A stretch of 64,000 nucleotides of DNA from Actinopolyspora mortivallis DSM 44261 (GTDB lineage Bacteria > Actinomycetota > Actinomycetes > Mycobacteriales > Pseudonocardiaceae): positions 3,460,023 to 3,524,022 of the forward strand of contig NZ_KB913024.1 of NCBI RefSeq assembly GCF_000384035.1, written 5' to 3'. The translations under genes were made by a program, and so were the position numbers. Below are positions 1 to 64,000 of this stretch, one piece after another (positions within the stretch are counted from its first letter, which is position 1; the number at the start of each line of letters is the position of its first letter). The notes under the pieces are model-generated. The model had not been told where the DNA came from. It was given only the letters and a program-made list of their open reading frames with translations, and searched no databases.

Positions 1-1059
1 CGCACGAGCCCACTCGATGTAGCCCAGGCCGCTGCACTCGTCCGACACGGTCCGGTACGACCGAGGCCCCAGCCCTGCTTGGAGTCCACCGCTGGAACCG
101 GAGATGCCCCGGGAAAGTGGCACCGCTGCGACAACCGATCCACCGCCAACCACGATCATGGCCCATTACTGCACCACGTGGGACACAGTCTCACCAGGAT
201 GCCCGCAGACGGCCTGCCCTACCCCATTGAAGGTAACTATACTGGTATGTATAGTCCTTTGGTGAAGGTCCCTACTGTTGGAGACAAACATGTACCGACT
301 CATTCGAAGGATCCTGTTGTTCGGCCTATCCGAGCCTGTTTCGCAACACAGTGGCACCGAGTACACCACAGCCAACAACCGAGCAACCGTCAACCAACGA
401 CGGCAAGCATGGCTGCTCGGGCGAGGATTGCCGACCGGGAGTCCCTCGCAAACGCATTTGAGAACACAAACATACATGACCACCTCTCCCATCGGTGAAC
501 AAGACTGCCCGCATCAGAGTCCTAGCTATAAACGAGCGAAGTCGGGCAGAACACCGCGCAGTACGCCGTCCGAGTTCCCCACACGCTGTTACTGGAGTCT
601 TCATTAGAAGAGGCGTTACGGAGGCGGCAGAGACGTTGAAGCGGGACTTCCGAGGAGTACGGATTATTGAGGTTATGTGCAGTACTAGAACCCAGCAACA
701 TCACTTTCCGTATGTAGGGACTCTCCCGAATCGGATCTCGCAGTGAACAGACTCGCCCTTGAAGCTGTGTGGGACTGATATACGAGTTCCCGGTCATTCT
801 TGTCCTCCGTATGCTTCACAGGTGCCACTACTGGCTGAGTCGTACTGATCGCCGGTGGTCAGATAAGTGGTCACTGTCTGCCATACATGCGAGGACACGC
901 ATGACACCATCTAAAATAGGCGATGTCACCTCATGAGCGCTTCAGGCTCGGACAGTCACGTAATTCCAGTGACTGGAAAACAACGAACACAACGACACGA
1001 AAAGCCCGTCGGTCCCGCCCGCTTCGACGGAACCGACGGGCTCATCCGCTACACCGGCG
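1..1059. other. Lower-GC stretch with no convincing gene
   Basis: This kilobase is clearly richer in A and T than the genes that follow, and stops are frequent in all frames. The open frames in it have no recognisable domain, no good ribosome binding site and no G/C bias at third positions. A short inverted repeat lies at 236-255, with ACTATAC and GTATAGT separated by six bases; it could be an operator or a chance palindrome. A frame on the minus strand from 159 runs off the left edge and might be the start of a gene outside the window. The rest may be degraded foreign DNA, but I could not identify an ancestor. Confidence 0.5.
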
Positions 1060-1818
1060 TCACGACGCCGCCGTGACCGGCTGCGCGCCGTTGGTGGCGG
1101 CCACCCGCCGTTCGGAGAGCAGCCCGAACACCAGGCCGAGCACACCCCACAACGTGGCCAGTTCGGCCAGTGAGGACAGCCGGAAACGCCAGAGCAGCCC
1201 GGCGGGCACGTCGGCCGGGATGGGGTCCGGGTTGTCGGGCCAGGCCCACAGCACCAGGACGCTGAGCAGCGTCACGGCCAGCGCGGTGACCGTGACCGTG
1301 GCAGGCGAGGACCACCCGTGCCGCAGACAGTACCCGCGCAGCAGGTACGCCAACGCCACGATCACGACCCCGGCGAGGATGACCGAGAAGTACGTCACCG
1401 TGCGGTAGGTGACGGTGTCGGTGCCGCCGACCCCCGGAGGATTGGCCGGATACTTCAACGCGGGCAGCAGGGACCACGCGAAGAATCCGACCACGGCCAG
1501 CTGCACGGTGCGACCGAACTCGGTGCGGGCGGGCAGCAGGTGCCGCAGGCGGGCGAACACGACGGCGAACAGCGCGCCCAGCGCCACCGCCACCACCACG
1601 GCCGCCACCATGCCACCGATCACCTGGGTCAGGCGGCCGAACATCTCCTCGTGGGAATGTGCGTGACCACCACCGGCATGGGCGCGCTCCTGCTCGATCC
1701 GCAGCGCGGCACGGATCCGCGGCTTGACCACCAGCAGGGCGACCAGCGCCGCCGCCGCTCCGGCCACGAGACCGGCGAGCACCCCGTCACGCAGGATGCG
1801 ACCGAACGAGTTCTCCAC
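1060..1818 (-). CDS. cbtA: CbtA-family cobalt transporter subunit
   Basis: A 252-residue integral membrane protein, the larger subunit of the CbtAB cobalt uptake system that supplies cobalt for cobalamin synthesis. Hydrophobic segments lie near residues 12-31, 68-95, 105-122, 143-163, 172-194 and 213-235. A histidine-rich loop (HAGGGHAHSHEE, about 47-58) follows the first helix and is a plausible metal-capturing site. The start is a GTG preceded by GGGAGG. It lies 13 bases after cbtB and is surely cotranscribed with it under the cobalamin riboswitch upstream. Family and context agree, so the call is firm; transport itself is inferred from the family. Confidence 0.88.
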   Translation of the reverse strand: MENSFGRILRDGVLAGLVAGAAAALVALLVVKPRIRAALRIEQERAHAGGGHAHSHEEMFGRLTQVIGGMVAAVVVAVALGALFAVVFARLRHLLPARTEFGRTVQLAVVGFFAWSLLPALKYPANPPGVGGTDTVTYRTVTYFSVILAGVVIVALAYLLRGYCLRHGWSSPATVTVTALAVTLLSVLVLWAWPDNPDPIPADVPAGLLWRFRLSSLAELATLWGVLGLVFGLLSERRVAATNGAQPVTAAS

Positions 1819-1831
1819 GATCGCCTCCCGT

Positions 1832-2035
1832 TCAGTGGCACGGCACGCCGAGGGCGTGTCTGCCGTCGTGGGTGAACTCGTGGATGACCTCGGCAGTCTG
1901 GGCGAACACGGCCCCGTTCTCCTGCAACACCACGTACATCAGCATGAGGGAGAGCACGGCCACCGCCCACGCCCACGCGGGGACCCGGACACGGGGAACA
2001 GCGGACAGGGGGTCAGCAGCGGGAACGGTCGTCAT
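1832..2035 (-). CDS. cbtB: CbtB-family cobalt transporter subunit
   Basis: A small 67-residue protein with one transmembrane helix (about residues 18-40) and a C-terminal histidine-rich tail (HEFTHDGRHALGVPCH), the hallmark of CbtB. It partners CbtA, encoded just downstream, in cobalt uptake. The frame could be extended 25 codons upstream, but that would run back toward the riboswitch. The ATG giving MTTVPAADPL, with an AGGAAGG-like sequence ahead of it, is therefore preferred. The cobalamin riboswitch directly upstream supports both identity and regulation. Confidence 0.87.
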   Translation of the reverse strand: MTTVPAADPLSAVPRVRVPAWAWAVAVLSLMLMYVVLQENGAVFAQTAEVIHEFTHDGRHALGVPCH

Positions 2036-2077
2036 GATCGAACAACCTTCCTTCCATCGCTCGTGGAATCTGGCGTG

Positions 2078-2242
2078 TGCCGCAGCCGGTCTCCTGGCTT
2101 CCGGATCCACACTGTCCAGCCTTCCCGGACACCCGTCGTGTCCAGTGGCGTTCCAGGACTCGCTACCCGGTCACAGTGGCGAGGACCGCGCCGGACTCAC
2201 ACCGGCTTCCCGTGCACTGCGGCAGAACGGAACACTAGGGAG
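2078..2242 (-). promoter_or_regulatory. Cobalamin (B12) riboswitch upstream of cbtBA
   Basis: Read on the minus strand, the segment holds the conserved B12 box (GCCGGTGTGAGTCCGGCGCG, about 2176-2205), followed by the AAGCCAGGAGACCGGC element at about 2085-2100. These are the two most conserved blocks of the cobalamin riboswitch, in the right order and spacing. It ends about 40 bases before cbtB. By analogy with the class, B12 binding should repress expression of the cobalt transporter. The boundaries are estimated from the conserved blocks, not from a covariance fold. Confidence 0.9.
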
Positions 2243-2326
2243 GCGGGTCCGGCGCGCACAACTACCCACGGAAGAGATGAACATCTCTTCATCGTTTCGC
2301 CCGGTCCGCACACGGGACACCGTTCC

Positions 2327-3046
2327 ATGACGTGGAATGGGGGCGTGGAGTCCGACACCGATCCGAACCCGCTCACGGCGGGCACCCGTGCACTCGCCCG
2401 CCCCGGGCACACGACGACGGAGACGACGACCGTCGCCTGGGAACGGTTCTGCGACCCGGAGCAGCCGTACCTGGCGGACAACGTGCGGCACTGGCAGCGA
2501 CGCGCCGGTTTCGAGCACCACCGCGCCGGAACGGTGCTGGTCGCCTTCCGCGCCTGCTGGCTGATGCTGTGCGCCACGGTTCCCGAGTACCACCTCGGCA
2601 TGGACTTCCCCTCGGCACCCGGAACGCGGGCCGTGGTGGCCCCGGACGGTTTCCTGCACGGCCTGCTGCCGGGGCCGGTGGTTCGCACGGGCACCGACGA
2701 GGACCGAGCGAGCCGCTGGTGGGCGGAGGTGTCGAGGGTGATCACCCCCCTCACCCGGGGCCTGGCCGAAACCGGCGGCCCACCCGCCGACAGCGACCAG
2801 TACTGGGGCAACGCGGTGGGGCTGGTCGGCGAGGTGCTGCGCCGCGCCGACCGGGACGGCATCGGTGGGGACACGCTGGCGAGCGCGCTGGCGTTGCGTG
2901 CCGCCACCGGCCGGGAGGACCTGCTGCGGGTGGCGGCCACACCCGAAGGGTTGTGGACACGGCGACGGACGTGCTGCCAGATGTGGCGCTCCGGCACGGG
3001 CTACTGCACGGAGTGCGTGCTGCACGACTCCCCCGCCCGTGGCTGA
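2327..3046 (+). CDS. FhuF-like (2Fe-2S) siderophore-iron reductase family protein
   Basis: A 239-residue protein whose C-terminus carries the FhuF-type iron-sulfur signature: RRTCC, then a third cysteine nine residues on, then CxxC spacing (CCQMWRSGTGYCTEC). FhuF proteins reduce ferric siderophores in the cytoplasm to release iron. The spacing between the second and third cysteines is nine here; I recall ten as usual for FhuF. No membrane segment or signal peptide is seen. The ATG at 2327 was chosen; a GTG at 2345 is equally possible, and neither has a strong ribosome binding site. The gene is divergent from cbtBA, and its promoter must lie in or beside the riboswitch region. There is no siderophore gene nearby. 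Confidence 0.7.
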   Translation: MTWNGGVESDTDPNPLTAGTRALARPGHTTTETTTVAWERFCDPEQPYLADNVRHWQRRAGFEHHRAGTVLVAFRACWLMLCATVPEYHLGMDFPSAPGTRAVVAPDGFLHGLLPGPVVRTGTDEDRASRWWAEVSRVITPLTRGLAETGGPPADSDQYWGNAVGLVGEVLRRADRDGIGGDTLASALALRAATGREDLLRVAATPEGLWTRRRTCCQMWRSGTGYCTECVLHDSPARG

Positions 3047-3141
3047 CCCGCGAGGTCCGTGCCCGGGCGCCCCGATGGCTCGGCGGAAGCCCGGGGGGCA
3101 CCGGAGCGCAGCCGCCTTCCGCCGAGCCGCCGGGGAAAGGC

Positions 3142-4038
3142 TCACTCGGGGGTTTCCGAGGGCCCCGTCGAAGGGCCGCCCCCTTCCACGTCCTCCGTCG
3201 GCCGGGTGGAGGTGGTCTCCTCGGTCGTCTTCGTGGAGGTCGTCGGGGGCGGCGCGGAGGTGCCCGTGGGGGGCCGGTTCTCCGCGGACCGCTCGGGCTC
3301 GGTGGGAGCCGAGGAGTCCGGTGTGGGCTCCGTGGTTTCCGGAGCGGTCGGTTCGACCGACTCGGACCCGGCGGGCAGTTCCTCACCGCCCGGTTCCCGG
3401 GACTGCCCGCCTCCGTGGGGATGCAGCATCCGTCCCACGGTGGTTCCCCCCGAGTCGCCGGACACGGAGTCGCCGGTGAGCACCTCGTAACCGGTGACCA
3501 CGACCATGCACAGCAGGAAGGCGAGCCCGCTGGTCACGGCGACCACACGCCAGCGGATCCCACGCCGCGCGCGGGGCGGGGCGCCCTCTGCCGACGGAAC
3601 GTCGTCCGTGCCCGACAGCGGGATCCTGTCCGTGGTGGCCTCCGGTGAGCACGGCCGCAGCACCCGGGTGGCCTGCCCCTCACCGGGCGTGGCGGCCGAT
3701 CCGGCGGGAATCCGGCGGGTGGCCTCGTCCCCGCCCTGCCCGGGTGTTCGCCTGCCGGGGCGGCGGAGGGCGGCGTTGGCGGCCTTCTCCTTGGTGGTCT
3801 CCAGCGAACGCTGGTACACGGCGCCACCGACGGTGATCACCAAACTGGTCAACGCGGCTCCGGAGACGGTACCGGCGATCCCCAGGCTCCCGCCCAGGAA
3901 GGCGGCGGTGACCGAGGCCAACGCCGTACCGAGCACCTGCGTCGGCGAGAGGTCGAGCCTGCCGAACAGGCCCTTCTTCCCGTCCTGCTCGGCCTCCTCG
4001 GTTCGCGGTGGGGATCCGGGACGTTCGCGCTCGGTCAT
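3142..4038 (-). CDS. Membrane protein with Thr/Pro-rich exported tail, unknown function
   Basis: A 298-residue protein not assigned to any family. The order is: a short charged cytoplasmic N-terminus; a Gly/Ala-rich hydrophobic stretch at about 33-75 (possibly a hairpin of two helices); a low-complexity linker with many Arg, Pro and Gly; a clear transmembrane helix at about 162-185; and a C-terminal tail very rich in Thr, Pro, Ser and Glu (about 190-298). Such tails are typical of exported, possibly glycosylated linkers. Codon usage matches the surrounding chromosome. It stands alone and is convergent with the FhuF-like gene. Confidence 0.72.
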   Translation of the reverse strand: MTERERPGSPPRTEEAEQDGKKGLFGRLDLSPTQVLGTALASVTAAFLGGSLGIAGTVSGAALTSLVITVGGAVYQRSLETTKEKAANAALRRPGRRTPGQGGDEATRRIPAGSAATPGEGQATRVLRPCSPEATTDRIPLSGTDDVPSAEGAPPRARRGIRWRVVAVTSGLAFLLCMVVVTGYEVLTGDSVSGDSGGTTVGRMLHPHGGGQSREPGGEELPAGSESVEPTAPETTEPTPDSSAPTEPERSAENRPPTGTSAPPPTTSTKTTEETTSTRPTEDVEGGGPSTGPSETPE

Positions 4039-4393
4039 ACCCGCGAGGCCTTCCGCGCCGGCACCACTGCCCGATCCGGTTCACCAGGGGCTCCACCGTG
4101 TGACCGAAAAGCGGATCCGCTCCGCCGGGCCCGCGGTCGCGGCACCGCGTGAGGCCTGTCGCCCGCACGTTCACGGCGGAGGGGTGTCGCTGCGAACGGG
4201 TCCAACGAGTTCATGGCACTCCCAACAGAGCCGGATCTGACCATTCCCTCCCACCAACGTCGGAGCGCAGCGCGCTGCTCCCGAGCACGGCCCTCCAGTG
4301 AACACCCCCACTTCGGTGTAACGCGGACACCGGCCGACGCACGGGGGCGCACACCCGGCGAGACCGGCGAACACGATCGGAGAGGATGTCCCC
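4039..4393. other. Intergenic region, no gene seen
   Basis: This 355-base divergent intergenic region has frames on both strands, but none has a domain, a plausible start or a consistent third-position bias. It presumably holds the promoters for the membrane protein on the left and the PLP enzyme on the right. I see no clear operator or hairpin. Confidence 0.4.
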
Positions 4394-5368
4394 ATGTCGC
4401 TGACCACCCACGCCGACGCCGTGGCCGCCCGGGAAGTCCTCGCGCGGCTGCCGAAGCACCACGGGCCGGTGCGCACCCCGCTGCTCCCCGTCGGGGACGG
4501 CACCCGGCCGCTGCTGCTCAAACCCGAGAGCCTTCAGCCGACCGGGGCTTTCAAGCTCCGCGGGGCGCTGCACGCCACGGCCGTGCTGGACGAGCGCACC
4601 CGGAACAGGGGGCTGGTCACCTACTCCAGCGGCAACCACGCGCGCGCGGTGGCCCACGCGGGTCGGGTCTTCGACGTGCCCACCACCGTGGTGGTGCCGC
4701 ACTCCGCCCCCGAGTCCAAGGTCGCCGCGGCCCGCTCGCTGGGAGCCGAGATCGTCTTGGTGGACGTGACCGACCGGGAACGACGGGCGTGGGAGATCGC
4801 GGCGGAGAACGGCGCCGCCCTGATCCCGCCCTTCGACGCTTCCACGGTGATCGCCGGGCAGGCCACCGTGGGGCTGGAGATCGCCGAGGACCTGCGTGCG
4901 CGCGGGGTGTCCGAGGCCACGGTGCTGGTTCCGGTCAGCGGAGGGGGACTGATCTCGGGGGTGGGGGCCGCCCTGGCGGGGGCGGAGCTCCGGACCCGGC
5001 TGATCGGGGTGGAGCCGGAGCTGGCCGCCGACACCAGGGAGAGTCTGCGGGCGGGACGGCGGGTGGAATGGCCGGTGCGGACACGCACCAGGACGATCGC
5101 CGACGGGCTCACGGCCCAGCCCAGCGAGCTGACCTTCGCCCACCTCGCGGCGTTCGTCGAGGACGTGGTCACGGTCACCGAGGAGGAGATCGCCGAGGCG
5201 GTCGGCTACCTGGCGAGAGGTCCCGGACTGGTGGCCGAGCCCAGCGGGGCCGTGACGACGGCGGCCTGGCTGCACCGGAGCCGGGAACTTCCGGACACCA
5301 CCACGGTCGCCGTGGTCAGCGGCGGCAACGTCGATCCGGCGCTGCTGGTCAGCTCGCTGGGGGGTTGA
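4394..5368 (+). CDS. PLP-dependent threonine/serine dehydratase-like enzyme
   Basis: A 324-residue fold-type II PLP enzyme of the threonine/serine dehydratase group, which removes water and ammonia from hydroxy-amino acids. Visible landmarks are the PLP lysine in GAFKLRG (Lys54), the substrate loop SSGNHARAV (79-87), the phosphate-binding SGGGLISG loop (about 177-184) and the C-terminal SGGNVDP. It lacks the ACT regulatory domain of biosynthetic IlvA, so a catabolic role or a special substrate is more likely. The ATG follows a GGAGAGGAT ribosome site. It is convergent with dasR, whose stop codon lies within its last 20 bases. Compare the second dehydratase at 31417-32358. Confidence 0.8.
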
Positions 5369-6107
5369 GGCTGGCGACGAACTTGTAGCGGTCCCCGCGG
5401 TAGATGGAGCGCACCCACTCCACCGGGGTTCCGTCCCCGTGGAAGGAGTGGCGGGACAGCAGCAGCATCGGCAGGCCCACGTCGGCGCCCAGCAGTTCGG
5501 CCTCCTCCGGGCTGGCCAGGGCCGTCTCGATCGTCTCCTCGGCGCTGGCGAAGGAGATCCCGTACTGCTCACGCAGCACCTGGTAGAGCGATCCGCCTTC
5601 CCCGATGAGCTTGGTCAGTCCCTTGAACCTGGTCAGCGGCAGATGCGTGGTCTCGATCGCCATCGCCTCGTCGTCGGCCAGGCGCAGCCTGCGCATCCGC
5701 AGGATCGGGCTGCCCGCGGGGATGTCGAGCAGGTGGGCCAGTTCGCGTTCGGCCGACTCCTCGTTCATCTCCAGCAGCCGCGAGTCGGGATGCCTGCCCT
5801 GAGCCCTCATGTCCTCGGTGTAGCTGCTCAGCTGGAGGCGCTGGGCTACCTTGGGCTGGGCCGCGAAGGTGCCCTTGCCCTGCACGCGCAGCAGGCGACC
5901 CTCCACGGTCAACTCGGCCAGCGCCTGTCGCACCGTGGTGCGGGAGACGTCGAACTCGGCCGCCAACGCGCGCTCGGTGGGAATGGACGATCCGGCCGGC
6001 ATGGACCGGAGCATGTCGAGCAGGTGCTGCTTCAACCCCCAGTACTTGGGTTCGCGCTGGTTCTTCGTCGGCGTGTCGGCCCCGCCGGGCACCGACGCTT
6101 CGAGCAT
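5349..6107 (-). CDS. dasR: GntR/HutC-family regulator DasR
   Basis: A 252-residue GntR-family repressor, recognised as DasR by close resemblance to the Streptomyces protein along its length. A winged helix lies at about 20-83 ([20 protein letters not shown], then VQGKGTF), and a UTRA effector domain at about 95-245 includes [22 protein letters not shown] and the C-terminal [17 protein letters not shown]. DasR represses GlcNAc, chitin and PTS genes and is released by glucosamine-6-phosphate. The ATG at 6107 is preceded by GGAGGAA; the frame extends further upstream but has no reason to be used. It is divergent from the SIS-domain gene, with a dre operator between them. Confidence 0.9.
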
Positions 6108-6250
6108 TCTTCCTCCTACCGTCGCGCCTTGAACGGGGCGATCAGTACCACTGACTCCAGCATGCCGGACTCGGAACCGGTGGTGGACCCCCGCTCGGAA
6201 ACCTACGGAGGTGGCTCGGGGCTGTCGCACCGGGGGAGCCCACCGGTAGG

Positions 6251-6266
6251 ATTGGTCTAGACCGAA
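6251..6266. promoter_or_regulatory. dre site (DasR operator)
   Basis: The sequence ATTGGTCTAGACCGAA closely matches the dre consensus ACTGGTCTAGACCACT, with the palindromic core GGTCTAGACC intact. It sits 30 bases before the SIS-domain gene and about 145 bases from the dasR start, in the divergent promoter region. DasR is therefore expected to control the SIS and kinase genes, and perhaps itself. Confidence 0.85.
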
Positions 6267-6295
6267 TTGTCGCACGGTGAAGGACGGACGACGAG

Positions 6296-7366
6296 ATGAC
6301 CGAGCACCCCGGTGCCGGGGCCGGCGAGCAGTCCCAGCATCCCGGCAGGAACATGAGCTCCGAGATCGCCGAACAGCCCGCGGTCTTCGACGGCCTGCTC
6401 TCCGACCGCTCCGCGCTGACCGAGGTAGCCCGGCGTGTGGCGGAGCGCGGCCCCCGTTTCGTCCTGCTGGCCGCGCGCGGCTCCAGCGACCACGCGGCGC
6501 TGTACGCCAAGTACCTGGTGGAGGTGCTGCTCCAGCTCCCGGCCGGACTGGTCTCACCGTCCACCACCACCCTGTACGGCGCACAGCCGGACCTCACCGA
6601 CGTGCTGCTCGTCTCGGTCAGCCAGAGCGGTGGTTCACCGGACCTGCTCGAAGTGACCGAGAACGCCCGCAGGAACGGGGCCACCACCGTGGCCGTGACC
6701 AACAACCCCGACTCCGCGCTGAACAAGGCGGCGGAGATGTCGGTGAACATCGCGGCGGGACCCGAACACGCCGTGGCGGCCACCAAGACGTACAGCGCCA
6801 CGCTGCTCACGCTGTACCTGCTGGTGGACGCGATCCGCGGTGGCGAGGCGGAGCGCGCCCGAGGGCTGCCCGAGCTGGCCGAACGCGCCCTGGAACCCAC
6901 GGAACAACTGGACGAGGCCGTGCGGCGCTACCGGTTCGCCGACCGGGTGCTGACCACCGGACGCGGGTACTCCTCGGCCACGGCCGCCGAGGCCGCCCTC
7001 AAACTGGCCGAGACCAGTTACCTCTCCGCCCGTGCCTACAGCGGAGCCGACCTGCTGCACGGCCCCGTGGCGGCCGTGGACACCGAAACGGCCGTGCTGG
7101 CACTGTGCAGTTCGGGTCGAGGGGGCACCGCGATGACCGAGGTACTGGAGACGGTGCACGAACGCGGCGCGGACGTCTGCGCGATCGGCTCCGCCGCGAA
7201 GGCGGTCCCCAACTCCCACGCGGTGGAGCTGCCGGACTCCGCCGAGGAGCTCGCCCCGGTGCTGGAGGTGCTGCCCGTGCAGCGCCTGGCGCTCACCCTG
7301 GCTCTCGAACGCGGGGAGGATCCGGACCGGCCCCGGGGACTGAACAAGGTCACGCGCACCCGCTGA
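6296..7366 (+). CDS. SIS-domain sugar-phosphate enzyme (NagB-II / GlmS isomerase-like)
   Basis: A 356-residue protein made of two SIS domains (about 40-170 and 205-340), equivalent to the isomerase half of GlmS without the glutamine amidotransferase part. Landmarks are [30 protein letters not shown] and [20 protein letters not shown]. With a dre site immediately upstream and a GlcNAc kinase downstream, the best reading is a glucosamine-6-phosphate deaminase of the NagB-II type feeding amino sugars into glycolysis. AgaS-type sugar isomerase activity cannot be excluded. An internal ATG at 6353 is an alternative start, but the first ATG has a GAAGGA ahead. Confidence 0.8.
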
Positions 7367-7417
7367 CCGGGATACTGTGAGGTGACCGCCCCGCGCACCG
7401 GGGACGGACATGTGAAA

Positions 7418-7451
7418 GCCCGTCCCACCGAGGGGGCGGGGTGGGACGGGC
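7418..7451 (+). terminator. Perfect 12-bp stem hairpin after the SIS gene
   Basis: GCCCGTCCCACC at 7418-7429 pairs perfectly with GGTGGGACGGGC at 7440-7451 around a ten-base loop. It sits 50 bases after the SIS gene and 55 before the kinase gene. There is no T tract, as is usual in GC-rich actinomycetes. It is likely a terminator or attenuator that lowers expression of the downstream kinase gene, or an mRNA-stabilising hairpin. Confidence 0.6.
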
Positions 7452-7505
7452 ACCGCCAGGCTACGCCGGGCGACACGACCGACGAGCACGGGGGACGGAA
7501 AGAGC

Positions 7506-8528
7506 ATGACCGACACCACCGACGACACGAGACTGGTCCTCGGTCTGGACGTGGGCGGCACCTCCAGCCGCGCGGTCCTCGCCGACCTGGACTCCCGCGT
7601 GCTGGGGGTCGGACACGCGGGCGGGGGCAACCCGAACTCCCACTCACCCGAGTACGCCGTGGAACAGACCACCCGGGCCGCCCGCTCGGCGTTGTCCGGG
7701 GTCGACCGGAGACGGGTCGGTGCCGCGGTCCTGGGGATGGCCGGCATCAGCAAGCTGAGCGATCCCGGCATCGCCGGTCGCTACGAACAGGCCTGGCGCA
7801 GCCTGGGGCTAGGCTGCGAGGTGCGCACCGTCTCCGACAGCGAGGTGGCCTTCGCCGCGGGCACCCCGGAGCCGAACGGCACCGCCCTGATCGCCGGAAC
7901 CGGCTCGATCGTGGCCCGTATCGAGAACCACGCGCTGTCCCGCACGGTGGGCGGCCACGGGTGGCTGCTGGGGGACGAGGGCTCGGCCTTCTGGCTCGGA
8001 CGGGAGGCGGTGCGCGTCACGCTCCGGGCCCTCGAACGGGGGACGGGCAAGAACGACCCGCTGGTGGCCTCCGTGCTCAACGAGGTGCTCGCCGACCAGC
8101 CCAGGAACGAGTCGGACGCGCTGCTGTGCCGCCGCCTCATCTCGTTCGTCGGAGACCGGCCGGTGAAACTGGCCGAACTGGCGCCGCTGGTGACGGCCTC
8201 GGCCTCCGAGGGGGGCGGAAAGGCCCGGGGAATCGTCTCCCGCGCGGCCCACATGCTGGCCACCGACGTGTTGTCCGTCCACACGGAGTCGGACGAGGAG
8301 CCCGTGGTGCTGGCGGGCGGCCTCCTGTGCGCGGAGGGACCGTTGGGGCAGGCGGTGCGTAGCGAGCTGGCCGAGCACAGCCGGGCACAGCCGATCACGG
8401 CGGGCTCGGGGGCGATCGGGGCCGCCTGGCTGGCCGCCCGGGAACTGGTCGACGAGGGCGAGGCGCTGCGGCTGCACGAGCGGTGGTTCGGCGAACGAAC
8501 CGACTCCGTGCTCCATCGGCAGGCCTGA
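7506..8528 (+). CDS. N-acetylglucosamine kinase (BadF/BadG family)
   Basis: A 340-residue kinase of the BadF/BadG/BcrA ATPase fold, expected to phosphorylate cytoplasmic GlcNAc at O6. Visible elements are the phosphate-1 loop GLDVGGTSSRAVLAD (about 15-29), the phosphate-2 loop IAGTGSIVARI (about 131-141), the GWLLGDEGSAFWLG motif typical of GlcNAc kinases (about 155-168), and a C-terminal adenosine motif ending GSGAIGAAWLA. It follows the SIS gene in the same direction with a hairpin between them. The pair forms a GlcNAc to GlcNAc-6-P to fructose-6-P route, although no nagA deacetylase is in the window. Confidence 0.82.
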   Translation: MTDTTDDTRLVLGLDVGGTSSRAVLADLDSRVLGVGHAGGGNPNSHSPEYAVEQTTRAARSALSGVDRRRVGAAVLGMAGISKLSDPGIAGRYEQAWRSLGLGCEVRTVSDSEVAFAAGTPEPNGTALIAGTGSIVARIENHALSRTVGGHGWLLGDEGSAFWLGREAVRVTLRALERGTGKNDPLVASVLNEVLADQPRNESDALLCRRLISFVGDRPVKLAELAPLVTASASEGGGKARGIVSRAAHMLATDVLSVHTESDEEPVVLAGGLLCAEGPLGQAVRSELAEHSRAQPITAGSGAIGAAWLAARELVDEGEALRLHERWFGERTDSVLHRQA

Positions 8529-8554
8529 GGAAGTCCGAGTTCCGGTGGGGATGC

Positions 8555-9223
8555 TCAGCCGGACTCGCGCACGTGCCGTATCCCGGGGTGGTCGGCCGGC
8601 AGGGTGCGCCGCAGCACCCACCAACTCGTGGCCACGCACAACGCCACCAGCGGCCAGGTCAGCACCACCTGGGCCGCGCTCAGCGCGACCACCGCGTTCG
8701 CCGCCCACAACGGGACGAAGACCACCAGTCGTGTGAGGTACTGCCCGACCCACACCCAGCTGGCCCTGCTGTAGGCCCGCAGCAGCTCGGGGTCGCGACG
8801 CCACGTCGTCCGCTGCCCGAGCAGGGTGCCCACCACCAGGCCGAGCAGCGGCCACCGCACCGCGATGCTGGTCATCCACGCCAGTCCGCTGGCCGCGTTG
8901 GAGGCGACCCTGATCAGGTAGAAGTCGGCGGCCTGCCCGGTGCGCAGCGCGACGAGCGCCCCCACGGTCACGGCCAGCAGACTGAGCAGCACCGCGAGGG
9001 GACGTGCCCCCCGGATCAGCCGCCACGCCCCGATGACCGCCCCCACTCCGACGGCGGCGACCCCGGCGGCGGCGATCGAACCGTCGCTGAACGCCCACAC
9101 CGCCCCGAAGGCCACGGGGGGCACACTGGCGTCGACGGCGGAGGCACGCCCACCGAGCACCCGCATCAACGAATCGCGCTCGTCGGGGCCACCGGTCTCG
9201 GTGGCGGCGCTGTCACGGCTCAC
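8555..9223 (-). CDS. DUF3159 membrane protein
   Basis: A 222-residue membrane protein of the actinobacterial DUF3159 family, function unknown. About six hydrophobic helices can be placed (roughly 33-50, 52-68, 75-95, 112-135, 160-180 and 185-203). The start region, with DSLMRVLGG, and the central charged loop GQRTTWRRDPELLRAYSRASWVWVG are typical of the family as I know it. It is convergent with the GlcNAc kinase across only 26 bases. An iron-box-like sequence lies just upstream of its start. Confidence 0.82.
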   Translation of the reverse strand: MSRDSAATETGGPDERDSLMRVLGGRASAVDASVPPVAFGAVWAFSDGSIAAAGVAAVGVGAVIGAWRLIRGARPLAVLLSLLAVTVGALVALRTGQAADFYLIRVASNAASGLAWMTSIAVRWPLLGLVVGTLLGQRTTWRRDPELLRAYSRASWVWVGQYLTRLVVFVPLWAANAVVALSAAQVVLTWPLVALCVATSWWVLRRTLPADHPGIRHVRESG

Positions 9224-9226
9224 AAC

Positions 9227-9245
9227 TTAAGCCTGCCTTACCTGA
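9227..9245. promoter_or_regulatory. Possible IdeR/DmdR1 iron box
   Basis: Read on the minus strand, this is TCAGGTAAGGCAGGCTTAA, which matches about 13 of 19 positions of the IdeR-type iron box TTAGGTTAGGCTCACCTAA, including AGGT, AGGC and TAA. It lies within five bases of the DUF3159 start. The match is imperfect, and DUF3159 is not a known iron regulon member, so this is tentative. Confidence 0.3.
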
Positions 9246-9305
9246 TCCGGAGGACGCACTCGTCGCCGAACGTGCCCTGTCCTACGTCACACTCCCCTAC
9301 GAGGG

Positions 9306-10043
9306 TTAGTTCCTTCTCACCCGTTCGAGCGATTCGGTGAGCTGCGCGACCAGCCCCCGGTGGTCCACCGGGGAACAGTCGAGCACCGACCCCCCGGAGT
9401 CATCGGCACGACGCATCGAGTACCGGCCGTGCTCGGTGTCGAACCACACGATCCCGGGCAGTCGGGACGGCTCCCCCTCGTTTCCGCTCACCACGAAGTG
9501 CCCGATGCGGTACTTGGGGGCCCGGGCGAGCAGTTCCGGTTCCGTGGGGCCCGCGTCCCGCTCCTCACCGGTGTTCCGCGCCCGCTGCCGCAGCGTCTCC
9601 ACGGGAACCCGCACGGGTCCGCCCCTGCCGGCGGGTGCCCGTGGCAGCAGCCGGACACACACCTCGGGCAGCGTCTCGGGGTCCATGAAGTCCAGTCGCA
9701 GTCCGTGCGCGGTGATCACGCCGACGACCCCCACCTCCCCGGTGGAGACCGCGCGGGCGGCCAACCGCAGTCCGCCGCGGATGTCCAGCAGTCCCGCCGC
9801 CGCCACGGAGACCTCGGAACTGCACATCAGGTACAGGGCGTCGGCCACCTCGGGTTCGGGTTCTCCCCCGCTGGCCAGACCGGCCGACTCCAACTCGGCC
9901 CACGCCCTCCTGGTCAGCTCGTCCCGTTCCTCCGGAGTCCCGCCGGTGGGAGGGAACTCGAACGGGTACTGCCGCACGTCCAGGTTCAGTTGTGCTCCCA
10001 GCACGCCGACAGCGGACAGGGAAAGGTTGATCGTCTCGACCAT
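9306..10043 (-). CDS. EspG-family ESX secretion chaperone-like protein
   Basis: A 245-residue protein of the EspG family, cytosolic chaperones that bind PE/PPE-type substrates and deliver them to type VII secretion machines. The recognisable layout is an N-terminal region (INLSLSAVGVLGAQLNLDV), a central part with GLLDIRGGLRLAARAVST, and a C-terminal PKYRIGHFVVSG plus WFDTEHGRYSMRR sheet. The ATG at 10043 has a GAGGGA upstream; a longer frame upstream is disregarded. It follows the proline-rich PPE-tail protein on the same strand, the normal substrate-chaperone order. No ESX core gene (eccC, eccB, mycP) is in the window. Confidence 0.78.
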   Translation of the reverse strand: MVETINLSLSAVGVLGAQLNLDVRQYPFEFPPTGGTPEERDELTRRAWAELESAGLASGGEPEPEVADALYLMCSSEVSVAAAGLLDIRGGLRLAARAVSTGEVGVVGVITAHGLRLDFMDPETLPEVCVRLLPRAPAGRGGPVRVPVETLRQRARNTGEERDAGPTEPELLARAPKYRIGHFVVSGNEGEPSRLPGIVWFDTEHGRYSMRRADDSGGSVLDCSPVDHRGLVAQLTESLERVRRN

Positions 10044-10165
10044 GTACGGGCGTCCCTCGCAAAGGTGCTCGCGGGGTAACGGTCGCCCCCGCTCACCTGC
10101 CTGTTCTCGAAAACCGGTCCTCGTCCTCCGCGAAGGAGACGGACCGGACCGTGCCGAAGACCTCG

Positions 10166-11779
10166 TCAGAAGCCGTATCCCACCGGCCCCTCGCCGATCA
10201 CGGGCGGGGCGACCAGCCGGTCCTCCCCGAAGTCGGCACCACCCGCCGCGTCGTCGGTGTGCACGAGAAAACGCGGACGCTCGTCCTCGTCCTCGAAGTG
10301 GTAGCCCTGTCCGCTGCGCAGCTCGTTGAGACGTGGCCTGTCGGAGTCCTCCTGCTCCTCGTTCTCCGGGCGTTCCCTGGCGCGGGAGGCGAAGCGGGAA
10401 CTCATCCCCCCGGCCACCCACGAACCCGATCCCATGGGGCCGAACCCCCCGTCCGGGCGGGGTTCGTACCTCGGGGGACGCACGCCGGAACGGGGCCCCT
10501 CGCCCGCTGATCGCTCCTCCGGACCCGTCCGGTCCCGGGGAGTTTCCCCGGAGGAGTTACCGGAGGGTGACTCCGCCCCACGGCGTTCCGGTCCAGCGCC
10601 GGACCGCTCGCCCGGAACGGGGACGGGACCGCCGGGCGGCCCGGCGGGCGGAGTTCCGGGCGGTCCCTGCGGCGTTGTCGGGCCGGGGGTGCCCCTCGGG
10701 GTTGCCGGGGGTGGGACCGGGCCCCCGGGAACGGGGCCACCGTGGCCGGGGGGGCTCGCCGCGTCCACGCCGTTGCTCACCGGTCGGTTCCTTCCCGGTG
10801 TCCCGGGCGCGGCGGGGGCGGAGAAACCCGGCTCGGGACCGGGATTCTCCGTGGCCGGAGACCGCCGACGGGCGAGATCCGGTGCGGAGGACACCCCCTC
10901 CGCCTCGGCGGGCACCGGCGGGATCCGCGTCGTCGGTCGGTCGTCCTCGGAGGGCTCCGCCCCGTGAGCTTTCTCCCGCCGACCGGCGGAGTCCACCCCG
11001 GTGGGCTCCGAGGCCAACGGGCCGGCCACACCGATGATCATCTCGGTGCGTTCGGCCGGGCCGGGCGGATCCGCGTTCTCCCCCGTCGACGGGGCGGAGG
11101 AGGCCGGTGTCGGCGAACGTTCCGGCTCCGCGTCCCCGGCATCCCCTGCCGTCGACACGTTCGGCTCCGCGGACGGAACACCCTCCGCTGTGGACCGAGC
11201 GTGGGTGGTGGGTGCCGGTTCCGGGAGGGAACCCGCCACATGCGGGAGGTGCCGGGCGGATCCGACCGAGGACGCACCGGAGGCGCCCGCCGGGGCCCGC
11301 GCGGCGGTCTCCTCCGGAGCGGTCTCCCCGCTCGACCCAACCGGACCACCGTCGAGGTCTCCGGACAGCACCGAACTCGTCCCCGTCGTCGACGAACCAG
11401 GATTCCGACGCGGGAACCGCTGGGCGAAGTGCTGCGGTAACCGTTCGAGCCGGGTGTAGAGCGCCAACGGATCGGACTGTACGGCCGCCGCGGTGAACTC
11501 CGCGCGCAGGTCGAAACGGTCGGGTACCGGGAAACCGGCGGGGGGCGACGTCTCGGGCTGGCCCGCCCGCTGGGGCTGTCCCGGCGTTTCCGCCACGGTT
11601 CCTCCGTGCTGGGGTGGGGCCGTCGGGCGCGCGTTGCCCGCGCCCTCGGCACCGTTGCCGCCGGAGGCGGGCGGAGCACCTCCGGGTGACGTCTCGGGAC
11701 GCTGTCGCCGGTGCGGAAACCCCGGGGACTGTCGTCGTTGTCCGGTCGTCCCGGCCATCGGATCACGTGGACTCGTCAC
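10166..11779 (-). CDS. Proline-rich protein with PPE-like C-terminal tail, no PPE domain visible
   Basis: A 537-residue protein starting at GTG behind GGGGGAG. It is almost entirely low-complexity: Pro, Gly, Ser, Ala and Thr rich from about 1 to 460. One short ordered stretch near 85-125 reads FDLRAEFTAAAVQSDPLALY. The C-terminus (about 470-537) is acidic and ends RLVAPPVIGEGPVGYGF. From memory, VAPPVIGE-like ends are typical of PPE-type secretion substrates in Pseudonocardiales. The usual N-terminal PPE or WXG helical domain is absent, and the 400 bases upstream do not encode it. Followed by espG, it may be a substrate that lost its domain or an EspG-dependent protein of another type. Confidence 0.7.
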   Translation of the reverse strand: MTSPRDPMAGTTGQRRQSPGFPHRRQRPETSPGGAPPASGGNGAEGAGNARPTAPPQHGGTVAETPGQPQRAGQPETSPPAGFPVPDRFDLRAEFTAAAVQSDPLALYTRLERLPQHFAQRFPRRNPGSSTTGTSSVLSGDLDGGPVGSSGETAPEETAARAPAGASGASSVGSARHLPHVAGSLPEPAPTTHARSTAEGVPSAEPNVSTAGDAGDAEPERSPTPASSAPSTGENADPPGPAERTEMIIGVAGPLASEPTGVDSAGRREKAHGAEPSEDDRPTTRIPPVPAEAEGVSSAPDLARRRSPATENPGPEPGFSAPAAPGTPGRNRPVSNGVDAASPPGHGGPVPGGPVPPPATPRGTPGPTTPQGPPGTPPAGPPGGPVPVPGERSGAGPERRGAESPSGNSSGETPRDRTGPEERSAGEGPRSGVRPPRYEPRPDGGFGPMGSGSWVAGGMSSRFASRARERPENEEQEDSDRPRLNELRSGQGYHFEDEDERPRFLVHTDDAAGGADFGEDRLVAPPVIGEGPVGYGF

Positions 11780-12192
11780 GACTCCCCCAGAGCTTCGACG
11801 CTGCCGACGGACACACCCGCTCCGACGTCACCAGTTCCGCTTCGCGTTCCCCGTTCAGGTGATCGATGCGGCACCGTTCGGCCACTCCCGATCTCGACAC
11901 GTCCCCTTGATCATCGTCTCACCCTCGCCGGACGGTAGCAGCTCTCGTACGTTCGTGCGCGCCTTTCGGGCTACTTTCGTCCGCATCGGTCGACGAGCGT
12001 GTTCAACGATACGAAACCACATGTTCGCCCGGAAAAGTCGCCCTTCGGGTGAAAAAGAATCTCGTCGGAAGGAAAGTGCTGTTCATCACCGAACACGTAC
12101 CGACGGTGGCGTAGGTCAACAACACGGGTCCAGGGTGTTGCCCGGTGGCGGCTCCGCGGAAAAAGGACACATAGAGCACGAAAGGCAGTCGC
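11780..12192. other. Divergent intergenic region, no gene seen
   Basis: These 413 bases separate the proline-rich protein (leftward) from the SGNH hydrolase (rightward). Base composition is lower in G/C between about 11930 and 12130, as expected for promoters. No coding frame, operator or hairpin stands out. In particular, no PPE domain is encoded here in any minus-strand frame that could be joined to the downstream protein. Confidence 0.45.
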
Positions 12193-13068
12193 ATGAGCTA
12201 CGAGCGACAGCGAACGCTGGGGGAACACGGGCGGAAGCCGGAAGGGGACGGCACCGCCTCACGCTGGAACACGTTCGTGGCCCTCGGCGACAGTTTCACC
12301 GAAGGTCTCAACGACCCCCGTCCCGAGGGGGAGAGCTTCCGCGGGTGGGCCGACCGGCTGGCCGAGGAGCTGGCCGTGGCGAACCCGGAGCTGCGCTACG
12401 CCAACCTCGCGGTACGCGGCAAGCTGCTGGACCAGATCCTCGACGAACAACTCCCCCGTGTCCTGGAGACACAGCCGGACCTGGTCGCCTTCACCGCCGG
12501 GGGCAACGACATCATCCGCCCGTTCACCGATCCCGACGAGCTGGCCCGCCGGTTCGACGCGGCCGTCGCCCGGATCAGGGCCCTCGGGGCCGAGGTGCTG
12601 ATCGGCACCGGGTTCGACACCAGACAGACGCCGGTGATGCGGCTGGTGCGCGGCAAGGTGGGCACCTACAACTCGCACCTGTGGGCCACGGCCCAGCGTC
12701 ACGGATGCCACGTCCTCGACCTGTGGTCCATGCGGGTGCTTCAGGACCGGCGCGCCTGGAGCGCGGACCGACTCCACCTCTCCCCGGAGGGGCACCGCCG
12801 CGTCGCCCTGCGAGCCGCCGAGGTGCTCGGGCTGGAGCCCGCCGGGGACTGGCGCGCACCGTGGCCCCCGGAACCCCACCGGCCGTGGAGCGAACGTCGC
12901 GGCGAGGACCTGCGTTGGGTCGGACATCACCTGGGCCCGTGGGTCGGCCGCCGGATCCGTGGGGTCTCCTCCGGCGACGGTCTCGGACCCAAACGACCCC
13001 GCCCCCTGCCGGTGGAGTCCTCCGCCACGGAGGACTCGGAGCGGGAACCCGCCTCGTTCCCGGGATGA
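12193..13068 (+). CDS. SGNH/GDSL-family hydrolase
   Basis: A 291-residue cytoplasmic SGNH hydrolase (esterase or lipase type). The catalytic blocks are in order: block I ALGDSF with nucleophile Ser34, block II NLAVRGK with the glycine, block III TAGGNDI with Asn, and block V DRLHLSPEGH with Asp and His (about 193-202). There is no signal peptide, unlike secreted GDSL lipases. The C-terminal 60 residues are basic and proline-rich. AAAGG precedes the ATG. Substrate unknown. It stands alone, convergent with the SARP gene. Confidence 0.85.
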   Translation: MSYERQRTLGEHGRKPEGDGTASRWNTFVALGDSFTEGLNDPRPEGESFRGWADRLAEELAVANPELRYANLAVRGKLLDQILDEQLPRVLETQPDLVAFTAGGNDIIRPFTDPDELARRFDAAVARIRALGAEVLIGTGFDTRQTPVMRLVRGKVGTYNSHLWATAQRHGCHVLDLWSMRVLQDRRAWSADRLHLSPEGHRRVALRAAEVLGLEPAGDWRAPWPPEPHRPWSERRGEDLRWVGHHLGPWVGRRIRGVSSGDGLGPKRPRPLPVESSATEDSEREPASFPG

Positions 13069-13402
13069 CCCCGAGGTCTTCCGAAAAGGACCTCGCCGAG
13101 AACACGAGCGCGGACTCCGTGCCGTCCGTACCCCCAGCACACGGAGCCCGCGCTCACCCCCATGTCCTTCCGGTCCCCCTTGCCCGGACCAACCTGACCC
13201 CTTCGGCGGCAGTGTGCGGCCCGAGGACCACACCCGCACGCCGCTGTGCGCGGATGACCCCGTTCCCCCCGAGGAGTCACCGCGCGGTGCGTTCCGGTCC
13301 GCGGTGTCCGCGACTGCCGAAGCGCACATGGCACAGATTGGCAGTAGCGACTAATCACGGACTAAACGACGACTAAACGCGGACGCACCCCTGACCGGTG
13401 CC
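13069..13402. other. Convergent intergenic region with phased GACTAA repeats
   Basis: This 334-base space between the SGNH gene and the SARP gene holds no convincing gene. Its right end (13349-13387) contains three exact GACTAA hexamers and a fourth degenerate copy, spaced exactly 11 bases apart. The rest is GC-rich without an obvious hairpin. Confidence 0.5.
13349..13387. repeat. Three to four GACTAA repeats at 11-bp spacing
   Basis: GACTAA begins at 13349, 13360 and 13371, and a GACGCA copy at 13382, giving an exact 11-base period. One-helical-turn direct repeats are the known binding mode of SARP regulators, and the SARP gene ends 15 bases to the right. However, the site is at the gene's 3' end between convergent genes, which is not where a promoter is expected. 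Confidence 0.5.
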
Positions 13403-16279
13403 TCACTCTCCCCCGGCCGAGCCGTGCTCGGCCAGCCGTGCGCGCGGCTCCGCCGCCCGGGGGGAACCGCCCGCCTCGAAGATCGACAGCGCGGTCTCCC
13501 AGCGACGACGCGCCACTGCCGTGTCACCGCGCAGGGAGGCGACGTCGCCCAGGCCCAGGTAGGCGGCGGCCTGCCGCATGGTGGAGCCGCACTGCCGTGC
13601 CACCTCGAGCGCCTCCCCGTAGTAGCGTCGCGCGTTGTCCATCCTGTCCAGTTCCACACACACTTCACCACAGTTGTTCAACACCATGGCCAGAATCTCG
13701 AGATCGTCCGCCTCCCGGTAGCGCCGCTCGGCCTGACGCAACCGGTCGAGGGCGGCCGAGTGGTGCCCGAAGACCTGATCCACCTGGGCCAGGTTGTTCA
13801 GGGCTCCGGCCTCGCCGTAGCGGTCCCCCTCGGCGCGGTAGGTGCACAGCGCCTCCTCGCAGTGCCGCCGCGCGTCCGCGTAACGCCCCGTTCGGAACAG
13901 GGCGCTGGCCATGTTCACCTGGGTCATGGCCAGTTTCCCCCGTTCGGGGAGGGTGGAGGCCACATAGTACGATTCTGCGTAGTACTTCAGTGCCACCTCC
14001 GGGGTCCCCGAGCGGGAGTGCACCACCCCGAGACCGGCCAGCATGAGCACCTTGCCGTCGGGATCGTCCAACCGGCGTGCTGACTCCAACCCCCTGGTGT
14101 AGATCCGCACCCAGTCCTCCCAGGGACACCGCACCATCAGGTAGTTGAACTGCAACCGCACCAGCTGCCACACCACGCGGTCCCAGCCATGCCGGACGGC
14201 GGCGTCGATGACGGCGACGATGTTCGCCCACTCCGCGTCGAACCACTCCAGCGCCTGCTCCCTGCCGGAGATGGCCGGCACCGCCCACTCCCACCCGGAG
14301 AAGTCCAGCTCGTCCCGGGGTGGACGCAGGAACCGTCTGGCGTGGTCGGCGGCGGCCAGGTAGTGCTCGGTCAGACCGCGCAGGGCGGACTCCGGCCGCT
14401 CGTCGGATTCCCCTTCCGCCGCGGAGTCACGCAGCTCACCCGCGTACAGCCGCAGCAGGTCGTGCATGGCGAACCTGTCCGGTTTGGGCTCGCTCACCAG
14501 GTGGGCCAGGGTCAACGCGCGCAACCTGCGCCGGGCCGTGTCCGGGTCCGTCCCGCACAGCGCGGCCACGGCGTGGGAGGTGAAGGTGTGGCCGGGAACC
14601 AGCCCCAACAGGCGGAAGGTCCGCGCCTGACAGGGGTGCAGACTCCGGTAGGAGATGTCGAAGGCCCGGCGGACGCTGGTGTCGGCGTCGTCGATGTCCA
14701 GGGCGGAGAGCCTGTCCCGCTCACAGGTGAGCTCACCGACGAGCTCCCGCACCGCCCGCCCCGGATTCGCGGCCAGCCGCGCGGCGGCGATGCGCAGGGC
14801 CAACGGCAGCCCTCCGCACAGCTCGGCCAGTTCGCGCGCCGCCTGCGGCTCGGACCTGGCCCTTCCCGGAACTCCGGCCGTGTCCAACAGCTCCACCGCC
14901 GCCGACGGGGACAGCGTCTCCAACGGCAACGTCCGGGCCCCGTTGTGCACGACCAGGCCGTCGAGTCTGCGCCTGCTGGTCACCAGTACGAGCGAGCCGG
15001 AGCTGTTCGGCAGCAGTGGCCGCACCTGGTCGGCGTCCCTGGCGTCGTCGAGCAGGATCAACACGCGGCGCCTCGCCAGCAGCGAGCGGTAGAGCGCGGC
15101 GCGTTCCCCCAACTCGACCGGGATGACGTCGTCGGCGATGCCGAGCGTCTTCAGGAATCCGGTCAGCACCTCCCCCGGCGACAGCGGCGGGCGTTCGGAG
15201 TCGAAACCACGCAGCGCGGCGTAGAACTGTCCGTCCGGGAACCGGTCGGCCACACGGTGGGCCCAGTTCACGGCCAGCGCGCTCTTGCCGACCCCGGCGG
15301 TTCCCGTGACGGCGGCCAGCAGGCTCGCGGAGCCCCGGTCCTCCTCGTCCAGCATCCTGTCCAGGGCGGCCAGCTCGGCGGAGCGTCCCACGAAACCGGC
15401 CACCCGGGGTGGCAGTTCCGCGGGACTGGCGGTGACCCCGGTCTCGGCGCAGCCCGAACCGCCCGTCGGGCTTCGCCGGGGCAGCAGCAGGCTCTCGTCG
15501 TCGCGCAGCATCCGCTCGTACAGGGTGCGGAGGTCGGGGCCGGGGTCGAGTCCCAGTTCGTCCGAGAGCCACTCCCGCAGCTCGTGGTAGCACTCCTGGG
15601 CGCGGGCACGCTGCCCGGAACGGTAGTGGGCGAGCATCAGTTGGCCGGTGAGGCGTTCCCGCAGCGGGTACCGCTCCACGAGCTCGGACAGTTCGACCAC
15701 CAGCTCGCGGTGTCTGCCGAGTTCCAGGTCGGCGGCGACGCGTTCCTCGAGCGCCATCAGGCGCAGCTCGTCCAGGTTGGGCGCGACCATGCGGTGCAAC
15801 CTGTCGGAGGAGATGTCGGCCAAGACGGGACCCCGCCAGAGGTTCAACGCCTCGGTGAGCGCGCGGGAACGCTCCGCCGGTTCCAGGTTGCCGGCCCGGT
15901 TGATCAGCGCGCGGGCGCGGTGGGCGTCGATGCGCTCGCTGTCCACCCGCAGCAGGTATCCGGGGGAACGGGTGACGATCTCGGGGGCCTCCGGGTCACT
16001 TTCACCCTCCCGAGGGGTGAGCAGCTTGCGCAGCCTGGAGACGTAGCCGTGGATGATCGTGCGCGCCGTGCGCGGGGGGTGCTCTCCCCAGAGCGCGTCG
16101 ATGAGCCGGTCCATGGACACGACCTGGTTCGGTTCGAGCAGCAGGCAGGCGAGCGCGCTGCGCACGGCGGAGTTGCCCAGCGGCTGACTCACGCCGTGGT
16201 GAAGCACCTCCAACGGACCGAGCAGTCTGAACTCGTAGCCGTGGCTCGGCCCGCCGGGAGAGCTGTCGTCCGGTGGCAT
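13403..16279 (-). CDS. AfsR-type SARP regulator (wHTH-BTAD-NB-ARC-TPR)
   Basis: A 958-residue transcriptional regulator of the large SARP class, of the kind that activates secondary metabolism. Domains in order: OmpR/PhoB winged helix at about 14-95 (RTIIHGYVSRLRKLL recognition region), bacterial transcriptional activator domain at about 103-262, an NB-ARC/STAND ATPase from about 290 with P-loop GTAGVGKSA (326-334) and Walker B RVLILLDDA, an arm region with CGGLPLALRI, and tetratricopeptide repeats at about 740-940. Length and order match AfsR, except that this protein has no kinase-linked features visible. No biosynthetic cluster lies next to it, so the target is unclear. The start ATG gives MPPDDSSPGG. 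Confidence 0.9.
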   Translation of the reverse strand: MPPDDSSPGGPSHGYEFRLLGPLEVLHHGVSQPLGNSAVRSALACLLLEPNQVVSMDRLIDALWGEHPPRTARTIIHGYVSRLRKLLTPREGESDPEAPEIVTRSPGYLLRVDSERIDAHRARALINRAGNLEPAERSRALTEALNLWRGPVLADISSDRLHRMVAPNLDELRLMALEERVAADLELGRHRELVVELSELVERYPLRERLTGQLMLAHYRSGQRARAQECYHELREWLSDELGLDPGPDLRTLYERMLRDDESLLLPRRSPTGGSGCAETGVTASPAELPPRVAGFVGRSAELAALDRMLDEEDRGSASLLAAVTGTAGVGKSALAVNWAHRVADRFPDGQFYAALRGFDSERPPLSPGEVLTGFLKTLGIADDVIPVELGERAALYRSLLARRRVLILLDDARDADQVRPLLPNSSGSLVLVTSRRRLDGLVVHNGARTLPLETLSPSAAVELLDTAGVPGRARSEPQAARELAELCGGLPLALRIAAARLAANPGRAVRELVGELTCERDRLSALDIDDADTSVRRAFDISYRSLHPCQARTFRLLGLVPGHTFTSHAVAALCGTDPDTARRRLRALTLAHLVSEPKPDRFAMHDLLRLYAGELRDSAAEGESDERPESALRGLTEHYLAAADHARRFLRPPRDELDFSGWEWAVPAISGREQALEWFDAEWANIVAVIDAAVRHGWDRVVWQLVRLQFNYLMVRCPWEDWVRIYTRGLESARRLDDPDGKVLMLAGLGVVHSRSGTPEVALKYYAESYYVASTLPERGKLAMTQVNMASALFRTGRYADARRHCEEALCTYRAEGDRYGEAGALNNLAQVDQVFGHHSAALDRLRQAERRYREADDLEILAMVLNNCGEVCVELDRMDNARRYYGEALEVARQCGSTMRQAAAYLGLGDVASLRGDTAVARRRWETALSIFEAGGSPRAAEPRARLAEHGSAGGE

Positions 16280-16790
16280 AACCCCCCGAAGATCGGTCCC
16301 ACGTCAGTTTTCCCGTTTTTCCGTTATGAACGAAAGTTCCCTCGTGTGGATGAATGTCGACGAAACCGATCCACGGTAACCACACGAACCGACAGACGTG
16401 GCAGGCTTCACCTCAGCTCACCCCAATGGGGGAGTGTTCACCTTCCCAGGGAGGAAAAAACCACAAAATGTGAGCAAACTCGAATGAGACCGGGTGTCAC
16501 CCGTCTGCCACGCTCGACGGGGGAGTGCCCGGCAACCGGTTCCGGACCAGCGGGAGAACACCACGTGAACAGGGCAGTCACCCCGGAGAGTCCGGGACGA
16601 CCGTCACGTCCGCATCCGAGGGGCGTGGCGAGAACCCGTCACCGCCCGGTGCGCGTCCCGCCCGGAGAGGGGCCACCCTCCCCTCGACCCCCGGTCTCGC
16701 GGACACGGTTCCAAGACAGGCACTCACGACGCCCAGTAGAGTCGGGACTCGCGCCCGAACACCACCCGGAGCACTGTGGAGGTATCCCGC
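16280..16790. other. Divergent intergenic region, no gene seen
   Basis: These 511 bases lie between the divergent SARP and ADP-ribosylglycohydrolase genes. The left third (16300-16480) is AT-richer and probably holds the SARP promoter. The GATCCACGGT at about 16367 resembles the repeats found at 20375. No protein-coding frame has convincing features. Confidence 0.4.
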
Positions 16791-17825
16791 GTGTCGACAT
16801 CGTCCACAGTGGTGGATCGTGCCGTGGGGTGCCTGCTCGGTGCTGCTCTTGGTGACTCCCTCGGCGTGCCGGTCGAGTTCGCCGACCACGGCGAGATACG
16901 CACCCGTTACGGACCGGAGGGAGTCGTCGAACCACCACCACAGGCCCTGCTCGGCGACGCCACCCAGATGCTGCTGTTCACCGGCGAGGGCTATCTGCAC
17001 GCCTGGGCGACCGGCAACAACGGCGGCAAGTGGCGTCCCGTGGAAGCCACCGCGGCGGCCTACCGACGGTGGCTGATCACCCAACAGGAGAGCAAACCCC
17101 ACTACGGGGCCACCGGCCTCATGGCCGAGCACGAGCTCTACGCCAACCGCTCCCCCGGCCTGACCAGCCTGCGCGCCCTGCAGGAGGAGATTCTCGGCAC
17201 CCCGGACCAGCCCGCCAACACCTCCAAGGGATGCGGTGCTGTCGACCGGGCGGCCGCAGCTGGTTTCGCCCCCACCGTGGAGATGTCCTACACCCTGGGC
17301 TGCCAGTTCGGCGCCCTCACCCACGGAGCCCCCGGAGGATGGGCCTCCGCCGGAGCCATGGCCGCCCTGATCCACCTGCTGGCGGTCCAGGGCAGACGCC
17401 TCCCGCAGGCGGTGGACCAGGCCGCCGGGCGGGTGCTGCGCGAGGACGGGGAGACCGCCACTGCCCTGGCCGACGCGGCCACCCTGGCCCGGATCGACGT
17501 GCGCACCTCCTACATCCAGCGACTGGGGCAGGGATGGGTCGGCCCCGAGGCGCTGGCCATCGGGGTGTACTGCGCGTTGGCACTGCCCAAGCGCGAGCAG
17601 TTCCGTGACGCGCTGCGTTTGTCGGTCAACCACTCCGGGCACAGCGACACCACCGCCGCCATCACGGGGGCGATCCTCGGCGCACGCCACGGCACGGCGG
17701 CCCTGCCCCGGGACTGGCTCAACAGGCTGGAGCTGGCCGACGTGATCGAACGCATCGGTCACGACCTCGGCTCCTCCTGCGTCGGGGAGAAGTTCAACGA
17801 CCGCAGGTACCTGAGCCTGGGCTGA
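16791..17825 (+). CDS. ADP-ribosylglycohydrolase-family protein with altered metal site
   Basis: A 344-residue protein of the ADP-ribosylglycohydrolase (DraG/ARH) fold, which normally removes ADP-ribose from proteins using two magnesium ions. Family landmarks are AVGCLLGAALGDSLGVPVEF near the N-terminus, NTSKGCGAVDRAAAAG in the middle and a C-terminal SGHSDTTAAITGAILGA. Two metal ligands differ from the usual motifs: GDDT is GDAT here, and GDSD is GHSD. Metal binding may therefore be weakened or lost. The GTG at 16791 follows GGAGG at the ideal distance, better than the upstream GTG. It is followed by a double-hotdog gene 150 bases on. No ADP-ribosyltransferase gene is nearby. Confidence 0.82.
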   Translation: MSTSSTVVDRAVGCLLGAALGDSLGVPVEFADHGEIRTRYGPEGVVEPPPQALLGDATQMLLFTGEGYLHAWATGNNGGKWRPVEATAAAYRRWLITQQESKPHYGATGLMAEHELYANRSPGLTSLRALQEEILGTPDQPANTSKGCGAVDRAAAAGFAPTVEMSYTLGCQFGALTHGAPGGWASAGAMAALIHLLAVQGRRLPQAVDQAAGRVLREDGETATALADAATLARIDVRTSYIQRLGQGWVGPEALAIGVYCALALPKREQFRDALRLSVNHSGHSDTTAAITGAILGARHGTAALPRDWLNRLELADVIERIGHDLGSSCVGEKFNDRRYLSLG

Positions 17826-17978
17826 GACCACCGAGGGGCGTCAGCGTCCTGTCAGCGGTGAGTCAGCCACCGTGTCCACCCTCGCCGGGGAAGGCGGGCG
17901 ACCGTCTCGCCGGTTTCCAGGCCGGTACTCGGAGAACACGGCGGGTCGCCCCGTGACCGAGCCGGGCGAAGGGCACCG

Positions 17979-18830
17979 ATGAACACGGAGATCGACGAGA
18001 ACGTATACCAGCGGGTAGGCGTCCGTGAGCCCTACTTCGCGCTGCGTGGGGTGCGTTTCCCCCGCACGGGGGAGGCGGTCTGCGCCGTGCCCGTGGAACA
18101 GCCACCCGGTGACCAGGCTCCGCTGAGCATGTCCGAGGCCGCGCGGCACTCGGCGATCCTGGGACTGTGCGCGGCGGCCTCCAGCACCTCGGACGAACGT
18201 CGTCACTACTATCTGGCCTACCGGGGCGGTCTCGACAGACTGAGCACTCGGGTCCAGCCCACGGGCCCCCTGTCCGGACACGCCACCGGGGAGTTCCGTT
18301 CGGAACGCGCGGCCACCACCACGAGCACGATCCTCACCTCCTCGGAGGAACCGCTCTTCCGGCTGGAGCTGGAGTTCGCCGTGTTCTCCGCCGAGGCCTT
18401 CGAGCGGGTGTTCTCCCACACACGTCGCGACGACGAACCGGCGTCCCCGACGACGAGCCCGTACGCCACTCCTCCCGAACTCCGGCGGGTGCGGCTGGAC
18501 ACGCGATCGGCCTCGGCCACGATCACGCCCCGTCTCGAGGACTGTCCCGGGCACTTCCCGGGATTTCCCACCCTGCCGATCGCCATGCTCGGTTCCGGAC
18601 TGGAACGCCTCGGCATGAGGCTGGGGGAAAGGATCGCACCGGCGTCCGGCCGGATCCCGTGGAATCTGGAACTGATCCACGCCAGCCGTCTCGTACCGGC
18701 GGAACGGGACGTGGAGCTGCGGGCCGAGGTGGACGGTTCCGACAAGCGCGGTCACACGCTCCTGCTCAGGGCGCTGTTGGAGGACGAGGAGGTCTTCTCC
18801 ATGCGGGTCAGGTTCGCGGCGGCCTCCTGA
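17979..18830 (+). CDS. Double-hotdog protein (FabA/FabZ-like), unknown substrate
   Basis: A 283-residue protein that looks like two hotdog folds in tandem. The N-terminal half has LSMSEAARHSAILGLCAA (about 49-66), resembling the active-site helix region of thioester dehydratases. The C-terminal half has CPGHFPGFPTLPIAMLGSGLERL (split by the H-F-P-G-x-P motif, about 189-211), which is the FabA/FabZ signature. AfsA-type butenolide synthases share this double-hotdog organisation, but the sequence is not close enough for that name. GAAGGG precedes the ATG. It stands alone downstream of the ARH gene and near the SARP regulator, which fits secondary-metabolite or signal chemistry, but that is inference. 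Confidence 0.62.
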   Translation: MNTEIDENVYQRVGVREPYFALRGVRFPRTGEAVCAVPVEQPPGDQAPLSMSEAARHSAILGLCAAASSTSDERRHYYLAYRGGLDRLSTRVQPTGPLSGHATGEFRSERAATTTSTILTSSEEPLFRLELEFAVFSAEAFERVFSHTRRDDEPASPTTSPYATPPELRRVRLDTRSASATITPRLEDCPGHFPGFPTLPIAMLGSGLERLGMRLGERIAPASGRIPWNLELIHASRLVPAERDVELRAEVDGSDKRGHTLLLRALLEDEEVFSMRVRFAAAS

Positions 18831-18883
18831 GGAACCCCGCGACGGAGGCTCACCGGACCCGCGCCACGCCCCGGACACACGTC

Positions 18884-18910
18884 CGGCGGCCCCCGGGACG
18901 GGGACCGCCG
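18884..18910. terminator. Bidirectional hairpin between convergent genes
   Basis: CGGCGGCCCCC at 18884-18894 pairs with GGGGACCGCCG at 18900-18910, one C-A mismatch aside, around a five-base loop. It lies in the 108 bases between the double-hotdog gene and the protease gene, which converge, so it can terminate both. Confidence 0.6.
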
Positions 18911-18938
18911 GTGACGCGGTGCTGTTCAGTGTCGCCGG

Positions 18939-19679
18939 TCACACCCCGGCGTAGGACTCGATCCAGCCCCGGTACTCGGCGACGCTGGTGTAGGCGGTAC
19001 GGCTGGAACGGTCACTGGTGGAGGCCACGCCCACCTGCACGTACTCGCCGTCGGGGGCGTTGGCGAACATCGGCCCGCCCGAGTCGCCGCCGGCGGGGAT
19101 GCCGTCACCGCGGTAGGCGCAGATCGCGGTGCCGCCGCGGTAGTCCGAGCAGGAGGTGTTGGTCACGGTGACGTCGGCGACCTTGAGCCGCTGGGACTGG
19201 CACTCGGCCTCGGGACGGTCGGTGCAGGTGGCTCCCCATCCGTAGGTCTGCACGGTCTCCCAGAGCTGGGCGTCGCCGCGCTCGCCCAGCGGGGCGTACT
19301 CGACGTCGACGCTGCTGCGCACGTTCACCAGGGCCAAATCGGCGCTGGGGTGCACGTGGACTCCGCCGGCGGCGGCGAAGACCTCACGTCCCTGGGTCTG
19401 GTCCAGGCTGCCCACCCGGAAGCTGATCTGGTTGGCTCCCTGGACACAGTGCTGGGCGGTGAGCACCCACTGGGAGGCGATCACACTGGCACTGCACATC
19501 TCCCTGCCGTCGGCGAACATCCGCGCGGCCCAGGGGGCGTCGGTGGCGTAGTCGCCGTCGATGATCATCGGTTCGGGAGCGGGGGTCTCGGCGGAGGCGG
19601 CGGCCTGAGCCGGGGCGGCGATGCCGACGGCGATCAGTGCCGCGGCGGCTGCCCGGGATGCGATGCGCGCTAAGGACAA
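18939..19679 (-). CDS. Secreted trypsin-like serine protease
   Basis: A 246-residue secreted S1-family protease. The preferred start is TTG at 19679, behind AAGGAG. It gives a classical signal peptide (RIASRAAAAALIAVGIAAPAQA) with likely cleavage after AQA at about residue 28. The mature chain starts near IIDGDY. The catalytic triad is visible: His in LTAQHC, Asp in SADLALVNV and Ser in GDSGGP. Several cysteines (CSASV, HC, CTD, CQS, CSDY, CAYR) suggest three disulfides. The frame stays open upstream to about 19964, but that extension has no secretion signal and no homology. Probably a nutritional or developmental exoprotease. Confidence 0.85.
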   Translation of the reverse strand: MSLARIASRAAAAALIAVGIAAPAQAAASAETPAPEPMIIDGDYATDAPWAARMFADGREMCSASVIASQWVLTAQHCVQGANQISFRVGSLDQTQGREVFAAAGGVHVHPSADLALVNVRSSVDVEYAPLGERGDAQLWETVQTYGWGATCTDRPEAECQSQRLKVADVTVTNTSCSDYRGGTAICAYRGDGIPAGGDSGGPMFANAPDGEYVQVGVASTSDRSSRTAYTSVAEYRGWIESYAGV

Positions 19680-20455
19680 GATGGGCTCCTTCGTGGACGG
19701 CGATCTCGTCGCTTTGTGATCGGAACGCGTCCAAAGGTCACCCGAAAGAGTGGCCAGGTCAACTACTTGGTCACTAGTCGCCAACCACGCGACCGGGAGT
19801 CCCGTCTGACGGAACACTCCGGCGTGAGGTTGCACACCGAACAGCACGATCTCGGACATCGGCAGCCCCGCAGGAGACGACTCCCTCAGGAAGGAGCCCC
19901 GCGAGCGGCACCACACCCGCACGAACGATCCCGTCGAACACCCGCACGGAGAGGAAGAACACACGGAAAAAGCACGAGGGGAAACATCCGAACAGTTTCG
20001 AACACGAAAAGGATCAGATTGTTACCGTTCGTCCGAAACATCTCCCTTCCGAAGTCGCACACCGGGAAAAACCACCGATTCGCACGATTCGTTCCGGACG
20101 GGAAGACGGGAAACACGCCACATCCGGCAAGACTCTCGGGCGGGTTTTTCCGAGGTGTCAACCTCACCGCGACAGTTCCGGGCGGCGAGTTCTTCGAACC
20201 GTCGAGAGCGCACACACCGCGATAAATCACTCCGCTGTGGACGAACCTCCGGGGATCCAGCCCCGTGGGCAGGGGAAACAGACCGCCGTGGACAGCTAAC
20301 CTCCTGAAGATCCATCCCTTCGATCCTCACGGTGCCGCACGGACGATGGCGTGCTGTCGGCCGAACCGGGAAACGTCGATCCACGGTCGATCCACGGTAG
20401 AATAAAGTCTCTGAGAGAGAACCGACGTCGACGAGCGAGAGACTACGGGCGGTCC
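19680..20455. other. Long intergenic region with one likely promoter
   Basis: These 776 bases separate the protease (leftward) from a small membrane protein (rightward). Frames here are short or lack any support. The stretch 19900-20230 is lower in G/C than the flanking genes. The only clear structure is the pair of 11-base tandem repeats followed by a TAGAAT box at 20375-20403. Confidence 0.45.
20375..20403 (+). promoter_or_regulatory. Tandem GTCGATCCACG repeats abutting a -10 box
   Basis: GTCGATCCACG occurs twice back to back (20375-20385 and 20386-20396), followed by TAGAAT at 20398-20403, a good -10 hexamer. There is no clear -35 box, so an activator bound to the repeats is likely. The repeat unit holds TCGATCC at 11-base spacing, like known SARP sites. 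A third TCGATCC occurs at 20320. The first gene downstream is the small membrane protein at 20456. Confidence 0.5.
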
Positions 20456-20629
20456 ATGATCTGGGAAATCTTTTCCGCAAGCCTCGGATTCGTGAGCATC
20501 CTACTTTGCCTGACCTCGACTGCCCTGATTACCAGAAATCAACGTGTTACGAGGACGTCGCGGCTCGTCCTGTGGCTCGGCATCGTGGGGGTGCTCGTCA
20601 TCTCGTTCGGCAACCTCGTCATGGCCTGA
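20456..20629 (+). CDS. Small two-helix membrane protein, unknown function
   Basis: A 57-residue protein with two hydrophobic segments (about 5-22 and 34-55) joined by a short basic loop (RNQRVTRTSR). This layout is typical of small membrane hairpins. I do not recognise a family. Support comes from the promoter-like repeats and -10 box 50 bases upstream and from the clean hydrophobic pattern. Against it, no strong ribosome binding site precedes the ATG. The frame is open to 20351, but upstream sequence is unlikely to be translated because it overlaps the promoter. Confidence 0.45.
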   Translation: MIWEIFSASLGFVSILLCLTSTALITRNQRVTRTSRLVLWLGIVGVLVISFGNLVMA

Positions 20630-20737
20630 GAAAGGACACGACATGAAGTCCTCCCCTGTCGCTCACCACAGACCGCCCGCTGACACCGGAACGAACACCT
20701 TCGGCGCTCCGCGACCGCCGAGCGGCTCCGACTCTTA

Positions 20738-21640
20738 TCACGCCCGCAGCGGCTCGTCCGGCAGGTATCCCACGGCGGCGACCCCGTTCGCCGAGGCCGT
20801 GCCGTCCTGGGCGGCGTTGACGTCCGGTTCGGGACGCCACTCGGGCAGCGGGACCAGGCCGGGTTCGACCAGTTCGTATCCGGGCAGCAGTTCCCGGATC
20901 CGCTCCGGGTCACGCATGATCACCGGGGTGTGGGTGTCGCGGTAGGCGTTCTCACTGCTGTGCACCTGCTCGGCGGACATGGTCAGCGCCGTCCCGTGGG
21001 AGACGGCCAGATAGCTGCCGGGTGGGCAACTGTCCCGGTAGCGGGCCATGATCCCCACCGGGTCGTCCTCGTCGGAGACGTACGGCAGGATCGACACGGC
21101 CAACACCGCCACAGGACGGCTGAAGTCCAGCAGCTCGGTGACCCCCGGGGCGGCCAGCACGGTCTCCGGATCCCGGATGTCCGCCTGGGTGACCGTCACC
21201 CGTTCGGTTCCACGCAGTAGCTGTCCGGAGTGGGCCACCACCTCCGGCTCGATGTCCACATAGGCCACCCTGGCCTCGGGGCACCGGCGCTGGGCGACCT
21301 CGTGCACGTTGCCGACCGTGGGCATTCCCGAACCCAGATCGAGGAACTGATCAATTCCGCGACCACAGAGAAAGCGAATCATTCTTCCGAGAAAAGCGCG
21401 TGTTGCGCGCGCGTAAACCTGCACCTCGGGGACTTCCCCCAGCAACCGGTCGACGGCCTGTCGATCCACGGCGAAATTGGCCGTCCCCCCCAGGTAGTAA
21501 TCGAACATGCGTGCGGCGCTGGGGCGCTGCATGTCCACGCCCCGAGCGTACATATCCCCTGATATGCGGCTCAGTGAACCCCGGTGGGGCCCTCCGCGAG
21601 CGCCGCCACCCCGTACCCCGGGGGGCCGAACATCCGTCAT
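20738..21640 (-). CDS. DUF574-type SAM-dependent methyltransferase
   Basis: A 300-residue protein of the actinobacterial DUF574 SAM-methyltransferase family, present in many paralogues in Streptomyces and relatives; substrates are unknown. Family signs: RPSAARMFDYYLGGTANFAVDR near the N-terminus, the SAM-binding FLDLGSGMPTVGNVHEVAQ, VAYVDIEPEVVAHS, and SILPYVSDEDDP. The ATG at 21640 was chosen. The ATG at 21553 (MYARGVDMQ) is a serious alternative, because many relatives begin just before the PSAAR motif. No ribosome site is decisive. It stands alone. Confidence 0.8.
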   Translation of the reverse strand: MTDVRPPGVRGGGARGGPHRGSLSRISGDMYARGVDMQRPSAARMFDYYLGGTANFAVDRQAVDRLLGEVPEVQVYARATRAFLGRMIRFLCGRGIDQFLDLGSGMPTVGNVHEVAQRRCPEARVAYVDIEPEVVAHSGQLLRGTERVTVTQADIRDPETVLAAPGVTELLDFSRPVAVLAVSILPYVSDEDDPVGIMARYRDSCPPGSYLAVSHGTALTMSAEQVHSSENAYRDTHTPVIMRDPERIRELLPGYELVEPGLVPLPEWRPEPDVNAAQDGTASANGVAAVGYLPDEPLRA

Positions 21641-21850
21641 GGTTCCACGGTACAGGCACTTCCGGGAATTGTGGAACACTCGCTTACCGGCCGGTCTGAA
21701 GAATGGGATCTTCCCATCCGAAAAACGCGCTGCGCTTCCGCCCGCACACAATTCGTGTCGTTTCCCGGAAGCCCGGTCGGTCAACGCGAAAACCGACCGG
21801 ACAACCAGGTTTCCTTGATTGTTTTCGGGAGGAGCGCGCCCCGCGCCACC

Positions 21851-23449
21851 TCATCCGAAGGGTATGCGCAGCTCCGCCGGAGCCGTGGAGGAGGAGCCGA
21901 AGGCGACGGAGCCGCCGCCCTCCTCCCGGTACCGGGCGTCCACCGTGTCCACCACCAGCACCAGCCGGTTACCCGCGGAGACGTTCCACACCACAGGCTG
22001 AAGTGCCAGGTCCACCTCGCTCGGCACTCCCGACTCGTCATTACGCACAGTAATCGGCTTGTGGGTGATCAGACTTCCCTTGCCCAGGGGCCCCACCTCG
22101 TAGAGATGAGCGAACAGCGAGACCTCCCGCCCGGTCGGGGTAACCGGCAGCCGCAGCCGCGGGGTGCCGCTCACCGTGGCCTCGGACGACAGTGGTTCCG
22201 AGCTCCACACGGCCGCGTCGTCCCGGTCGACCAGGGGAACCGAGACCCCCACCGGAACACGCGCGAAGCCCTGAAGCAGGCCGCTGAGCATGACGGTGCC
22301 GCTGCGAGCCAGGGTGGGATCCCCCACGTCGATCCGGTGCTGCCAGTCGGAAACCGGCCCCTCGACCAGCTCGCCGGTCTCCGGACGCAGCAAGCCGTCG
22401 GAGACCGGCTCCGTCAGGCGGAACCGACTGGTCTCGGTGGTCACCGCCTCCCAGGAGGGGTACTCACGCCACCCGGAGCCGTTGAGCGGTTCGAGTTCCA
22501 CCGCGCTGTCGGAGAGACCGTTGCGCACCCCGCGCAGATGCCGGTCGAACCACTCCGTGGCCCGCTCCCAGATGCGGTTGGGCAGACCGGCGGCGCCGAA
22601 GGCCTCCGGGGTGGCGTGGTCGCCGGGGGCCAGCATCAGCCGTTTGGGCCCGTTCAGCGCGCCGAACAGGTCGGTGATCTGCTTGGGAGGGAAGAACGAG
22701 TCCTGCCAGGCGTTGGCCAGCAGCACGGCGGTGCCGTTCTCGTTGAGCTCCTCGACCCGGTTGGCCGGGGAACGCTCCGGAGCCAGGTGCAGCGCCTCCT
22801 CCGTGCGGTGCTCGCGGTAGGCCCGCTCCAGTTCACGCAGGTCCTCCCCGAAACGTCCGGTCACGTGCCCGATGCCGAGCAGCAGTTCGGCGGCGCCCGC
22901 ACTGACCGTGTCGTTCGGGTACAGCGACGCGGCCAGGTCGGCCCAGCCGCTCATGGCGGCCACGGCGTCCACCCTGGGATCCTCGGCGGCGGTCAGGGCG
23001 CTGATCCCGGCCCCGTAGGAGATCCCGGCCATGCCGACGTTCTCCGCACCGGCCGAGGTGTGGGACACCGCCCAGTCGATCACGCGGCTGGCGTCGGCGA
23101 CGTCCTCCGGACCGGCCACCTCCACCTCTCCCTCGGAGGCGTAGAACCCCCGGGCGGTGTAGGTGACCACGACGTAGCCCGAGTCGTGCACCAGCCGGGA
23201 GGCCGCGCCCAGGTACTCGATGTTGGGCACCGCCCAGCTGGCGGGCATCACCAGCAGGGGGCGGGGTCCCCGCGCCGGACCGGTCGGTTCGACGACCTTG
23301 GCGTCCAGGGTCACGCCTCCCGCGCCGGGAATGGCCTCCCTGCTGACGGCGAAACCGGTCTGCTCGGCGGCGCCGGCGAGCGGGGCGAGGGGCTGGGCAC
23401 ACAGCAGCGTGGTGAGCGCCGCCGCGGCGAGCGTGAGTAATCGGCGCAC
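21851..23449 (-). CDS. Secreted CocE/NonD or S15-family hydrolase
   Basis: A 532-residue exported alpha/beta hydrolase of the CocE/X-Pro dipeptidyl-peptidase type. The GTG start behind AAAGGA yields a signal peptide (RRLLTLAAAALTTLLCAQPLAPLAGA). Nucleophile Ser lies in GISYGAG, with Asp in AWQDSFFPP and His in PGDHATPE. The C-terminal third (from about 370) is the jelly-roll domain of this family, beginning near DPTLARSG. It cleaves esters or Xaa-Pro peptides; the substrate cannot be told from sequence. The longer frame upstream to 23581 lacks a signal sequence and is rejected. Transcribed alone. Confidence 0.82.
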   Translation of the reverse strand: MRRLLTLAAAALTTLLCAQPLAPLAGAAEQTGFAVSREAIPGAGGVTLDAKVVEPTGPARGPRPLLVMPASWAVPNIEYLGAASRLVHDSGYVVVTYTARGFYASEGEVEVAGPEDVADASRVIDWAVSHTSAGAENVGMAGISYGAGISALTAAEDPRVDAVAAMSGWADLAASLYPNDTVSAGAAELLLGIGHVTGRFGEDLRELERAYREHRTEEALHLAPERSPANRVEELNENGTAVLLANAWQDSFFPPKQITDLFGALNGPKRLMLAPGDHATPEAFGAAGLPNRIWERATEWFDRHLRGVRNGLSDSAVELEPLNGSGWREYPSWEAVTTETSRFRLTEPVSDGLLRPETGELVEGPVSDWQHRIDVGDPTLARSGTVMLSGLLQGFARVPVGVSVPLVDRDDAAVWSSEPLSSEATVSGTPRLRLPVTPTGREVSLFAHLYEVGPLGKGSLITHKPITVRNDESGVPSEVDLALQPVVWNVSAGNRLVLVVDTVDARYREEGGGSVAFGSSSTAPAELRIPFG

Positions 23450-23656
23450 GGTGTCGTTTCCTTTCCGAACGGAAGGGCAGACCGTCCCACCCCGCTTCCG
23501 GGATCCGGAAAAGTCTGCTCTAGAGTGATCCGAGACACAACGGAGAGAGTACACACGAGCTACTGTCGAGTAGCAATACATGAAATGAGCTCACTCGATC
23601 CGGACGTGCCCGGAGACCCACCCACAGCACTTCCCTCCGGGCGCTCCTACGCTGTA

Positions 23657-23673
23657 TTCGGAGTGACTCCGAA
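23657..23673. promoter_or_regulatory. Perfect TTCGGAG-TGA-CTCCGAA palindrome
   Basis: TTCGGAG (23657-23663) and CTCCGAA (23667-23673) form a perfect seven-base inverted repeat with a three-base centre, 38 bases ahead of the spermidine-synthase-like gene. The size and position suit a dimeric repressor operator. I do not recognise the regulator. Confidence 0.45.
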
Positions 23674-23710
23674 CTGACTTTCGGCCCGCATCGGCTAGCA
23701 GGAAACGGCG

Positions 23711-24598
23711 GTGAGGATGGCGAACACCACGGGCTCCTGGCTGCGCGAACCCATACGCGAGGACGTGGCGGATCTGTGGCGGCTGCACGAGGTGCACTGC
23801 ACGGCCGACACCGAGTTCCAACGGATGCTGATCGCACGCACCCGCCTCGGGGTCACCCTGTTCTGCGACGACAACCCCCAGAGCGCCGAGTGCGGACAAC
23901 TGGCCTTCCACGAGGCCGAACTGATACCGGCCGCGTTGCTGGCCGAACGGGTGCGACGGGTGCTGGTCATCGGGTGCAGCGAAGGGCCCGTGCCCCAGAT
24001 CGCCGCCGAACTCGGCGCGGAACGCGTCGACCACGTCGACATCGACCCCGAGTGCGTGCGGCTGTGCGCCGACCACCTGCCCTTCGGCTACACCCCCGAG
24101 GACGTGAAACGTGCCGAGCACTGGGAAGGCCCCGTGCGACTGCACTACGCCGACGGGGCGGACTTCGTCGCCGAGGCGCTGCGGCGCGGCGACAGCTACG
24201 ACGTGATCGTGCTCGACCTGCCCGAGGAGGACCAGGACTCCACCGAGGGCCACAACGCCATGTACGGCCAGGAGTTCTTCGAGACCTACCGGAGGCTGCT
24301 CACCCCCGGCGGGGTGCTCAGCACCCACGTGAGCAGGCCGCACCTGAGCTTTCCCACCGCCGAGACCGTGGAGAGCCTGCGCCGCCCCTGGCAACAGCTC
24401 GGGCGCACCTTCGACACCCGCGTCTTCTTCCGCTCCACCGAACAGCCCTGGGCGGCGATCATGATCGGCAGCCCGACCCGCAGGGCCGACCCGGTGCGGC
24501 GGATGCGGGAACGGCTGGCCGAGATCGACTACACCCCGCACACCATCGACGCGGAGGAGCTGCGCGGGGCGACCTACCTGCCGCTGGCGTTGCGCTGA
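23711..24598 (+). CDS. Spermidine-synthase-like SAM-dependent protein
   Basis: A 295-residue soluble protein with a spermidine-synthase-type Rossmann fold: VLVIGCSEGPVPQIAAELG as the nucleotide loop (about 79-97), DIDPECVRLC as the acidic second motif (about 105-114), GADFVAEAL, and VIVLDLPEEDQDS in place of the usual catalytic DxxDP loop. The glycine-rich loop has CSEG rather than GGDG. Polyamine aminopropyl transfer is therefore not certain, and it may be a methyltransferase or a paralogue with another role. GTG at 23711 has AGGA eight bases ahead; ATG at 23717 is too close to its only purine run. It stands alone. Confidence 0.7.
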   Translation: MRMANTTGSWLREPIREDVADLWRLHEVHCTADTEFQRMLIARTRLGVTLFCDDNPQSAECGQLAFHEAELIPAALLAERVRRVLVIGCSEGPVPQIAAELGAERVDHVDIDPECVRLCADHLPFGYTPEDVKRAEHWEGPVRLHYADGADFVAEALRRGDSYDVIVLDLPEEDQDSTEGHNAMYGQEFFETYRRLLTPGGVLSTHVSRPHLSFPTAETVESLRRPWQQLGRTFDTRVFFRSTEQPWAAIMIGSPTRRADPVRRMRERLAEIDYTPHTIDAEELRGATYLPLALR

Positions 24599-24602
24599 GT
24601 CC

Positions 24603-24648
24603 CACGGCCGCCGTGCCGGTTCCACCGAGAAGCGGCACGGCGGCCGTG
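24603..24648. terminator. Perfect 16-bp stem terminator
   Basis: CACGGCCGCCGTGCCG at 24603-24618 is exactly complementary to 24633-24648 across a 14-base loop. It lies in the 54 bases between the spermidine-synthase-like gene and the convergent GlsB gene, and so serves both. Confidence 0.8.
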
Positions 24649-24652
24649 CGCA

Positions 24653-24916
24653 CTACGACCTGCTGCGGTGGAAGACCAGGCGGTACAGGACCAGCAGGAT
24701 CAGCGAGCCGACCACGGCCCAGAGGAAGCTGGCGAGGTTGAAACCGGACACTCCCGCCCCGTCGAAGACGGTCGTGCTGATCCAGCCACCGAGCAACCCA
24801 CCGACGACGCCGATGAGGATGGTGACGATGATCCCGCCCGGATCCTTGCCCGGAAGGATCAGCTTGGCCACCGCTCCGGCGATCAGTCCGAACAGGATCC
24901 AGCTGAGAATACCCAC
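24653..24916 (-). CDS. GlsB/YeaQ/YmgE-family stress membrane protein
   Basis: An 87-residue, glycine-rich membrane protein of the GlsB/YeaQ/YmgE (transglycosylase-associated) family. Three helices are visible (about 3-20, 27-48, 60-80), with the signature GLIAGAVAKLILPGKDPGG and IGVVGGLLGGW. Members are induced by envelope or general stress; their mechanism is unknown. The GTG start (VGILSWILFG) behind GGAG matches the family's usual N-terminus. A longer frame upstream would add an unrelated hydrophilic leader. Confidence 0.85.
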   Translation of the reverse strand: MGILSWILFGLIAGAVAKLILPGKDPGGIIVTILIGVVGGLLGGWISTTVFDGAGVSGFNLASFLWAVVGSLILLVLYRLVFHRSRS

Positions 24917-25153
24917 CGCGAACTCCGTTTCGTGGTTCGACGTTGTCGCTTGATCGGCTGTTACCCACGGCACGAGTGGTTCAAACGAACAGCCGGCCCC
25001 GGCCACGATACGGCGGAACACCACACCGGACCCGCCGGGTGGCACGTACGAAACGGCCCGCGTCGGCGCGGCTGCCCGCATCCCGGATGGACGCCGTGGA
25101 GTCACCGGAGACACCGGAGAAGGGCCCTCGCCGGTGGTCGGGAAGCCGGGGAG

Positions 25154-26029
25154 TCAGTCGGTCGTCGCGGCGAGGAAGGCCTCGCGGGCGTGGTGGGTGG
25201 TGTGCTGGGGCCAGAGCGCGTGGAGGGGAACGAAGTGGGGCGGTCGCAGCTCGAGCACGCGGACCCGACCGTCCGCCACCCAGCCCGGGGCGGCGGTGAC
25301 GAAGGCGATGTGGTCGGTGCCGAGCACGGCGGTGGTCGGCGGGGTGCCCTGGACCGGGTTGCGCCGCAGGCGGGGTTCGAAACCGGCCCGACGACAGTGC
25401 TCGACGAGCAGGTCGGTGTAACCGGAACGGCCCGGTGTCCCCCAGACCATGACGGTTTCCTCCGCCAGCTCGGCGAGGTCGACGGTGGCGCGGTCGGCCA
25501 AGTGGTGCTCGGCGGCCACGGCCACGTGCAGACGGTGGTGGGTCAGCAGGCTGCGGGTCAGTCCGTGGACGGGCGTCATGGCCCGGCACAGACCGAGGTC
25601 GAGGTCTCCGGCCAGCAGCTGCTCGACGAGTTCGTGCGGGTAACGCTGGTTAATGCGCGAGGCCAGCTCGGGACGGGTGCGGTGTGCCCGGGCCAGCAGG
25701 GTGGTGACCTCCTCACCGGTGACGGCCGGGGTGTGACCGACGCTGAGGGTTTCGGGTTCCCCTCGGCCGATGCGGCGGGCCCGGTGCACCGCCGAACGGG
25801 CGAGGCCGTGCAGCATCCGGGCGTCGGCGATCAGGGCCTGTCCGGCGGGCAGCACGGTGAGCGTGCTGGCACCCCGGTCGAGCAGGGCCACGCCGACCTC
25901 CCGTTCCAGGGCGCGGATCGAGGTGGACAGCGCCTGCTGGGACAGGTGCAGCCGCTTGGCGGCGCGGGTGAAACTGCCCTCCTCGGCCACGGCGACGAGA
26001 TGGTGCAGTTTGTGCAGGTCCAGACCCAT
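25154..26029 (-). CDS. LysR-family transcriptional regulator
   Basis: A 291-residue LysR regulator. The helix-turn-helix lies at about 5-62 (LHHLVAVAEEGSFTRAAKRL, LSQQALSTSIRALEREVG), followed by a linker and a periplasmic-binding-like effector domain (about 92-285). The first ATG fits the family. LysR regulators often control a neighbouring divergent gene. Here the neighbour upstream, an SDR oxidoreductase, is on the same strand with 138 bases between, so it may be autoregulated or act on that gene. The effector is unknown. Confidence 0.87.
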   Translation of the reverse strand: MGLDLHKLHHLVAVAEEGSFTRAAKRLHLSQQALSTSIRALEREVGVALLDRGASTLTVLPAGQALIADARMLHGLARSAVHRARRIGRGEPETLSVGHTPAVTGEEVTTLLARAHRTRPELASRINQRYPHELVEQLLAGDLDLGLCRAMTPVHGLTRSLLTHHRLHVAVAAEHHLADRATVDLAELAEETVMVWGTPGRSGYTDLLVEHCRRAGFEPRLRRNPVQGTPPTTAVLGTDHIAFVTAAPGWVADGRVRVLELRPPHFVPLHALWPQHTTHHAREAFLAATTD

Positions 26030-26167
26030 GTGTCGCGTCCCGGTTCGCGGTGGTGACCACGACCAGCCTAACCGGGAACGCGCGGGCGGGCGCGTGGCGA
26101 GACCACCTCCTCCGGAGGCGCCCCGGCCCGGGTAGCCTCCGACCGCTGTCCTCGACGGCCTCGTTCC

Positions 26168-26920
26168 TCAGCGGGTGGTGTAGCCGCCGTTGGGGAACAG
26201 GGTCTGGCCGGTGAACCACCACCCGTCGGTGGCCAGGAACTCGATGATCGGGGCGATGTCCTCGATCCGGGTGAGCTGGTTGCCCATGGCCTGCGACTTG
26301 TGGAACTCCACCCGCTCGGGCGTCTCCTGCGGGTAGAAGAACGGAGTGTCCATCGGCCCCGGAGCCACGGTGTTGACCGAGATCCCCCGGTCGGCGAACT
26401 CCTTGGCCGCCGCCCGGGTGAAGTGCTCCAACGGCGCCTTGCCCCCCGCGTAGGTGGAGTAGCCGTCGGTGAACGCCGCCAGCAACGAGGTGCCCAGACT
26501 GATGATCCTGCCGTGGTCGCGGAGCCTGCGCCCGGCCTCCTGGATGAAGAAGTAGCCCGCCTTGGCGTTGACCGCGAACATGCGGTCGTACTCCTCCTCG
26601 GTGGTCTCCAGGATCGGCTTGCGCAGCACCATCCCGGTGGTGTTCACGGCGATGTCGGCGCCGCCGAAGGTGTCCACCGCCGTGTCGAACAGCCGCCGTA
26701 CCTCGCTCAGTCGGGTCAGCTCCGCCTGCACCGGGACCGCCCGCGACCCAGCCTGGCGCACGGCCTCGACGGTCCTGTCCGCGTCCTCGGCCGAGGAGTC
26801 GCCGTGGTAGTGCACCACGACCTTAGCCCCCCGTTCGGCGAAGGTCGTGGCCAACAACCCGCCCAGGTTCTTGGCCCCTCCGCCGATCACGGCCACCTTG
26901 TCACTCAACGTGCCGGTCAT
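26168..26920 (-). CDS. SDR-family oxidoreductase
   Basis: A 250-residue short-chain dehydrogenase/reductase. The cofactor loop is VAVIGGGAKNLGGLLA (a GGGxxxLG variant of TGxxxGxG, about 10-24). The usual NNAG is NTTG here, the catalytic serine lies in SLGTSLLAA, and Tyr and Lys in YSTYAGGK (about 154-161). The C-terminal PGPMDTPFF is typical. The His-Tyr-His after the second strand (VVVHYHGDS) suggests NADP preference. ATG behind GGGAGG. No pathway partner is adjacent. The substrate is unknown. Confidence 0.85.
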   Translation of the reverse strand: MTGTLSDKVAVIGGGAKNLGGLLATTFAERGAKVVVHYHGDSSAEDADRTVEAVRQAGSRAVPVQAELTRLSEVRRLFDTAVDTFGGADIAVNTTGMVLRKPILETTEEEYDRMFAVNAKAGYFFIQEAGRRLRDHGRIISLGTSLLAAFTDGYSTYAGGKAPLEHFTRAAAKEFADRGISVNTVAPGPMDTPFFYPQETPERVEFHKSQAMGNQLTRIEDIAPIIEFLATDGWWFTGQTLFPNGGYTTR

Positions 26921-27183
26921 GCTCGTCCCTCCCCGTTCGTGTCGGCACGGTCGGCGCGTCGGCACCGACCACACCGTCGACGCTAGGCGGCCGCCCCGCG
27001 GCCCGGGAAACACAACCTTTTCGTAGCCCCACAAACGGAACCGATAACCGCAGGGCAGCCGACCTTTTCCCGTTCCGGGACGCAGTTCGTGGCCACTCGG
27101 GAACGCCGAGGAACTCCCCTCGCGCACCGACACGGGCGTCGCCTTCCGGGACCGAGGGCCGTCCGGTTGCTACTCTCCGCCCC

Positions 27184-28362
27184 ATGCACACCAGCGGCGG
27201 GGAATCCGTACTCCGGCAACGCCGTACGGGCGAGGCCCCGGAGGTCGGCGCGATCGAACTCTTCTTCGACCTCGTGTACGTCTTCGCCGTGATCCAGCTG
27301 TCCCACTTCCTGCTCGCGCACCTGACCGGTCTCGGCATCGTCGAGACGGCCGTGCTGTTCCTGGCCGTCTGGTGGGGATGGAACTACACGGCGTGGGCGA
27401 TGAACTGGCTCAACCCGGAACACACGGCGGTGCGGGTGCTGCTGGCGGTGCTCATGCTGGCCGCGCTGGGTATGTCCGTGTCCCTGCCCGCCGCCTTCGA
27501 CGACGAGGCACTGCTGTTCGCGGGCTGCTACGTGTTCCTCCAGGTGGTGCGCACCGCCTTCGTGGTGTGGGCGTGCCGGGGGCTGCCCCTCGGCAGGAAC
27601 TACACCCACCTGCTGGTCTGGAGCGTGCTGGCCGGGGTGTTCTGGATCGCGGGCGCACTGGCCCCCGCCCACCAGCTGTGGCTGTGGGTGGTGGCGGTGG
27701 TGGTCGACTACGCGGCCCCCCTGGTGCGGTTCTACCTGCCCGGGCTGGGCAACCGACCCGAGCACACCTGGCCGTTGCACCGCGAACACCTGGCCGAACG
27801 CAACCGCCTGGTGTTCATCATCGCGCTGGGCGAGTCGATCCTGATCATGGGCTTCGCGCTCATCGACGTGGAGCTGACCGCACCCGTGATCGCCGCCACC
27901 GTGCTCGGTTTCGCCGGGTTGGTGCTGCTGTGGTGGAACTACTTCGGTTTCCGCATCAGCCACGAGGTCGAACACGACCCGGAGGGAAGCCACCAGACGG
28001 CGATCGCCCGGTCGGCGTTCGCCTACGCGCACGCGGTCATGATCGCCGGGGCGATCGTGCTGGCCGTCTCCATCGAGCAGGTGACGCTGCACCCGCTGGG
28101 GCACCTCGACGCGGCCGTCGTCGGCTGCGTCACCGGCGGGCCGGGGCTGTACCTGCTGGGCAACCTGCTCTACATTCGCGCCCGCACCGGAAAACTCGCC
28201 GTCTCGCGGGTGGTGGTCCTGCTGCTGCTGGTGTTGCTGGCGGTGTTCGCACTGGTCACCCACGCCGTAACCCCGATCGTGCTGGCGGGGTTGTCCACGC
28301 TGTGCATGCTGGGGCTGGCGGTCTACTCCAGCAGCGCCCGACCCACCGTCGCGCACGCCTGA
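27184..28362 (+). CDS. Low temperature requirement A (LtrA) family membrane protein
   Basis: A 392-residue LtrA-family protein with about ten membrane segments. Signature sequences are IELFFDLVYVFAVIQLSH at the first helix and HLAERNRLVFIIALGESIL in the sixth to seventh region. The function of the family is not established; the name comes from a Listeria cold-growth mutant. The ATG is preceded by a gap of about 260 bases, where its promoter must lie. It is followed after only three bases by a second LtrA-like gene, so the two are cotranscribed and may work together. Confidence 0.85.
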   Translation: MHTSGGESVLRQRRTGEAPEVGAIELFFDLVYVFAVIQLSHFLLAHLTGLGIVETAVLFLAVWWGWNYTAWAMNWLNPEHTAVRVLLAVLMLAALGMSVSLPAAFDDEALLFAGCYVFLQVVRTAFVVWACRGLPLGRNYTHLLVWSVLAGVFWIAGALAPAHQLWLWVVAVVVDYAAPLVRFYLPGLGNRPEHTWPLHREHLAERNRLVFIIALGESILIMGFALIDVELTAPVIAATVLGFAGLVLLWWNYFGFRISHEVEHDPEGSHQTAIARSAFAYAHAVMIAGAIVLAVSIEQVTLHPLGHLDAAVVGCVTGGPGLYLLGNLLYIRARTGKLAVSRVVVLLLLVLLAVFALVTHAVTPIVLAGLSTLCMLGLAVYSSSARPTVAHA

Positions 28363-28365
28363 GGC

Positions 28366-29526
28366 ATGGCGGCCCGCGCGGGATCCCTGGCTCGGCCGCT
28401 GTACCGGCCCATGCGTGCCCGAAACCCCGCCGAGTCGCGGGGGCAGACCCAGCTGGAACTGCTGTTCGACCTGGCCTTCTCCGCGGCCTCCGGTTTCGCC
28501 GCCGTACGGCTGGCCGAACTGCTGGGCACCGGGGCGGTCGGTACGGCGGTACTCGGATTCGCGATGGTGTTCTTCGCGATCTGGTGGGCCTGGCTCAACT
28601 TCGCGTGGTTCTGCTCGGCCTACGACACCGACGACGGTCTCACCTGGATGGTGACCACACTGCTCATCCTCGGGGCGGCCACACTCGCCGCGGGGGTGCC
28701 CGGTGCCGTGGCGGAACGGGACTTCGTCGTGATCACCGTGGGGTACGCGGTCATGCGGCTGCCGCTGGCCGCGCAGTGGGTCCGCGCGGCCGTGGGAGAC
28801 CCGGCACGCCGGGCCACCTGCCTGCGGTTCGCCCTCGGTATGGTGCTGTTGCAGCTGGCCTGGTTCGGCAGGCTCGCACTGCCGGAACGGTGGATGCTGG
28901 CCGCGTTCCTGGTGCTGGCGCTCTGCGAGGTCGCCGTACCTCCGTGGGCGCGGCGAGGCGGGTCGCTGCCCACCAACCCCGGCCACCTCGCCGGTCGTTA
29001 CGGGCGTTTCACCCTGACCGTGGCCGCCCAGGTGATCGTGGCCACCGTGTACGCCCTCCGCCTCGGGCTGGAGTCCCCCGGCAACGGGCCGTTGCTCGTC
29101 GTCGCGGTCACCACGGCGACAGCGGCCGTGGCGCTGCTGTGGCTGTACCACGCGGTGCCGCACGCCACGGTGGCCGCGGGCGGGGGAGCCCGGATCTGGG
29201 AGTACGGACACTACCTGCTCGTCGGGGCGATGGGTGCCGTCGGCGGGGCCGCGCGTCTGCTCGCCGAGAGCACCGCCGCACCGGGGACGCAACGCTGGGC
29301 GGCGTTGCCGCTGGCGGTCGCCGTCGCCGTGGTGCTGTTGAGCCTCTGGCTGTTCGGGGTGCTGCCCGGCCAGGACCGGCCCGGACTCGCCCATCCGACG
29401 TGTGCCGTGCTGGTCGTGCTGAGCGCACTGCTCATCCCGAGCGCACTGTGGACGGCCGGAGTGGTCGTGCTGTTGTTGCTGGCCACGGCCGCCGTCGAAG
29501 GACTGAGCACCAGCGGCCGGTTTTAG
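28366..29526 (+). CDS. Second LtrA-family membrane protein
   Basis: A 386-residue membrane protein of the same LtrA family, beginning three bases after the first. It has the conserved QLELLFDLAFSAASGFAAVRL opening (split of the FFDLVFV motif) and about ten helices, but the HLxERxxLxxIIxLGE motif is replaced by HLAGRYGRFTLTVAAQVIV. The conserved glutamate there is lost. The pair is diverged well beyond recent duplication. A heteromeric or regulatory arrangement is possible; function unknown. Confidence 0.82.
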   Translation: MAARAGSLARPLYRPMRARNPAESRGQTQLELLFDLAFSAASGFAAVRLAELLGTGAVGTAVLGFAMVFFAIWWAWLNFAWFCSAYDTDDGLTWMVTTLLILGAATLAAGVPGAVAERDFVVITVGYAVMRLPLAAQWVRAAVGDPARRATCLRFALGMVLLQLAWFGRLALPERWMLAAFLVLALCEVAVPPWARRGGSLPTNPGHLAGRYGRFTLTVAAQVIVATVYALRLGLESPGNGPLLVVAVTTATAAVALLWLYHAVPHATVAAGGGARIWEYGHYLLVGAMGAVGGAARLLAESTAAPGTQRWAALPLAVAVAVVLLSLWLFGVLPGQDRPGLAHPTCAVLVVLSALLIPSALWTAGVVVLLLLATAAVEGLSTSGRF

Positions 29527-29648
29527 GCAGAATCGGCCCCTCCCGCCCGCCCGGTACCATCCCGTTCCCGCCGGGATGGCAGGCTTTCCGCTCCGGGAGT
29601 GCCCACCACCTGACACACGCGGCCACCAGGCGGGAGCCAGGAGGAGAG

Positions 29649-30233
29649 ATGAACACGTTCCAGCGGTCCGCGAGCCCGGGCGAGCCAGGCTACCTGTTGG
29701 CGGTGTACCCGAACAGGGTCCGGCTGTCGCTGGTGACACTGGGTGCGCTGGTGTTCGCCCTGTTCGGACTGTTCATGTGCTACGAGGCGCTCACCGCCAT
29801 GCGCTCGGCCCCGCGGGCCGGACTGTTCCTGGCCACGGGCGGGCTGGGGGTGGCCTTCTTCGGCGCGTGCCTGGTCTACGGCGCGCTGCGCCTGTTCCGG
29901 CCGAGACCGGTGGTGCTGCTGGACAACGCGGGGCTGCGCGACCACGCCTCGCTGACCAGCGTCGGCTTCATCCCGTGGGACGAGATAGCCGGGGCGATGG
30001 CCGACGTCGACGGAACCCAGCGGGTGCTGAGCATCGTGCTCGACGACCCGGAGAAGCTCCTGCGACGTGTCCCCGGACTCAAGGGGTTCCTGCTGCGCAC
30101 CAGCACCAGGATGACCGGAACACCGGTGAACATCTCGCAGACCACCGTGGCCATGCCCATCCCCCAGCTCGCCGCCGAGATCCGCCTGGCCACCGAGAGG
30201 ACCACGCGGGTGCACTCGGAGGAGCACACCTGA
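29649..30233 (+). CDS. STM3941-family membrane protein
   Basis: A 194-residue protein resembling the STM3941 family of unknown function. It has a short N-terminal strand (YLLAVYPNRVRLSL), two transmembrane helices (about 30-50 and 59-78), then a cytoplasmic domain with the family features: DNAGLRDHASLTSVGFIPWDEI (split of the GLxDxSSxxxxGxIPW motif) and TGTPVNISQTTVAMP near the end. The ATG has an ideal GAGGAGAG ahead. It is transcribed in line with the LtrA pair but 120 bases away. Confidence 0.72.
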   Translation: MNTFQRSASPGEPGYLLAVYPNRVRLSLVTLGALVFALFGLFMCYEALTAMRSAPRAGLFLATGGLGVAFFGACLVYGALRLFRPRPVVLLDNAGLRDHASLTSVGFIPWDEIAGAMADVDGTQRVLSIVLDDPEKLLRRVPGLKGFLLRTSTRMTGTPVNISQTTVAMPIPQLAAEIRLATERTTRVHSEEHT

Positions 30234-30361
30234 CGGACTCCTCCGTCAGGGCGCGTCCGCCCGGAATACCGGAACAGCACCGGCCGTTGCGTCGAACGTC
30301 ACGAGCACACACCACTGTGTACAGTGCTGTTCCCGCCGAGACGACCGGGGAGTTGTTCCGC

Positions 30362-31318
30362 ATGGCTCTGGACGAGGCAACCAGGGCGTTGGTGGCCGCG
30401 ATGGCCGACAGCGACGCCACACCACCGCACGAGCTGACCGTGCCCGAGGCCCGTGCGGCCATGGTCGGCCAGCTCTCCTCCACAACCGCCGCCGCCCCCG
30501 AGATGCACAGTGTGGAGGACGTCGAAACAGCGGGCCCCGACGGCACCGTCCCGGCCCGCGTGTTGCATCCCGTGGAGTCCCCACGTGCCCTGATCGTCTA
30601 CTACCACGGTGGGGGGTGGGTGCTCGGCAGCGTCGACGAGTTCGAGGTGTTCGGCCGGGTGCTGGCCGCTCGTACCGGATGCTCGGTGGTGCTGGTGGAC
30701 TACCGGCTGGCGCCGGAACACCGCCATCCCGCCGCGGTCGAGGACTGCTGGGCGGCACTGCTGTGGGCCGACCGCGAACGCGAACGACTCGCCGCGGGCC
30801 CGGTTCCGCTGCTGGTCGCCGGGGACAGTGCCGGCGGCAACCTGGCCGCTGTGGTCTCCGCGCGGGCCGCCGCCACCGCCACGGCCCAACCGTCCATGCA
30901 GATCCTGGTCTACCCGGTCACCGACTGCGACCTCGACACCGCCTCCTACACCGCGCCGGAGAACCAGGTGACCCTGACCAGGGACACCATGATCTGGTTC
31001 TGGGACCACTACCTCCCCGAGGTGCGGGCCCGCCTCGCCCCCGAGGCGTCCCCGCTGCGGGCCGAGGACCTCTCCGGGCTGCCGGAGACCGTGGTGCTGA
31101 CCGCCGAACACGACGTGCTGCGCGACGAGGGGGAGGCCTACGCGCGACGACTGGAGGAGGCCGGGGTGCGGGTGTGGCAGCGGCGTTTCCCCGGACAGAC
31201 CCACGGTTTCCTCACCCTGGTCGACACGCTACCCGGAAGCGAGGCGGGCCTGGCCTACATCGCCGAGGCCGTGGACAACCATCTGGCGGGCGGTGAACGC
31301 GAGAGCAGCTCCGCCTGA
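30362..31318 (+). CDS. Alpha/beta hydrolase, hormone-sensitive lipase (HSL) family
   Basis: A 318-residue cytoplasmic esterase of the HSL/family IV group. The oxyanion motif YYHGGGWVLG lies at about 79-88, the nucleophile Ser in GDSAGGN at about 156, the acid Asp in TAEHDVLRDEGE and the His in QTHGF. No signal peptide. It hydrolyses short acyl esters in known relatives; here the natural substrate is unknown. ATG at 30362, with GGGGA about 15 bases upstream. Convergent with the threonine dehydratase across a strong hairpin. Confidence 0.87.
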   Translation: MALDEATRALVAAMADSDATPPHELTVPEARAAMVGQLSSTTAAAPEMHSVEDVETAGPDGTVPARVLHPVESPRALIVYYHGGGWVLGSVDEFEVFGRVLAARTGCSVVLVDYRLAPEHRHPAAVEDCWAALLWADRERERLAAGPVPLLVAGDSAGGNLAAVVSARAAATATAQPSMQILVYPVTDCDLDTASYTAPENQVTLTRDTMIWFWDHYLPEVRARLAPEASPLRAEDLSGLPETVVLTAEHDVLRDEGEAYARRLEEAGVRVWQRRFPGQTHGFLTLVDTLPGSEAGLAYIAEAVDNHLAGGERESSSA

Positions 31319-31335
31319 GCCACGCCGAACCGTCC

Positions 31336-31375
31336 GGCCGCACCGGTTTCCGCGTTCACCGGACCCGGTGCGGCC
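31336..31375. terminator. Bidirectional 11-bp stem hairpin
   Basis: GGCCGCACCGG at 31336-31346 is perfectly complementary to CCGGTGCGGCC at 31365-31375. The hairpin lies in the 98-base gap between two convergent genes. Confidence 0.7.
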
Positions 31376-31416
31376 CGGCCCACGTCGGAGACCGTTCGGC
31401 TCCCCGGGTTCGGGAC

Positions 31417-32358
31417 TCATCCCAGGTCGGCGGGATCGGTGTTGGCCCCGCACAGCACCACGGCCACCCGCTCCCCCTCGGAGGGCCGGTAGGCCCCGGA
31501 CAACAGCGCGGCCCAGGCGGAGGCGGTGCCGTGTTCGACCACCAGGCGGTACTCGCGCCACAGGTGTTCCCGCGCGAAGCGGATGTCGGCGTCGTCGACC
31601 AGCACCGACTCCACTCCCGTACGCACGGCCACCCGGTGGGCGATCCCCCCGAGGCGGGAGGCACCGAGCGAGTCGGCGGCCACCCCGGACACGTCCACGT
31701 CGACCGGTTTCCCCGCCGCCAGCGCGGAAGTGAGCGTGGGGATGGCACGGGGTTCGACACCCACCACCCGCGCGCGGGACTCGGTGGCCGCGGCCACCCC
31801 GGCCATCAGCCCGCCACCTCCGACGGCCAGCAGGATCGTGTCCAGCTGGCCGCCGGTCTGGTCGAGCAGCTCCGAACCCAACGTGCCCTGGCCCGCACAG
31901 ATCTCGGGCTGGTCGTAGGCGTGGCAGAACAACGCCCCGGAGTCGGCGGCGTCCTCGATCGCGGCGTCGTAGGCCGCGGCGTACTCGCGCCCCACCCGCA
32001 CGACGTGCGCGCCCAGTCTGCCCAGCTTGGCCACCTTCACCTCCGGAGCGGTCTGCGGGACGTACACCCGGGCGGGCAGGTTCCGCCGCGCCGCCGCGCG
32101 GGCCACCGCCAGTCCCGCGTTGCCGCCGGAAGCCGCCACCACGCCCGCCCCGGCGGCAAGCTCCTCCTCCGAGGCGGACAGCACTCGGTTGAACGCACCA
32201 CGAGCCTTGAACGAGCCGGTGAGCTGCAGCTGTTCCAGTTTCAGCCATACCTTCGCCGCCTCGGGAAACTCCTGGGCGGAAAGCTCCAGCACCGGTGTGC
32301 GTCTGATGTGTCCGGACACGCGGTCCAGGGCGACGTCGACGTCGGAACGAGTGACCAT
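31417..32358 (-). CDS. Threonine/serine dehydratase-like PLP enzyme
   Basis: A 313-residue fold-type II PLP enzyme of the threonine/serine ammonia-lyase group. The PLP lysine lies in TGSFKARGAF, the substrate loop in ASGGNAGLAVA (GGNAG rather than the usual SGNHA), and the phosphate loop in VGGGGLMAG. It lacks an ACT domain. The GGNAG variation is also seen in some serine racemase and dehydratase-like proteins and may shift specificity. The ATG at 32358 is preferred to the upstream GTG. It is a paralogue of 4394-5368 with clear sequence differences. Confidence 0.8.
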   Translation of the reverse strand: MVTRSDVDVALDRVSGHIRRTPVLELSAQEFPEAAKVWLKLEQLQLTGSFKARGAFNRVLSASEEELAAGAGVVAASGGNAGLAVARAAARRNLPARVYVPQTAPEVKVAKLGRLGAHVVRVGREYAAAYDAAIEDAADSGALFCHAYDQPEICAGQGTLGSELLDQTGGQLDTILLAVGGGGLMAGVAAATESRARVVGVEPRAIPTLTSALAAGKPVDVDVSGVAADSLGASRLGGIAHRVAVRTGVESVLVDDADIRFAREHLWREYRLVVEHGTASAWAALLSGAYRPSEGERVAVVLCGANTDPADLG

Positions 32359-32421
32359 ACGGACAGTCTGCCCGCCCGTGATCACCGCCCGCCACCGAAC
32401 AGCGAGCGGCGGCCGGAAGAC

Positions 32422-32664
32422 TCAGATCCGCTTCTCGAACAGGGTCACGGGAAACAGTCCGGGCACGTGGTGTCGCCCCACCTCGTGGAATCCGTGGACA
32501 GCGTAGTAGGAACGCAGCACCTCGTTGGACTCCGCGCAGTCGAGTCGGAACATGCCCACCCCAGCGGCACGGCCGAGTTCGGCGGCGTTTTCCAGCAGAA
32601 AGGTGCCCATCCCGGTTCCGGCATCACCCACCACACCGTGTTCCCGGCGGAGGTACCGCCGCGC
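32422..32664 (-). pseudogene. GNAT acetyltransferase, C-terminal remnant
   Basis: The minus-strand frame encodes about 80 residues that read as the C-terminal half of a GNAT acetyltransferase: GTGMGTFLLENAAELGRAAG for the acetyl-CoA loop and helix, then RLDCAESNEVLRSYYAVHGF and a last strand ending LFEKRI. The N-terminal half of the fold is missing. The frame continues upstream only as proline- and glycine-rich nonsense antisense to the start of the pirin gene. A rearrangement that brought in the pirin gene probably removed the 5' part. Confidence 0.7.
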
Positions 32665-32744
32665 CGCTCCAGCGGTCCCTCCACGCCACCGTGCCGCATA
32701 CTCGGGGGACACCGACCGGACCACCCCGCCGTGAGGGGGAGACG

Positions 32745-33728
32745 ATGAGCAACCTGGAAACCGCCCCGGCGGAGCTGACCTGCACCAACGCCGAAGACCA
32801 GAGCGGGGGAACCCGGCTGCTGCGGCCCCGGGAGGTGCCGCTGGGTGGGCCGCGGGCGATGACGGTGCGCCGCACGTTGCCACAGCGGCAACGCTCGTTG
32901 ATCGGGGCCTGGTGCTTCGTCGACCACTACGGACCCGACGACGTCGCGACCACCGGCGGCATGCGGGTGCCCGGGCATCCGCACACCGGACTGCAAACCG
33001 TCTCCTGGCTGTTCGACGGCGAGGTGGAGCACCGCGACACCCGCGGAACGCACGCGCTGGTTCGTCCCGGCGAACTCAACCTGATGACAGCCGGGTCCGG
33101 AATCGCCCACTCCGAACACTCCACAGCGGACACAGGTGTCCTGCGCGGGGCGCAGCTGTGGGTGGCGCTGCCCGAACGCCACCGCCTCACCGACCCCGCG
33201 TTCGACAGCTACGCACCGCCACCACTGGAACGGGACGGAGCCCGCGTGTCGGTGTTCTTGGGCAGCCTGCTCGGCCGGAGTTCGCCGGTACCCACCTACA
33301 CCCCGCTGCTCGGCGCCGAGATCACCCTGCGGCCGGGAAGAGAACTGGACCTGGAGGTCGACCCCACCTTCGAACACGGAGTGCTCGTGGACACCGGCGC
33401 GGTGACCGTCGCCGGGGTCCGGGCGAACTCCGGAGAACTGGTCTGTCGGGACACCGGCCCCGACCGGCTCACCCTCCAGGCCGCACCGGGAGATCCGGCA
33501 CGGATGCTGTTGCTGGGCGGGCGTCCCCTCGGGGAGCGGATCGTCATGTGGTGGAACTTCGTCGGAGGAGACCACGAGGAGATCGTCGCCCACCGTCAGC
33601 GGTGGCAGCACGAACGCGCACACCCGAACACCGGACAACCGCGCCAGTACGGGCGGTTCCCCCCGCAGTGGAGAGACACCCTGCCCGCCCCGGAGCTGCC
33701 CCACGCCCGCTTGAAACCCCGCCAGTGA
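32745..33728 (+). CDS. Pirin-family protein
   Basis: A 327-residue pirin, a bicupin of the nuclear-pirin/YhhW family, some members of which are quercetin dioxygenases or redox-linked regulators. The N-terminal cupin carries the metal site: HPHTGLQTVSWLFDGEVEHRD (split; His-x-His about 76-78, later His and Glu) and LMTAGSGIAHSEHS. The C-terminal cupin ends in WWNFVGGDHEEI. The ATG is placed by GAGGGGGAGACG. Its 5' end abuts the truncated acetyltransferase, which suggests a recombination point. Metal binding residues are intact. Confidence 0.87.
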   Translation: MSNLETAPAELTCTNAEDQSGGTRLLRPREVPLGGPRAMTVRRTLPQRQRSLIGAWCFVDHYGPDDVATTGGMRVPGHPHTGLQTVSWLFDGEVEHRDTRGTHALVRPGELNLMTAGSGIAHSEHSTADTGVLRGAQLWVALPERHRLTDPAFDSYAPPPLERDGARVSVFLGSLLGRSSPVPTYTPLLGAEITLRPGRELDLEVDPTFEHGVLVDTGAVTVAGVRANSGELVCRDTGPDRLTLQAAPGDPARMLLLGGRPLGERIVMWWNFVGGDHEEIVAHRQRWQHERAHPNTGQPRQYGRFPPQWRDTLPAPELPHARLKPRQ

Positions 33729-33785
33729 CTCGTCTTCGGCTCCCGCCGTGTGGCGCCCGCCCCGGCGCCCGTCCGGGACGGGCGA

Positions 33786-34220
33786 CTAACTGGCACCGAA
33801 GTCGGGGAGGGTGACGGAACCGTCCGGGGCGAGCGGAAAACCGGGGTTGTAGGCGATCTCCCAGGCGTGCCCGTCGAGGTCGGTGAACACCCCGGCGTAA
33901 CCGCCGTAGAACGTCTCGGCAGGGGGACGGGTCACCGTGGCTCCCGCCTGCCGTGCGGTCTCGATGACCTCGTCGACCTCGTGCTGGTGGCGGACGTTGT
34001 GCGCGAGACAGATTCCACCGAACCCGCCGTCACTCTCACCGGCCAGGCCGCTGTCGGCGGCGAGTTCCGCCCTGCCCCAGAGCGCGAAGGCCATGCAGCC
34101 CGTCTGGAAGAACACGGTCCGCTCCAGCTCCTGGCCCTGCCATCCCAAGCGCTCGTAGAACTCCTTGGCCCGCCGGAGGTCGGCGACACCGAGGGTGACG
34201 AGGCTGATCCGCTGTTCCAT
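33786..34220 (-). CDS. VOC-family (glyoxalase/bleomycin resistance-like) protein
   Basis: A 144-residue vicinal-oxygen-chelate fold protein with two beta-alpha-beta modules: SLVTLGVADLRRAKEFYERLGW and ETFYGGYAGVFTDLDGHAWEIAYNP. The C-terminal Glu of HAWEI is a likely metal ligand. Members range from dioxygenases to resistance proteins; none can be chosen. The ATG at 34220 matches the family start; the frame extends upstream without homology. Convergent with pirin. Confidence 0.82.
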   Translation of the reverse strand: MEQRISLVTLGVADLRRAKEFYERLGWQGQELERTVFFQTGCMAFALWGRAELAADSGLAGESDGGFGGICLAHNVRHQHEVDEVIETARQAGATVTRPPAETFYGGYAGVFTDLDGHAWEIAYNPGFPLAPDGSVTLPDFGAS

Positions 34221-34327
34221 GGTCGGGAAACTACCGCCGGGCACCGACACTCGCCCGGCGGCGGAACGCTCCGCGACCGCGGCCGTGCTCCGGCGCCGGA
34301 GATCCCCTCGGGACACACGCGGTACCG

Positions 34328-35827
34328 CTACCCCTCCCCGACGGTGAGGGTGCCGCGCGCGAAGGTCTCCAGGATGCGCCGGTGGGTCTGGCGCGGCAGC
34401 TGCCGGGTGCCCGGCTCGCCGAACGGGGTTCCCGGCCGGGCCGGGGCCTGGTCGAGCAGCCCGTCGATGCCGGGGCGGGTCAGCAGCAGCAGCCCGTGGG
34501 TGGCACGGGTGCAGGTGACGGCCAGCCGCCCGAAGGCCGAGTTGAACTCGTCGAGCCGCGAGGCCCCGCTCAACGGGTGGATCGCGACCGTGAGGCGGTT
34601 GGTCTGCCCCTGCCACGAGTCGACCGTGGAGGCCACGATCTCGGTCCCGGCCAGCGAGTACTTCCGCCGCAGCCGCTCGGCGAGGTCGTCGGCGTCGTCC
34701 ACCGCCTGGTTGCGCGTGGCCAGGATCGCGACCAGCGGCTCACCCGCACCGTCCCCCGGACGCGAGGTGAGCGTGTTCCCCGTCGGGGAACCCTCGGTGT
34801 CGTACTCCGCCTGTTCGAGCGCGAACCCCGAGCCGAGCAGCTCGTCGAGCAACGACTCGACCGTGCCCAGCAACGGCGGGTCGACGTCGGCGGCCTCGGG
34901 CTCGGGCAGCCCCGCCACCTCCAGCAGTGTCGGCACCCCGGTGCCGACCTGCCGCCAGACCGCCCCCGCCTCCCCCGGAAGCCCGTCGACGACCAGCCTC
35001 CTGTCGCCGGGGGCCGCCACACAGTCGAGCTCGCTCCACTGGGGATAGAACGCCCGCCACAGGTCGAGGTGACCGGCAGCCGGACGCCACACCGCCGGAA
35101 GCTCCACCGACCAGGTGCCTTCCTGGCCGTCGAAGTCGGTCGGCCACGCGCGGTACGGGTTGAACCCCGCATCGCCCCGCCACGGGTTCCGCCCCGCCTC
35201 CAGCGGCGGGAGCTGTCCGACGTCACCGACCCCGACCGTGAGCGGGGAGGCCGGGGCGACCCGGTCGAACAGGTGGTGCGGAAGCTGCCAGGCCTCGTCG
35301 ACGAACAACGCGTCGAACACCGTCTCCCCGTTGTGTCCGGCACCCACGTGTTCGCCCAACCGGTCCAGCTCACCGGGTGTGCCGAGCCGGTGGGAGGTGG
35401 AGACGACCACCCGGCACTCGGGCGGGATCTCGGCGGCGGTGGTGGCCACGCTCGTCCGCGACCTCGCCTGCTCGGGCACCTCCTCGCGTCGTCTGCCGCT
35501 GACGAACAGGCACACCTGATCCTCTCCCAGCAGTCCACCGAGGGAGGCCGCCAGCGGGTGGATCTGCTTGTTCGTGAAGGCGACGACCCCCACCCGGCGG
35601 CAGTCGGGGTGTTCGACGGCCTCGACCACCAGGTTCCTCAGGACGAACGACTTGCCGGCACCGGCGGCGGCCTTGATCAGCAGACGTTCCAGCGGTGCCT
35701 TCCCGGACAGGGCCCGGCGCAGCACCTCGGTCGCCTCCTCGGCCACCACGGCGTTGCCCCTCGCCGCCCGAGCGTGGTGGACACGCCCGCTCCCCGGGGA
35801 GGCCGGTTGGGAGAACTCGACCGTCAC
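34328..35827 (-). CDS. SF1 (Upf1-like) AAA helicase, second gene of helicase-nuclease pair
   Basis: A 499-residue superfamily 1 helicase. Motifs in order: motif I AAAGAGKS (53-60), motif Ia VVAFTNKQ, motif II FVDEAW (175-180), motif III GDVGQLPPL (201-209), motif IV near LVAILATRNQ, motif V VDSWQGQTN (about 410-418) and motif VI VTCTRATHGLLLL (about 455-467). The Q and arginine-finger positions are retained, so it should be active. It starts at GTG four bases after the stop of the upstream gene, so the two proteins are surely made together. It resembles the compact Dna2/Upf1 type without extra domains. The function is likely nucleic-acid processing or defence. Confidence 0.82.
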   Translation of the reverse strand: MTVEFSQPASPGSGRVHHARAARGNAVVAEEATEVLRRALSGKAPLERLLIKAAAGAGKSFVLRNLVVEAVEHPDCRRVGVVAFTNKQIHPLAASLGGLLGEDQVCLFVSGRRREEVPEQARSRTSVATTAAEIPPECRVVVSTSHRLGTPGELDRLGEHVGAGHNGETVFDALFVDEAWQLPHHLFDRVAPASPLTVGVGDVGQLPPLEAGRNPWRGDAGFNPYRAWPTDFDGQEGTWSVELPAVWRPAAGHLDLWRAFYPQWSELDCVAAPGDRRLVVDGLPGEAGAVWRQVGTGVPTLLEVAGLPEPEAADVDPPLLGTVESLLDELLGSGFALEQAEYDTEGSPTGNTLTSRPGDGAGEPLVAILATRNQAVDDADDLAERLRRKYSLAGTEIVASTVDSWQGQTNRLTVAIHPLSGASRLDEFNSAFGRLAVTCTRATHGLLLLTRPGIDGLLDQAPARPGTPFGEPGTRQLPRQTHRRILETFARGTLTVGEG

Positions 35828-35831
35828 GACA

Positions 35832-38537
35832 TCACTCCAGGTCCTCCAGTGTCATGTGATCCGGCGGTGCGGTCACCGGCCCGGCCGTCACCTCCCCCAC
35901 GGGTGTGCCCGCGGCGGGAACCTCGAAGGCGTCGGAGTCCACGAGCGGCGGCCACACCCGCGGGTTGAGTTCCCCGCGAGCGCGTCGTTCGGCGAGCCGG
36001 TCGGAGTGCTCGGCCTCGACGTCCTCGTGCGGGCGGCAACAGTGCTCGTGGGCCTCGGGATCCTCGGCGTGGGAGTGCGGCTCGCACGTCGGCGTGGGGG
36101 CCGAGCAGTCGTCGACCGGCGGCCGGTCGACCGGCAGGAAGCGGTTGCCCGTGTTCCCCGAGAACCAGGCGAAGTCGGCGACCACCAGCCGGTCCCCGGC
36201 CGCCAGCTCGGCAACGGTCTCCGGTGTCCACACGAAACGCCGGGGTGTCCCGTCGTCGACGCTGGCCAGCGGGCCGATCGACATCCCCGAGAACCGAACG
36301 TTGCTCTTCTGCACCGTGAGTTCGACACCGGGGTCCTCGACGCGGGCCGTGCCGTTGACGTGCAGCAGCACGATCCGGGTGCCGTCGCCGATCCGGCGGG
36401 AGTCGACGTCCAGCACCACCGGACCGACCGAGACCACGGTGGCGACGGCGAGCTCGCGGGTGCCGGCGTCGGTGGCCAGCTCCTCGGCGGCCCGGGGGTT
36501 CGCCAGCGCCAGCAACCGCTGGTGACACTTGTCGTCCCGCTCGATGGCGGTGACCATCCTGTTGCGCCACGAGCGGTGCGTCCGCCCGAAACGCACCAGG
36601 TCGGAGGCGTGCAACGCCAGCCGCCCGCGCCACACCCGCTGGGCGACCCGTTCGATCTCCCGGTGGACCCGGCGTACCCGCGAATCCGGCACGGCCGCCA
36701 GGAAGTCCAGGGCACGGTCGAGGATCTCGCGTTTGTAGTCGAGCTCCTCGGTCACCAGCGCCGCGTACCGGCTTCCCGACTCCCCTCGGGAGTCCACTGC
36801 GGTCAGTGCCTCGTGCAGGGAGTCCGAAGTCCGGTTGGTCAGCCGGGCACCGGGAGTGTGGGGGCGGGCTTCGACCGCGTCCTCGATCTCCCTCGGTTTC
36901 ACGGGCCCGTCGATGACGGACTCGGCCCAGATCACCAGGTAGTCCAGGCGCTGGGAGGCCACGACGGGGCCTCCGGCCACCACCTGCCGCGCGAGAGCGG
37001 CCCGCAGGTCGACCAGCGGACAGCGCAGGCTCATCGCCCGGGCGCGGTCCTCCTCCAGCAGGAAGGACACGGCCGTACGCGCGGGCTCCTCCAACGGGGG
37101 AGGAATCTCGGCGGGCTCCCCGTCGAACGTCCGGGGCTCACGCCCCATCCGGACGTCCCGTTCCCAGCGCAGCCTGCTGAGTTCGACACCGGCCAGGTTG
37201 TCGGCGATCGAGACGAGAACATCGGCGGTCGGCTGGTCCGGCACGACCAAGTGCACCGGATCCGGAACGTCTCCGCCCGCCTCGCGCCGCTCGGTCATCG
37301 CCGCGGACAGTTCCGCTCCGAGCAGCCGCATCACCTCACGACGGGTCCACGGGGACTGCGGTTCGTCGAACACGGTGCTCTCCCACGGCTCGCGTCCCCC
37401 GGCGGTGACGCGTCGCGTGGCCATCCCGTACACGCCGAGCGCGGCGGAGTCCGACTTGGCCAGCACCACGTTGACGGTGCCCGGCTCCCCGGCCTGGTCC
37501 ACACGCCGTTGTCCGGTGCGGCGGGCGACTCCCTCCAGCGTGGCGGTGACGGTCTCGACCAACGAGACCGGGGCGGCACCTTCGTCCGTGCCGTGCACTA
37601 GCCCGAGGAGCCGAGGGCGTGCCTCAGCGGGGACTCCCAGCTCCACCAGCAGGTCACTCGGGTCGGTGGAGGTGCGGAGTTCGTCGCGGCAGTAGGAGAA
37701 CAGCGGGCACCTCGGGCAGGTCTCCGGGTCGAAGGTGGCCCGCAGCCGGGCGACGTGCTCGGAAAGGTTCTCCGCGGTCACCGGCGGGGTCCGCGCGGAC
37801 TCCCGACGTCGCTGCGCCAGCCGCGTCCGCACCTCCGCCCGGTGGTCGTCGAGCGCTTCCACCAACACCTCGGGCTGGAGGAAGGCGTTGCGGGGCACGG
37901 CGAGCGCACCGTGGGAGTGCAGCGACATCCCGCTCGGCAGGCGCAGTCGTGCCTCGACGGACTCGGCCGCCGAGGCCACCTGGAGGAACCCCTTCAGCAG
38001 CCGGGCGTCGTCGATGCGGGAACGCAGCCGCTCGTAGTCCTTGGCCACGCCGAGGACCAGTCGGGAACCGTCGCCGCCAGCGGCGACGACCACCGCGAAG
38101 TCGGGGGCGACGTGGGGGGCCTCCTGCTCGTCGGCGGGTTCGGAGTCCGGCAGCGCGAGCCCGTGCAGCAGCGTGGCCGCGCCGTGGGAAGTGGCCCGTG
38201 TGTGGGCGTGGGCGAGCGACCCGGCCGTGTCGGCCGCGTCGCCGTTCGCGTCGGTGGTCACGACCTCGGTGGGACGGTCCATCCCGAGCGCGCCGAGCGT
38301 GGTGGTGACCGTCCGCCGGGAGAACCGCGTGTCGCGCACCAGGTGGGCGAAGGTCATCGCCCGCATCCACCGGGCCTGGGGAACGCTGCCCGCGTCGTCG
38401 GGGGAGCCGAGTTCGGCGGCGAGTTGTCGGCGGGTGCGCCCGACCACGAGCGGGTCGGTCCCCCGGAAGCGCGCGCAGGCCAGATGGGCGGAGGAGGCGA
38501 GCTCACTCGCCGTCCGGACGAGGGCGGGGTCCGCCAT
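35832..38537 (-). CDS. Large protein with Fe-S PD-(D/E)XK-like nuclease domain, unknown role
   Basis: A 901-residue protein with no clear family name. An N-terminal cysteine (HLACARF, about 21) and a later triplet CPRCPLFSYC (about 274-283) reproduce the one-plus-three cysteine layout of Cas4, AddB and Dna2 nucleases. Between them lie VAPDFAVVV and LVLGVAKDYERL, followed by LLKGFLQVA, a possible PD-(D/E)XK core in which the acidic residue of ExK is not obvious. The remaining 600 residues lack recognisable motifs apart from a cysteine/histidine patch near 855-875 (HSHAEDPEAHEHCC). The ATG at 38537 has GGGGG at the right distance. It precedes the helicase with four bases between. Confidence 0.72.
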   Translation of the reverse strand: MADPALVRTASELASSAHLACARFRGTDPLVVGRTRRQLAAELGSPDDAGSVPQARWMRAMTFAHLVRDTRFSRRTVTTTLGALGMDRPTEVVTTDANGDAADTAGSLAHAHTRATSHGAATLLHGLALPDSEPADEQEAPHVAPDFAVVVAAGGDGSRLVLGVAKDYERLRSRIDDARLLKGFLQVASAAESVEARLRLPSGMSLHSHGALAVPRNAFLQPEVLVEALDDHRAEVRTRLAQRRRESARTPPVTAENLSEHVARLRATFDPETCPRCPLFSYCRDELRTSTDPSDLLVELGVPAEARPRLLGLVHGTDEGAAPVSLVETVTATLEGVARRTGQRRVDQAGEPGTVNVVLAKSDSAALGVYGMATRRVTAGGREPWESTVFDEPQSPWTRREVMRLLGAELSAAMTERREAGGDVPDPVHLVVPDQPTADVLVSIADNLAGVELSRLRWERDVRMGREPRTFDGEPAEIPPPLEEPARTAVSFLLEEDRARAMSLRCPLVDLRAALARQVVAGGPVVASQRLDYLVIWAESVIDGPVKPREIEDAVEARPHTPGARLTNRTSDSLHEALTAVDSRGESGSRYAALVTEELDYKREILDRALDFLAAVPDSRVRRVHREIERVAQRVWRGRLALHASDLVRFGRTHRSWRNRMVTAIERDDKCHQRLLALANPRAAEELATDAGTRELAVATVVSVGPVVLDVDSRRIGDGTRIVLLHVNGTARVEDPGVELTVQKSNVRFSGMSIGPLASVDDGTPRRFVWTPETVAELAAGDRLVVADFAWFSGNTGNRFLPVDRPPVDDCSAPTPTCEPHSHAEDPEAHEHCCRPHEDVEAEHSDRLAERRARGELNPRVWPPLVDSDAFEVPAAGTPVGEVTAGPVTAPPDHMTLEDLE

Positions 38538-38693
38538 ACGCAACCCCCAGTGGCAAGTCGGGACCGCTCAACCGAGCGCGGGACGACAGGGCAGGACCGT
38601 CGAGTGTAAGCGGTCCCGATCACGCGGAACTCGACCGCGGGTGTGCGGGTGTGTCCCTTCGGGACTGCCGAACGCGGATCACCCCGTGTGCTG

Positions 38694-38740
38694 TGGACAC
38701 CCACTGAGAGGACTCGATCCTCTGACCATCCGCTCACAAG
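38694..38740 (-). repeat. Diverged copy of the tRNA-Thr 3' half (putative att repeat)
   Basis: Read on the minus strand, this matches the intact tRNA-Thr at 45343-45418 from the anticodon loop to the CCA end: the first 42 positions differ at about five places, then an acceptor region with a two-base insertion. The T arm is still perfectly paired, AGAGG with CCTCT, although the real tRNA has AGGGG with CCCCT. No 5' half is present. Partial 3' duplication in the same orientation as the tRNA is the standard footprint of integration into a tRNA gene. Confidence 0.68.
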
Positions 38741-38896
38741 GAGCTTGAGCCACACATACAACGACAGTGACCAGCGAAGACGTTCACACAACCGGTCGAT
38801 GCGCTCGATCCTAACCGAGCTCGTCGGCCCCGTTTCGCACCACGATGATGCCACGACCCGCTTGACAGCGGGCGATTCGCAACAGAACCAGTGACG

Positions 38897-39580
38897 TCAC
38901 GGCACACGTTCGAGCATGGTCAGCGGCAACGATTCACTCCAACTCTTCGGGGACCTCCAGAGGAACGAGTGCGCAGCCCAGTTTGTCGTCGCACCGTTGG
39001 TGACCACTGAGTGCAGCAGGCCGTTGTAGACGATATCCCACATGTCACGGTCCTCCTGCAACTCATCCACTTTTACCTGCACCTTGCGCACCCCACTGTC
39101 CTTGAGGTCGAGGTGCATCGACATCCCACGGTGACGGACTTTGATGTCGGTGAGCTCGTACAGCAGCACCCACGCGCGACCGACTTTCAACCAATCGACT
39201 CCGACCGCCGGATCGACCAAGCGGAAGGTCCCGTACATGCCCAGTCCAGTCGCAGAGAGGAAGAGCCACATCCAGGGAATGCTGAGCCAGTCGTAGTCGA
39301 AACCCTGCCGGAAACCGATCAGGATTCCGATCACCATGGAGTCAGCGACGCCCATGCCGATCGCGTAGCGCCGGCTGTGCCGATACCACTCCAACACCGG
39401 CCCCTGTCCAGGCGGCGGCGAGGGTTTGCGCCATTGGCTGCGGTCGCGTTCCGAATCCTGGTCCTTCGGCGGCTTGTCCCCCTTGAAAAATCCCGGCGCC
39501 CGTGGAGGGCGTGGCTCGCCAGTCCACGTATCCGGACGGGGCTGCAGCTGCTCCGGCACCACTGGATTCTCCTCAGACAT
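38897..39580 (-). CDS. Two-helix membrane protein with PH-like cytoplasmic domain, unknown
   Basis: A 227-residue protein: a proline- and charge-rich N-terminus (about 1-65), two membrane segments (about 72-92 and 98-118), then a soluble domain (about 125-227) with alternating strands (VLLYELTDIKVRHRGMSMHLDLKD split, VRKVQVKVDELQEDRDMWD) that looks like the PH-like domains found on mobile-element proteins of actinomycetes. No close family is recognised. A GACGAGGA precedes the ATG. It shares strand and spacing with the next small gene (12 bases), so the two are one operon inside the island. Confidence 0.65.
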   Translation of the reverse strand: MSEENPVVPEQLQPRPDTWTGEPRPPRAPGFFKGDKPPKDQDSERDRSQWRKPSPPPGQGPVLEWYRHSRRYAIGMGVADSMVIGILIGFRQGFDYDWLSIPWMWLFLSATGLGMYGTFRLVDPAVGVDWLKVGRAWVLLYELTDIKVRHRGMSMHLDLKDSGVRKVQVKVDELQEDRDMWDIVYNGLLHSVVTNGATTNWAAHSFLWRSPKSWSESLPLTMLERVP

Positions 39581-39592
39581 TCCTCGTCCCGC

Positions 39593-39865
39593 CTACTCGC
39601 CCGTCAGCAGACTCTCCGCCTCGGTCGCAAGGAACTCCCCCGCCATACTCCCGAGCGCTCCACCGACCACGGTGCCAACACCCGGGCAGATCGCTGAGCC
39701 GAGCGCGCCCCAAGGGGGCTGAACAGCGAGATTCATCACCGCAAACACCGCCGAGACGGAGGGAAGTGAGGGCAGCCGACCCCTTCCATCGGACAGCGTA
39801 ACGAACGAAGAGCCATTCTCAGTAACAACAACGTAGGAATATGCCATATTTGCATTTATCATCAA
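39593..39865 (-). CDS. Small glycine-zipper protein, unknown
   Basis: A 90-residue protein, upstream of and in line with the two-helix protein. It starts with a strand (YSYVVVTENGSSFVTL) and ends with a glycine-zipper helix (ALGSAICPGVGTVVGGALGSMAGEFL split in two halves), a pattern found in bacteriocins, holins and membrane anchors. No family recognised. Neither possible ATG (39865 or 39847) has a ribosome binding site, and the AT-rich DNA upstream may hold a promoter for both directions. Cys at about 60 is the only one. Confidence 0.5.
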   Translation of the reverse strand: MMINANMAYSYVVVTENGSSFVTLSDGRGRLPSLPSVSAVFAVMNLAVQPPWGALGSAICPGVGTVVGGALGSMAGEFLATEAESLLTGE

Positions 39866-40076
39866 TTTTTACTTTTTGAACATTTTGTACGATTTCTCTT
39901 ATATTTTGCAAATATTCACCCGTTCGAACCATTGCGAACTTCTATTTGACGCGATTAGATTTATCCACTGCGCCCACTGGGAGGATTCGAGGAAAAATAA
40001 AGACGTAGACGAACTGGGGGGTCTTTACTCAGGAACTACCCGAAGGTAGCGATCAACACTTTCTTTTGGGGACAAC
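39866..40076 (+). promoter_or_regulatory. AT-rich divergent promoter and leader of the ThiF operon
   Basis: This is the most AT-rich stretch of the window. TTGCGA (39932-39937) and TAGATT (39956-39961), 18 bases apart, make a fair sigma-70-type promoter pointing right, leaving a leader of about 110 bases before the ThiF ATG. Within the leader a good GGGAGG (about 39979) is not followed by an ATG, GTG or TTG at the right distance. I therefore find no convincing precursor peptide, although a short open frame from a TTG is possible. Confidence 0.35.
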
Positions 40077-40955
40077 ATGAATCAGCGCAAGAGGTACACA
40101 GCCGAGTACGACGACGCCTTTTACTGGAAGCGCGTACGACGAAACCTTGGATGGCTCGGTAACACCATTGACGAACAGCGCAAGAACCAACTGAAATTAC
40201 GCGACGTCGTCGTAGGGGTCGCGGGTTGCGGCGGAATCGGCGGAGCGATAGCGGAACGTCTTGCCAGGATGGGTGTTCGCCACCTGAAGGTTGCGGATCC
40301 GGACACTTTTGAAGTCTCCAACATCAACCGTCAGTACGGCGCGGAAGTGGATAACTTGGGGCGAAACAAGGCCGAGGTTACCGCCGAGCTGATCTATCAG
40401 ACAACGCGGGACGTCAATATCGATGTGTTCCCGGAGGGGATCACCGCCGAGACAGTCGACGAGTTCGTCGAGGGATGTGACTACATCCTGGACAAGATAG
40501 AACTCTACGAAATCAATAGCCGCTATAAGCTCCACCGGTCGTTCCGTCGTTCCGCTCGTTGCAACTTCATGGCGACGACACCGGTATTCGGAAACCGGAC
40601 ATTCTTTTTCAAGTGGACACATGATTCGATGCCAGCAGAGGAGTATTTCGGGATAGAGCCCGGATCCGAAATGAACGAGGAGAACGCGCGGAGACTCATC
40701 AGCAGGTTTATTCCCGAGATGCCCGAATTTCCGAGCTCTGATGCCCTCGAGAAATGGTTCATCGAGAACATGACATGCCCCATCTTCGCCGCGACGCCGC
40801 CGTTGGCCCAGGGAATGCTGGCCTCTCGACTCGGTCTAGCGATCACCGGACTCGATCAACTTCCTGGCGTTCAGCAACTGCCCGCAACTCCCGGTTATTC
40901 AATGATCGACACGGAAAAGTGGATCATGAAGACGGTTGAAGGAAAATGGTGGTGA
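40077..40955 (+). CDS. ThiF/E1-like adenylyltransferase
   Basis: A 292-residue enzyme of the ThiF/MoeB/E1 fold that activates a carboxylate with ATP. The nucleotide loop is GCGGIG (50-55), then KVADPDTFEVSNINRQ (71-86). Arg85 and Lys98 are 13 apart, as are the matching Arg73 and Lys86 of MoeB, and Asp139 fits the essential MoeB aspartate. There is no CxxC zinc pair and no evident catalytic cysteine loop, which argues against ThiF/MoeB sulfur relay and is more like MccB-type enzymes that adenylate a peptide. Its last 10 bases overlap the next gene. Codons are noticeably more A/T-rich than those of the chromosome. Confidence 0.82.
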   Translation: MNQRKRYTAEYDDAFYWKRVRRNLGWLGNTIDEQRKNQLKLRDVVVGVAGCGGIGGAIAERLARMGVRHLKVADPDTFEVSNINRQYGAEVDNLGRNKAEVTAELIYQTTRDVNIDVFPEGITAETVDEFVEGCDYILDKIELYEINSRYKLHRSFRRSARCNFMATTPVFGNRTFFFKWTHDSMPAEEYFGIEPGSEMNEENARRLISRFIPEMPEFPSSDALEKWFIENMTCPIFAATPPLAQGMLASRLGLAITGLDQLPGVQQLPATPGYSMIDTEKWIMKTVEGKWW

Positions 40956-41932
40956 AACTGATGTCTCATCCCACGATTGCGGGAGTTCCCCGACTCCCCA
41001 CCCCCGGGCACGCCGTCTCCTTGGATGAGTGGTCTGGGGCAGACCTAGAGGCGTTGTTCGAGTTCGCCGACTGGATCAGTGAGCAGGACATTCAGATAGT
41101 CTCCAGGCTGGCGCCAGGAGTCACGATCGCGACCTGTTTCTTTCAAACGAGCACGCGTACACGACTCAGTTTCGAAGCAGCGGCTGCGAGGCTCGGTGGA
41201 ACATCGCTCGGGTTCGCGGACGCCAGCACCACCCGATCTGGTGACTTTTTCGAGGAATCGCTCGAAGACACGGTCCGCGTCGTTGGTAACTACGTGGACC
41301 TGCTCGTCCTCAGGCACACTGATGACGATGCGGGCCACCGGGCTGCGTCGGTGTCGCCGGTGCCAGTCGTCAGTGCGGGCTCCGGAGCGAAAGAACACCC
41401 GACGCAGGGGATGCTCGACACATGGATGATCAAGCGGACGCTCGGGGCGCTGGAGGGTGCACGTGTCGGCATTGCCGGTGATCCCGACGCACGGACAACG
41501 CGCTCCATCCTGACGACGCTATGCAAGTTCGACATCGCCGAGGCCGTATTCCTCGTCCCCCCTGGTGGGGCTGTACCGGACGACGAGCTGTCCACCATGG
41601 CCGAATGCGGCGTCGTCCATAGCTTCGCGTTCTCCGCGGAGGATCTCGTGCAACGGGTCGACGCGGTTACCATGATCCCGTTCCAGCTTCCATCGTTCTA
41701 CGTCTCGTCGGGAACGCAGTCGGAACGAGAAGCGTTGGATCCGAATCTGGTCTTCTCCCGCCGTCTCCTGACCGGTGTCGGCAAGAATGTGCACGTCTTC
41801 CATGCAGGTCCTCGGCTCGGCGAGCTGCCGATCGAAACGGACGACCTCGCCAATGTGCACTACTTCGCCGGGGTTCGGGCCGGCACTGCGCTACGGGCGG
41901 CACTGATCTGTCAGCTCATCGCCCCGAAGTAG
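40946..41932 (+). CDS. Divergent aspartate carbamoyltransferase-like enzyme
   Basis: A 328-residue protein of the aspartate/ornithine carbamoyltransferase fold. Carbamoyl-phosphate residues are kept: STRTR (69-73), Arg123 in VLRH, HPTQ (151-154), and Arg183 after GDPD. The aspartate side is changed: the 80s-loop lysine region reads TRSGDFFEES instead of KKGET; TRVQ, which holds the aspartate-binding arginine, is IPFQ (244-247); and HPLPR is HAGPR (286-290). It should therefore still use carbamoyl phosphate but pass it to another acceptor. The ATG overlaps the ThiF gene's end, suggesting translational coupling; ATG at 40961 is an alternative. No pyrimidine gene is nearby. Confidence 0.83.
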   Translation: MVVKLMSHPTIAGVPRLPTPGHAVSLDEWSGADLEALFEFADWISEQDIQIVSRLAPGVTIATCFFQTSTRTRLSFEAAAARLGGTSLGFADASTTRSGDFFEESLEDTVRVVGNYVDLLVLRHTDDDAGHRAASVSPVPVVSAGSGAKEHPTQGMLDTWMIKRTLGALEGARVGIAGDPDARTTRSILTTLCKFDIAEAVFLVPPGGAVPDDELSTMAECGVVHSFAFSAEDLVQRVDAVTMIPFQLPSFYVSSGTQSEREALDPNLVFSRRLLTGVGKNVHVFHAGPRLGELPIETDDLANVHYFAGVRAGTALRAALICQLIAPK

Positions 41933-41950
41933 TTCCGGGTTGGCAACCGG

Positions 41951-41998
41951 AGGGTGGGCTGTCCATTCGTTCCGTTGAGAGACGGACAGTCCACTCCC
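41951..41998. terminator. Imperfect hairpin between convergent genes
   Basis: AGGGTGGGCTGTCC (41951-41964) can pair with GGACAGTCCACTCCC (41984-41998) with small bulges. It sits between the carbamoyltransferase gene and the convergent ArsR gene. Confidence 0.55.
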
Positions 41999-42007
41999 CC
42001 ACCCATT

Positions 42008-42826
42008 CTAAGCGGAGGAGCTGCTCCGCCAGGAGGTTCCTGCGGGGGTGGTCGTGAGGCCGAGCTCCTCGCAGAGGAACTCCGCTCCTGCATCGGTCAG
42101 TGTGACGGCTCGCTGTCGCGGTTTGCGGTGCACCCAGCCGTGTTCGAGGAAGCTCGTGGCGAGAGCGGCACCAAGTCGACCTGCCAGGTGATGTTGTTGC
42201 TCGCTCCAGTCCATGCAACACCGCAGCAGCGGTCTGCGGTTCTTCGTTCCGGCGAGGGCGTCGAGATCCACTCCCAAGCGGGGAAGAACGTAATTGGCTT
42301 CGGGCCCCAGCTGGTACGGTTGCTGCCGCACCGGCGCCGACAGGCGATCGCCGTCACGCCGCTGTGGCGTACCGCGACCGTCGGCGCGGAGGAGTGCGCG
42401 CTGTTCCAGCAAGGCGGCCAGGAGACTCACGCCGAGCCCACCAGCCAGGTGATCGTAGCACATTCGTCCTGCCCGGAGGGCTTGAGCGCGGGTGCCCTGC
42501 CGCAGGGACCGGATCGGGGTGGTCGGCGCAAGGCGGGCCAGGCTCTCCAGAGCGGTGGCGATGTCTGTACTGGCCAGGCGGTAGTACCGGTGGCGACCAC
42601 TGCTTTCCACGGAGAGCAGACCCCCGCCGAGCAGCTTGTTCAGGTGGGCACTCGTCGCCTGGCGCGAGAGCCCGGCCTCGTCGGCCAGCACCGACGCCGG
42701 GAGCGCACGTCCGTCGGCCAGGGCCATGAGCACTTTCGCGCGTGCGGGATCGGCGAGCAGCGTCGCCACAACGCTGATATCCGCGTCCCCACCGGCACGC
42801 CCAGGCACACCCGACAGCTCACTCAT
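42008..42826 (-). CDS. ArsR-family regulator with extended C-terminal domain
   Basis: A 272-residue ArsR-type winged-helix repressor. The DNA-binding domain is at about 18-95 (ISVVATLLADPARAKVLMAL, LADEAGLSRQATSAHLNKLL, GLLSVESSGRHRYYRL). The long C-terminal part, found in the DUF-tailed subgroup that pairs with MFS pumps, contains RAGRMCYDHLAGGLGV and a final winged-helix-like segment. No classical metal-binding CxC in the recognition helix, so it likely senses a small organic ligand. Divergent from the MFS gene (65 bases apart), which it should repress. ATG at 42826; the frame extends upstream by 11 codons. Confidence 0.85.
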   Translation of the reverse strand: MSELSGVPGRAGGDADISVVATLLADPARAKVLMALADGRALPASVLADEAGLSRQATSAHLNKLLGGGLLSVESSGRHRYYRLASTDIATALESLARLAPTTPIRSLRQGTRAQALRAGRMCYDHLAGGLGVSLLAALLEQRALLRADGRGTPQRRDGDRLSAPVRQQPYQLGPEANYVLPRLGVDLDALAGTKNRRPLLRCCMDWSEQQHHLAGRLGAALATSFLEHGWVHRKPRQRAVTLTDAGAEFLCEELGLTTTPAGTSWRSSSSA

Positions 42827-42891
42827 GGCACACATTCTCGCGTACGGACGGTTCACCACACCTGGAACTGTTCCCGCGGCACGCTGCCACC

Positions 42892-44292
42892 ATGTCGATC
42901 AATCTCGAAGCTCCGCCGCGAACCCGGCACCGTGGACTCATACTGGCCACGATGTGCGTAGGAATGTTCCTGGTACAGCTCGACGTCACCGTGGTCAACG
43001 TCGCGCTGCCGCACATGCGGCTCGGCTTGTCGGCCACGCTCGAACAGCAACAGTGGATCGTCGACAGCTACGCCGTGGTCCTAGCCAGTCTGCTGCTCGT
43101 GGCCGGCGACGTGGGAGACCGCTTCGGGCACCGACGCGTCGTGGTCACCGGGCTGGGCGTGTTCGCCGCTGCCTCGATGCTGTGCGCGACCACGCCCGTG
43201 ATCGAGATGTTGCTGGCCGGACGTGCGATCCAGGGTATCGGCGCGGCCCTGCTCCTGCCCTCAACACTCGCGGTCATCACCCACGTCTTCCAGAACAGCG
43301 CCGAACGCGCGAAAGCCGTCGGCGTGTGGGCCGGCGTGTCTGCTCTGGCCCTTCCCGCCGGTCCGTTGCTGGGCGGGGTGCTCGTCGCAGCCCTGGGATG
43401 GCGCACGATCTTCTGGATCAACATCCCGATCGTGGCCCTCGCCCTGCCTGCGACCCTGTGGCTGGTCGCCAAACCCACCGCACCCGAGACCCGTCGCCGG
43501 CTGGATCTTCCCGGCTCGGCCCTGGCCGCGATCACGCTGGCCGCGCTCGTCTACACCGTGATCACCGTCGGACATGCGGGCATGGGAACCGAAGCGTGGA
43601 TCAGCGCGGGCATCAGCCTCGTAGCTCTAGTGTGCTTCCTACTGCGGGAACGTTCGGCGAAGGCGCCAATGCTGCCGCTTTCGCTGCTGCGGGTTCCGGC
43701 CTTCGCCGGCGCTAACCTCGTCGCCGCCGCGATGAACCTCGTCGGCATCGGCACCGTGTTCGTCACCACGCTGTACCTGCAGAGCGTCCAACACCACTCC
43801 CCGCTGGTCGCCGGAGCGCTGATGCTTCCGCTCTTCGCCCCTCTCGCCGCGCTTTCCCCCATCACCGGAAGGCTCACAGCCCGCTACGGAGCGCGACTGC
43901 CGATGACAGCAGGACTGCTGGTCGGTTCAGCCGGGTCGCTCACCCTGACCCGCCTCACCCCCACCAGTCCCTACCTCGCTCTGCTTCCCGTGCTCATCGG
44001 CCTCGGCATCGGGATGGGGCTGCTCACCGCCGCCGTCGTCTCAGCGGCAGTCGGCGCCGCCCCCGCAGAACGCGCTGGACTGGCCAGCGGCATCAACAAC
44101 GCCGCCCGCCAAGCCGCCGGCGCCATGGGCATCGCCCTCTACGGCGCCGTTGCCGGGAACCCCGGACAGAGCGAGATTTTCACCGACCACCTGCACACGA
44201 TCGGCATGCTCGCCTGCGCTCTCTGGATCGGCGCCCTCGCCTTCACGTGGGTCACCGTCCCCCGTCCCGAACAACAGGCAGCGACGACGTGA
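42892..44292 (+). CDS. MFS drug exporter, DHA2 (14-helix) family
   Basis: A 466-residue major facilitator of the 14-helix drug/proton antiporter group. Motif D1 LDVTVVNVALP in helix 1 (about 30-40), motif A GDVGDRFGHRR (about 71-81) and motif C GVSALALPAGPLLGG in helix 5 (about 147-161) are intact, so it should be active as a proton-driven exporter. The divergent ArsR regulator controls it by all appearances. It may export the product of the ThiF-carbamoyltransferase genes or a drug from outside; neither can be shown here. Confidence 0.88.
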   Translation: MSINLEAPPRTRHRGLILATMCVGMFLVQLDVTVVNVALPHMRLGLSATLEQQQWIVDSYAVVLASLLLVAGDVGDRFGHRRVVVTGLGVFAAASMLCATTPVIEMLLAGRAIQGIGAALLLPSTLAVITHVFQNSAERAKAVGVWAGVSALALPAGPLLGGVLVAALGWRTIFWINIPIVALALPATLWLVAKPTAPETRRRLDLPGSALAAITLAALVYTVITVGHAGMGTEAWISAGISLVALVCFLLRERSAKAPMLPLSLLRVPAFAGANLVAAAMNLVGIGTVFVTTLYLQSVQHHSPLVAGALMLPLFAPLAALSPITGRLTARYGARLPMTAGLLVGSAGSLTLTRLTPTSPYLALLPVLIGLGIGMGLLTAAVVSAAVGAAPAERAGLASGINNAARQAAGAMGIALYGAVAGNPGQSEIFTDHLHTIGMLACALWIGALAFTWVTVPRPEQQAATT

Positions 44293-44629
44293 CAGCCATC
44301 TTCCCGGCCGCTCGAACGATTCCGCGATCCACCCGGGAAGCGGTCAGAGCAAAAGCACTGAAGGTGACGCCCATTTTGCCTGTCACAACGGGCTCCGAGA
44401 CGTTCCTGGAACGCAGGAAACGGCTGGCAACCCCCTGGAGGAGCTCAACAGAACCCTGCACGACGTCGTGTTTTCCGGCGACGGCACCGAGTCCGCCACT
44501 CCGGTGAGATCCAGCATGCCGGTCACCATGGACAGATCGTGGGCACCCGCAGCGACAGCCAGCAGCGCCTACCGCACGCACCCGCTTATCGAGGTCCGTT
44601 CGGAGGCCGCTCGTGTCCGGACTGCCGAC
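44293..44629. other. Intergenic debris after the exporter
   Basis: These 337 bases have no intact gene. Reading on the minus strand gives fragments such as VTGMLDLTGVADSVPSPEN that look like protein but run into stops, so they may be decayed coding DNA. I could not identify the origin. Confidence 0.35.
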
Positions 44630-45104
44630 GTGCCCAACCACTGTCCCTACCGCGCCCTGCAATGCGGCACCCAGTTGACACCGGAGCCACACGAGGTGTT
44701 GGTGCGACCGACATACTTCCCGGCCAACCAGGGAAAATTGTGTCAGACGGGCTGGAGAGCACCCACGGTGTCGGATGTGGCAGACCGTCTGGTGCCTCCG
44801 TTGGTGCGACGAGGCGATCGGCTCACCGCCGTGGAGGGGACACCGCCCTGGACGGGGTCGTCACCCGTGTTCGAGCTATCCGCGATGGGCACGGTGTGCA
44901 CGGCCTCACGGTCTTCGGCAGCGGTGGGCTGACCGACGAGAAGTCCTATCTGTTGGGCAAATTCGCATACCTGGCGTAGGGAGTCAGTCAAACCGATTAC
45001 AACGGCCAGCCCGGTATGTCCTCGGCGGCCTCGGCCGGAATCGCCGCCTTCGGGGTGGACAGGGGGCTGCCATCTCCGGTTACTGACCTGGCCTGCTCGG
45101 AGGG
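44630..45104 (+). pseudogene. Molybdopterin nitrate reductase, N-terminal pseudogene
   Basis: The N-terminal third of an assimilatory nitrate reductase/formate dehydrogenase-like molybdoenzyme can be read, but broken. It starts with HCPYRALQCG, where the family has HCPYCALQCG for the 4Fe-4S cluster, so the second cysteine is gone. One T is missing near 44836 (VEW became VEG), shifting the frame. The downstream part (DTALDGVVTRVRAIRDGHG and GLTDEKSYLLGKFAYLA) is in the second frame, followed by a TAG at 44977. After the stop the frame continues (QTDYNGQPGMSSAA, FGVDRGLPSPVTDLA) before being cut off near 45104, next to the integrase stub. Plainly dead. Confidence 0.82.
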
Positions 45105-45110
45105 GTCCTG

Positions 45111-45254
45111 TTAGCTGAGGCCAACCCAGTCGAGACGATGTCGCTGCTTGGTCACCGGATCAAGACCGGCCGACACCCGGACGCGTAGCGCACCATTCGG
45201 CAGTTGATCGATCGCGCCTCGTTGACGACGACGGCCCTTCGAACGCCCAGTCAT
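45111..45254 (-). pseudogene. Tyrosine recombinase (phage-type integrase) N-terminal stub
   Basis: A 47-codon frame that begins MTGRSKGRRRQRGAIDQLPNG and continues RVRVSAGLDPVTKQRH, the start of actinomycete tRNA-targeting tyrosine integrases (the arm-type binding domain with LPSGxLRVxVYAGxDPVTxxR). After HRLDW it reads into VGLS and stops, so the core and catalytic domains are lost. It lies 88 bases inside the tRNA-Thr 3' end, the expected place for an integrase beside its attachment site. A duplicated TGGGTCA.. pattern (45278-45300) lies between stub and tRNA. Confidence 0.78.
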
Positions 45255-45342
45255 GGATCCAGAATAAGGGCTTCTGGGTCACAAACTGGGTCATAAAGCC
45301 CGTCGACACAGGGAACCCGGAATCAAAACCCCAGGTCAATCG

Positions 45343-45418
45343 TGGAGCCGCTGAGGGGACTCGAACCCCTGACCATCCGCTTACAAGGCGGGTGCTCTAC
45401 CGACTGAGCTACAGCGGC
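45343..45418 (-). tRNA. tRNA-Thr (anticodon TGT)
   Basis: A 76-base cloverleaf with encoded CCA: acceptor GCCGCTG/CAGCGGC, D arm GCTC...GAGC, anticodon loop CTTGTAA (T33, anticodon TGT, reading ACA), T arm AGGGG-TTCGAGT-CCCCT and discriminator T. The anticodon stem has one C-A mismatch at the 27-43 pair. It forms the right border of the island, and its 3' half is repeated at 38694-38740. Confidence 0.93.
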
Positions 45419-45809
45419 ACGCGTGTCTCAACGCACGCCCCTCTCATCCTAATCCCCCACCGGAGACCTCTCGGGCACCGGTCCCGCCACGACGACCTTC
45501 TCGCCGACCTCGCCGAGGCCTCCGAACGGGCATCCCACGATGCGGTGAATCGCATTCTCGTCGTACCGGGAACGCGTACGCTCGGGTGTCGGGGCGAGAC
45601 ACCCTCCCTCGTTCCTTTCCACGGAACGACGTGCACGAACACACGTTCGACCCCTCCACTTCCCGCCCCACCAAGGCGATCGGTCGCCGAAACCGGTGAC
45701 GGACGACACCATTCGCAAGTGCAACAGTGCGCCCGTGGAGGCCGATTCCAGGGGTGAACAGCGTGATCGACGTTCCACGCGCACGGCCAGGCAAGGAGGC
45801 ACAACAGCA
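45419..45809. other. Intergenic region, no gene seen
   Basis: The 390 bases between the tRNA-Thr (minus) and thrE (plus) contain open frames on both strands but no domain, and the thrE ribosome site near 45793 marks the true start of the next gene. The promoters for the tRNA and thrE should both be here. No repeat or operator recognised. Confidence 0.4.
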
Positions 45810-47252
45810 GTGGGAATCACGCAGCGCGCACGTGGTGTGCTGCGGCGGCGCGAACCTTCCGAAACCGTCGGGACCCGCAACGTCGTCTACGGCCCCTCGC
45901 TGCCGGACGACTCCACGGTCCACCTCGTCCTGGAGCTCGCCCTGCGCATCGGGGAGATCCAGATGGCCAGCGGCGTGGGCGCCTCCGACGTCAGCGCCAC
46001 CATCACCAGCGTCACCGACGCCTACGGCCTCCCCCACTGCGAAGTGGACGTGATCTACACCTCCATCACGGTCTCGTGCTACCGGGGAACCGAGAACCTG
46101 CCCATCACCTCCCTGCGGGTGGTCCGCAACCGTTCGCTGGACTACACGCGCCTGGCCGAGGTCGAGAAGCTGATCCGTCGCATCACCTCCGGCGAACTCA
46201 CCACCTCGGACGCCTACGCCGAGCTGGAGACCATCGCCAGGGCCACCCACCCTTTTCCCCGCTGGGTGGCCACCCTGGCCTGGGCCGGGATGGCGGCCGC
46301 GCTGGCGGTGCTGCTCAGCGGAGGCACCATCCCCCAGCTCCCCCTGATCGCGGCCGGGGCCACCGCCCTGGTCGACCGGGTCGGCCGGTTCCTCAACCAA
46401 CGCGGCCTGCCCATCTTCTTCCAGCAGACCGTCGGCGGGGCCGTCGCCACCAGTGTCGCCCTGGCCTTCTACGCCACCGGCGTGCTGCCCAACGCGGCAC
46501 TCGCGGTGGCCGCCAACATCATCGTGCTGCTGTCGGGCATGACCGTGGTGGGCTCCATGCAGGACGCCATCACCGGCTACAACGTCACCGCGGCCGGGCG
46601 CATCGCCGAGCTGGCGCTGACCTCGGCCGGACTGATCTCCGGCGTGGTGCTCTCGCTGTACCTGGCCCAGCGCATCCTGCCTCCCGAAACGCTCGGCGGC
46701 GGGCTGGACCTCGAACAGGCCGGGGGCGGTGTGGTGCTGCTGCCCGGTCTGCTCAAACTTCCGTTGCAGGCCATGGCGGGAGCCGCCACCTCGGCCTGCT
46801 TCGCGCTGGCCAGCTACTCCCCACCCCGCCCGCTGGTCGCGGCCGGGGCCGCCGGGGCCATCGCGGCCAGCATCTTCCAGCTCATGACGCTGGTCCAGGT
46901 CAACACGATCCTCGCCTCGGCGGTGGCCACCACCATCGTGGGTTTCGTGGGCGGGGTGGTCGCCCGCAGACTGCGCATCCCCGCCCTGGTGGTCGCGGTC
47001 TCCGGTGTGGCCCCGCTGCTGCCGGGACTGGCCACCTACCGGGCGCTGTACGAACTCTCGGTGCAGGGCAACCCCACCGGGCTGTCCACCCTGATGGGAG
47101 CCGGGGCCACCGGTCTGGCCCTCGGCGCCGGCGTGGTGCTCGGTGAGTTCCTCTCCCAGCCCGTGCGGACCGGCCTCGGCCGACTGGAACGTCGCATGTC
47201 CGGACCGCGCATGTCCGGACCACTGCGCCCCACCGAAAGGAGGCTGGACTGA
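45810..47252 (+). CDS. Threonine/serine exporter (ThrE family)
   Basis: A 480-residue exporter of the ThrE family, in which both halves are fused. The N-terminal cytoplasmic part (about 35-175) includes VLELALRIGEIQMASGVGASDV and the conserved ITSVTDAYGL; the membrane domain has about ten helices from 185 on, with the typical motif of the second half GVAPLLPGLATYRALYEL. It exports threonine and serine, driven by the proton gradient, as in corynebacteria. The GTG at 45810 is placed by AAGGAGG ten bases before; an upstream ATG at 45696 would add an unconserved leader. It sits next to the tRNA-Thr by coincidence. Confidence 0.87.
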   Translation: MGITQRARGVLRRREPSETVGTRNVVYGPSLPDDSTVHLVLELALRIGEIQMASGVGASDVSATITSVTDAYGLPHCEVDVIYTSITVSCYRGTENLPITSLRVVRNRSLDYTRLAEVEKLIRRITSGELTTSDAYAELETIARATHPFPRWVATLAWAGMAAALAVLLSGGTIPQLPLIAAGATALVDRVGRFLNQRGLPIFFQQTVGGAVATSVALAFYATGVLPNAALAVAANIIVLLSGMTVVGSMQDAITGYNVTAAGRIAELALTSAGLISGVVLSLYLAQRILPPETLGGGLDLEQAGGGVVLLPGLLKLPLQAMAGAATSACFALASYSPPRPLVAAGAAGAIAASIFQLMTLVQVNTILASAVATTIVGFVGGVVARRLRIPALVVAVSGVAPLLPGLATYRALYELSVQGNPTGLSTLMGAGATGLALGAGVVLGEFLSQPVRTGLGRLERRMSGPRMSGPLRPTERRLD

Positions 47253-47509
47253 GTATGACCACACCCGGTATCCGGACCTCCTGGCACTCCGCCACGCGGC
47301 GGAACACCGGCCCGCCGTCGGTGACCGGCCCGCCGGGACTCCTCGGGGCAGGCCTGCGGAATATTCCGCGTTTGCCCCGCACATCCCCGACACGAGTGAT
47401 CAGGGGCGAGCAGTCCCGTTGCGTCGCTGGAACCACGCGAATCCGATCACGATTGGCTAGTCTCGACAACGGGTAACCGATTTCAGGAACCGACCTAGGA
47501 GGCAGACCG

Positions 47510-48949
47510 GTGACCAAGGGCAACGCGCCCACGAAAGCTGACTTCGTCGTCGTCGCCAACCGGCTGCCGGTCGACCTGGAACGTTTGGAGGACGGGACCG
47601 AACGGTGGAAACACAGCCCGGGCGGGCTGGTCACCGCTCTGGAACCGTTCCTCCGCGCCCGGCAGGGAGCATGGGTCGGCTGGCCCGGTGTCCCCGACGT
47701 CGACGTCGAACCGTTCACCGACGAGGACATGCGGCTGTACCCGGTGCGGCTCTCCTCGTCCGAGTTCCGGCAGTACTACGAGGGTTTCTCCAACGCGACC
47801 CTCTGGCCGCTGTACCACGACGTGGTGGTCCCCCCGGTCTTCGACCGTTCCTGGTGGGAGGCCTACCGTCGGGTGAACCGCAGGTTCGCCGAGGCCGCCG
47901 CCGAGGTCAGCTCCGAAGGGGCGACCGTGTGGATCCAGGACTACCAGCTGCAACTGGTCCCGGCGATGCTGCGCGAGCTGCGTCCGGACCTGCGGATCGG
48001 TTTCTTCCTGCACATCCCCTTCCCGCCCGTCGAGCTGTTCATGCAGCTTCCCTGGCGCACCGAGATCGTGCGCGGGCTGCTGGGGGCGGACCTGGTCGGT
48101 TTCCACCGTCCGGGTGGGGCGCAGAACTTCATGTGGCTGGCCCGCAGGCTCGCTGGGTTCGAGCCCAGTCGCGCCCAGGTGGGGGTGCGCTCCCGCCCCG
48201 GAGTGGTGCGCGTGGGCGACCGGGTGGTGCGCGTGGGTGCCTTCCCCATCTCCATCGCCTCCGGGGAGCTGGACCAACTGGCCCGCACCAAGGAGGTCCA
48301 GCAGCGTGCCAAGGCCATCCGTGCCGAACTCGGCAACCCGCGCAAGATCATGCTCGGCGTCGACCGGTTGGACTACACCAAGGGGATCGACGTGCGGCTG
48401 GACGCCGTGTACGAGCTGCTGGCCGAGGGCCACGCCACGGTGGAGGACGTGGCGATGATCCAGATCGCCACCCCCAGCCGGGAACGCGTCGAGCACTACA
48501 AGCAGATGCGCGAGGACATCGAGCGCAAGGTCGGCAGCATCAACGGCGAGTTCGGGCGGGTCGGTCACCCGGCCGTGCACTACCTGCACACCTCGGTCGA
48601 CCGTAAGGACCTCGTGGCCTTCTACTGCGCCGCCGACGTGATGATCGTTACTCCCGTGCGTGACGGCATGAACCTGGTCTGCAAGGAGTACGTGGCATGC
48701 CGTAACGACCTCGGGGGTAGTCTTGTCCTGAGTGAGTTCGCCGGCGCGGCCGCCGAACTCACCAGCGCGCTGCTGGTCAACCCGCACGATCTGGACGGGG
48801 TCAAGGACGCGATGCTCGCGGCCCTGAACATCGATCACGCGGAAGGCCGCCGTAGGATGCGTGCATTGCGTAGGCAAGTGCTCACGCACGATGTCGACCG
48901 TTGGGCGCGGTCGTTCCTCGAGGCGCTGGGGGCTTCGCCGACCGGCTAG
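47510..48949 (+). CDS. otsA: Trehalose-6-phosphate synthase
   Basis: A 479-residue GT20 glycosyltransferase making trehalose-6-phosphate from a nucleotide-glucose and glucose-6-phosphate. Landmarks: [13 protein letters not shown] (7-19), [13 protein letters not shown], the [14 protein letters not shown] and [13 protein letters not shown] pair, [12 protein letters not shown] for the nucleotide-sugar site, and [16 protein letters not shown] for the acceptor side. GTG behind GGAGGCAG. It is the first gene of the trehalose group; the phosphatase follows after about 650 bases. Trehalose is a likely compatible solute in this organism. Confidence 0.92.
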
Positions 48950-49608
48950 AGTAAGCGACGGCAGGCTTAGAGAGGCCTTTCGGAATGTTCTCGGTGGGGT
49001 GCTCGGCCGCTGCGGGGCGAGGGGCTCCGGGCAGTGAGTTCGACGCGCCGCGACACGGCGGAGCACGCGGGGAGCACGAGTGCTCCGTGCTCCGCCGCGA
49101 ACCCGGCACCCTTCCCCGCGACCGCGCCCGCGGAACCGGGTTCGGGTTTCCGGAGGACCTCTTCGGCGCCCCCACGGCGCCTCCCGTCGGAGGGGTGGAA
49201 CACGGCACGGCCGAGGCGGGGCACGTCCCCCGTGCCCACCGGCGTCGTGTTCCGTTCTCCAACCGCGGGGCGCCCGGAACACCTGCCGTCCAGACGCACG
49301 ACGCGGCTCGGGAGCAACGCCGCCCGTCGAACCCGAGCGGGTACCGGGCCATACCCTCGACCCGGAGAACCGGAACGCCCCACCGGGCGGTGCACCGTCC
49401 GGGCGGAGGACGGCCCACCGAGCACGCGAGCCGACTCCGGAACAGACTTTTAGAGCCGGCTGAATCACCACGTCAATAACGACGCACCGGATCGATCCAC
49501 AGGGGGCACCGTGCGAGGAGGCCACCCCGACGGGGCCGACGAGCACCCCTCTCACCAGGGTCGATCCCGCCCTCATACCAACCCGACGACCTCAACAGGA
49601 GTGTGGCG
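48950..49608. other. Intergenic region between otsA and the phosphatase gene
   Basis: 659 bases, GC-rich, with frames on both strands, none carrying a domain or a good start. The frame from about 48985 to 49479 was considered and rejected: composition is Pro/Gly/Arg-rich without structure. It may carry an independent promoter near 49450-49500, where sequence becomes AT-richer. I see no terminator hairpin that is convincing. Confidence 0.4.
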
Positions 49609-52170
49609 TTGACCGCCGAAGCCCTCCCCGCCGAGCTTCGTCGCATGATCGTGCAGCTCGCGCGCACACCTCGGCTGCTGGTCGCCTGCGACTACGACGG
49701 CACCCTGGCACCGATCGTGGGGGATCCGAGCCAGGCCAAACCCCTGCCCGAATCGGTCCACGCGATGCGTTCCCTGGCGGCGCTGCCGACCACCACCACC
49801 GCGGTCATCTCCGGCAGGGCGCTGCGTGACCTGGCCACCCTCTCCCGACTTCCCGCGGAGGTCCACCTGGTCGGCAGCCACGGTTCCGAGTTCGACGTCG
49901 GATTCGTCCACGAGCTGGACCCGGACACGACCCGGTTGCGTACCCAGCTGCAACGCAGCGTGCAGGACATCACGCGGGACCAGCCCGGCATCATCCTCGA
50001 ACCGAAACCCGCCAGTGTGGCGATACACGTGCGCCGCGCCGAGCCGGAGGTCGGCGAGGCGGTGCTGGACGAACTCCGCTCCGGCCCGGCCACCTGGGAA
50101 GGTGTGCAGGTCACCGAGGGCAAGTCGGTGATGGAACTGGCCGTGGTGGAAACGCACAAGGGCAACGCCTTCGAGGCGCTACGCCACCAGGTCGGCTCCA
50201 CCGGGGCGATCTTCCTCGGTGACGACGTCACCGACGAGACCGTGTTCGGCACCCTGTCCGGCCCGGACATCGGGATCAAGGTCGGCGAGGGTGACACCCT
50301 CGCCCACTACCGCGTGGCCGACACCACCGGGGTGGCCACGGTGCTGGCGATGCTGATGGAGGAGCGCCGCGCCTGGCTCTACGGGGAGCAGGCCCCGGCC
50401 ATCGAACGTCTGTCCATGCTCGCCAACGAGCGCACCGTGGCGCTGCTCACCCCGGACGCGCGTGTCACCTGGATGTGCCATCCGGGGCCGGACTCGGCCG
50501 CGGTGTTCGCCGACCTGCTCGGCGGCCCCTCGGCCGGGCACTTCTCCGTCAGCCCGGCCACGCCGCAGTACGACAACGGCAACGGTTCCCCCCGTAGCGT
50601 GCTGCCCCTCGGCCAGCGTTACGTGCCGGGGACGATGACGGTGGAGACCCGCTGGTCCCGGCTGCTGGTCACCGACTACCTGGAACACGGCAGGGACGCC
50701 CACCACACCGACCTGATCCGGGTCATCAGCGGCAGTACCCGGGCCGTGGTGGACTTCGTGCCGCGCCCGGAGTTCGGGCAGGTGCCGGTGCGGCTCACCG
50801 CCGAGCCCGGTGGGTTGCGGGTGCACGGGACCTCCGAGCCGATGGTGCTGTACTCGCCCGGTGTGCAGTGGCGGATCAGCTCCGACGGTATGCACGAGGC
50901 GGCCCAGGCCGAGCTGGAGCTGTCGGAGGACTCCCCGACCGTGCTGGAACTGCGCTGCGGCACCGAGGAACTAGCCCCCTCGGACACTCCCGAACCCCAG
51001 AGGCGCACGGCGGCGAACAACTACTGGACGACGTGGTTGGAGCGGCTGCGGCTGCCCGAGGTGGAACCCGATCTGGTGGCGCGTTCCGCGTTGACCCTGC
51101 GGGGGCTGTGCAACACCGACACCGGCGGGATCATGGCCGCGGCCACCACCTCGCTACCCGAGGAGATCGGGGGGGTGCGCAACTGGGACTACCGCTACTG
51201 CTGGCTGCGTGACGGTGCGATGAGCGCCCGGGCGCTGGTCTCACTCGGCTCCACCGAGGAGGCCGAGGCCTTCCTGGACTGGCTGCACCGGGTGATGGAC
51301 AGCCTGCCCGGCCCGGAGCGGCTGCACCCGCTGTACTCGCTGGCCGGGGGAACCCTGGGCCCCGAGGCGGTGATCGACACCCTGCCCGGTTACGCGGGTT
51401 CCCGACCGGTGCGTGTGGGCAACCTGGCCGACCAGCAGGTGCAGCTGGACGTGTTCGGTCCGGTGGTGGAGCTGGCGGCCGATCTGGCCGTGACCCGTGG
51501 TGAACTGCGCGAGGCCGACTGGGAACTGGTCAAGGGCATGGCCGAGGCGGTCTCCCGGCGCTGGTTCGAACCCGACCACGGGATCTGGGAGGAACGTGAC
51601 GTGCCGCGTCACCACGTCTACTCCAAGGTGATGTGCTGGGTCACCATCGACCGGGCGCTCAAACTGGCCGCCCAGTACGGGCGTTCCGCCGACCCGAGCT
51701 GGATGCAGCTGCGGGAACAGATCGCCGAGGACGTGCTCAAGAACGGCTGGCACCCGGATGTCCAGGCCTTCACCACCGCCTACGAGGGCTCCGACCTGGA
51801 CGCAGCCTCGTTGCACGTGGGGCTCTCCGGGCTGATCGACCCCGTCGACGAGCGTTTCCGCTCCACGGTGACCGCCATCGAGTCCGAACTGCGCAGCGGC
51901 TCCACCGTCTACCGCTACCGCAGGGACGACGGCCTTCCCGGCACCGAGGGCGGGTTCCACCTGTGCGCCACGTGGCTCGTCGAGGCATACCTGCTCACCG
52001 GAAGGCGCACCGAGGCCGAGGAGCTGTTCCAACAGCTCGTGAACAACGCGGGGCCGACCGGGCTGCTGCCCGAGGAGTACGACCCGATCGCCGAGCGTTC
52101 GCTGGGCAACCACCCGCAGGCCTACTCGCATCTGGGACTGATCCGCTGCGCCCAGCTGCTGTCCGAGTGA
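49609..52170 (+). CDS. Trehalose-phosphatase fused to GH15 trehalase/glucoamylase-like domain
   Basis: An 853-residue two-domain protein. Residues 1-250 are a HAD-type trehalose-6-phosphate phosphatase: VACDYDGTLAP (nucleophile Asp near 27), SGRALRDL, GSHGSEFDV and FLGDDVTDETVF. Residues about 260-850 are a GH15 domain, here related to bacterial trehalases: RNWDYRYCWLRDGAMSARAL, WEERDVPRHHVYSKVMCWV with the general acid Glu, and LPEEYDP for the base Glu. TTG at 49609 has AGGAG seven bases ahead, whereas GTG at 49603 is too close. It could make trehalose and also break it down; which activity dominates is unknown. Confidence 0.88.
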   Translation: MTAEALPAELRRMIVQLARTPRLLVACDYDGTLAPIVGDPSQAKPLPESVHAMRSLAALPTTTTAVISGRALRDLATLSRLPAEVHLVGSHGSEFDVGFVHELDPDTTRLRTQLQRSVQDITRDQPGIILEPKPASVAIHVRRAEPEVGEAVLDELRSGPATWEGVQVTEGKSVMELAVVETHKGNAFEALRHQVGSTGAIFLGDDVTDETVFGTLSGPDIGIKVGEGDTLAHYRVADTTGVATVLAMLMEERRAWLYGEQAPAIERLSMLANERTVALLTPDARVTWMCHPGPDSAAVFADLLGGPSAGHFSVSPATPQYDNGNGSPRSVLPLGQRYVPGTMTVETRWSRLLVTDYLEHGRDAHHTDLIRVISGSTRAVVDFVPRPEFGQVPVRLTAEPGGLRVHGTSEPMVLYSPGVQWRISSDGMHEAAQAELELSEDSPTVLELRCGTEELAPSDTPEPQRRTAANNYWTTWLERLRLPEVEPDLVARSALTLRGLCNTDTGGIMAAATTSLPEEIGGVRNWDYRYCWLRDGAMSARALVSLGSTEEAEAFLDWLHRVMDSLPGPERLHPLYSLAGGTLGPEAVIDTLPGYAGSRPVRVGNLADQQVQLDVFGPVVELAADLAVTRGELREADWELVKGMAEAVSRRWFEPDHGIWEERDVPRHHVYSKVMCWVTIDRALKLAAQYGRSADPSWMQLREQIAEDVLKNGWHPDVQAFTTAYEGSDLDAASLHVGLSGLIDPVDERFRSTVTAIESELRSGSTVYRYRRDDGLPGTEGGFHLCATWLVEAYLLTGRRTEAEELFQQLVNNAGPTGLLPEEYDPIAERSLGNHPQAYSHLGLIRCAQLLSE

Positions 52171-52202
52171 CGCCTCCGGCGTATCGACGGGGTCCGGTTC
52201 CT

Positions 52203-52236
52203 CGCCCGGCCGGGGAGAACTCCTCCCGGCCGGGCG
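52203..52236 (+). terminator. GC-rich hairpin after the trehalose gene
   Basis: CGCCCGGCCGGGGAG (52203-52217) pairs with CTCCCGGCCGGGCG (52223-52236), with one bulged G and a short AACTC loop. It lies 32 bases after the stop, isolating this gene from the DUF4178 operon. Confidence 0.7.
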
Positions 52237-52383
52237 ATGTTGACCGGGAGGGACCACGCCCCGTGGATATCCTCACTCCCGAACACGGCATTATTTCCTC
52301 CGAACGGAGGACAAACCGAGCGCGTGGTGGTTAGGCTACCGCGCGACCGGTGAGACCGTGGACATCCACAGCAAGGGGCGGCA

Positions 52384-52998
52384 GTGAACATCTTCGTGAT
52401 CCTCCCGATCGTCGTGGTGGTCCTCATCGTGGTCGCGGTGGTCGTACTCGCGCTCGTGCGTCGACAACATTCCGGGCACGCGCCCGAGCGGCCACGACCA
52501 CAGGACCCCTTCGCCACCGGAGACCAGGACGCGCTGCGCGGCGACCCACGTCGCCTCAAGGCCGGGGACATCGTGGAGATCCGCGGCATGTCCTACACCG
52601 TCCGCGGGACCCTGCGGCTGTCCGAGGGCAGCTGGCACTGGGCGGAACACCTGCTGGACGACGCCAAGGGCACCCAGGTGTGGCTGTCCGTCGAGGAGGA
52701 CCCGGACCTGATCCTGGCACAGTGGACTCCGTTGGAGGACGCCGAACCACCCCAACCGGGGCCCTCCCGGATCGAGCTGGGCGGGCGCACCTTCCGTTCC
52801 GAGGAGTCCGGCTCGGCGAGCTTCCGCAGCGAGGCCACCACCGGTCTCGACGAACGCGGCAGCGTGCGCTACCACGACTACGAGTCCTCCGACGGCACAC
52901 TGCTGGGTTTCGAGTCCTTCGACGGGGCCGAGTGGGAACCCACCCTCGGCGAGGAACTCAGTCGTTACGACGTGCGCGTCTACCCGGCTTCGGAGTGA
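52384..52998 (+). CDS. DUF4178 membrane-anchored protein
   Basis: A 204-residue protein with one N-terminal helix (about 4-26) and a cytoplasmic DUF4178 domain of beta-rich character (about 55-203), recognised by VEIRGMSYTVRGTLRLSEGSWHWAEHLL (in parts) and WLSVEEDPDLILAQWTPL. First gene of a five-gene operon of unknown job (DUF4178, DUF4247, a proline-tailed protein, DUF350, spermidine synthase). This set recurs in bacteria and has been linked to envelope stress in comparative work, as I recall. The GTG start follows AAGGGGCGGCA. Confidence 0.82.
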   Translation: MNIFVILPIVVVVLIVVAVVVLALVRRQHSGHAPERPRPQDPFATGDQDALRGDPRRLKAGDIVEIRGMSYTVRGTLRLSEGSWHWAEHLLDDAKGTQVWLSVEEDPDLILAQWTPLEDAEPPQPGPSRIELGGRTFRSEESGSASFRSEATTGLDERGSVRYHDYESSDGTLLGFESFDGAEWEPTLGEELSRYDVRVYPASE

Positions 52999-53017
52999 GA
53001 GGAGCCGGACGACGGCG

Positions 53018-53455
53018 ATGAAACCGAAATTCTGGTTCGCCATCGCGGCGATGGCGGCGGTGCTCGGGCTGATCGTCGCGCTGGTGACGGTCTTCTCCAC
53101 CGGAACCGGCCCACGGGGCTACGTGGCCAAGCACTACACCAGGGCGGAGCGGCTGGACCGCCCCGGCGACGACGACAACCGGGCCTACACCAGCAGGCAG
53201 TCACCGAGCAGGGTGGCCAACTCGGTGGCCAGAGCCTGGGAACCGATCACGCAGTACACGAACGAGACCGGTGTCTACCTGCGTTACAACAGGGACGCGG
53301 TGATCGTGCAACCCCGAAAGCGGGGCTCGGTCATCCACGTGATGGACCTCGACCAAGCCTACCGCCACTACCATCCCGTGGTCGGGGGCGCCTGGGGGTG
53401 GACGAGCCCGCACGGGCGGAGTTTCCGAGGGGGAGGTCCCGGGTCGGGCAAATGA
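53018..53455 (+). CDS. DUF4247 protein
   Basis: A 145-residue protein with an N-terminal membrane anchor (about 6-29) and the small DUF4247 domain: GYVAKHYTRAERLD, SRQSPSRVANSVARAW, and the YLRYNRDAVIVQP segment. The C-terminus is Gly/Ser rich. Second gene of the operon, 19 bases after DUF4178 and overlapping the next gene by four (ATGA). It is exported or faces the outside by the positive-inside rule. Function unknown. Confidence 0.8.
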   Translation: MKPKFWFAIAAMAAVLGLIVALVTVFSTGTGPRGYVAKHYTRAERLDRPGDDDNRAYTSRQSPSRVANSVARAWEPITQYTNETGVYLRYNRDAVIVQPRKRGSVIHVMDLDQAYRHYHPVVGGAWGWTSPHGRSFRGGGPGSGK

Positions 53456-54519
53456 GCGACGAACAGAAGAAGACCAAGATCGGATGCGTGGGGCTGCTCG
53501 TCTTCGGGATCGTCTCCTTCTTCGTCACCCTCGCCGTCACCGGCGGTTTCGGGAGTACGGGTGAACCACGCTTCTGGGGGGACGAAAGCAGCAGGTACCT
53601 CACGAGCAAGACCTACTCGGGCACCTCCATCCCCCGGTTCACCCGGGAGGAGTCCGCGGAACTGTCCCGGGCACTGGTCGAGCCCGCGCGGCGCTACGGC
53701 TTCTGCTTCGGGTGGAAGCTCACCGACGGCGGCGACGGAATGTTCGCACGGAGTTCGACCGACACCGGCGACGAGGGATGGTCCGTGGAGGACACGGACA
53801 GCGACCACGACCGGGGATCCAACCGGGGCCCACAGACACCGGTCGAGGTCTGCGACGAGTGGGTGGAACTGCGGGTGACCGTGGCCTACACCTCCCGCAC
53901 CAGCGAGGACTGGAGCGCGGTGGACATCGGGGTGGCCCACTCGTCGAACCTCTCCCTGAACACGCCCGGCAGCGAGGACTTCGCCGCGCTCGGCATCACG
54001 GCGAAGTCCTTCATCGAGACCCCGGTGGACACCACCGGACACGCGGTGCTGGCGCTGCCGCTGCTGCTGAGCGAGGACAACCCGGAACTGCCGAGGATCC
54101 GCCCGGAGAACGCCTCCGAGGAGGCGCCGCGGGAGAACCTTCCTCCCGGGTCGAGCCCCGGCTGGGTCGGGCGTGGACTCTGGCTGGGCGTGCTCGGGCT
54201 GGTCGCCGTGGGCAGCCTCGTGGCCGGGGTGATCGGCCTCCGTCGACAGCGTTCCGGGCCTTCCGAGGGGCCACCAACTCCTCCGCCACCGCAGGATGGT
54301 CCCCCCGGTCCCCCGCAGGGACCGCCCGGCGGGCCCACGCCCCCACAGCCGCCCCCCGGTCCCCCACCCGGTCAGGCTCCTCCCCAGGGGCCGCCTCCAC
54401 CGGGGTACCAACCACCTCCGGGAGATCCTCCTCCACCGCAGGGTCCGCCCCAACAGGGGCCGGGCCAGCAGTGGCCCCCTCCCGGCGGGCCAACGCAACC
54501 GCCTCCCGGTCCCCGGTGA
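53452..54519 (+). CDS. Membrane protein with proline-rich cytoplasmic tail, unknown
   Basis: A 355-residue protein with a first membrane helix (about 11-32), an extracytoplasmic domain (about 35-235), with a few cysteines (YGFCFGW, VCDEW), a second helix (about 240-262) and a long C-terminal tail composed almost only of Pro, Gly and Gln (about 268-355). No known family. It overlaps DUF4247 by the ATGA junction, indicating coupling. In this operon it probably forms a membrane complex with the DUF partners; the tail could bind WW or SH3-like domains, but that is only a guess. Confidence 0.68.
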   Translation: MSDEQKKTKIGCVGLLVFGIVSFFVTLAVTGGFGSTGEPRFWGDESSRYLTSKTYSGTSIPRFTREESAELSRALVEPARRYGFCFGWKLTDGGDGMFARSSTDTGDEGWSVEDTDSDHDRGSNRGPQTPVEVCDEWVELRVTVAYTSRTSEDWSAVDIGVAHSSNLSLNTPGSEDFAALGITAKSFIETPVDTTGHAVLALPLLLSEDNPELPRIRPENASEEAPRENLPPGSSPGWVGRGLWLGVLGLVAVGSLVAGVIGLRRQRSGPSEGPPTPPPPQDGPPGPPQGPPGGPTPPQPPPGPPPGQAPPQGPPPPGYQPPPGDPPPPQGPPQQGPGQQWPPPGGPTQPPPGPR

Positions 54520-54595
54520 CCGTCCGGTTTCCGACCGAGACCGGAACAGCAACGACCGGCAACCCGCTCGCCTCCCGAACCGAAAGGCACAACCG

Positions 54596-55021
54596 GTGTT
54601 CCAGCAACTGCTCTTCGGACTGTCGGCGGCCGTCGCCTACGGCGTGGTCGGCGCGGTTCTCATGGCCCTCGGATACGTGCTCATCGACCTCGCCACACCG
54701 GCCAGACTGCGGGACCTGATCTGGGTGCGCCGCAACGGCAACGCGGCCATCCTGCTGGTGTCCGGACTGCTCGGTGTGGGCATCATCCTCACCACGGCCA
54801 TCGCAGCCAGTTCCGACGACCTGGCCTACGGGCTGCTCGGTACCCTGGCCTACGGGCTGCTCGGGCTGATCCTGATGGGGCTGTCCTTCCTGGTGATCGA
54901 CGCCTTCACCCCGGGCAAGCTCGGCGAGGAACTCTCCACCGAGACCACGCACCCGGGAATCTGGGTCTCGGCCGCCGCGCACGTGGTGATCGCGACGATC
55001 ATCGCCGCGGCGATCTGGTGA
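54596..55021 (+). CDS. DUF350 membrane protein
   Basis: A 141-residue membrane protein with four helices (about 5-27, 45-68, 75-98 and 118-140), arranged as two DUF350 hairpins. Conserved elements: ALGYVLIDLATPARL and GLSFLVIDAFTPGKLGEEL, the tandem LIDxxTPxxL motif of the family. The GTG start has AAAGG nine bases before it. Fourth gene of the operon, 40 bases upstream of the spermidine synthase. The DUF350 function is not known. Confidence 0.83.
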   Translation: MFQQLLFGLSAAVAYGVVGAVLMALGYVLIDLATPARLRDLIWVRRNGNAAILLVSGLLGVGIILTTAIAASSDDLAYGLLGTLAYGLLGLILMGLSFLVIDAFTPGKLGEELSTETTHPGIWVSAAAHVVIATIIAAAIW

Positions 55022-55061
55022 CCACACCACCGACCCGCGTCCCCGAACCGAAACCGCCTTC

Positions 55062-56669
55062 ATGAGCACGGAAACCGACCAGCTCGGCCCCGAACGAACC
55101 CCGGCGAGTGCCGCGACCGACTCCACACCCCGGCGCGGCCCGGCCCGTTTCGCGGTGCTGCTGGCGGTGTTCGTGTGCTCGGCCTGCGGACTGGTCTACG
55201 AACTGGCCCTGGTCGCCCTCGGCAGCTACCTGATCGGCAACAGCGTGGGCCAGGCCTCCGTGGTGCTCTCCCTGATGGTGTTCGCCATGGGGGTGGGGGC
55301 GCTGCTGGCCAAACCGTTGCAGCGGTGGGCGGCGACGGCGTTCGTGACGGTGGAGCTGGTGCTGGCGCTGCTCGGTGGGCTGAGCGTGCTCGGGCTGTAC
55401 GCGGCCTTCGCCTGGCTGAGCCTGTACACGCCGATGCTGGTGGCCACCTCGCTGACCCTGGGCGTGCTGATCGGCGCGGAGATCCCGCTGCTCATGGTGC
55501 TGCTGCAACGCATCAGACGCCAGGAGGCCGGGTCGGCCGTGGCCGACATGTTCGCGGCTGACTACGTGGGCGCCCTGGTGGGGGGACTGGCCTTCCCGTT
55601 CCTGCTGCTTCCGCTGCTGGGACAGATCAAGGGCGCCCTCGTGGTGGGGATGCTCAACGCGGCGGCGGGTCTGGGACTGGTACTCACCGTCTACCGACGG
55701 GAGCTGGGCAGACGCCCGGTCGCGCTGTTGACGGTCTGTTCGCTGCTGGTCGGCCTGGCGCTCGGCGGGGCGTTCGCCTGGTCCGACCGGTTCGAGACGA
55801 CGGCACGTCAGGCGCTGTACGACGATCCGGTGGTCTTCGCCGAACGCACCAGGTACCAGGAAGTCGTGCTGACCCGCTCGCGGTCGTTGAGCGGCAACAC
55901 GGACACGCGGCTGTACCTGAACGGCGACCTGCAGTTCAGCTCCGTCGACGAACACCGCTACCACGAGGCGCTGGTCCATCCGGCCATGGCCGGTGACCAC
56001 TCCAACGTGCTGATCCTCGGCGGCGGGGACGGACTCGCGCTGCGTGAGGTGCTGCGCTATCCCGACGTCGAGGAGGTGACCCTGGTCGAACTCGACCCCA
56101 CGGTACTGCGGCTCGGTAGCGAGGACCCGCGCCTGACCAGGCTGAACCAGCACGCCTTCGACGACCCCCGGGTGCACACCGTCTCCGCCGACGCCTTCCG
56201 TTGGCTGCGGGACAACCGGCGGCGTTTCGACGTGGTGCTGGTGGACATGCCGGACCCGGACTCCACCGAGACGGCCAAGCTCTACTCCACCGAGTTCTAC
56301 TCCCTGGTGCTGCGGGCCCTTGACGAGCGGGGGCGGGTGAACGTCCAGGCCGGTTCCCCGTACTTCGCCACAGAGGCCTACTGGTGCATCGAGGCGTCGA
56401 TGCGACAGGCGGGCCTGGCCACCGTGCCCTACTCCCGCTCGATCCCCAGTTTCGGGCCGTGGGGGTTCCACCTGGGCACCGCCGGGGACACCGCGCCCTC
56501 GCTGCGGCTGCCCTCGCGGAGGCCGCCGCTGCGGACCCTGGACGGCCCGACGCTGCGGGCGACCGGGGTCTTTCCCCCCGACCGGGACAGGCTCGCCGAG
56601 GTGGAGCCGTCCACGCTGATGCACCCGCGGATCATCGACTACGAGCGGGGAGCCTGGCGGAACTACTAG
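55062..56669 (+). CDS. Membrane-bound polyamine aminopropyltransferase (spermidine synthase)
   Basis: A 535-residue protein: an N-terminal membrane domain of about seven helices (25-235) and a C-terminal spermidine synthase domain (about 255-500) with TRYQEVVL, LQFSSVDEHRYHEALVHP, ILGGGDGLALREVL, VELDPTVLRLG and the catalytic-type DMPDPDS. This architecture is common in actinobacteria and pairs with DUF350. It would transfer an aminopropyl group from decarboxylated SAM; the polyamine acceptor is unknown. ATG at 55062. It ends the operon. Confidence 0.86.
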   Translation: MSTETDQLGPERTPASAATDSTPRRGPARFAVLLAVFVCSACGLVYELALVALGSYLIGNSVGQASVVLSLMVFAMGVGALLAKPLQRWAATAFVTVELVLALLGGLSVLGLYAAFAWLSLYTPMLVATSLTLGVLIGAEIPLLMVLLQRIRRQEAGSAVADMFAADYVGALVGGLAFPFLLLPLLGQIKGALVVGMLNAAAGLGLVLTVYRRELGRRPVALLTVCSLLVGLALGGAFAWSDRFETTARQALYDDPVVFAERTRYQEVVLTRSRSLSGNTDTRLYLNGDLQFSSVDEHRYHEALVHPAMAGDHSNVLILGGGDGLALREVLRYPDVEEVTLVELDPTVLRLGSEDPRLTRLNQHAFDDPRVHTVSADAFRWLRDNRRRFDVVLVDMPDPDSTETAKLYSTEFYSLVLRALDERGRVNVQAGSPYFATEAYWCIEASMRQAGLATVPYSRSIPSFGPWGFHLGTAGDTAPSLRLPSRRPPLRTLDGPTLRATGVFPPDRDRLAEVEPSTLMHPRIIDYERGAWRNY

Positions 56670-56741
56670 ACCTCGGCGCGGAACGGTTGGGACTTCCCGT
56701 TGGGCGGTGTCGCATCCGGCCGGTGTCGCGGCACGAGTGTC

Positions 56742-56766
56742 GCCCGCGCTCCGTCACGGCGCGGGC
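56742..56766 (+). terminator. Short hairpin after the spermidine synthase operon
   Basis: GCCCGCG (56742-56748) pairs with CGCGGGC (56760-56766) around an 11-base loop, 73 bases after the last stop of the operon. A modest terminator candidate. Confidence 0.4.
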
Positions 56767-56844
56767 AGGGTCTCCTGTCGCGGGGCCCCGCTGCCGCCGC
56801 CTCCGTGTTGTCCTGACCGGACCGGAAAGAACGGTTCACGGCAC

Positions 56845-56877
56845 TGTCCATTCACGAGTGAAATAACTGTGTATTAT
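56845..56877 (+). promoter_or_regulatory. Promoter with TTCACGAGTGAA palindrome before the FUSC gene
   Basis: TATTAT at 56872-56877 is a strong -10 box. The palindrome TTCACGAGTGAA (56851-56862) sits where the -35 region would be, so a regulator binding there could block or assist the polymerase. The GTG start at 56886 is just eight bases after the -10 box, so the transcript probably has no leader. Confidence 0.45.
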
Positions 56878-56885
56878 GTGAAAAT

Positions 56886-58508
56886 GTGTCTTCGGCCATA
56901 CTCGCACGGCATTTGGGGGAGACGCTTCGTCTGAACCGCAACGGGCCGATCTTCTGGCCGGCGTTGAGGTCTTTTCTGTCGGTGCTGCTGCCACTGGTGA
57001 CGCTGTTCCAGCTCGACCGGATGGACCTGGTCGCCGGAGCGGTGTTCGGCGGACTGACCAGTGTGTACTGCCGCAGTGATCCCTCCCGCCACCAGATCCG
57101 CTCCCTCGCCGTGGTGGCGGCGGGCATGGTGGTTGCCGTGGCGCTCGGGGACCTCATCGCCGTGTCGGGCCTGTCTCCGGGGCGGCAACAGCTGGTGGCC
57201 GTGGTGGGTACCGCCGTGGTGGGAGCGGTGGCCACGGCGGCCACCACTGCGGCCCGCGTGGGCGCGCCGGGAGGGTTGATCTTCGCCTTCGCCACCGGCG
57301 CCTGCGCGAACCTCTCCCTCTCTCCCGGCGAGCTGCCCGCCCACCTGATCGTCTGCGCGCTCAGCGGCGCCTTCGCCTGGGGGGTGTGCTCCCTGGGGGC
57401 CGTGCTGGCCGGACTGCGCCCGCAACGCCGAGCCGTGGCCGCCGCGCTGGAGGCCACCGCCGCGCACCTGGCGAACCCGGACCTGGACGGCAGACACCGG
57501 GCCGCCGTGGCCGTCGAGAACGCCCGCACCCGACTGCCGCTGGTGAGCGCACGACGGCGGGAGAGTACCGAGTACCGGGAGCTGGTGCGGGCCGTGGAGG
57601 TCTGCGAGGTGCTGCTGGGGGCCTCGCGGGTGGCCCGGGCCACCGTGTGGTCCCTGCGTGCCACGGCCGAGCGGGTCCGCACCGGTCAGCCCCTCCATCC
57701 ACCGGGATACGCCCGCCCGGACCGGCCGCTGGAACCCGGCCCTCCCCCCTCGCGGTGGTGGGCCGTGCGCGAGGTGCTGCTCGCCACGGCCCGCCCCCGC
57801 CGGGGGACGGGCACCTGGCTGCTGCCGTTCGCGGCCCGGGTGGGGACCGCGGCGCTGGTCTCGGGGGTGGCGGCCCAGCTGCTCGGCCTCGGACACACCT
57901 ACTGGGCCGCGGTCTCGGCCGTGTCGGTGCTCCAGGCGACCAGCACGTCACGGTCGGTCCCCCGGATGCTGCAACGTGTGGCGGGCACACTCGGCGGGGT
58001 GGTGATCGGGATGCTCCTGCTGTCCCTGCATCCCCGGGTGTGGGTGATCATCCTGCTGCTGGCGGCGTTGCAGTGGGCGGCGGAGATGACCGTGACGATC
58101 AACTACGCGTTCGGGCTGCTGTTCGTGACCCCGGTGGCGCTGCTGGTCGGGGGGATGATGAGCCCAGCCCCGCCGGAGGAGCTCGCCGCGAGCAGGCTGT
58201 GGACGACCCTGCTGGGGGCGGCCGTGGCCGTGCTGGTGGCCCGGCTCGCCCCGCACCGGGCGTGGCTGGTGCGGGTGCGGGACGCACTGGACCGAGTGAG
58301 GCGGTTGGTGGAGCTGGGCGGGGCGGCCCCGAGGCAGCAGCTGCGTCAGGCGCTGGTGGAGCTGCACGACGCCTACGACACGGCGGCGGGAGAGGTCCCG
58401 GACGAACACCTCCCCACGGAGGAACTGCTCAGGGTCTCCCGCCGGGCCTACCGGCTGCTCGACGAGCGGGACTATCCGAGCCCCCGCCCTCGGGAGACGG
58501 CCGGGTGA
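56886..58508 (+). CDS. FUSC-family membrane exporter-like protein
   Basis: A 540-residue protein of the FUSC/aromatic acid exporter family, made of two membrane blocks (about 20-170 and 315-455), each with about five to six helices, separated and followed by cytoplasmic helical segments (170-310 and 455-540). Signatures are PLVTLFQLDRMDLVAGAVFGGL and a second-block YWAAVSAVSVLQATSTSRSVPRMLQRVAGTLGGVVIG (in parts). The family exports aromatic acids or other small anions. The start is GTG at 56886, probably leaderless (no ribosome site, -10 box eight bases ahead). Confidence 0.82.
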   Translation: MSSAILARHLGETLRLNRNGPIFWPALRSFLSVLLPLVTLFQLDRMDLVAGAVFGGLTSVYCRSDPSRHQIRSLAVVAAGMVVAVALGDLIAVSGLSPGRQQLVAVVGTAVVGAVATAATTAARVGAPGGLIFAFATGACANLSLSPGELPAHLIVCALSGAFAWGVCSLGAVLAGLRPQRRAVAAALEATAAHLANPDLDGRHRAAVAVENARTRLPLVSARRRESTEYRELVRAVEVCEVLLGASRVARATVWSLRATAERVRTGQPLHPPGYARPDRPLEPGPPPSRWWAVREVLLATARPRRGTGTWLLPFAARVGTAALVSGVAAQLLGLGHTYWAAVSAVSVLQATSTSRSVPRMLQRVAGTLGGVVIGMLLLSLHPRVWVIILLLAALQWAAEMTVTINYAFGLLFVTPVALLVGGMMSPAPPEELAASRLWTTLLGAAVAVLVARLAPHRAWLVRVRDALDRVRRLVELGGAAPRQQLRQALVELHDAYDTAAGEVPDEHLPTEELLRVSRRAYRLLDERDYPSPRPRETAG

Positions 58509-58538
58509 ACGACCGGGCGAGCACGGGGGCGCACCGGG

Positions 58539-59642
58539 TCACGGACCGAACCAGCGTTCCTCGACCGAACGCGGCGCCCCCGCCGTGGAGCCGGGGACCA
58601 GCTGGGTGTCCAGCACGACCTCCCGGGGCTTGCCGGTGGACTCACCGGCGTCGAGCAGCAGCCGACCGGCGGCCCGTCCCTTCTCCATCACGGGCTGGCG
58701 CACGGTGGTCAGCCCGACACGTTCGGCGTCGTCGATGCCGTCGAAACCGGTGATGGTGAGATCCTGCGGCACCCGACGTCCCTGGCGCCGCACCTCCGAC
58801 AACGCCCCCAGCGCCAGGATGTCCGAGGTGCACATGACGGCGGTGATCTCCGGGTCCAGCTCCATCAGCTGCGCCGCGGCCGACCCCCCGGACTCCGGGG
58901 TGTGGTCGAAACGTTCGATCACCGGGACCTGTTCCCAGTCGACCCCCACCTCGGCGAAGGCCTCGGAGAGCGCGGCCAGGCGCGCCCGCTGCACGTGGAA
59001 GTGCGCGTTCACCTGCCGTTCGGAGGAGGCGGGGCCGTCGTTGCGCGTGCGGGCCAGCCTCATGCAGATCACCCCGATCTTGCGGTGACCCAGCTCGATG
59101 AGGTGCCTGGCCAGCCCCTTGATCGCCGCGCCGTCGTCGATGCCGACCCGGTCGACCTCCGAGAGGTTGGGCTGGTCGCAGATCACGGCGGGCACGGGAC
59201 GTTCCATCACGGCGGCCAGGTGCGGGTCGTCGTCGGGGACCGAGTAGACCACGAAGCCGTCCACTCCGGCGCTGTGCACGGCGGCCACGTCCTCGTGTTC
59301 CGGGTTGGCCGGTATCAGCAGCAACCCGTGTCCGGCGTCCTCGCAGGCCAGGGCGAGTCCTTCGAGGAAGCCGACGGCGGCGGGGTCACGGAACGCGTAG
59401 GAGAGGTTCTCGGTCAACAGCAGTCCCACGGCCCCGGCCTTGCGGGTTCTCAGGGAACGGGCCACCGGATCGGGCCCGGGGTAGCCGAGTCTGCGGGCGG
59501 TGTCCAGCACACGCTTGCGCAGTTCCGGGGACAGCTGGTCGGGACGGTTGTAGGCGTTGGACACCGTTGTCCGCGAAACGCCGAGTTCCGCGGCGAGGGA
59601 GGCCAACGTCGCGGGTCGCCTCGAGTTCGTAGACCGCACCAT
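58539..59642 (-). CDS. LacI-family transcriptional regulator
   Basis: A 367-residue LacI-type repressor: helix-turn-helix TLASLAAELGVSRTTVSNAYN (about 12-32) with the hinge helix at about 55-65 (DPVARSLRTRKAG), then a type 1 periplasmic-binding-like domain (68-350) with SYAFRDPAAVGFLEGL and the effector region TITGFDGIDDAE. The start ATG has GGTGC only, but the N-terminus matches the family. It converges with the FUSC gene and is divergent from MsiK at 254 bases. It may control sugar uptake, but no sugar transporter gene besides msiK is nearby. Confidence 0.87.
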   Translation of the reverse strand: MVRSTNSRRPATLASLAAELGVSRTTVSNAYNRPDQLSPELRKRVLDTARRLGYPGPDPVARSLRTRKAGAVGLLLTENLSYAFRDPAAVGFLEGLALACEDAGHGLLLIPANPEHEDVAAVHSAGVDGFVVYSVPDDDPHLAAVMERPVPAVICDQPNLSEVDRVGIDDGAAIKGLARHLIELGHRKIGVICMRLARTRNDGPASSERQVNAHFHVQRARLAALSEAFAEVGVDWEQVPVIERFDHTPESGGSAAAQLMELDPEITAVMCTSDILALGALSEVRRQGRRVPQDLTITGFDGIDDAERVGLTTVRQPVMEKGRAAGRLLLDAGESTGKPREVVLDTQLVPGSTAGAPRSVEERWFGP

Positions 59643-59855
59643 GCGGGAACCGTAACGGTTCAGTACGCCCAGGTGAAGTTTTCCGAACCCGGATCCAGAT
59701 CACATGTCACCGGATTCGTGCACGGCGGCATTCGGAACGCGAAAAACACGCCCGGTGCGGGCCACGTTTCCGGGTCGGATCCGTGCGTGAAAAGGGTGCC
59801 ACATTCCCGCGATTTCCCTTGTGACGGGGGGTGACGGGGGCGCACGACTGGGTTA

Positions 59856-59871
59856 ATTTGTCCAGACCAAT
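59856..59871. promoter_or_regulatory. dre-like site upstream of the MsiK-type gene
   Basis: Read on the minus strand, ATTGGTCTGGACAAAT matches 11 of 16 positions of the DasR consensus ACTGGTCTAGACCACT and keeps TGGTCT plus GAC. It lies 24 bases before the msiK start. In Streptomyces msiK is a DasR target, so the location supports it, but the right half is degenerate. Confidence 0.55.
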
Positions 59872-59895
59872 CCCGTGATGAAAGGTGTGTCACAC

Positions 59896-60996
59896 ATGGC
59901 CGAGGTCGCCTACATCGACGCCTCCCGCCTTTTTCCCGGATCCCCACCGGTGCGGGCCGTGAACGGGCTGAATCTGGAGATCTCCGACGGCGAGTTCCTC
60001 GTGCTCGTCGGCCCTTCGGGATCGGGAAAATCCACCGCCCTGCGCATGGTCGCGGGTTTGGAGGACACCGACGAGGGGGCCATTCACATCGGGGGACGCG
60101 ACGTCACCTCCGTACCACCCAAGTCACGGGACATCGCCATGGTGTTCCAGTCCTACGCGCTCTACCCGCACATGACCGTGGCGGAGAACATGGGCTTCGC
60201 GCTGAAGCTGCGCAGGGTTCCCAGAAGCACCATCCGCCAGCAGGTCGAGCAGGCCGCCGACATGCTCGACCTGCGGCGGTTCCTCGACCGCAAACCCAGG
60301 GAGCTGTCCGGGGGGCAACGTCAGCGTGTGGCGATGGGGCGGGCCATCGTGCGCGATCCGAGCGTGTTCCTCATGGACGAGCCGTTGTCCAACCTGGACG
60401 CGAAACTGCGCGTGGAGACCAGGGCCAACATCGCCGGTCTGCAACGCCGCCTGGGCACCACGACACTCTACGTGACCCACGACCAGGTCGAGGCGATGAC
60501 CATGGGCCACCGGGTCGCGGTGCTCGCCGACGGCGAGTTACAGCAGGTGGACACCCCACGTGAGCTGTACGAACGTCCGGCCAACTCCTTCGTGGCCGGG
60601 TTCATCGGCTCCCCCGCGATGAACCTGACAACCACACGCCTCACCCCCGAGGGGGTGCTCTTCGAAGGTCACACGATCCCGCTGCCCCGCACGAGGCTGT
60701 CCAGCGCCTCCGCCCAGGGGCTCGACGAGGTGACCCTGGGGCTGCGTCCCGAGGCGCTGCGGTTGGAGTCCTCCGAACGGGAGGGGGTCTCGCTGGTCGT
60801 CGAGCTGGTCGAGGAGCTGGGGGCCGACGCGCTGGTGCACGCCAGGCCGGACAACGACGCGAACGCACAGCGACTGGTCATCCGCACCGACGGCCGCCGT
60901 CCTCCCGCCCTGGGGGAGCGAGTGTTCGTGAGCACCCGCGATCCGGAGGAGCTGCACCTGTTCCATCCACGCACCGGGGCCAGGCTGACCGTGTGA
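59896..60996 (+). CDS. msiK: ABC sugar importer ATPase (MsiK/UgpC type)
   Basis: A 366-residue ABC ATPase of the MsiK group, the shared energiser of several sugar importers in actinomycetes. Walker A GPSGSGKST (about 38-46), Q-loop FQSYALYPHMTV, signature LSGGQRQRVAMGRA, Walker B VFLMDEPLSNLD and H-loop YVTHDQVEAM are intact. The C-terminal 120 residues form the MalK-type regulatory (TOBE) part. No permease or binding protein genes are adjacent, which fits the stand-alone multitask role. The ATG at 59896 has AAAGG ten bases before; an upstream GTG at 59875 in frame is less likely. Confidence 0.85.
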   Translation: MAEVAYIDASRLFPGSPPVRAVNGLNLEISDGEFLVLVGPSGSGKSTALRMVAGLEDTDEGAIHIGGRDVTSVPPKSRDIAMVFQSYALYPHMTVAENMGFALKLRRVPRSTIRQQVEQAADMLDLRRFLDRKPRELSGGQRQRVAMGRAIVRDPSVFLMDEPLSNLDAKLRVETRANIAGLQRRLGTTTLYVTHDQVEAMTMGHRVAVLADGELQQVDTPRELYERPANSFVAGFIGSPAMNLTTTRLTPEGVLFEGHTIPLPRTRLSSASAQGLDEVTLGLRPEALRLESSEREGVSLVVELVEELGADALVHARPDNDANAQRLVIRTDGRRPPALGERVFVSTRDPEELHLFHPRTGARLTV

Positions 60997-61129
60997 GCGG
61001 GGAGTCCGGCGGGACGTTCGTCCCCGTCCCGCCGGAAGCGGTGATCCCTTCCGCGACGTCACGAGCATCACTGTCATCCGAAAAGGGGATGCGGTGGCAG
61101 TCGATCAGCGACAACGCGTAGACTTCAAT

Positions 61130-61147
61130 TGACAATGATTTCCATTA
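61130..61147. promoter_or_regulatory. Zur-box-like operator upstream of znuA
   Basis: TGACAATGATTTCCATTA closely matches the actinomycete Zur box TGAAAATGATTTTCATTT, with the core AATGATTT and the flanking TGA and CATT. It lies 42 bases before the znuA start. Zinc-bound Zur would repress the znuACB genes. Confidence 0.8.
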
Positions 61148-61188
61148 GCGGTCGGGATCGCATGACACGCCACAGGCCAGGAGTCCTC

Positions 61189-62187
61189 GTGAACACCTTA
61201 CGTAGTCGTATTGTCGGCGGTGGCCCACGTCGCGGGGTGCCCGCGCTGCTGCTCGGACTGACCACCACCCTGGTACTCACCTCCTGCGGCAACGGCGGCG
61301 GAGAGGCCAACGGCAAGCTCGACGTCGTCGCCTCCACCGACATGTGGGCCAACGTCGCCGAAGCCGTGGCCGGAGACCGGGCCGAGGTGGAGGCGATCAT
61401 CGGCGACAACGAGGCCGACCCGCACTCCTACGAGAGCACCCCCCGGGACGCGGCCCGCATCGACCGGGCCGACCTGGTCGTCTACAACGGCGGCGGCTAC
61501 GACTCCTTCGTCGCCCAGATCCTGTCCGGCGACAACGAGGCGCCCCCCAGCGTGGAGGCGTTCAGCGCCGCGCGGGAGCAGGACCAGCACGACCACGACA
61601 CCGCCGAGAACCACGCCGACTCCGGCCACCACGAGCACGACCACGACCACTCCGGCAACGAACACGTCTGGTACGAGCCGAGCTCGGTCCAACGAGTCGC
61701 CGAACGGATCTCCGAACACCTCGGACAGCTGCGCCCGCAGCACTCGGCCGAGTTCGACCGGGCCGCCGCCGAGCTCGGCACCCGCCTCGACGAGGTCGAA
61801 CAACGCATCGACGACATCGAACAGCGCCACGGCGGCACCGAGGTGCTCACCACCGCCCCCATCGCCGACCTGCTACTGGACCGGGCCGGACTGGACGACG
61901 TCACCCCCCGGTCGTTCGTGCGCTCCGTGGAGTCCGGAAACGACCCCGCCGCGGCCACCGTCGCCGAGATGCAGGACCTCGTGGACTCACGACGTCCGGC
62001 GGTGCTGGTCCACAACCCGCAGACCGCCTCGTCGCTGACCGAACGGATCCGAACCCGCGCCGAGAACAACGGCATCCCCGTGGTGGAGATGCCCGAAACC
62101 CTCCCCGAGGGGCAGGACTACACCCAATGGATCTCGGGCCGGGTCTCCGCGCTGGAACGCGCCCTGGCCGAGTCCCCGAACCAGTGA
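61189..62187 (+). CDS. znuA: Zinc ABC transporter substrate-binding lipoprotein
   Basis: A 332-residue metal-binding lipoprotein of the ZnuA/cluster 9 class. The GTG start has AGGAG five bases before. A signal peptide with lipobox (LVLTSC) places Cys at about 29. The mature protein has a first metal His in EADPHSYE, a histidine-rich loop (HDHDTAENHADSGHHEHDHDH, about 138-160) typical of zinc, not manganese, carriers, a second His in EHVWYEP and an Asp late. It binds zinc outside the membrane. First gene of znuACB behind a Zur box. Longer frames upstream are ruled out by the operator. Confidence 0.88.
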   Translation: MNTLRSRIVGGGPRRGVPALLLGLTTTLVLTSCGNGGGEANGKLDVVASTDMWANVAEAVAGDRAEVEAIIGDNEADPHSYESTPRDAARIDRADLVVYNGGGYDSFVAQILSGDNEAPPSVEAFSAAREQDQHDHDTAENHADSGHHEHDHDHSGNEHVWYEPSSVQRVAERISEHLGQLRPQHSAEFDRAAAELGTRLDEVEQRIDDIEQRHGGTEVLTTAPIADLLLDRAGLDDVTPRSFVRSVESGNDPAAATVAEMQDLVDSRRPAVLVHNPQTASSLTERIRTRAENNGIPVVEMPETLPEGQDYTQWISGRVSALERALAESPNQ

Positions 62188-62216
62188 CCATCGCTTCCGA
62201 GCCCCAGGAAGAAGCC

Positions 62217-63083
62217 GTGCTTTCCCACCTCAGATCCCGGAAGAACCCACCGACCGAGGAGGTCGCCGAGACCCCCGAGTCACCACCCGCCGTGAGCCTG
62301 CGCGGGGCACGACTGTCCTACGGACAGCGTGTGCTCTGGCGGGACCTGGACCTGGACGTGACCCCCGGGGAGTTCCTGGCCGTGTTGGGACCCAACGGAT
62401 CGGGCAAAACGAGCCTGCTGCGGGTGCTGCTGGGCACCACCCCGCTGACCGAGGGCAGCGTCCACATCGCCGGTGAACCGGCCCACCGCGGCAACGAACG
62501 GATCGGCTACATCCCCCAGCAGCGTTCCCTGCAGGACAGCCTCACCCTGCGGGGCAGTGACCTCGTCGGCCTCGGGCTGGACGGACACCGCTGGGGAACC
62601 GGGCTGCGAGGACGCCGGGTGAGGGCCGAGCGGGTGCACGACGCGCTGCGCTCGGTGGACGCCACCGACTACGCGAAGACCCCGCTCGGGCTGCTCTCCG
62701 GCGGGGAACAGCAACGGCTGCGGGTCGCCCAGGCCCTGGTCTCCGACCCCCGCGTGCTGCTGTGTGACGAGCCGCTGCTGTCGCTGGACCCCTCCTACCA
62801 ACACCGGGTCAGCGGGCTCATCGCCCGCCAGGCCCGCCGGACCGGGGCCTCCGTGCTGTTCGTGACCCACGAGATCAACCCCGTGCTGCCCGTGGTCGAC
62901 CGGGTGCTCTACCTCGTGGACGGCCGGTTCCGCGTCGGAACCCCGGACGAGGTGATGAACTCGGAAACCCTGTCCGAACTGTACGGAACCGAGGTCGAGG
63001 TCGCCCGCGTCGGCGGGAAACTCGTCGTCGCCGGAGCCGAAGCGGAGCAGCAGCACCACGTGCACGAAGGAGGGTGGACATGA
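62217..63083 (+). CDS. znuC: Zinc ABC transporter ATP-binding protein
   Basis: A 288-residue ABC ATPase: Walker A GPNGSGKTS, Q-loop YIPQQRS, signature LLSGGEQQRL, Walker B VLLCDEPLLSLD and H-loop FVTHEI. The GTG at 62217 has AGGAAG seven bases ahead; another GTG at 62184 overlaps the znuA stop and is possible. The N-terminal 20-30 residues are charged and not conserved. The C-terminus ends in EQQHHVHEGG, a short His-containing tail. It overlaps znuB by ATGA. Confidence 0.88.
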   Translation: MLSHLRSRKNPPTEEVAETPESPPAVSLRGARLSYGQRVLWRDLDLDVTPGEFLAVLGPNGSGKTSLLRVLLGTTPLTEGSVHIAGEPAHRGNERIGYIPQQRSLQDSLTLRGSDLVGLGLDGHRWGTGLRGRRVRAERVHDALRSVDATDYAKTPLGLLSGGEQQRLRVAQALVSDPRVLLCDEPLLSLDPSYQHRVSGLIARQARRTGASVLFVTHEINPVLPVVDRVLYLVDGRFRVGTPDEVMNSETLSELYGTEVEVARVGGKLVVAGAEAEQQHHVHEGGWT

Positions 63084-63964
63084 ACCGCCTGGCGGACGCG
63101 CTGAGCAGGATGTTCGACCTCGGCCTCACCGGCGAGCTGCTCGGCTACCCCTTCGTGCAGCAGGCGCTGCTCGCCGCGGCGGCACTCGGCCTGGTCTCCG
63201 GGGTGCTGGCCCCCCTGGTGGTCACCCGCCGCATGTCCTTCGCGGTGCACGGCACGGCCGAACTCGCCTTCACCGGCGCCGCCGCCGCTCTGCTCGTCGG
63301 TGTCAGCGTCACCCTCGGAGCGTTGGGAGGGGCGATCCTCGCGGCCCTGCTGCTCGGGCTGCTCGGCCAGCGCGACAACGAACGCGACTCGGTCATCGGG
63401 GCCGTGCTCTCCTTCGGACTCGGGGTCGGGGTGCTGCTGCTGTGGATGAACCCCGAACGCACGGCGAACAAGTTCACCCTGCTGGTCGGCCAGATCGTGG
63501 GGGTGAGCTCGGCCGACGTCACCCTGCTCGGCGGCGCCGCGCTGGTGGTGCTGGTGATCACCGCGCTGTTGTACCGGCCGCTGCTGTTCGCCAGCGTCGA
63601 CCCCGAGGTCGCCGCCGCACGGGGGGTTCCCCTCGGCGTCCTCACCCCAGTGTTCTCCCTGCTGGTGGGCACGGCCACCGCACTCGGTGTGCACGTGGTG
63701 GGGGCACTGCTGGTGATGGCGCTCATGGTCACCCCCGGAGCCGCCGCCATCCGGGTGACCGCCAGCCCGCTGAAGGCCACGGTGCTCTCGGTGGTCTTCG
63801 CCGAGACCGCCGCCCTCGGAGGGATCCTGCTCTCGCTGGCCCCCGGAGTGCCGGTCAGCGCCTTCGTCACGGCGATCTCCTTCGGGATCTACCTGCTGTG
63901 CCGCTGGATCGGCGGGATGCGGATCAACAGGCTGACCCGGGGAAGCGCGGCGGCGACGGCCTGA
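63080..63964 (+). CDS. znuB: Zinc ABC transporter permease
   Basis: A 294-residue ABC-3 type permease with about eight helices. Family landmarks: LVVTRRMSFAVHGTAELAFTGAA (in parts), GDS-like loop missing, LLVGQIVGVSSADVTLLGG, and AARGVPLGVLTPVFSLLVGTATALGVHVVGALLVMALMVTPGAAA in parts. The ATG at 63080 overlaps the znuC stop and has GGAGGG at the right distance. It completes znuACB, the high-affinity zinc importer. The 36 bases to the end of the window hold nothing further. Confidence 0.88.
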   Translation: MNRLADALSRMFDLGLTGELLGYPFVQQALLAAAALGLVSGVLAPLVVTRRMSFAVHGTAELAFTGAAAALLVGVSVTLGALGGAILAALLLGLLGQRDNERDSVIGAVLSFGLGVGVLLLWMNPERTANKFTLLVGQIVGVSSADVTLLGGAALVVLVITALLYRPLLFASVDPEVAAARGVPLGVLTPVFSLLVGTATALGVHVVGALLVMALMVTPGAAAIRVTASPLKATVLSVVFAETAALGGILLSLAPGVPVSAFVTAISFGIYLLCRWIGGMRINRLTRGSAAATA

Positions 63965-64000
63965 ACCCCCGCACCGAAACGTCCCCGCCGGGGCCGAACG

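Follow-up and report, generated by a model that had tools for sequence, protein, structure and literature searches.

The four-gene locus of the window

Investigation of a 64,000-nucleotide stretch of DNA from Actinopolyspora mortivallis DSM 44261 (the window), taken from an assembly that consists of a single 4.23-Mb contig, revealed a unit of four genes. Genes encoding an E1/ThiF-like adenylating enzyme (E1; 40077-40955, + strand, 292 aa, PF00899) and an ATCase-like carbamoyltransferase (CT; 40946-41932, + strand, 328 aa, PF02729) overlap by 10 nt, as had been stated in the preliminary description, and lie next to genes encoding an ArsR-like winged-helix regulator (42008-42859, - strand, 283 aa) and a DHA2-type MFS exporter (42892-44292, + strand, 466 aa). 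The regulator, which the preliminary description had overlooked as part of the unit, scores 56.1 bits against NF033788 (cut-off 55) and the exporter 232.3 bits against TIGR00711 (cut-off 230.2); their genes are divergent and separated by 32 nt. Both are assigned to the unit because the same four families sit together on Staphylococcus plasmids.

The E1-CT operon is preceded by an AT-rich leader (39866-40076, + strand) containing a single promoter-like site at 39876-39905, in agreement with the one promoter proposed earlier; the site was scored twice with a one-base shift, against a mean of 0.6 in shuffles of 4.8 kb. From the leader, no peptide precursor is inferred. The description of the DNA as AT-rich also holds, with a GC content of 0.581, 0.547, and 0.629 in the bins of 39001-42000 and of 0.656-0.759 in the other bins of the window, except for 1-1000 (0.560) and 20001-21000 (0.628); for most of the window, GC is close to 0.70.

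Regarding the flanking regions, a 90-aa ORF with a glycine-rich C-terminal half lies divergent from the E1 gene (39593-39865, - strand) and has no match in Pfam or NCBIfam. Further upstream (34328-38543, - strand) are genes encoding a helicase-like protein (AAA_19) and then a protein of 903 aa that matches no family above cut-off, in a region without a PADLOC match. A tRNA-Thr gene (45343-45418, - strand), a possible island landmark, lies downstream of the exporter at a distance of about 1 kb, and a gene encoding a ThrE-like exporter is present at 45696-47252. Phage origin of the DNA was rejected, the viral scan having given just five weak partial matches, and so was an E1-E2 phage defence system: the PADLOC E1-E2 models cover P0001 partly, and no other component was detected among six window proteins.

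The CT belongs to the carbamoyl-phosphate-dependent transferases, scoring 117.7 bits against PF02729 (cut-off 29.9), with the second domain PF00185 under its cut-off (22.3 vs. 29.4 bits). As described previously, the carbamoyl-phosphate residues are kept (S52, T53, R54, T55, R105, H134, and Q137 in E. coli PyrB numbering), and the site (STRT, R105, HPTQ) is present in every cassette CT covering those positions. R167, a carboxylate-binding arginine, is also kept. The losses reported for the aspartate site were found as well, R229 being replaced by proline (TRVQ to IPFQ), K84 being gone, and HPLPR being changed to HAGPR; the loss of R229 and K84 speaks against aspartate as the substrate, and the protein falls short of the aspartate carbamoyltransferase family TIGR00670 (175.6 vs. 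236.95 bits). In the CT tree, the window protein groups with those of Staphylococcus and of a gammaproteobacterial MAG in a clade of nine rows (100/97); two additional cassette lineages exist, and E. coli PyrB branches close to the cassette clades, a position that is weakly supported (82/80). The host genome has two further carbamoyltransferase genes which, in the tree as read, group with the PyrB-like and ArgF-like rows, and the window CT is thus not the housekeeping copy.

The E1 scores 105.1 bits against PF00899 (cut-off 28.1), which places it in the E1/ThiF superfamily. The ATP site of ThiF/MoeB noted earlier is kept, with the motif GCGGIG and with R85, K98, and D139 unchanged across all 25 aligned E1s, and inspection by eye agreed that CxxC pairs are absent. 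The sulfur-transfer ThiF/MoeB families were not reached (72.3 of 275.25 bits for TIGR02356 and 54.1 of 266 for NF004281), nor was the curated cut-off of the PRK08223 model. The closest PDB sequence matches are TcdA chains (E ~1e-12), although the protein stays far below the TcdA family cut-off (NF011696, 53.7 of 304 bits). The top structural row is AclA (9egb) with its substrate, tied with ThiF and MoeB; no paper on AclA was found in the open PubMed Central literature.

These relatives bear on what the E1 activates, which we propose to be nitrite (or a carboxylate), with ATP. The main rival to nitrite, which we nevertheless hold to be unlikely, is that the E1 adenylates the carboxylate of an N-carbamoyl, N-formyl, or other N-acyl amino acid, leading to a hydantoin, an azlactone, or joining to a nucleophile. 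TcdA works this way in making the hydantoin of ct6A. To our knowledge, the E1-fold enzymes known so far act on carboxylates, so that nitrite would be a new substrate for the fold, and the TcdA and AclA matches together with R167 of the CT fit a carboxylate. Against it stand the low TcdA family score and the genes accompanying the E1 in related clusters, described below.

Distribution and partners of the E1 gene

A scan of one genome per species (84,980 species) yielded 45 E1 loci, of which 30 form a close set (L009-L034, L036, L038-L040). The E1 is broken in four of these (L031, L036, L038, and L040); L038 was kept out of the unbroken set as its E1 and formyltransferase (FT) each match in two frames (6986-8643), possibly by decay or, this being a MAG, by assembly error. 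All 26 loci with an unbroken E1 have a transferase gene in the same gene run, encoding a CT (11 loci, counting L014, where the MFS gene sits between E1 and CT), an FT (13, including L025 with a partial match close to a contig end), or a GNAT protein (two). Homology searches detected no CT, FT, or GNAT partner in the remaining 15 of the 45 loci, which have weaker or partial E1 matches. An ArsR-like gene is present in 27 of the 30 close loci. Partner type follows the E1 tree, with 3 changes vs. 14.4 in shuffles, and the residue after D139 varies with partner type (K, Q, E, M); it tracks the E1 tree and proves nothing by itself. Gene calls in the high-GC loci were rough, some ORFs being antisense shadows, and the mapping rests on homology searches.

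The preliminary description had made the idea of a dedicated system depend on the co-occurrence of the two genes elsewhere, and E1 and CT genes were found together in 12 of the 45 loci (one of them decayed) and on both Staphylococcus plasmids, L003 and L004. Dedication and conserved adjacency are thereby upheld, but the unit comprises four genes rather than the two envisaged. The preliminary description also did not anticipate the FT and GNAT variants, the genes for nitrite supply, cyanase, and alkylation repair in relatives, or the decayed derivatives in which the exporter is kept. An ordinary origin, in which a stray pyrB paralogue happens to stand next to a ThiF-family gene, is in keeping with plasmid records that annotate an aspartate carbamoyltransferase and a ThiF family protein; it was rejected, its probability being negligible, on the CT clade, which stands apart from the PyrB-like rows of the host, and on co-occurrence with the E1 in three phyla.

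The copy of S. violens found in the genome scan is 74% identical to the window E1. Regarding plasmids, a plasmid search returned 14 Staphylococcus records with E1 relatives of about 60% identity to the window E1. The layout of the Staphylococcus cassette was taken from two records, an 8.5-kb plasmid of S. epidermidis (L003) and a plasmid of S. pasteuri (L004), both encoding an MFS pump, an ArsR-like regulator, an E1, and a CT. In plasmids of Corynebacterium (L005) and Lactiplantibacillus (L006), an FT replaces the CT. The window regulator is 29-38% identical to those of L003, L004, and L005. An MFS gene is present in the cassettes of L003, L004, L005, and L006 (24-40% identity) and in most mapped relatives, which bears out the earlier suggestion that the exporter at 42892 is part of the system.

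The E1 family is rare and patchy in sampled surveys. At E<=1e-20 it was not detected in any of 40 relatives, the single positive among 41 genomes being the host itself, and at the set cut-off it was found in 6 of 392 sampled Streptomyces (four of the six already in the genome scan). Among 396 sampled Actinomycetota the host alone was positive, and the samples of 299 Bacillota and 299 Pseudomonadota each yielded just their centre genome. Such a distribution is as expected for what appears to be a mobile unit.

The leading idea of the preliminary description, adenylation of a peptide, was not supported by comparison with the compact cassettes. Under such a microcin C-like scheme, the E1 would adenylate either an amino acid or a ribosomally made peptide, giving a Trojan-horse nucleotide. 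A peptide precursor inside the cassette was rejected, as the genes of the Corynebacterium cassette (L005) are 30 nt apart and then overlap, leaving no space for one. The structural rows of MccB align to the E1 only from MccB residue 87-90 on, the part before lying outside the alignment, and the alkylation-repair genes found near related E1 genes would serve no purpose. We regard this scheme as very unlikely.

Nitrite, repair, and decay in related clusters

Neighbourhood mapping covered 37 genomes or records. Genes encoding CreE were detected in eight of the 37 mapped clusters (L020, L022, L034, L055, L056, L059, L060, and L064) and genes encoding CreD in seven, namely all CreE clusters except L060, those for L020, L022, and L034 coming from the extended flanks L057, L058, and L061. 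The product of CreE and CreD is nitrous acid, formed from aspartate, according to excerpts of PMC11705231. The CreD-like protein scores 586.7 bits against the nitrosuccinate lyase model NF052556, just under the cut-off of 650, and 450 bits against CreD (5xny); for the CreE-like protein, the score is 637 bits against 8cp2, an entry named FAD-binding protein. Among 29 genomes with 16 strong CreE-like matches, the match lies by an E1 in seven loci vs. 0.04 expected; related clusters are not independent among these seven, and at least four lineages were counted.

Further genes point to nitrogen and carbamoyl-phosphate metabolism. A cyanase gene is present in L055, L056, and L059, and among the recognised genes of these three clusters no candidate nitrite activator other than the E1 was found. 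Genes encoding carbamoyl-phosphate synthase occur in L059, L066, and L067. In L072, a gene encoding an HDO-cupin protein directly precedes the E1 gene; a Pantoea HDO match led nowhere. In L071, E1 and M20 are followed by a fusion of a molybdopterin oxidoreductase with CysJ. This may be a nitrate reductase, but it scores higher against formate dehydrogenase (537.7 bits) than against nitrate reductase NasC (463.1 bits), both under cut-off. Genes of less obvious role encode a CapA/PGA_cap-like protein in 13 of the 37 clusters, of CT, FT, and GNAT types (e.g., L055 17632-18750), a Rid-family protein in 10 of the 37, and an ICL/PEP-mutase-like protein in three unrelated E1 clusters (L008 9802-10596, L017 4503-5435, and L060 400-1188), two of which also have alkylation-repair genes.

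Neither creE nor creD lies beside the window cassette, and homology mapping detected neither nitrite nor repair genes in the cassettes of the window, L003, L004, L063, and L073; nitrite for such cassettes would therefore come from the host or its surroundings. Elsewhere in the host genome lies a CreE-like gene (L054 8976-10796), 47% identical to that of S. rimosus, with no CreD match within the surrounding 20 kb.

The core product may instead be another DNA alkylator, nitrite and N-N chemistry being confined to the extended Streptomyces-type clusters. CreE and CreD are absent from the minimal cassettes, Tag accompanies minimal FT cassettes, and the extra enzymes of the extended clusters could be the real nitrite users. 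Against this, CreE and CreD occur alongside CT and FT types alike, and L055, L056, and L059 offer no recognised activator of nitrite besides the E1; we consider this alternative rather improbable, somewhat more so than the carboxylate one.

Alkylation-repair genes are present in five of the 37 mapped clusters (L008, L018, L059, L066, and L071). In a Salmonella plasmid (L008), genes encoding Ada/AlkA_N and MGMT run in the same direction into GNAT, E1, and methyltransferase genes; in L017/L066, a gene encoding an AlkA-like protein overlaps the PEP-mutase-like gene upstream of E1, CT, MFS, and carbamoyl-phosphate synthase genes; and in Limosilactobacillus gastricus (L018, L103), tag follows the pump gene. 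An AlkA-like gene is located about 6 kb from the E1 in L071, and an AlkB-like gene stands beside the cyanase gene, 12 kb from the E1, in L059. All of these repair proteins exceed their Pfam cut-offs; Tag, AlkA, and AlkB are below the NCBIfam ones. No Tag was found in L019, and the L. plantarum plasmid has a Tag-like gene (L006 6637-7175, - strand) that appears to be broken, its match being spread over two frames. A control counting 209 genes of the AlkB, HhH-GPD, and MGMT families across about 186 Mb (29 genomes, with Tag and the Salmonella plasmid outside the count) gave three genes within 13 kb of an E1 vs. 0.88 expected (P ~0.06) and two within 7 kb vs. 0.48 expected (P ~0.09). Repair genes by the E1 are just mildly enriched, and the weight lies on the operon-like cases and on decayed cassettes.

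Seven decayed cassettes were found. In L036, L104, L105, and L106, the E1 match is limited to the first 118 residues and the FT is gone; L107 has the first 81 residues of the E1 and the last 14 of the FT; and in L040 (Corynebacterium), the first 112 residues of the E1 and FT residues 136-220 overlap in one frame. In L031 (Streptomyces), the E1 match ends after residue 181 and the CT starts near residue 76, in mixed frames; this is a draft genome in which the CapA gene is also split over two frames. Regulator and pump are nearly full length in all seven, with 97-99.5% identity in six and 78-80% in L031, which was measured against a different genus, and Tag is kept in all five lactobacillar cases (97-99% identity). 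As read from these sequences, at least four deletions removed the synthesis genes and spared the pump. Loss of the synthesis genes with retention of pump and Tag is as expected if the product of the E1 and its partner is toxic and pump and Tag are protective.

The same cassettes bear on detoxification, in which the E1 and the acyltransferase would modify an incoming antibiotic beside an inducible pump, making the unit a resistance cassette. An ArsR-type regulator with an MFS protein, carriage on a small mobilizable plasmid, and the flagging of the MFS protein by PLSDB as an efflux-pump relative would all suit such a role. In the seven decayed cassettes, however, the E1 and its partner are lost and it is the pump and the regulator that persist, which would not be expected of a detoxifying enzyme under selection; in addition, the genes for carbamoyl-phosphate synthase and CreE/CreD found in relatives point to synthesis. 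Detoxification thus seems improbable.

The carboxylate alternative, in turn, leaves the nitrite genes found with both acyl types, the cyanase, and the alkylation repair unexplained, and neither hydantoins nor azlactones would be expected to act as DNA alkylators.

Proposed chemistry and comparison with known systems

The reading we favour, with a confidence a little short of even, is that of a small, horizontally moving cassette that makes and exports a DNA-alkylating toxin, probably an N-nitroso urea or amide. Its parts differ in strength: a DNA-alkylating toxin with self-protection is likely, N-N chemistry in the product is evenly balanced, and a role of the E1 as the nitrosating enzyme, the boldest and least certain step, is tentative. 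N-nitroso ureas and amides decay to DNA-alkylating diazo species, the urea type also yielding cyanate, and in diazo pathways nitrite is activated with ATP by acyl-CoA-ligase-like enzymes.

In the proposed pathway, the CT, with its intact carbamoyl-phosphate site, would first carbamoylate a small monocarboxylic amino acid on its amine, an acceptor suggested by the retention of R167 and the loss of R229 and K84; in sister cassettes, the FT or GNAT protein would do this with another acyl group. The E1 may then activate nitrite with ATP and place a nitroso group on the N-acyl nitrogen. The resulting N-nitroso urea or amide, a masked diazo compound, would be exported by the MFS pump under ArsR-like control. 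Breakdown would release a diazo or diazonium species that alkylates DNA, accompanied by cyanate in the case of the urea type, which fits the presence of Tag, AlkA, AlkB, MGMT, and cyanase in relatives. For the window, whose cassette is without nitrite or repair genes, this chemistry would be carried over from the relatives.

At its most specific, and speculatively, a branch of the E1 fold would now adenylate nitrite and nitrosate an amine just carbamoylated, formylated, or acylated by its partner, so that four genes would be enough to make and export a diazo genotoxin in masked form. On this view, the cassette would have reached staphylococci, lactobacilli, corynebacteria, and soil actinomycetes, in part by way of plasmids, and the derivatives that retain just the immunity functions would be its remnants. 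If true, small plasmids of some skin- and gut-associated bacteria encode the production of a DNA alkylator without the usual assembly-line enzymes, the E1 fold gains new chemistry in a nitrosating enzyme using nitrite, ATP, and a housekeeping amine, and plasmid-borne Tag in lactobacilli is explained as immunity.

Among the papers listed by searches of open PubMed Central, a collection that leaves most subscription papers outside, none describes a system that joins an E1/ThiF enzyme to nitrosation or to a carbamoyltransferase. From PyrB, the window lineage differs by the loss of R229 and K84, the changed HPLPR motif, and a score below the TIGR00670 cut-off. TcdA, the t6A dehydratase, provides the closest PDB sequence relatives of the E1 and acts on a ureido acid; the E1 differs in its distance from the family cut-off and in its gene company. 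Microcin C biosynthesis (MccB, MccC) likewise relies on a compact cassette in which an E1-like enzyme is accompanied by an MFS exporter, whereas here no precursor was found within the cassette, the N-terminal region of MccB is unaligned, and DNA repair genes accompany some relatives instead of MccE/MccF, the immunity proteins of microcin C. The streptozotocin (SznF) route leads to an N-nitrosourea alkylator, as predicted for the cassette, and L072 has the HDO-cupin architecture (PMC10849742, in excerpt); in contrast, the urea of the cassette would come from a carbamoyltransferase and not from a guanidine, and the L072 protein gave no SznF match in the PDB sequence search. Aspartate-nitrosuccinate (CreE/CreD) diazo and N-N pathways of the cremeomycin type, whose CreE and CreD have homologues in several sister clusters (PMC11705231, in excerpt), involve ATP-dependent nitrite activation, as is proposed for the cassette too; the cassette differs in having an E1-fold enzyme in place of the acyl-CoA-ligase-like one, an acylated amine as its putative substrate, and a four-gene form that exists without CreE and CreD.
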